A stretch of DNA of 21,687 bases, taken from IMG/VR virus record IMGVR_UViG_3300020159_004574, positions 1 through 21,687 of that record; one strand, written 5' to 3'. A program made the position numbers and the translations under genes. This document shows, piece by piece, positions 1 through 21,687 of this stretch. Below the pieces are notes generated by a model, which was not told where the DNA came from, ran no database searches, and worked only from the letters and a program-made list of their open reading frames with translations. Source of the stretch: a virus. Each line of letters begins with the position of its first letter. Position 1 is the first letter of the stretch.

Positions 1-1
1 A

Positions 2-1219
2 GCTGCCAAAAGCATGTGGACAGCAAGAATAAGCGCTCCTCAAAACATAGATCTTGTTATACCAACACCTTTTGATGTTTCTCTGGTAAACAATGGTGCT
101 GGCATTAACATCGAGTTGTTTCCAGCAGATCCTTTTAATAGGCCAATATATGACCAAGATATTGTGATTCCGGCTGGATCAATTTCAAATTCCAATATAG
201 TTGGATTGGAAGGACAAACATTTAATGATACTTTCATAGGTACTGGGGAAATAAACCAAAGTTTCCTCTTGAATTTTCTTCCAGTACTTTTGGATTCTAT
301 CAGAGTTGATGTTGATGGTCAAAGGTGGGAAAAAGTTGAGTATTTCACTGATTCACAACCAAGAAGAGAATATCGATTTGAATACAACTCAGACTTTAGT
401 GCTTTTATAATCTTTGGTAATAATCGTGCAGGACAAATTCCAACAGCCGGGGCGGTAATTACAGCCACATATAGAGTTGGTGGTGGCACAAATGGAAATA
501 TAGTAACAAATTTTGCCAATGTTGAAACGCTTGTTCCAATCGAGGGGCAAGATTTTAGTGTTTTGATAAATCTTTCAAACTACACTAGAGGCGAGTTTGG
601 GTATAATGGTGATACTGTAGAAGATATAAGAAGAAAGCTTCCTATTTACAACAGATCTCAAAACAGGGCTGTTACTGGTTCTGACTATAAATCAATATGT
701 GATCTTTTTGTAACTCCTTATAATGGTGTTATGGGTAAATCTGCTGTTGCTTTAAGACATGCAGGATGTTCTGCAAACATTATTGACATTTATGTATTAG
801 CAAAATCCGGTGATACAGGATTACAGATTGCTAATTCACAATTTAAAGCAGAACTGACAGATTACTTGAATGCCAAAAAGATGCTTACAGATTTTACATG
901 TCTTAAAGATGGGGTTGTTGTTTTAACATCAGTATTGATAGATGTTGTTTTAGATAAATATTATCGAACATTTGAGGAGACAATCAAAGCAAGAATTCAA
1001 AGTGCTCTTTCTGTGTTTTTTAATCTTGTGAATTGGGACTACGGTCAAACGCTTCGTGATACTGATGTGATTAAAGCCTTGTTCTCTGTGCAAGAACCAT
1101 ACAGGTATGATGTTACCTTGACCACTGCAAATCCTGATAATAGCGGCAAACAAGTCACAACTAAATACTTTGAGATTATAAGACCAGATACAATTGAAAT
1201 AGAGTTCCAGTACGAATGA
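2..1219 (+). CDS. Baseplate J / gp6-like baseplate wedge protein, 5' end outside window
   Basis: This is the C-terminal part of a baseplate wedge protein of the phage baseplate J (P2 gpJ / T4 gp6) family, which forms the ring joining the wedges around the tail hub. The frame is open to the left edge, so the in-frame ATG at 14 is probably an internal methionine and not the start. The family signature is the stretch around positions 620-700, where RRKLPIYNRSQNRAV is followed by a DY pair; this matches the usual 'R-L-P...R-A-V-T..D-Y' core of baseplate J proteins. A ferredoxin-like alternation follows (cysteine-containing strands, then the helix YLNAKKMLTDF, then VLIDVVLD), also typical of the C-terminal half. 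The gene ends six bases before the next gene, which carries a tail protein I-like domain. J followed by I is the standard baseplate order, and this supports the call. Confidence 0.82.
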   Translation, partial: AAKSMWTARISAPQNIDLVIPTPFDVSLVNNGAGINIELFPADPFNRPIYDQDIVIPAGSISNSNIVGLEGQTFNDTFIGTGEINQSFLLNFLPVLLDSIRVDVDGQRWEKVEYFTDSQPRREYRFEYNSDFSAFIIFGNNRAGQIPTAGAVITATYRVGGGTNGNIVTNFANVETLVPIEGQDFSVLINLSNYTRGEFGYNGDTVEDIRRKLPIYNRSQNRAVTGSDYKSICDLFVTPYNGVMGKSAVALRHAGCSANIIDIYVLAKSGDTGLQIANSQFKAELTDYLNAKKMLTDFTCLKDGVVVLTSVLIDVVLDKYYRTFEETIKARIQSALSVFFNLVNWDYGQTLRDTDVIKALFSVQEPYRYDVTLTTANPDNSGKQVTTKYFEIIRPDTIEIEFQYE

Positions 1220-1225
1220 TGAGGA

Positions 1226-4200
1226 ATGATGTTAAAAAAGTATTATGAGAACCCCAAAGTCACAGATGACATTGAGATTGACTTCTATACACCGGATGCA
1301 GACGGTTGTTTTGATATAGATCCGTATAAAGTTGATAACATTAAAATTTATTATATTATAAGAGACACTAACGGTGCCTTGAACGAACAGTCTTTTATAG
1401 ATCAATTTGATATAACAAGACAAAAAAGTTATTTGGAATCTCAACAATTAGCCTGTACTGATCCTACTGCTGAAAATATTGCAAATGCCGACCAGCTTAG
1501 AAGGGAATTTGAAGCAACCAGTATTTACAATACAACATTTTATTCTAGTTCACTGGTAGTTTTTAATAACGGGTCTTCTTCTAATCCCGTTTGGTTAAGA
1601 GGTACTGCAAACACAAATTCTATCATCACAAAAATTGTTGAGGCAGGTTCAGAAATACAAAATGGATATTTCAAATTTGTTTGGTCACCAAATGGAACAA
1701 TTAGAGAAGGTGATTATTATATCTGTTGGACTTGGACTCCAAATATTGCTGGAGACTCTTTTTCTTCTTATTTGCATTTTACTATAAGCAGTGATATAGC
1801 AAACGAAGTTAGCAACCCATCACATGTAATAAATAGTTCTCAATATAAAAATCTACTAGATTTATATTTGCCAGAAATGTATAAAATGTCATATGCAAAA
1901 GATGACATGACAGTTTCGACTTTAAATAATTTTAATGCATCTGTGGCTGAAGGATATACGGTTTTAGACAATTTGGCCGCTCAAGTAGTCGATATTATTG
2001 ATAGCAATGCAACTCAAGAACCAATACTTGGATATTTGGCTAATTTTTTTGGTTTGCTTTTGCGTTCTGATGATCCAACTTTGTGGAGAAGGCAGATCAA
2101 AAAAGCAATTCCTAATTTTAAACAGAAAGGAACTTATGATGGATTGCGTGGAGCTCTTTCTGATGCTGGAATTACACTAGAAAAATATACACAATATTGG
2201 CAGTGCGGCACTGATAACATTTATACAGAATATTTTAAATATGATGGGTCAAATTCTTGGGATTTAACAAAAACATCTTTAGCAGTTAATCCTACCTATT
2301 TCGAATTGGAAAAAAGATCGGCAACAGGCACTTATGCTGCAAGCAGTCTTTCAAACATTTCTATAACAACAGTCGATGGCATAAGCACTATGACTTGGGT
2401 AGGAGCACCTCTGGTTGCTGGGGATGTTATAAAAATACAATATCAGATCAAAGCCTTTACAAGCCCGGAATTAACAATATGGAACATTGTAAAAGATTTG
2501 CCACTAGCTGACCTTAGAGATGATAGAGACTTTGATTATCCTCCAAAAGATTGGAATACAAAATTAATATCAGAAGATGATGCTAATTTCAGTACTGTGA
2601 TTTCAACTAAAAACCCTTTTGTTAATTATCTTTATTTTGGCAAAGTTAGAACCAAATTTCCTTATAGTGAAAATGTTTACAACATGGATGAATACAATGG
2701 TTCTTTGAGAGATAGCCAAAATCCTTGCGATATTGACAAATCATTTTTAGAACCATGTCGTGGATTTATAAGTTCATACTATAGCCTAGATGTTGGAATT
2801 AGAGAATTGTCCAACGAAAGGCTGCAAGAAATTCAAGACATTATTGCTGAATATACACCTTTCCATGCTGTTCTGCATACTTTAAATTTCAGTGGTAATT
2901 TTGAAGATTTTATCATTCCTCCAGAAGAATCAATAGAGATGTTGGTTCAATATCAGACTACAGAGTTCATGATCACAGGCATGGCCCAAACAGTTTTCAA
3001 CCGTGCTATGTTCTTAGGATTGCAAAACAATGCGGTATTAAGAATCGATCTTGCCACGAATATGCTTGTGCCTTTTGCCATGCGTTCCAACGCTCTATAT
3101 GAAACTGATGGGCAAAAACTTGGGTTTTCAGACAAAGTAGGTCCAACACCTGAAGTTAAAATGTCTGACTTATATGAAAATCCATTATCTATCGATGAAT
3201 GGGTCTTTCAACAGACACCCGGTTTAACTCCTATACCTCCTTCTCCGGCACCTTCACCATCGCCCGCACCTAGCCCTGCACCTAGTCCTAGCCCTATTCC
3301 TGTTTTCACAGGCACAGCTACTGGTTATAATGACACAATAAACTTATATTGTGCTCAAGTTAATTTTCAGTCACTAGGAATATATTCTGACTCTAATAAG
3401 ACATTGCTTGAAATTCTTGGGCCAAGTTCTAATTCTGGTGAGTATGAGGTTGAAAATCCAAAAAATTCATATATTGGTGCAATAGGATCTATCACAGAGC
3501 CAATCAACACTGCACCTTTTACTTTCAATTTATCAAATATAAATTTGGCATCTTGGTCATTCACAGCGGCACAGGCAAATAAACATTCCATGTCAGATTC
3601 TGCATATAACTATGCAGATTATCCTATTACAACTCTTTGGGATGTCGCTCAAGGACATGCAGCTGCTGCTTGGCAAGTACAAATAGGCGCTACAGTTTAC
3701 GATATTGCCGATATAAGAAACAATATTTTATTAATTGAAGATGATGGTTCATTGAGTAATTCTGACGCAACAGGAGTTAACTATTCCTTGTTAAATCCAA
3801 CTGGGACAGAATTTAGTTCTACTTCTGGTGATTATACAGTGCAGGTACTTGGCAAAATCACAACAGGTGAGCCGGGAATAGACTCAGCAAGCCAAATAAT
3901 AGGAAACAATGGATATTTTTATTATGATTCTAATAACGAGCAATACAAGTTTAATTCCTATGATTCAGACGATCAACTATCATTTTATATTGACGATTGG
4001 GATGGGACGAATGGCAGCGTTACAGGGAAGGCTTTGACGAGATTGTTAACAGAACAAGTGGGTAATTTTGGTTATGCTGGCATGAAATTACTAAAACCAG
4101 TTGGTTTCCCTACATTTGCTGATCCCACAGATCCCAACGCCACAGAAACACAGAACTACAAAGAAAACTACATCATAGAAATAAATGGTAAAAATTATTG

Positions 4201-4531
4201 TGTGAACGATTATTATACAGTTGGTCCGAATATTTATTTAGACATAGCTGGAGAATTGATAAATATGGGAGTATCATCTGGTTCACCGCAGCCACTAAAT
4301 GTCTACAGATATAGCAAAGATACCATTGAGCTTTTTGGTGAAACACTAACAGATGTAAGCAGAAACGGTCAAGAACTTGTCAATCAAGTTGTTTCTTACG
4401 CTGCATCTATGATGTCTATGACTAATAATAAAAACAAAAATGGCATAAACGACAAGATAAATCAATATGAAGGTGTTAGTTTCAAAATAGAATACAATGA
4501 TGGTAGGACCACAACAGGAGAAATACAATGA
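1226..4531 (+). CDS. Tail protein I / gp7-like baseplate protein with a large linker-joined C-terminal extension
   Basis: The product is 1101 residues. Residues about 1-190 look like an immunoglobulin-like beta domain. Residues about 208-325 resemble phage tail protein I (P2 gpI; related to T4 wedge proteins): YLPEMYK opens the segment and DPTLWRRQIKKAIPNFKQKG, with a following GTYDGLRGAL, is the recognisable core. Residues about 665-693 are a Pro-Ser-Ala linker. Beyond it lie about 400 residues of an unrecognised beta-rich, Asn/Asp/Ser-rich region. P2 gpI is under 200 residues, so this protein is far longer and looks like a wedge core carrying an extra exposed module. Two methionine codons in tandem (1226 and 1229) could start it; GAGG at 1221-1224 is better spaced for 1229. 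The stop overlaps the next start (ATGA at 4528-4531), so translation is probably coupled. The tail protein I part is fairly sure; the role of the extension is unknown. Confidence 0.72.
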   Translation: MMLKKYYENPKVTDDIEIDFYTPDADGCFDIDPYKVDNIKIYYIIRDTNGALNEQSFIDQFDITRQKSYLESQQLACTDPTAENIANADQLRREFEATSIYNTTFYSSSLVVFNNGSSSNPVWLRGTANTNSIITKIVEAGSEIQNGYFKFVWSPNGTIREGDYYICWTWTPNIAGDSFSSYLHFTISSDIANEVSNPSHVINSSQYKNLLDLYLPEMYKMSYAKDDMTVSTLNNFNASVAEGYTVLDNLAAQVVDIIDSNATQEPILGYLANFFGLLLRSDDPTLWRRQIKKAIPNFKQKGTYDGLRGALSDAGITLEKYTQYWQCGTDNIYTEYFKYDGSNSWDLTKTSLAVNPTYFELEKRSATGTYAASSLSNISITTVDGISTMTWVGAPLVAGDVIKIQYQIKAFTSPELTIWNIVKDLPLADLRDDRDFDYPPKDWNTKLISEDDANFSTVISTKNPFVNYLYFGKVRTKFPYSENVYNMDEYNGSLRDSQNPCDIDKSFLEPCRGFISSYYSLDVGIRELSNERLQEIQDIIAEYTPFHAVLHTLNFSGNFEDFIIPPEESIEMLVQYQTTEFMITGMAQTVFNRAMFLGLQNNAVLRIDLATNMLVPFAMRSNALYETDGQKLGFSDKVGPTPEVKMSDLYENPLSIDEWVFQQTPGLTPIPPSPAPSPSPAPSPAPSPSPIPVFTGTATGYNDTINLYCAQVNFQSLGIYSDSNKTLLEILGPSSNSGEYEVENPKNSYIGAIGSITEPINTAPFTFNLSNINLASWSFTAAQANKHSMSDSAYNYADYPITTLWDVAQGHAAAAWQVQIGATVYDIADIRNNILLIEDDGSLSNSDATGVNYSLLNPTGTEFSSTSGDYTVQVLGKITTGEPGIDSASQIIGNNGYFYYDSNNEQYKFNSYDSDDQLSFYIDDWDGTNGSVTGKALTRLLTEQVGNFGYAGMKLLKPVGFPTFADPTDPNATETQNYKENYIIEINGKNYCVNDYYTVGPNIYLDIAGELINMGVSSGSPQPLNVYRYSKDTIELFGETLTDVSRNGQELVNQVVSYAASMMSMTNNKNKNGINDKINQYEGVSFKIEYNDGRTTTGEIQ
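3216..3306 (+). repeat. Pro-Ser-Ala linker inside the tail protein I-like gene
   Basis: In-frame PSP/PAP dipeptide repeats (residues about 665-693) separate the wedge portion from the C-terminal extension. The codons (ccttct, ccggca, cctagc, cctgca) are mixed, so the DNA repeat is imperfect. Such linkers are usually extended and flexible. The same style of linker occurs in two fibre genes of this window. Confidence 0.8.
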
Positions 4532-5004
4532 ATTTTTTGAATGATATTAAGTGTGTTGGAAGAGTTGAAGCATTTATTGAATATGCATCTGGCAAAAAGA
4601 TAGATATTTCTTTTGATAATACTGTTCTTACTTTGGGCAAAGTTGCATTGGCCAAAACACTTGCAAACGATGTTGGCACATATGGAAACTATTTTGTAAA
4701 TCGAATGGTTTTTGGCAATGGAGGTACCTACAGTGGGGAGCCAAGATTGGTAAGCCCTAGTCGTGCAGGTCTTTTTGGAGTGACTGTGGCAAACAAACCG
4801 GTTGTCGCTACTGTAAATCCTGATAATCAAACACAAGCTATTTTTACATCTACGCTTGCTTATTCAGATGCGAATGGGTATTCACTCAATGAAATGGCAT
4901 TGGTTCTTAATAATGGTGATTTTTATAGCATGGTAACTTTTCCAGATTTGTCTAAAACAAGCAGCATGCAAATTATTTTCAATTGGAATATAAATTTAGT
5001 TTAA
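4528..5004 (+). CDS. Small tail or fibre-associated structural protein
   Basis: The product is 158 residues. It is mostly predicted beta strand, has no signal peptide or membrane segment, and is rich in Asn, Gly and Val. The C-terminal third contains a pattern seen in phage tail-fibre-associated beta-sandwich modules: LNEMAL, then a strand ending in FYSMVTFPDL, then KTSSM and a final IIFNWNI strand. I recognise this as a recurring phage structural pattern but cannot name the family. The start overlaps the stop of the wedge gene, and a fibre-like gene follows after 27 bases. This places it between baseplate and fibres, and a small baseplate-peripheral or fibre-connector role is the reasonable inference. 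It could also be a free virion protein. Confidence 0.5.
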   Translation: MNFLNDIKCVGRVEAFIEYASGKKIDISFDNTVLTLGKVALAKTLANDVGTYGNYFVNRMVFGNGGTYSGEPRLVSPSRAGLFGVTVANKPVVATVNPDNQTQAIFTSTLAYSDANGYSLNEMALVLNNGDFYSMVTFPDLSKTSSMQIIFNWNINLV

Positions 5005-5031
5005 TTATATTAAAAAGGATATAAATAAGAT

Positions 5032-5814
5032 ATGCCTGACTTATCTAATATAACAGTACCACAATACTTGCCCAACCAACCTTATCATTATACATATGAT
5101 AATTTACCTATTGATGCTTTGGTCCAAAGAGATGATCTCATAAACAGTCAGGTTGATGCAAATACAAATTACATTTTGCAGTCATTCGGAACAGCAGGTA
5201 GCCTAGCAAACAGATTGAATCAATCTTTGGAAAACAACGGTGATTTAAAAACAACAGCCGTTAATACTGCCTTACACAATATTGGTGCTCACACTGACGG
5301 AAGTTATGGTGGCACAGATTATGTAAGAATGACTTTAGATGAAAGAAGCAAACTATCTTTAATAGCTCCAGAAGCAAAAAATATAGCTATAGAAATTGAC
5401 ACAGCATCTAACATATTATACTTTGATAATGGTACAGTTGTTTTTGAAAATTCGTCAACTATTACATGGTCGTCTGCTGGTGGTCAAAATTTAAGAGCAG
5501 ATGTTGCGGTAAGCTTGTCTAATCCACATCAGCACTATGATGGAATTGTACCAACCAGCGTTTCTTTAACACCTGATTACCAGAATTACCTTACAGGTCT
5601 TCCAACTGCTTTTACTGCTGGAAGTTTGAAGGTTTATATAAATGGTGTAAGAATTTTCGAAGGTTCTACCGTTTATGCTCCGACATCTGATCCTTTAACA
5701 GCATGGCAACAAAATTCATTTACAGAAAATGTTAACGGTCTTGGTTTTTCTCTGTTGAATGTAATAACATCTTCGGATATTATTATGATCGACTTTGAAG
5801 TACCACTGGGCTAA
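5032..5814 (+). CDS. Putative tail fibre / fibre adaptor protein
   Basis: The product is 260 residues. Three parts can be seen. An N-terminal segment (1-85) is rich in Asn, Gln and Asp with polar helices. A middle segment contains HNIGAHTDGSYGG and then MTLDERSKL, the kind of wording common in fibre shafts and adaptors. A C-terminal beta module (about residues 165-260) has NPHQHYDG, a strand pair around LKVYINGVRIF and a closing MIDFEVPL strand. The LKVYINGVR...IDF module recurs at the C-termini of phage structural proteins in my recollection. A ribosome site AAGGA (5015-5019) lies 12 bases before the ATG, a long spacing. The gene sits just ahead of the fibre cluster. Its attachment partner is not evident from the sequence. 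Confidence 0.5.
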   Translation: MPDLSNITVPQYLPNQPYHYTYDNLPIDALVQRDDLINSQVDANTNYILQSFGTAGSLANRLNQSLENNGDLKTTAVNTALHNIGAHTDGSYGGTDYVRMTLDERSKLSLIAPEAKNIAIEIDTASNILYFDNGTVVFENSSTITWSSAGGQNLRADVAVSLSNPHQHYDGIVPTSVSLTPDYQNYLTGLPTAFTAGSLKVYINGVRIFEGSTVYAPTSDPLTAWQQNSFTENVNGLGFSLLNVITSSDIIMIDFEVPLG

Positions 5815-5817
5815 AAA

Positions 5818-6336
5818 ATGCTTTATTGTGAAAAAGATCTGGATATAACTGTCGTCATAATAAGTGTCGATGGTGACTATTCAAAAATTGAAAAGACTTA
5901 TAATAGCACAAACTTCTTATCTAAAAATTACAAATCGATTGCCGTAATACCTGACGGCAGAAGCATTGAACCATGTAGCTGCAAAGTATACACAGGTGGT
6001 AATTGTATTACTTCTTTGATTGATTTTGGAATTGAAAAAGCTGATAGTGAATGGGCATACTGTGTATTTTCTGGTAGTGTTATAAAAAAATCTATTGATA
6101 AAAAATTAGGCAAATATGTTGAGACTGAAAAGGATGTGCTTTTTCCTGTCGTAAACAGGATTTGGAATTTTATTGATGGAAGCATGAATGGTATATTAAT
6201 TAACAAAAATTTTTATCAATCTGTCGGTAAATTTGGTTCTGGAAATACTTTACAAAATACTAAGTTAATGTGGGCTGAAAGAGCTTTGGAAAAAGGAGTT
6301 CAATTCAAAGCCATAGTAAACGCATGTAACCTTTGA
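5818..6336 (+). CDS. Degenerate family 2 glycosyltransferase-like (GT-A fold) protein
   Basis: The product is 172 residues. Its order of elements matches a short GT-A (family 2) glycosyltransferase domain. A first strand ITVVIISV is followed by a helix and a second strand IAVIPDGRS. GGNCITSLIDFGIEKADSEW then corresponds to the usual 'G...A.N.GI..A.GE' helix. A strand WAYCVFSGSVI stands where active enzymes carry the metal-binding DxD. NGILINKNFYQSVGKF corresponds to the usual 'G..li.r..f..vGgF' segment, and a helix with WAERALEKGV follows. The DxD position reads FSGS, so metal-dependent sugar transfer looks lost. At 172 residues it is also shorter than typical enzymes. The gene lies three bases after the fibre adaptor gene and has no clear ribosome site, suggesting coupling. 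It may be a structural or chaperone derivative of the fold. The fold call is inference from pattern only. Confidence 0.45.
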   Translation: MLYCEKDLDITVVIISVDGDYSKIEKTYNSTNFLSKNYKSIAVIPDGRSIEPCSCKVYTGGNCITSLIDFGIEKADSEWAYCVFSGSVIKKSIDKKLGKYVETEKDVLFPVVNRIWNFIDGSMNGILINKNFYQSVGKFGSGNTLQNTKLMWAERALEKGVQFKAIVNACNL

Positions 6337-6339
6337 GGA
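6335..6339 (+). promoter_or_regulatory. Ribosome binding site GAGGA deciding the start at 6345
   Basis: GAGGA overlaps the TGA stop of the preceding gene and lies five bases before the ATG at 6345. The alternative upstream TTG at 6333 has no such site, so 6345 is preferred. Confidence 0.7.
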
Positions 6340-6344
6340 TTCTT

Positions 6345-7001
6345 ATGTCCGAACCTGAATTAGTAGAAAAAGAATTAAATGAAATACTAGAAAAACACAA
6401 AATACTGCCTAAACATACAGATTTTCAAATTGAAAATTTTATGATTGGGAAGGAATTTACTCTTGCTGGCAGGGTTTGGCAGTGTGTCAGGGAACTATCG
6501 ACAAGGCAAGAAGCACTATTAAATATAAATTTGGAAATTGAAGAAACAAATGATAATTTGCAATTACAAGAAATAAAATACGAAAAACTTAAGTTAAAAA
6601 GCATATTTAATAAGAAAAAAGATATTCAAGCTTTAAACCAGAAACAAAAAGAAATATTTTTAAGAAAAAAAGAACGCCAAATAAGAGTTATCAAACAAAA
6701 ACAAGTTAGTTTAGATGAAAGAAAGAAAAGTATTGTTGCTGAATCAAGCAAAATTTTAGAATTATTCAAAAAATATAATCCAGAAAACAAAATCATAGAT
6801 ATTGAAGACAAAAAAAACCAATTGGATTATTGGAATGAAAAATTAGATCAAGAGCTTGGTCTTACTTCTGTTCTGGGACATCCACTGAGCATGGAATTAG
6901 TGCGGTCTGTTTTGGCTTTGCCAAATGAGGCTCCTGTTAAAATGCAAATGAATTTGGCCTTAGAAAATGCAGGTAAAAAACTACTGAATCAAAGTAACTA
7001 A
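6345..7001 (+). CDS. Coiled-coil protein of unknown function
   Basis: The product is 218 residues from the ATG at 6345; an in-frame TTG at 6333 would add four residues but lacks a ribosome site. Residues about 45-155 are almost wholly charged and helical, with dense Lys, Glu and Gln and regular hydrophobics (for example around ELSTRQEALLNI and KKERQIRVIKQKQ). This indicates a long, probably coiled-coil, helix. A short N-terminal segment with an FMIGKEFTL motif and a C-terminal segment with GHPLSMELVRSVLALP look more globular. There is no signal peptide and no membrane segment. The gene lies between the glycosyltransferase-like gene and the fibre array. A small helical protein in such a place might assist fibre assembly or be a virion component; nothing in the sequence decides this. 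I do not recognise the family. Confidence 0.6.
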   Translation: MSEPELVEKELNEILEKHKILPKHTDFQIENFMIGKEFTLAGRVWQCVRELSTRQEALLNINLEIEETNDNLQLQEIKYEKLKLKSIFNKKKDIQALNQKQKEIFLRKKERQIRVIKQKQVSLDERKKSIVAESSKILELFKKYNPENKIIDIEDKKNQLDYWNEKLDQELGLTSVLGHPLSMELVRSVLALPNEAPVKMQMNLALENAGKKLLNQSN

Positions 7002-7004
7002 ACT

Positions 7005-8027
7005 ATGGCAAACAGCAAACTAACATCATATGACATTGGATATTTATCAGGTGATTTGTCTATATTTCCAGAAGCTATAGACAGCTACGATAATTTATAC
7101 GAAGCCAAAAATCTGTCGATGACTACATTGACACAGACTTTGGGCTTTAATGGTAAAATTATTGTTGTGGATGATACTACAAATTTCCCAGATAAAGGAA
7201 TTTTAAGGATAAGTCTACCGAATTATCAGGGACTTACCACAGAGCTTATTTATTATGAAACAAAAACACAAAACACTTTTCAAAATTTAATCAGGGGATT
7301 CTGTGCCACCCGACAGTCACCATGGCCAGTTGGTTGTAAAGTTGAAGCCGGTGTCATGGCCGAGCATCACAATGCAGCAAAAGATGCTGTTTTGAAAATA
7401 GAACAAACTATTGGAACTGTATCAGAAACATCCACTACAACATTAAATGGTTTGCTCAAACAACAGGAAGCAAGATATCTGGCTCCCAAAGCAATATTCA
7501 GAGCCTATCCTCTTAAAGGCCCTGCACCAATGACGGTAAACTTCCATAATTTTTCCAGCAGTATTGCTACAAGATTTTTTTGGGATTTTGGTGATGGAGG
7601 TTCTTCTTTTGAAAAGAGTCCAACACACACTTATCTCACAGAAGGAAATTTCACTGTTCAACTGCGTGTTATTACAGAACTTGGCGGACAAGGATTTTCT
7701 ACAAAGACAAATTATGTTCAAATAAGCAACGAGTATGTTGATCCATTTTTCTATACTACACCGGAAATTGGATATTCAAGTGAATATGCGGCCAAATATG
7801 GCGGCAGCCCAACAGTCTTTAAATTCATAGACCAAACGAATGCAACAATATCTAATAGGCTTTGGCAATTTGATGATGGCACAAATTACTTTGCACTTGA
7901 TCCTAATGAGCATGTGACTACTCACATTTATGCAAAACCCGGCACCTACAAGCCATCTCTGCTGATTGGGCTTGAGGGCCAACAAGTTCTTCGTGTCTTC
8001 TCAACTTCTTCGATTCAGGTGGAATAA
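7005..8027 (+). CDS. Fibre protein with AEHHN attachment module and two PKD-like domains
   Basis: The product is 340 residues. Residues 1-160 form the N-terminal module shared with the next three genes. It has a DNLYEAKN element, a beta region around IIVVDDTTNFP and LIYYETKTQNTF, and then VMAEHHNAAKDAV with an IEQTIG helix. Residues about 161-242 are a PKD-type beta sandwich: GPAPMTVNF, the hallmark WDFGDGGSS, then HTYLTEGNFTVQLRV. A second, weaker PKD-like unit occupies about 250-338, with LWQFDDGT and HIYAKPGTYKPSLLI. PKD domains are Ig-like spacers or adhesion modules of extracellular proteins. No obvious ribosome site precedes the ATG, so coupling to the upstream gene is likely. The stop TAA shares its last A with the next ATG. 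This is probably a short structural fibre or a scaffold for longer ones. Confidence 0.7.
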   Translation: MANSKLTSYDIGYLSGDLSIFPEAIDSYDNLYEAKNLSMTTLTQTLGFNGKIIVVDDTTNFPDKGILRISLPNYQGLTTELIYYETKTQNTFQNLIRGFCATRQSPWPVGCKVEAGVMAEHHNAAKDAVLKIEQTIGTVSETSTTTLNGLLKQQEARYLAPKAIFRAYPLKGPAPMTVNFHNFSSSIATRFFWDFGDGGSSFEKSPTHTYLTEGNFTVQLRVITELGGQGFSTKTNYVQISNEYVDPFFYTTPEIGYSSEYAAKYGGSPTVFKFIDQTNATISNRLWQFDDGTNYFALDPNEHVTTHIYAKPGTYKPSLLIGLEGQQVLRVFSTSSIQVE

Positions 8028-10279
8028 TGGCTCCTATTGTAAAATTCGATAGTGAATATGATGATGACACAAGCCTTTACACAGTTAAAGATTCTGCATA
8101 TCTTGTCTTGTCAAAAGATTATAATCCCGGTGACACATCGATTACCGTAGACCTTGACACAGAAAAAAACTTTTTATTTCCATCCACCGGAATTATCACT
8201 CTTGTTGAACAATGTTCTGATCCAGCTAATCGTGCCGTTTCTTTTTATTATACTTCCAGAACAGATACCACATTTGATGGACTGACTGTTTTGAATTTCA
8301 CCCCAGATACTTACAAACCATCCAGACAGACAACTGTTGTAATGAATGTGATGGCAGAACATCACAATAATTTAAAAGATGCAATTATAGCAATACAAAA
8401 CTTTGTTGGAATAAAAGATCTACCCGGATCACTATCGACAGTAAACACTGGCAAACTCGAAGAAAGAACAAATTTTTTAATAAGCAAGGCTTTTGAACCT
8501 AAAGCTTGGTTCACAGTAAACAAGCGCATAGGCCTTGCCCCATTCACAGTACAATTTTCCAACCAGTCTGTCAGACTTGGAGAAGATATTCCAGACAACA
8601 CCATAAACTTTTATTGGGATTTTGGAGACAATACTGCAAGCAATATCGGGTACTATGAAACAACAGAAACTGTACCATCTGGAGTACTTGATGTAATAGT
8701 GGAAGATACCGATGCTGGAACCATAACAAAAACTTACACAAGAACTGGTACATTCACTGTAAAACTTACCGTCACTAATAAGTACGGAAGTGACACGGTT
8801 GAGTTTGTTGATCTAGTTAATGCTAAATATGAAGCACCAGATGTTGCCGTTGTAACTTTCAACGCCACGGGAATTCAACAATGTCTTCCATCTGAAGGCA
8901 ATTGCCAAGTATTCAAAACCCCAACAGGACAGCAAGTAAGCTTGGAAATTCCAAGTGGAATCAATCCAGAAACTAACAGAACATATTCCGGTGAAGAACT
9001 TGATGGATCTGGGAATCCCATTGATCCAATAGTCACATATACTTGGTTGCTTTCTGATGATACAGGACATGGAAACGATCAAACTACAACAGCACTTTAT
9101 ACCATTGGAGGTTTAAAGGATGTAGTTGTTCGTTGTGATACGGAAAGCCAAGCGTATCGAATTACGACCTATAATTCTTTCATAGATGTTGTAGAAAGAC
9201 AAAATTTGTGGTTGTCAACATTCTTCAGCAATTCCAGCACTGTGATTCAGACATCAGAGTTTGGACTCATAAGTGAAACTTTCAAAACCAAACAATCACA
9301 AACAAGCACATTAACTATTAATACAAGCTTTTTGTCTACTGCAACAAATGCAACACAGCTGATAAAAGAATTTAGGAAAAACACAAATTTCACAAACAGA
9401 GCAAACATATCATCTGGCTTGGCTGGCGCAGCCGTATTACACTATGCAACAGGAAGAGGCAGTGAAGTCATTTCAGACGAAAAAATAAATGCCTTACAAT
9501 ATAATGGTTATTTGGAGTCTTATTCTGCGTTTCAGATTATTACACGACCTTGGAATTGGGTTTGTTTTAACTTTTTGAACAAATCTTATTTCATGTTTGG
9601 AAATCTAACCACTACACAGAATACCGGAGAATCTAAAACCAATTTGACATTGCAAACACATGACCTTTTGTCTAATACAGTTTTAAGTTCTTCGTTTAGT
9701 GCAAGCGACTTTGCCGGTAATGCCACAGAACTGCTTAACAACGCAGCCCAATTTAATTCTTCTGGGCAACCTATTTATGGTAATTTCAGCGCATACAGAA
9801 CAGCTTGGAGAGACAGAAGCGGATACATACTAAAAAATAATGGTGTTGGGGACTTTTTCAGACTAAAGTCATTCTTTTCAACATCTAGCACAGCAGCAAA
9901 TGCCATTGCAAGCTTTAACAAACTTCCTGACATTCTTGGTCCTACCAAATACGAAGGGGAACTAGTTAATTTGACTAGCGGTTTATTCTTCTTCAACAAT
10001 ACAGGCGCTGTTTCTTCTTATATTCCAACAGAGCAAACATGGAGAACCGGAGGGCCGGGACTAAACTCTGCTGTGTTTGCTGCTTTGCAAGATCCAACAG
10101 TAGTTGGATATGACAACGATACAAATACACTTCTTGCAACCAGCGATGGGGACAGAAGAGCATATTTGAGTTTCGACTATACTAACAAATCTTTGCTGAA
10201 GTTCAATGATCTTGATCTGACTTTTACAAAACTTCCAGATAGACCTAGTGGAACCCAGTGGAACATGGGAGTATTCTAA
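8027..10279 (+). CDS. Fibre protein with AEHHN module, PKD domains and a degenerate propeller-like C-terminus
   Basis: The product is 750 residues. The N-terminal module (1-155) begins with a YDDDTSLYTV element and ends with VMAEHHNNLKDAI and a FVGI helix. PKD-type domains follow at about 157-262 (GLAPFTVQF, YWDFGDNTAS, RTGTFTVKLTVTN) and, more loosely, 272-390 (YTWLLSDDTGHG). The first has a roughly 30-residue insertion between the FGD motif and the final strands. Residues about 390-750 contain loosely repeated strand groups (KSYFMFGN, RSGYILKNNG, SGLFFFNNTG, NTLLATSDGDRRAYLSFD). These suggest a diverged beta-propeller, but the repeats are too weak to count blades. The start overlaps the previous stop (TAATG) with GGTGGA just upstream. 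The protein is probably a mid-length fibre on the same attachment platform as its neighbours. The N-terminal and PKD calls are firm; the propeller is tentative. Confidence 0.68.
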   Translation: MAPIVKFDSEYDDDTSLYTVKDSAYLVLSKDYNPGDTSITVDLDTEKNFLFPSTGIITLVEQCSDPANRAVSFYYTSRTDTTFDGLTVLNFTPDTYKPSRQTTVVMNVMAEHHNNLKDAIIAIQNFVGIKDLPGSLSTVNTGKLEERTNFLISKAFEPKAWFTVNKRIGLAPFTVQFSNQSVRLGEDIPDNTINFYWDFGDNTASNIGYYETTETVPSGVLDVIVEDTDAGTITKTYTRTGTFTVKLTVTNKYGSDTVEFVDLVNAKYEAPDVAVVTFNATGIQQCLPSEGNCQVFKTPTGQQVSLEIPSGINPETNRTYSGEELDGSGNPIDPIVTYTWLLSDDTGHGNDQTTTALYTIGGLKDVVVRCDTESQAYRITTYNSFIDVVERQNLWLSTFFSNSSTVIQTSEFGLISETFKTKQSQTSTLTINTSFLSTATNATQLIKEFRKNTNFTNRANISSGLAGAAVLHYATGRGSEVISDEKINALQYNGYLESYSAFQIITRPWNWVCFNFLNKSYFMFGNLTTTQNTGESKTNLTLQTHDLLSNTVLSSSFSASDFAGNATELLNNAAQFNSSGQPIYGNFSAYRTAWRDRSGYILKNNGVGDFFRLKSFFSTSSTAANAIASFNKLPDILGPTKYEGELVNLTSGLFFFNNTGAVSSYIPTEQTWRTGGPGLNSAVFAALQDPTVVGYDNDTNTLLATSDGDRRAYLSFDYTNKSLLKFNDLDLTFTKLPDRPSGTQWNMGVF
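8347..8368 (+). repeat. 22-bp segment identical to 16698-16719
   Basis: The segment encoding VMAEHHN in the 750-residue fibre gene is identical over 22 bases to the equivalent segment in the 834-residue fibre gene, about 8.3 kb away. The flanking bases differ. It marks shared ancestry of the N-terminal modules. Confidence 0.85.
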
Positions 10280-10288
10280 AGGAAAAAA

Positions 10289-13200
10289 ATGCCAACATTA
10301 TTCCCTCCACAAACTATTTATCCTCAGGATTATGATAGCGACCGCACACTCTACCAAGTGTACAATACTTCTGAAACAATCCTAATATCCGATTTGGAAA
10401 CTTGGGCAACAACTATATCAATTAGACCAGTCGATATAGACCAACAAGAAATTTGGGGAGAAAATGGATTTGTTACAATAGAAAACGAACTTATATATTT
10501 TGAATCTGTACAAAAAGATGCAAACAACAAGATAAATGTTCTTACAAATTGCATAAGAAATTTGGGCGGTTCATCTCCGAAACATTATACAGCAGGCACT
10601 GATGTTCGTGGATTTGTAATTGCCGAACACCACAACCAAATTGCAAGATCTGTTGTAAATACTGAAAATTTTATTGGCATCAGTCTTTCTCAAAACAAAA
10701 CAACATTAGATTGGAGAATTCGTAATCTTGCGGCACAAGGAGCAGTTGTAGATGACTATGGATGCCCTGAGGTAAATTTCAGTTTTTACATAGCAAGTGA
10801 AACCAGTAATGAAGTCGTAATAAATTATGAACTAGAAATAAACGGAACATTTGATAGCTTTTTACTAGAGTTTGGAGACGGACAAAGTACCACTACTGTC
10901 CAGTCTGGCACGCATAGCTATTCTCCAAACATTATTATTGATCCTACAGTAACAGTTATAGCAACAAATTGTGAACAAGTTGTAAGCGGAGTAAGCAGAG
11001 AACAAGTAAGTCAGCCATTGCAACAGCAAATACCAATAGATCTGAATGTTGTAGTTCCAACAGTGCCCGTTCTCCCTGAAATACCAATATCATTTCAAAA
11101 TACTGTAAACAACCAACTTCTTTTGCCCCCTATTGTTTTTCCATGTGTCGAAACTGGATTTGGTCCAATATCTGTGCCATCTGTAATAACAATTACTCCT
11201 CCTTTGATAATACCAAGCAGTATTGATTTTATTAATCCTCCAAATATCCCAAGCACTATTGTAATCAATCCAGTTGATCTTCTTTTGCCAAGCCAAATTT
11301 ATGTTGAAGGAATTTGCGGACCAACACCGCCAATACCAGCACCAGAACCTAGCCCTTCACCTTCACCTTCACCTTCACCTTCACCTTCACCTTCACCTTC
11401 ACCAGCACCAGCACCTTCACCAGCACCTGCACCAGCGCCCGCACCAGCGCCTTCACCTTCACCTAGCCCTTCACCTTCTCCTAGCCCTTCACCTTCTCCA
11501 TCACCATCACCTTCTCCATCCCCATCACCTTCGCCATCCCCTAGCCCTTCGCCTTCGCCCACGCCAAGCGGAGATGAACCAACGCCGCCAACTCCTGTTC
11601 CCGACATTGTGCCAACACCGCCATCACCTGTTCCTGCTCCTACTCCTTCTTTTCCTTTTAGTTGTGGACAATATGGATATTTTGCTGGTGGTTTGACTGG
11701 AGGAACTGTAAGCAGTGGTGTAAACTATATTGATAGGCTGAATTTTTCTAACGATACTCCAACGCTGCTTGGTTCATCTAATCTTTTTTATGCAAGAACC
11801 GGTACAGTAGGAATATCTGGAGCAGTTACCAGAGCCTATTTTATGGGTGGCCTAAGAGCAGATCTTAGTGGAATAACAAGCTATACAGATGTTTTTGATT
11901 ACGATAGTGAAACAACATCGATTTCTAATTCAGCAGACTTGAAAACCAAGAGAGACACGGCAATAGGAGTTTCCGAGGGTCTTACTAAAGGCTATATTGC
12001 TGGCGGAGATACCAGCGCTAGCGTGAATGTAAAATCTACTGAGAAAATAGTTTTTTCAACTGATACAACTGTAGCATCAACTAGCCTCGAACTTGCAAAT
12101 GCCAAGGTGGATAGTTGTGGACTTGATGGAAGCAGCACAAGAGGCTATTTGCTTGGAGGATACACTTCAGCAGTATCTGCGACAACCGAATACATCGACT
12201 ACTCAAACGACACAAAGATAAATGCTGGTCCTGCCGTACTTTCTGTAGCCAGATCAGGATGTGGTGGAATAGCAGCCACAGAAGCCAAGGGGTATGTTTG
12301 CGGCGGTGAAAATGGTGCTACTTCTACACTTTATGCAATTACAGATATTATTGATTTTGCCACTGGTAGTAGATCTAACAATGCATCCGCAAATCTAGAC
12401 AGACAAGTTGCTGGCTCTGCTGGAACAAGCAATAGGCAAAGCGCTGGATTTATAGGCGGTGGTGTAACAGATTCTGGGTCTGGACTCATAATAACTAATG
12501 CCATAGACAAGATGAGTTTCACAACAGATAGTTCCAGCACTATTGGCTCAACATTTGCAGTTGGCAGAAACGGTTGGTCAGCTGTTGCCAAATTATGTCG
12601 TCCATTGACAGGAGATGGTGGTTATTTTGTCGGTGGAAGTTACAATTGGGATGGATTTTTTGCTAGCTATACTGCAACTACTGATAAAGTGATATTCTCA
12701 GCAGACACAAGCATGGCTATGACCACCGCCAACCTTACGCAAGCCAGAGATTCATTTGCAAGTATTAATGGCACCCAATACCGTGGTTATTTTGCCGGTG
12801 GATATGATGAATCTTTTGTAAACTTAACAGAAAAATTAATTTATGCAAATGAATACACATCAGCAGCAACAACTGCAAATTTAACTTCTCCAACTCACGG
12901 CGCATGTGGCCTTACAGATGGATATACCAAAGGGTATGTTATTGGTGGTTATCAAAAATCAGAGTCGGTCATAACAAACAAAATTTATAAAATTACATAT
13001 TCAACAAACGAGACAATAAGTGAATTGACTACTGCTAGGCTTGCTACTGGTCTGGCATATTTGGCATCTGTTTCTGACAATAAAACACAGGGATACTTGG
13101 CAGGTGGACTGGCAGGCACTGTAAAAATAGACTCTTGTGGAGTCATGAATTTTTCTCAAGATACATTGACAGAACTAACTAGCAAATACTTGTCTTCTCC

Positions 13201-16200
13201 AAGAAGTGAACTTGCCGGACTAGATGGTAATTCTACTAAAGGTTATTTTGCTGGAGGTGATACCGCTAATTATAAGTCCGTAACGAATATGGACATTTTG
13301 ACTTATGCAACTGGAAGTTTTGCTCATTCTAATGAAGCCAAATACAATCTGCAAACTGTAAAAGCTGGTTTAGCAGGTGTGTCTGAAAGAAAATCTAAAG
13401 GTTATTTTGGTGGTGGATCTAGCGGCGTTTTTGTGACAAGTCCTTTGACAGACAAAGTTTCTTTTGCAACAGGTGTTGTTACAGCAACAGAAACTGCAAA
13501 TCTGACAAAATCCAGAACCTATTTGGGTGGTGTTTCAAAAATAACTGACACAATCAATAATGATGGAGCCTATTTTGTAGGTGGATATACAGCATCTCCC
13601 AATACTAAAATCACAGAAAAAATAATTTACGCTGGTGATATTTCAATTTATCCGTATACTGCTAATTTAGAACAAAATCGTGCCTATTTAGCTGGCATAT
13701 CGAATCCAGATCTTGCAGGTTACATAGCAGGCGGCACATCCTCTTTAATTACATCATTTGTCCCAGTTAACACCATGGACAAGATAACTTATGCCACAGA
13801 TCAAAGATCTGCTGTTGGATCGCTTGTATTGCCAGCAAGCACTTATGGCCTAGCAGGCTGTAGCGGCTCTAAGGATGAAGGTTACTTTGGTGGAGGCAAT
13901 ACTGGGGCTTTTACAAACAAAATTTATGTATTTGATTATGCCACCGAGCAGATAGAATTGATGTCTATCGATACACTGGACTCAAACCGAGCATTTGTTG
14001 CTTGTATATCAGATGGATACTCTAAAGGTTATTGGGCTGGAGGCAAAGGAGGCTTGGGAAGTGTAAAAACAATCGAAGTACAAGATATTGCTACGGGAAC
14101 CTTGTCTTCTACTGGAACATTTATTTTATCTGCAGACACATCGAATGTGACCGGAAGTGATGGGAATGGTATAGAAGGATTTTTTGCAGGTGGTTTATTA
14201 AGCACTGGAGCAACGAAAGTCATTAATGTATTAAGTTACACAACTGGAACCTTTCTTGCAACTAATCCGCAACTTTCTTTAGCTAAACATAGCATGGGTG
14301 GGGCTGCTAACAATGACAATAAAGGTTACTTTTCTGGTGGTTCTTCCAAATCAGATGCAACAAGCTTTATTAAAAAGACTGAGATTATAGAGCATATTAC
14401 TTATGCTATGTCTACACCAAAATCTGCCGAACTAGATTATGGCAGGAGTTGTTTGACAGCTGTATCAAGTAAAAGAAACACATTGCCTCCAGCAAAATGT
14501 GGAACATATACATATAGTTCCAACATAGCAGATGATACACGCTATTTTAATGTAGATCCAAAAGCTAATATCCAGTATCTTTATTTTAATAAAAATGAAA
14601 ACAATTCAACAAGATTTATTGTATTTGACAACTTTAGTAACATATATGTTGATACTGGTTATACAGGAAATATACCAGCTGGATGCGACAGTCCAGAGCA
14701 AACAACATGGAACAGTGCTTATTATTTCTACTTTTTTAAAGCACAAAATGCTACTCGCATAGGCGTTCGGGCAATATCAGCGTGTACCGAAATTAAATGG
14801 AATTATAATTTAAATTGTAATAACAACGAGTACACAAATTTAAGTGGTTTACCGGGTTATAGATCAAATATAAATGTTTCTGATAAAATTTTTAGTCTTG
14901 GCGGTTATCTGGGAGTTCCAACAACAGTTTTTTCTCTTATATATATTGGAATAACTCCAAATTCGACAGCTGTATCTGTTGACAGCTTCGAGTCTGGATC
15001 TTATTATTATAGTGGTAAATGGAAAAGTATGTGGAGGGATTCTTCTCATGCAGCAGCTTTAGATATAAATAATACATTTTATATGATTGGTTATAACCAA
15101 TATGGACAACTGGGCAATGATAATACAGCTTTAGTATTATCAAATTTAATTCCTTACCCACAATTAGGAAAAGTTATTGATTATTCGATTCGTTATTATT
15201 CCACACATGTAATATTAGAAAATAATGATATGTATGCAACAGGTCTTAATAACTATGGACAACTTGGTGTTGGAGATACTGTAAATAGGTATAAATTTAC
15301 TAAAGTACCGGGAAAATGGAGATATGTTAATATTTCATATTGGTGGAATAACATATCGGTTGCTATAGATATCGATGGGTTTTTATATTTTGCTGGAATT
15401 ACTGGTGCCTTTTCTTATTTTAACAAAATTACAGATTATATTTGGAAAGAAGCAGTTGGTGCCAATAATTATTATAATAATTATTATACTAATAATAGAA
15501 TATTAGGAATACGAGGGGATGGAGTTATTTGTTTAATAAAAATTAATTATACTTATAGCAATGGTTCTTATGTATTAAATCCTGCTGAAGTCATACCATA
15601 TGGAACTAAAAATAATTGGAAAAATATTGATTATTTAGTAAGGGGCAACAATGATCTCTATTATGTAACAGATTCTTTAGATGATATGTATATAGTTAAA
15701 ATTAACGATCCAATTTCTTATACATTATATGATATTACAAAAATGAATGTTGACTGGAGAACTCATCCTCCAAAATTTCGTGTAGGAAAAAATGAAATAC
15801 ATACAGTGATTCCTCCAGACTATGTTTTTGCAAATGCCATGAACATGGATGGATCAAATGCACTACAATTGACAGAAAAAACAAAAGACATAGTGCAGCA
15901 AGAATCTTCAACAAAATTGAATATATGTCGTTTTGCAGGCAGAACACCTTTGCAGATGGTAAATAGCGTTCATGGGAAAGTTGCTATTCGCAGGTGTGAT
16001 ATTTTGGGATTCTGTTGTCATTCATCTTCTTTGCCAAAAAGGCCTGAAGTTGTTTGTTGCCAGACTTGTGACAAATATCAGGAAGATGAAGAAAATCCAC
16101 AAACAGTTTTAGTCACACAAAGAGAAGAAATACTGATTGATAGCGTGCAAATACCCAAGCCTCCAGAACCTCCAGATCCATTTAGCATGGAGTTGCCATA

Positions 16201-16375
16201 CAGACCAATGCCTCCCATGGATCCTAATATGTTTGGCAGGCCGATTCATGCCAGCGAGATTGAGTATAAGGATCTTTCAGACATATATAATTCAGAAATA
16301 CAAGACATGAACGGCTTCAAAATTAAGCCAGTAGATGATCTTAGGCCTGATGTGAACGACCTTCTTGGAGAATAA
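10289..16375 (+). CDS. Giant tail fibre (2028 residues): AEHHN module, shaft, Pro linker, 18 kelch-like blades, RCC1 propeller, Cys-rich C-terminus
   Basis: The domain order can be read directly. Residues 1-150 are the shared N-terminal module ([30 protein letters not shown]). About 155-240 is a PKD-like unit with LLEFGDGQS. About 292-340 is a shaft of IPS/VPS-type repeats. About 343-457 is a long Pro-Ser/Ala linker. Residues 459-1403 hold 18 kelch-like blades, each with a GYFAGG-type glycine pair. About 1404-1525 is a beta domain opened by CGTYTYS. About 1531-1834 contains RCC1-type repeats, clearest at NQYGQLGND and [10 protein letters not shown]. About 1876-1932 is Cys-rich (seven Cys). 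The last ~95 residues are Pro-rich and acidic and end in [14 protein letters not shown] (10278-10283) lies five bases before the ATG, and the stop overlaps the next ATG (TAATG). It is most likely a receptor-contacting tail fibre; the receptor is unknown. The RCC1 section looks more AT-rich than its surroundings. Confidence 0.82.
10541..10561 (+). repeat. 21-bp segment identical to 16624-16644
   Basis: A 21-base identity between the N-terminal modules of the 2028- and 834-residue fibre genes, about 6.1 kb apart in direct orientation. It encodes LTNCIRN in both. Confidence 0.85.
10658..10677 (+). repeat. 20-bp segment identical to 16741-16760
   Basis: A second direct-repeat identity between the same two genes, encoding NTENFIG in both. 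It lies about 100 bases after the 21-bp identity in each gene, so the two genes are collinear here. Confidence 0.85.
11162..11300 (+). other. Short fibre-shaft repeat segment
   Basis: Residues about 292-340 of the giant fibre have the strand-turn pattern 'I-P-S-x-I' every 11-13 residues ([33 protein letters not shown]). The paralogue has the same segment at 17251-17390 starting at nearly the same residue number. Regular strand-turn repeats of this size are what fibrous shafts such as beta-spirals show; the actual fold is not established. Confidence 0.5.
11318..11655 (+). other. Long Pro-Ser/Ala/Thr linker between shaft and propellers
   Basis: About 113 residues of alternating Pro with Ser, Ala or Thr, with the motif PSPSP dominating and a short non-repetitive break (SGDEP). 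The segment separates the attachment half of the fibre from its distal propellers. It is GC-richer than the flanking sequence because of its Pro and Ala codons. Confidence 0.85.
11354..11401 (+). repeat. Perfect hexanucleotide tandem repeat (CCTTCA)x8
   Basis: Eight uninterrupted copies of CCTTCA encode Pro-Ser dipeptides at the start of the linker. Later copies (cctagc, ccttct, ccatca) are diverged. Each unit is six bases, so gain or loss of copies by slippage would change linker length without breaking the frame. Confidence 0.92.
11663..12613 (+). repeat. Kelch-like blades 1-6 (propeller 1) of the giant fibre
   Basis: Residues 459-775 contain six units of about 50 residues. Each begins with a GY-x-x-GG-type motif (YFAGG, YFMGG, YIAGG, YLLGG, YVCGG, FIGGG), followed by a D-K/D-x-I-x-F/Y strand and an NL..AR...G helix-like turn. 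The sixth unit ends in a non-repeat stretch (KLCRPLTGD) before the next unit. Confidence 0.8.
12614..13561 (+). repeat. Kelch-like blades 7-12 (propeller 2) of the giant fibre
   Basis: Residues 776-1091, 316 long. The first blade begins DGGYFVGG and the sixth ends with the non-repeat stretch SKITDTINN. Glycine-pair motifs are YFVGG, YFAGG, YVIGG, YLAGG, YFAGG and YFGGG. Confidence 0.8.
13562..14497 (+). repeat. Kelch-like blades 13-18 (propeller 3) of the giant fibre
   Basis: Residues 1092-1403, 312 long. The first blade begins DGAYFVGG, matching the opening of propeller 2. Glycine-pair motifs are YFVGG, YIAGG, YFGGG, YWAGG, FFAGG and YFSGG. The last blade is longer and runs into the CGTYTYS domain. 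Confidence 0.8.
14879..15790 (+). other. RCC1-type propeller domain of the giant fibre
   Basis: Residues about 1531-1834. Clear RCC1 repeat wording occurs twice ([15 protein letters not shown] and [16 protein letters not shown]), with weaker units before ([10 protein letters not shown]) and after ([11 protein letters not shown]). RCC1 repeats build a beta-propeller distinct from kelch. The DNA here appears more AT-rich, with many TTA, ATA, AAT and TAT codons, than the kelch region just upstream. Confidence 0.75.
15464..15487 (+). repeat. 12-bp perfect tandem duplication in the RCC1 domain
   Basis: AATAATTATTAT occurs twice in tandem, encoding NNYYNNYY in frame, and is followed by ACTAATAAT (TNN). 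It lies in what should be a loop of the RCC1 propeller. Confidence 0.9.
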
Positions 16376-18879
16376 TGCCTGTATTACCACCTAATTCTGT
16401 ATTCCCAAATAACTACGATACAGACAATACACTTTATATGGTTTACAATACAACCGAAAGTGTTATTACACAGGTGCTTAATATTGCCGATAGCCAAATT
16501 TTTATCAAACCAGTAGAAGCAAATGAAGATGAAATATGGGCAGAAAATGGATTTGCAAATATTAGTGGAGAACTTATTTATTATGGTTCTGTACTTAAAA
16601 ACGGCAATGATAAGGTTTACAAACTTACAAATTGCATAAGAAATCTTGGAGGAAGACCTCCTCAATATAATTCAGCCAATACAGACATAAGAAGTTTTGT
16701 GATGGCAGAACATCACAATCAATTGGCTAGAGGATTAGTTAATACTGAAAATTTTATTGGAATTACAAATAGTACAGACAAGTCAACTGTTGATTGGAGA
16801 ATAAGATATTTAATTAATCAACCAAACATCACGGATGATTTCGGTTGTCCAGAAGTAAATTTCATATTTATAATATTATCTGAAGATCCTCTTTTTGGCA
16901 CTACCATAGAATTTGAGCTTGAAATACTTGGAGTTTATGACAATTTTATTTTAGAATTTGGAGATGGAACCAGCACTATTACAGATTTAACTGGCACTCA
17001 TGTTTATCCACCAAACTCCACGATAGATCCAACAGTAACTGTAAATTCATCATCTTGTCAGACTGTCAATAGTGATGTTTCAAGAACATTTGCAAGCGAG
17101 ACATTGGTGCAAGTATTACCACAAGACTTAACGGTAGTTATAGATAGTATCCCAGAAATTCCTCCTATAGTTGTAGATTTTGAACCAAACATAGCGGCTG
17201 ATATTACTTTGCCTCCAATTGTTTTCCCATGTTTGGATATTGGTCCATTTGGACCTATCTCAATACCTTCCACCATAGTTTTAGATCCTCCAGTGGTAAT
17301 ACCAAGCACAATTACATTTAATAATGTTCCTATAATTCCATCTACAATATCGGTAAGTCCGTTTTCTATAGTTGTAAGTGGAGATAGGTATATTGACTTG
17401 GTTTGTATTCCAGTTGCAGGAATAAAAGGATTTTTTGTGGCAGGAGCAAATAGTTCAAATCAAGCAATAGATTTGGCAACCAAAATTACTTATTCGAACG
17501 ATGTTGTTGTGGGAGTTCCTTCTGCAAACATCACTGGATCTGCAAGATTTGGCGCTGCTGCCTGTGCAGATGGAACGGCAGGATACATAGCTGGAGGATA
17601 TACTTCACAGGCAGTAACAAGTTTTTATAAAACAATTTTTGAAACAGAAACAACTGTCACATCAACATCTGTTTTATCTCAGCCAAGATATTATTTGACA
17701 GCTGTTTCTGGGGAAAACAAAAAAGGATACTACGCAGGTGGTTTAGCAGGTTCTAGTGTATCTACAGTAGTAGATGTAATTGAATTTTCTACTGGAAGCA
17801 TGTCGGTCTTAACTTTGCCGACTGGCAGAGCTAGGTTTGCGGCGGTCTCTTTGGAAGCACAAAAGGGATATTTCTGTGGTGGCATTACAGGCGCTGCCGC
17901 TTCTAATATTACAGACATACTTGTTTACTCAACTAGCACATGGTCATCAGCAACATCGGCTTATTTGAAAAGCCCAAGAACGGCTATGTGTGGAATTGAT
18001 GGAAACACGCTTCAGGGTTATTTCGCAGGAGGTTCTACAAATCTAACTAGCACCATACTTAAGTCGATTGAAAAAATGAATTACAGCTGGGACCAGACAA
18101 CTGTGTTGTCACCAGCAGTTTTGGCTACTGGACGCAGTGTGCCCGGTGGTGTGGGAGACAGAAGCTCCCGGGGTTATATAGCTGGTGGATTAACAGGCAG
18201 TGCTTCTGCTACAGTTGTTACATCTATTGAAAAATTAAGTTGTGTTGGAGACACAATTTCTTCTATGCCGGGTGTTTTGGGAAGTGCTCGATGTGCCATG
18301 GCATGTTTTTCTCAAGTTTTTGTTGATAGCTCAGGTGGTGGCACAACACCTGATGGAACTCCCGCTCCCGCTCCCGCTCCAACTCCAACGCCTACACCGA
18401 GCGGCACCGGTCCAACTTGTGGAACATGTACATGGGTGGCCTATCAGATAGGTGAAACAACTGGAATACCTCCAAACAAGATCTGGGATTGGGAAGCAAC
18501 AAACAATTGTACATCTGGTTGTGCTTGTACCGGTAAGCCTGCGGAAACTTTTTCAAGGACTAAACCCGCTGATGTAATTACTAATTGTGCATCTGGTTTT
18601 GCAATGACTGGAAATGGCTATATGCCTCCACAAGAATCTTATGGTGTTCCAACACCACAAAATTTTGTAGCATCCGATCAAGGTTATGCTAGCATAGAAG
18701 AGAGAAATTCTTACTTTAATGAACAAAAAAACAAAGAAATTTTTACAGAACCTACACCAGAAATAAAAATTCAAGAAAATGATTTTGCAAAAAGTGTTCA
18801 GCAAGCTTTTAAATCTGTTAAGGTTAGAATTAAGGACGAAGATCTTCTTCCAAACATAAAAGATTTATTAGGTGATTGA
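16375..18879 (+). CDS. Tail fibre paralogue (834 residues) with one six-bladed kelch-like propeller
   Basis: The N-terminal 340 residues are closely similar to those of the giant fibre just upstream: [51 protein letters not shown] and GCPEVNF. A PKD-like unit (LEFGDGTS) and the IPST shaft repeats follow. Residues about 348-651 are six kelch-like blades with YIAGG/YFAGG-type motifs. A Pro-Ala/Thr linker follows, with three CCCGCT units at 18361-18378. Next is a Cys-rich module with CGTCTW and CTSGCACTG. A polar tail ends in NIKDLLGD, matching the giant fibre's end. The start shares an A with the previous stop (TAATG), with GGAG four bases upstream. The pair clearly arose by duplication. It is probably an alternative or companion receptor-binding fibre. 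Confidence 0.8.
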   Translation: MPVLPPNSVFPNNYDTDNTLYMVYNTTESVITQVLNIADSQIFIKPVEANEDEIWAENGFANISGELIYYGSVLKNGNDKVYKLTNCIRNLGGRPPQYNSANTDIRSFVMAEHHNQLARGLVNTENFIGITNSTDKSTVDWRIRYLINQPNITDDFGCPEVNFIFIILSEDPLFGTTIEFELEILGVYDNFILEFGDGTSTITDLTGTHVYPPNSTIDPTVTVNSSSCQTVNSDVSRTFASETLVQVLPQDLTVVIDSIPEIPPIVVDFEPNIAADITLPPIVFPCLDIGPFGPISIPSTIVLDPPVVIPSTITFNNVPIIPSTISVSPFSIVVSGDRYIDLVCIPVAGIKGFFVAGANSSNQAIDLATKITYSNDVVVGVPSANITGSARFGAAACADGTAGYIAGGYTSQAVTSFYKTIFETETTVTSTSVLSQPRYYLTAVSGENKKGYYAGGLAGSSVSTVVDVIEFSTGSMSVLTLPTGRARFAAVSLEAQKGYFCGGITGAAASNITDILVYSTSTWSSATSAYLKSPRTAMCGIDGNTLQGYFAGGSTNLTSTILKSIEKMNYSWDQTTVLSPAVLATGRSVPGGVGDRSSRGYIAGGLTGSASATVVTSIEKLSCVGDTISSMPGVLGSARCAMACFSQVFVDSSGGGTTPDGTPAPAPAPTPTPTPSGTGPTCGTCTWVAYQIGETTGIPPNKIWDWEATNNCTSGCACTGKPAETFSRTKPADVITNCASGFAMTGNGYMPPQESYGVPTPQNFVASDQGYASIEERNSYFNEQKNKEIFTEPTPEIKIQENDFAKSVQQAFKSVKVRIKDEDLLPNIKDLLGD
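17416..18327 (+). repeat. Six kelch-like blades forming one propeller
   Basis: Residues about 348-651 (304 long) contain six units opened by FFVAG, YIAGG, YYAGG, YFCGG, YFAGG and YIAGG. Units are 47-54 residues, like those of the giant fibre. Confidence 0.8.
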
Positions 18880-19784
18880 TGACCATTAAAAAAATGAATT
18901 TAAAATCCTTGAATGCAGTCAATGCGGAAGGAAAAAGAGAAAGTTTTACTTTCAGAATCGATGAATCAAGAAATGAATATATTGGTGTAGAAGAATATTG
19001 GATAAGAAATTTTGGCAAACCTAGTGTAAGCCCAATTGATATAAATAATTTATATGATGATAAAGAAATACACATTCTCATAGATAATGAATTAAAAAAT
19101 TCAAAAATTAATATGCCAAACTTGTTAGAAGAAAATTTTTCTTTTGATAATGTTTTGATTATTAATGATGGTTTTGGTTTTGATAAGCATGCTGATTTGT
19201 TGTCTGAATTGACAGATGACTGGTGTGTAATTTGTATTAGAAATGCAGCACGATATTGGCAAGCAGTAAAATTTCCTGATTTTTTACTTGTTCAAAACCC
19301 TTTCAATACCTGCTTGAGCCAAATGCCTGACAGGCAGTTTCCAAAACTTATAGTAAGCCGCAGAACAAACACTAGATTTGTTGTAGGATACAGAAATGTC
19401 AAATATGTATATGATGCGGTTTGTGATCGAAAATACCAAAGCCCCTACGCTAAAGCATCTAAAACTTATATTGATGAATATAGAAATCCAATATGTGCTG
19501 CAATAGGATGTGCTTTTAACTTTAATGCAAAAAATATATTTTTAGCATATTGTTCTGATGCTTATAAAGAAACTAGGCCGGGTTCTATTGAAATTTCAGA
19601 AAACTTATTTTGTTATCCACAACAGGTTCTTGCTAACAAAATTGTAAATGCAAATTTATTTTGGCAAAAATTTACAAACATAAATTGTAATATATTTTAT
19701 ACAGGTGTAAAAAATTCATTTACATTTGCTAAATATTTACAACACGATGAGTTTAAAAATAGGCTAGGAACAGGATTGGTTTGA
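18879..19784 (+). CDS. Rossmann-like protein resembling MptE/DUF115 (Maf-type) domains
   Basis: The product is 301 residues from the ATG at 18879, which overlaps the preceding TGA; AGGT at 18870-18873 is suitably placed. The core starts near residue 85. NVLIINDGFGFDKHADLL corresponds to the first Rossmann strand, glycine turn and helix. WCVICIRNAARYWQ and FPDFLLVQNP correspond to the second strand, helix and the 'Pd..v..Dp' element. NPICAAIGCAFNFNAKNIFL, followed by AYCSDAY, corresponds to the 'a...A..lG...I.L.G.D' element. This order is that of the MptE-like DUF115 fold, known from archaeal pterin enzymes and from Maf proteins linked to flagellin glycosylation. The match is by pattern, without an alignment, and some canonical residues differ (DGFGF instead of GAGPS). 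It lies directly after the fibre genes. A role in modifying fibres is a guess from position and fold. Confidence 0.4.
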   Translation: MTIKKMNLKSLNAVNAEGKRESFTFRIDESRNEYIGVEEYWIRNFGKPSVSPIDINNLYDDKEIHILIDNELKNSKINMPNLLEENFSFDNVLIINDGFGFDKHADLLSELTDDWCVICIRNAARYWQAVKFPDFLLVQNPFNTCLSQMPDRQFPKLIVSRRTNTRFVVGYRNVKYVYDAVCDRKYQSPYAKASKTYIDEYRNPICAAIGCAFNFNAKNIFLAYCSDAYKETRPGSIEISENLFCYPQQVLANKIVNANLFWQKFTNINCNIFYTGVKNSFTFAKYLQHDEFKNRLGTGLV

Positions 19785-19786
19785 AT

Positions 19787-20086
19787 ATGGAAAAGAAACC
19801 CAAAATATGGTCTCATTCATTTCTGGACGATTTCAAGAATTGGATGGAGCAGTCTGAAGAAGACAAAAATAAAACCCAAGTTAAACATTGCAAATCAGCT
19901 TCAGATGAAGCAACACTAATTGAATCGATAGATTGTCCTTTTCGCAAATATGCAGAAACACAATTAGCGAAAAGCTTCATGAAACATGGTGGAGTAATTA
20001 AAGAAGAATGTGATGACTTGTTTTTGGTAAAAACCAAAAAGGGAAAATTCTACATCAAAAAAGAACTAGTCAAGATTGAAGAATAG
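19787..20086 (+). CDS. Small acidic/basic protein of unknown function
   Basis: The product is 99 residues from the ATG at 19787; an in-frame TTG at 19781, five bases after AGGA (19772-19775), would give 101 and is a real alternative. The N-terminus has a conserved-looking KIWSHSFLDDFKNWMEQ helix. The middle is charged and contains two Cys (HCKSAS, DCPFRKYAETQL). The C-terminal part forms a short beta hairpin pattern (LFLVKTKKGKFYIKKELV). There is no membrane segment or signal. It is the last gene of the rightward block and its stop abuts the stop of the leftward gene that follows. I do not recognise the family. Confidence 0.6.
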   Translation: MEKKPKIWSHSFLDDFKNWMEQSEEDKNKTQVKHCKSASDEATLIESIDCPFRKYAETQLAKSFMKHGGVIKEECDDLFLVKTKKGKFYIKKELVKIEE

Positions 20087-20368
20087 TTATTTTTTAGGTG
20101 GCAAAGTTGGTTCTTTAATTCCTTTTGGTGCAACAATATTTCCTGTAGTAGGACATTGAATATCTTCAGTTGCTTTGTGATAGCCATCCTCATAGGCTGT
20201 CAAAAGTTCATCATTCTGTTCTGATACAATTGTCTTTAATTCCTCTTCTTGTATTTTATATAATTTTTGATTTTCTTTGGAGAAGAAATTGCTACGATTT
20301 AATTGAAACCCCAGAAAAATATTTAAACCAATTGAAAAAACAAATGCTGTAGTGAGAAAAAATTTCAT
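20087..20368 (-). CDS. Small membrane-anchored protein with periplasm-type coiled coil
   Basis: The product is 93 residues. Residues about 4-23 form a hydrophobic segment (FFLTTAFVFSIGLNIFLGF) followed by QLNR, a typical uncleaved N-terminal anchor. Residues about 32-60 are a charged helix likely to form a coiled coil, and the end is Pro/Lys-rich with one Cys. This layout is also that of inner-membrane spanins, which phages use in lysis, but no overlapping lipoprotein partner was seen, so spanin is only a possibility. The gene has a strong ribosome site (AAGGAGG, four bases before ATG). It is the last gene of a leftward trio and ends with zero gap against the rightward gene before it. Confidence 0.6.
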   Translation of the reverse strand: MKFFLTTAFVFSIGLNIFLGFQLNRSNFFSKENQKLYKIQEEELKTIVSEQNDELLTAYEDGYHKATEDIQCPTTGNIVAPKGIKEPTLPPKK

Positions 20369-20372
20369 AAAG

Positions 20373-20379
20373 CCTCCTT
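20373..20379 (-). promoter_or_regulatory. Strong ribosome binding site AAGGAGG
   Basis: On the minus strand AAGGAGG lies four bases before the ATG at 20368. It is the most complete Shine-Dalgarno sequence in the window and suggests this small membrane protein is translated independently of the gene upstream of it. Confidence 0.8.
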
Positions 20380-20412
20380 GTTTTCTTTAGGTTATTGTTT
20401 TAAATTTTTTTG

Positions 20413-20724
20413 TCAAGAAAATTTTTCAATAAAAGGTCTTTTTGGAGTAGGCAATATTTCTCTATAAGAAGTTGGAATATGCTTGTATCCTCTTTTTTGT
20501 AGAGATTCTCTTAGTTTGTGATAGCTTTCAAAATTCTCTACAACTAGTTCCCAGTCAAATCTTTGTGGTTTATAAAAATTATCTAAATGAAATTTCTGAT
20601 CGTTTTCTAACTGTAAGTCTTTAGTCTGTAAATTTCTTTTGAATCCATATTTAAAATCACCCCTAAAAGTGGATATCACTTCTATGGTAAATTTATCTCT
20701 TCTAGCCATATAAAGAAATTGCAT
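20413..20724 (-). CDS. Small basic protein of unknown function
   Basis: The product is 103 residues from the ATG at 20724; AAGG on the minus strand lies seven bases upstream. An internal ATG at 20709 (MARRDKFT) is an alternative start. The protein is rich in Lys, Arg, Phe and Tyr. It has a beta-like N-terminal half (FTIEVISTFRGDFKYGF) and a helical C-terminal half (VENFESYHKLRESLQKRGY), followed by a Pro-containing tail. There is no membrane segment. The overall look (small, basic, alpha/beta) is common among phage accessory proteins, and no function can be inferred. Its start is five bases past the stop of the 49-codon gene, so the two are probably co-translated. Confidence 0.6.
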   Translation of the reverse strand: MQFLYMARRDKFTIEVISTFRGDFKYGFKRNLQTKDLQLENDQKFHLDNFYKPQRFDWELVVENFESYHKLRESLQKRGYKHIPTSYREILPTPKRPFIEKFS

Positions 20725-20728
20725 CTAC

Positions 20729-20878
20729 TTACCTTTTTTGCAGTAATAATTTAAATAACTCTTCGAGTAAAATTTCCTTGTAGATATCATCAGGGCCTAA
20801 GGATTTTGTAAAAATATCAAATCCTTCTTCTGACTCTTTTAGTATATCTACATCACCGAGAGGATCTATGTTTCCCAT
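20729..20878 (-). CDS. Very small acidic protein (49 residues)
   Basis: The reading frame runs from ATG at 20878 to TAA at 20731-20729 on the minus strand. The product starts MGNIDPLGDVD and ends LLEELFKLLLQKR; it is acidic with a Leu-rich amphipathic C-terminal helix. The stop lies four bases before the ATG of the 103-codon gene and overlaps that gene's ribosome site, the spacing expected of coupled phage genes. This is the main support for it being real. Against it, no ribosome site is visible before its own ATG, and its first 11 bases overlap the start of the rightward gene at 20868. If it were not real, about 150 bases would be left between genes here. Confidence 0.55.
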   Translation of the reverse strand: MGNIDPLGDVDILKESEEGFDIFTKSLGPDDIYKEILLEELFKLLLQKR

Positions 20879-21125
20879 AGCTTATTTATATGAGATAAGA
20901 AACAACTTTGCTATTATTTTTAAAGGATTTGATAAAAATATAGCAGATGAGTTAAAAAAAATAGCAGTTGAAAATATCAAAATAAGTATTTTTTTGCAAC
21001 CAGCATTTGCAGATGAAAATGTTTTTTGTATTGAAGACTGGCAAAAAATGGAAAAACAATTTGCTAAATACTATGAAGTGACAACAAATTCAAAATCAAA
21101 TTTTTGCATAAACGAATTGATATAA
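20868..21125 (+). CDS. Small protein of unknown function (85 residues)
   Basis: The frame opens with ATG at 20868, preceded by GAGAGGA (20858-20864) at a short three-base spacing. The product has a MFPIAYLYEIRNNFAIIF start, an amphipathic helix (NIADELKKIAVENI), a strand (ISIFLQPAF) and a C-terminal helix (EDWQKMEKQFAKYYEV). The N-terminus is hydrophobic but interrupted by charges, so it is probably not a membrane anchor. The family is not recognised. Its start lies head to head with the 49-codon leftward gene, with 11 bases of overlap. The sequence after the stop (21126-21200) is AT-rich and holds the likely promoter of the next gene. Confidence 0.55.
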   Translation: MFPIAYLYEIRNNFAIIFKGFDKNIADELKKIAVENIKISIFLQPAFADENVFCIEDWQKMEKQFAKYYEVTTNSKSNFCINELI

Positions 21126-21165
21126 AATTGTTCCAAATATTAGTTTTTAATTCTACAACTTCATA

Positions 21166-21179
21166 GATAAATATATACT
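21166..21179 (+). promoter_or_regulatory. Candidate promoter for the right-edge virion gene
   Basis: GATAAATA (21166-21173) differs by one base from the T4-type late promoter element TATAAATA. TATACT (21174-21179) overlaps it as a sigma-70-like -10 with no good -35. Either would give a leader of roughly 15-25 bases ahead of a good ribosome site. The region is AT-rich, so a chance match is possible. Confidence 0.35.
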
Positions 21180-21189
21180 AGATTTCTAT

Positions 21190-21195
21190 AAGGAG
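21190..21195 (+). promoter_or_regulatory. Ribosome binding site AAGGAG for the right-edge gene
   Basis: AAGGAG lies five bases before the ATG at 21201 and fixes that start. It is among the best ribosome sites in the window, in keeping with high expression. Confidence 0.8.
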
Positions 21196-21200
21196 CAAGC

Positions 21201-21687
21201 ATGAGCGTATTCAGAGTAGCACTTAATAATCAGGCTCAGGGACTGATGGATATTAATCCTGCCACAGGATCCCAGATGGATCCCTCTATTCAGAGGACAA
21301 TTTATGTCGCTGGCCCCAATCGTAAGATTCGTGAGCTTATGGACGGCACAACTTTCACAGACTGCAACTACTGGAAGCAGTTTGCATACCCCCAAGTACC
21401 AGAATCACAGGCTATCGTTGAAGTTGTAAGTGATGATGGTAGCATTTGGTCTAGTATCGAATCTGAAAACACCTTCCCCAAGGTTTACAGCCTAAGTTGT
21501 GCTGGTGGTTCAACTTACACATCAAATGTTGCCGATATTCTTGGAGACACAGGTGGATATGCAACATTCATCCAGATTACTAACAATGGCAGCAATGATG
21601 TTTCTGTAAAAATCAATGGACTAAGCAGCGCTATTTTCACACTAGGCAACGGTGATACTCAAGTATTCAACAATGGAGACTTGACAA
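21201..21687 (+). CDS. Probable abundant virion protein, 3' end outside window
   Basis: At least 162 residues are encoded before the right edge and the frame is still open. The product begins MSVFRVALNNQAQGLMD and continues with beta-rich segments (RTIYVAGPNRKI, IVEVVSDDGSIWSS, FIQITNNGSNDVSVKI) and no signal peptide. The codons favour C- and G-ending forms (AAC, TTC, CAG, GGC, TAC) more than in the neighbouring AT-rich genes, the usual sign of a highly expressed phage structural gene. It also has its own candidate promoter and a good ribosome site. A capsid, decoration, sheath or tube protein would all fit; no family was recognised, so the exact role is open. Confidence 0.6.
   Translation, partial: MSVFRVALNNQAQGLMDINPATGSQMDPSIQRTIYVAGPNRKIRELMDGTTFTDCNYWKQFAYPQVPESQAIVEVVSDDGSIWSSIESENTFPKVYSLSCAGGSTYTSNVADILGDTGGYATFIQITNNGSNDVSVKINGLSSAIFTLGNGDTQVFNNGDLT

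Follow-up and report, generated by a model that had tools for sequence, protein, structure and literature searches.

A probable pseudo-glycosyltransferase encoded in the baseplate–fibre operon of uncultured large phages

Pseudo-enzymes are well known in cells, and the GT-A fold is known too. The core of GT-A glycosyltransferases is recognised by the DxD motif, the xED motif, the G-loop glycine and a C-terminal histidine (PMC7185993). Some GT-A families lack the xED aspartate (PMC7185993), and the GT14 enzyme C2GnT-L and the bacterial GT6 enzyme BoGT6a are active without DxD (PMC3961637). Among viruses, the moraphages, a group of large aquatic phages, carry four putative glycosyltransferase orthogroups in their core genome (2025, PMC12619734). 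These phages have T4-like baseplates with gp6 and gp25, and it was BLASTp and HHpred that named these core proteins glycosyltransferases; no statement on dead catalytic motifs or on a tail location was found in that paper. A search confined to open-access papers likewise yielded no account of a GT-A fold among the baseplate and fibre proteins of phages. Here, we describe a glycosyltransferase-like (GT-like) gene which may correspond to one of the moraphage orthogroups. What is new is neither the pseudo-enzyme nor the fold, but a lineage-wide, probably dead copy within a tail operon.

The window, by which we mean the whole 21.7-kb IMG/VR stretch analysed (21,687 nucleotides), holds one long co-directional run of tail genes:

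14–1219, plus strand: gp6-like wedge protein of the baseplate, cut off by the window edge; conserved upstream gene
1226–4531, plus strand: baseplate protein with a Tail_P2_I domain; conserved upstream gene
4528–5004, plus strand: fibre-adaptor-like protein (weak Phage_tail_fib match; phrog_5417, phrog_9521); conserved upstream gene
5032–5814, plus strand: 260-aa module protein, present in most relatives but not all
5818–6336, plus strand: probable GT-A-fold pseudo-glycosyltransferase, 172 aa (from model, profile alignment and gene context)
6333–7001, plus strand: 222-aa coiled-coil-like protein; conserved next gene, used as the unbiased probe
7005–8027, plus strand: PKD-domain protein with the N-terminal domain common to the fibre genes
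8027–10279, plus strand: PKD-domain protein, 750 aa
10289–16375, plus strand: fibre-like protein, 2028 aa, with a Pro/Ser-rich linker and repeats
16375–18879, plus strand: kelch-repeat fibre-like protein, 834 aa

The GT-like open reading frame was found exactly as a sequence-only reading of this DNA had placed it, and stops close the frame on the opposite strand. Three bases separate it from the upstream gene, and it overlaps the downstream frame by four bases; if the downstream gene starts instead at its next ATG, the GT-like frame lies directly before it, with GAGG in between. In viral contigs, iterated profile scans located 75 loci, and with a neighbour-gene scan added the family comprises at least 89 distinct sequences, all on contigs of uncultured large phages of up to 595 kb. 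The sole INPHARED record with the gene is likewise from an uncultured phage (LR756511.1, 595 kb). A narrow-pattern scan of 84,980 bacterial and archaeal genomes returned no relative, and the window protein alone retrieved nothing usable from Pfam, PHROGs or PDB sequence searches. In seven closely related pairs with unsaturated divergence (dS below 1), dN/dS is about 0.06–0.13, which indicates purifying selection on the protein. With its homologues, its dN/dS and a fixed gene order, the frame is a real gene and not a chance one.

The predicted structure argues strongly for a GT-A fold. Structure prediction from the protein sequence by itself reached a pLDDT of only 31, and an AlphaFold2 model built on an alignment of 53 homologues has a pLDDT of 93.6 and a pTM of 0.89. 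When this model was compared with the PDB by Foldseek, the leading matches were GT-A glycosyltransferases throughout: the fucosyltransferase WrtF (E = 6.7e-8), the Leptospira structure 6p61 (E = 1.3e-7), GalNAc-T2 (query-normalised TM-score up to 0.76), the K4 chondroitin polymerase and TarP. The one plain non-sugar-transferase in the first 50 matches is the nucleotidyltransferase IspD, at a lower TM-score. In a viral structure library the best matches are GT2 proteins of phages and giant viruses. Profile alignment, which is independent of the structure, agrees: when the family was aligned by hhalign with ten canonical GT2s encoded by phages of this group, the two stayed in register over 162 columns, the whole length of the protein, at a score of 34.8. 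None of 22 controls, reversed or with permuted columns, scored above 15.5. The alignment shows the protein to be a homologue of GT2. The fold had been proposed from the order of strands and from residues which are correctly cited, and no better match to another fold appeared. Going by the model, we regard a GT-A fold as close to certain.

One could still argue for a generic Rossmann-like protein with no glycosyltransferase relative. Identity to glycosyltransferases in the structural alignments is only 7–18%, and no member of the family passes a curated Pfam or NCBIfam cut-off. Single-sequence matches to glycosyltransferase models are indeed weak and confined to few of the 53 homologues: TIGR04283 is matched by nine (best E = 0.00099), a rhamnosyltransferase model by three, Pfam Glycos_transf_2 by two (best E = 0.011) and EpsE by one. 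Yet the leading structural matches are GT-A proteins rather than other Rossmann proteins, and the GT2 profile aligns in full-length register. We therefore consider a generic Rossmann origin very improbable.

Comparison with the nearest enzymes shows both what the protein shares with them and what it has lost. With WrtF and the GT2/PF00535 proteins (Leptospira 6p61, phage GT2s, the E. coli K4 chondroitin polymerase) it shares the succession of strands and helices along the entire domain, together with the G-loop glycine, the NxG element, the strand leading into the DxD loop and, in most relatives though not in the window's member, PxxN. Unlike them, it lacks DxD, the xED aspartate and the C-terminal histidine, has a shorter stretch between DxD loop and G-loop, and is encoded in a tail operon. 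The GT27 polypeptide GalNAc-transferases give the highest query-normalised TM-scores, at an identity of only 9–16%. GT27 enzymes carry a DxH motif, a metal ion and a lectin domain, and differ from the GT-like protein in these respects. The positions that bear on catalysis are as follows:

6052–6054, plus strand: W79, start of the strand before the DxD loop; invariant (89/89)
6067–6078, plus strand: residues 84–87 (FSGS), which align with the DxD loop of active GT-A enzymes
6187–6192, plus strand: N124-G125, the likely G-loop equivalent, assigned by sequence alignment rather than coordinates; G125 in 87/89
6262–6264, plus strand: K149, where active enzymes have the catalytic xED aspartate; K in 80/89, R in 8/89, Q in 1/89
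6271–6273, plus strand: W152, in the helix of the xED motif; invariant (89/89)

Across the family the DxD loop reads mostly [ASE]-G-[STAV]; none of the 89 sequences has DxD, and one has a single Asp. The replacement of the metal-binding aspartates at FSGS, read from this one sequence, thus holds for the family. Their exact column, proposed to be SGS, depends on the alignment: ungapped over the strand, DxD falls on F84-S85-G86, and only a one-residue shift brings it to S85-G86-S87, with no acidic pair in either case. The earlier reading had also overlooked two further losses. The xED aspartate, located by a gap-free alignment counted back from G160, is replaced by K149, and residues 165–172 of the family alignment hold no conserved C-terminal His. 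Other residues are invariant or nearly so (W79, W152, F163, K164, G137, A156, P110, F118, N124, D106). The catalytic residues have thus been replaced by others that are themselves conserved, and have not simply decayed.

This loss of motifs argues against ordinary metal-dependent sugar transfer. It is not proof of inactivity, since some active GT-A enzymes lack DxD and others the xED aspartate. The protein could be an active GT-A enzyme that needs no metal and adds sugar to fibre or baseplate proteins as they are assembled; conserved Lys or Arg residues would then do the work of the metal, as they do in GT14 and bacterial GT6. The basic residues at positions 96, 149 and 164 hardly vary among the 89 sequences, and K96, K149 and K164 could neutralise a diphosphate. 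The G-loop glycine, PxxN and NxG also persist in most members, and a few relatives have genes for sugar enzymes inserted near the slot. GT14 and GT6 enzymes, however, keep donor-site residues and a catalytic Glu, and have been shown to be active, whereas the GT-like family has no conserved acidic residue after strand 2 (the nucleotide-base site), in the DxD loop or at the xED position. The stretch from DxD loop to G-loop also falls about 30 residues short of that in a canonical phage GT2 (39 residues, versus about 70 in the GT2 of L089). Candidate acceptors, in the form of mucin-like Pro-Ser/Thr fibre linkers, occur in just 5 of 51 non-redundant loci with the gene, the window's relatives included, and are found in loci without it as well. 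On balance, we think an active enzyme unlikely, if the most substantial of the alternatives. For the same reason, namely that such linkers are found in few loci and also where the gene is absent, we rejected glycosylation of fibre Pro-Ser linkers as a general rule.

Gene context places the protein in the tail. Complete loci have the order gp6, Tail_I, adaptor, (260-aa gene), GT-like, coiled-coil, PKD, PKD, fibre, with every gene on the same strand. Wherever the GT-like gene led to a complete locus, it lay in the same baseplate/fibre slot. The position between a fibre adaptor and the fibres, noticed in the window alone, is thus a fixed one. A T4-like cyanophage and a Streptomyces phage, both with related gp6, have no annotated GT-like equivalent nearby. 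Because the first loci had been found through the GT-like gene, we repeated the sampling with the downstream coiled-coil gene as an unbiased probe; the fibre adaptor has no conserved block that could serve as a scan probe. Of the resulting 80 loci, which are not independent because they include near-identical contigs, 75 have the gene and one more has its end at the contig edge (76/80). Four contigs from two lineages lack it. In one lineage (L137/L138) the neighbours close up where the gene is missing. In the other (L184, a 144-kb contig, and L182) the slot is judged by eye to be filled by two genes, one long, glycine-rich and fibre-like, the other small and fibre-assembly-like; in L184 this replacement spans 2997–5899, its fibre-like product has 857 aa with Thr/Pro linkers, and no GT-like copy is found elsewhere on the contig.

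The gene is single-copy in all 17 records of 105–595 kb that carry it, two of which are near duplicates, and 8 of 12 large records with it encode canonical GT2s elsewhere in the genome. Pairwise divergence of the protein tracks that of gp6, Tail_I, the adaptor and the coiled-coil protein (Mantel r 0.62–0.80, 0/999 permutations), which indicates that the gene is inherited with the tail module. It belongs functionally to the tail and is not strictly required. Since it is dispensable and another fibre gene fills its slot in one lineage, a role in adsorption or fibre attachment is favoured over one in the central baseplate; the replacement in L184 and L182 points to attachment.

These observations suggest that an old glycosyltransferase has probably become a part or helper of the phage attachment machinery. 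The GT-like protein is produced from the baseplate/fibre operon and has been passed on with that module. Most likely, the old donor cleft and its surroundings would now bind either a partner tail protein or a glycan, and the protein would act at the baseplate–fibre junction, as a small component of the adsorption apparatus without catalytic function or as a helper in its assembly. We infer an absence of catalysis, a location in the virion and a binding partner for the protein. Taken as a whole, this reading, in which a pseudo-glycosyltransferase has been put to new use in the adsorption apparatus, whether as a binding or scaffolding component or as an aid to assembly, has, in our estimate, a probability of about 0.58. 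Of the roles first suggested for the gene (a sugar-binding structural part, an assembly factor or an atypical enzyme), none drops off the list; the evidence favours a non-catalytic role in adsorption or assembly, and does not separate a part from a chaperone.

It is also conceivable that the protein stays out of the virion and is an assembly factor or chaperone on which the fibres depend for their folding or attachment. Its small size and its slot among fibre genes would suit such a factor, as would its loss or replacement in two lineages, in one of which other fibre genes hold the slot, and the same reading as a dead enzyme is compatible with it. Against this, its divergence keeps pace with that of its structural neighbours (mean identity 0.38, versus 0.37–0.52), as would be expected of a virion part too, and there is no positive sign of a chaperone function. 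We rate this alternative as rather improbable. In a bolder version of the repurposing idea, a whole lineage of huge phages would have built the former glycosyltransferase into the virion as a non-catalytic, receptor-binding lectin of the baseplate, its donor cleft reshaped to recognise a glycan on the host surface. This version is speculative and to our minds just as doubtful.

A glycosyltransferase that is dead yet conserved, and encoded within the tail operon of large phages, would be a clear case of a viral pseudo-enzyme, and the GT-like protein offers a testable way into how uncultured huge phages attach. The case also calls for caution with genes of huge-phage core genomes that are labelled "glycosyltransferase" automatically, as the label may conceal tail proteins without enzymatic activity.

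Several other features of these operons deserve mention. Four successive proteins of the window (7005–18879) have a common N-terminal domain with the motif AEHHN, probably a shared domain by which they dock onto the baseplate. The tail module closes (18876–19784) with a gene for a 302-aa protein remotely similar to MptE-like/DUF115 proteins, a second enzyme-like fold in the same operon; PF01973 is matched by 9 of 10 relatives (best E = 8.6e-6), with all listed scores below the cut-off. Homologues occur in 17 of 21 related phage records, two of them without the GT-like gene. A functional link between the two genes was considered and set aside, because two L184-type records have kept the MptE-like gene while losing the GT-like one, so that no coupling is seen.

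Further genes lie around the GT-like gene in its relatives. An opposite-strand gene resembling nucleoside 2-deoxyribosyltransferase lies nearby in L005 (8528–9037, minus strand), with similar genes in about 75 loci by motif count; in the loci inspected, it sits between the GT-like and coiled-coil genes. Inserts whose products by eye resemble homing endonucleases repeatedly flank the gene on either side (L005:6980–8020, L007:8492–10006, L067:6184–7170, L021:9033–9929), and a transposase-like gene, also identified by eye, is inserted beside it in L179. Other inserts beside the slot encode a protein resembling UDP-glucose dehydrogenase by eye (L079:2985–3839), a DUF3431 protein (L044:8815–9441) and a DUF3131/glycoamylase-like protein (L013:8546–9736). 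The presence of sugar-enzyme inserts in these few relatives fits a glycan context.
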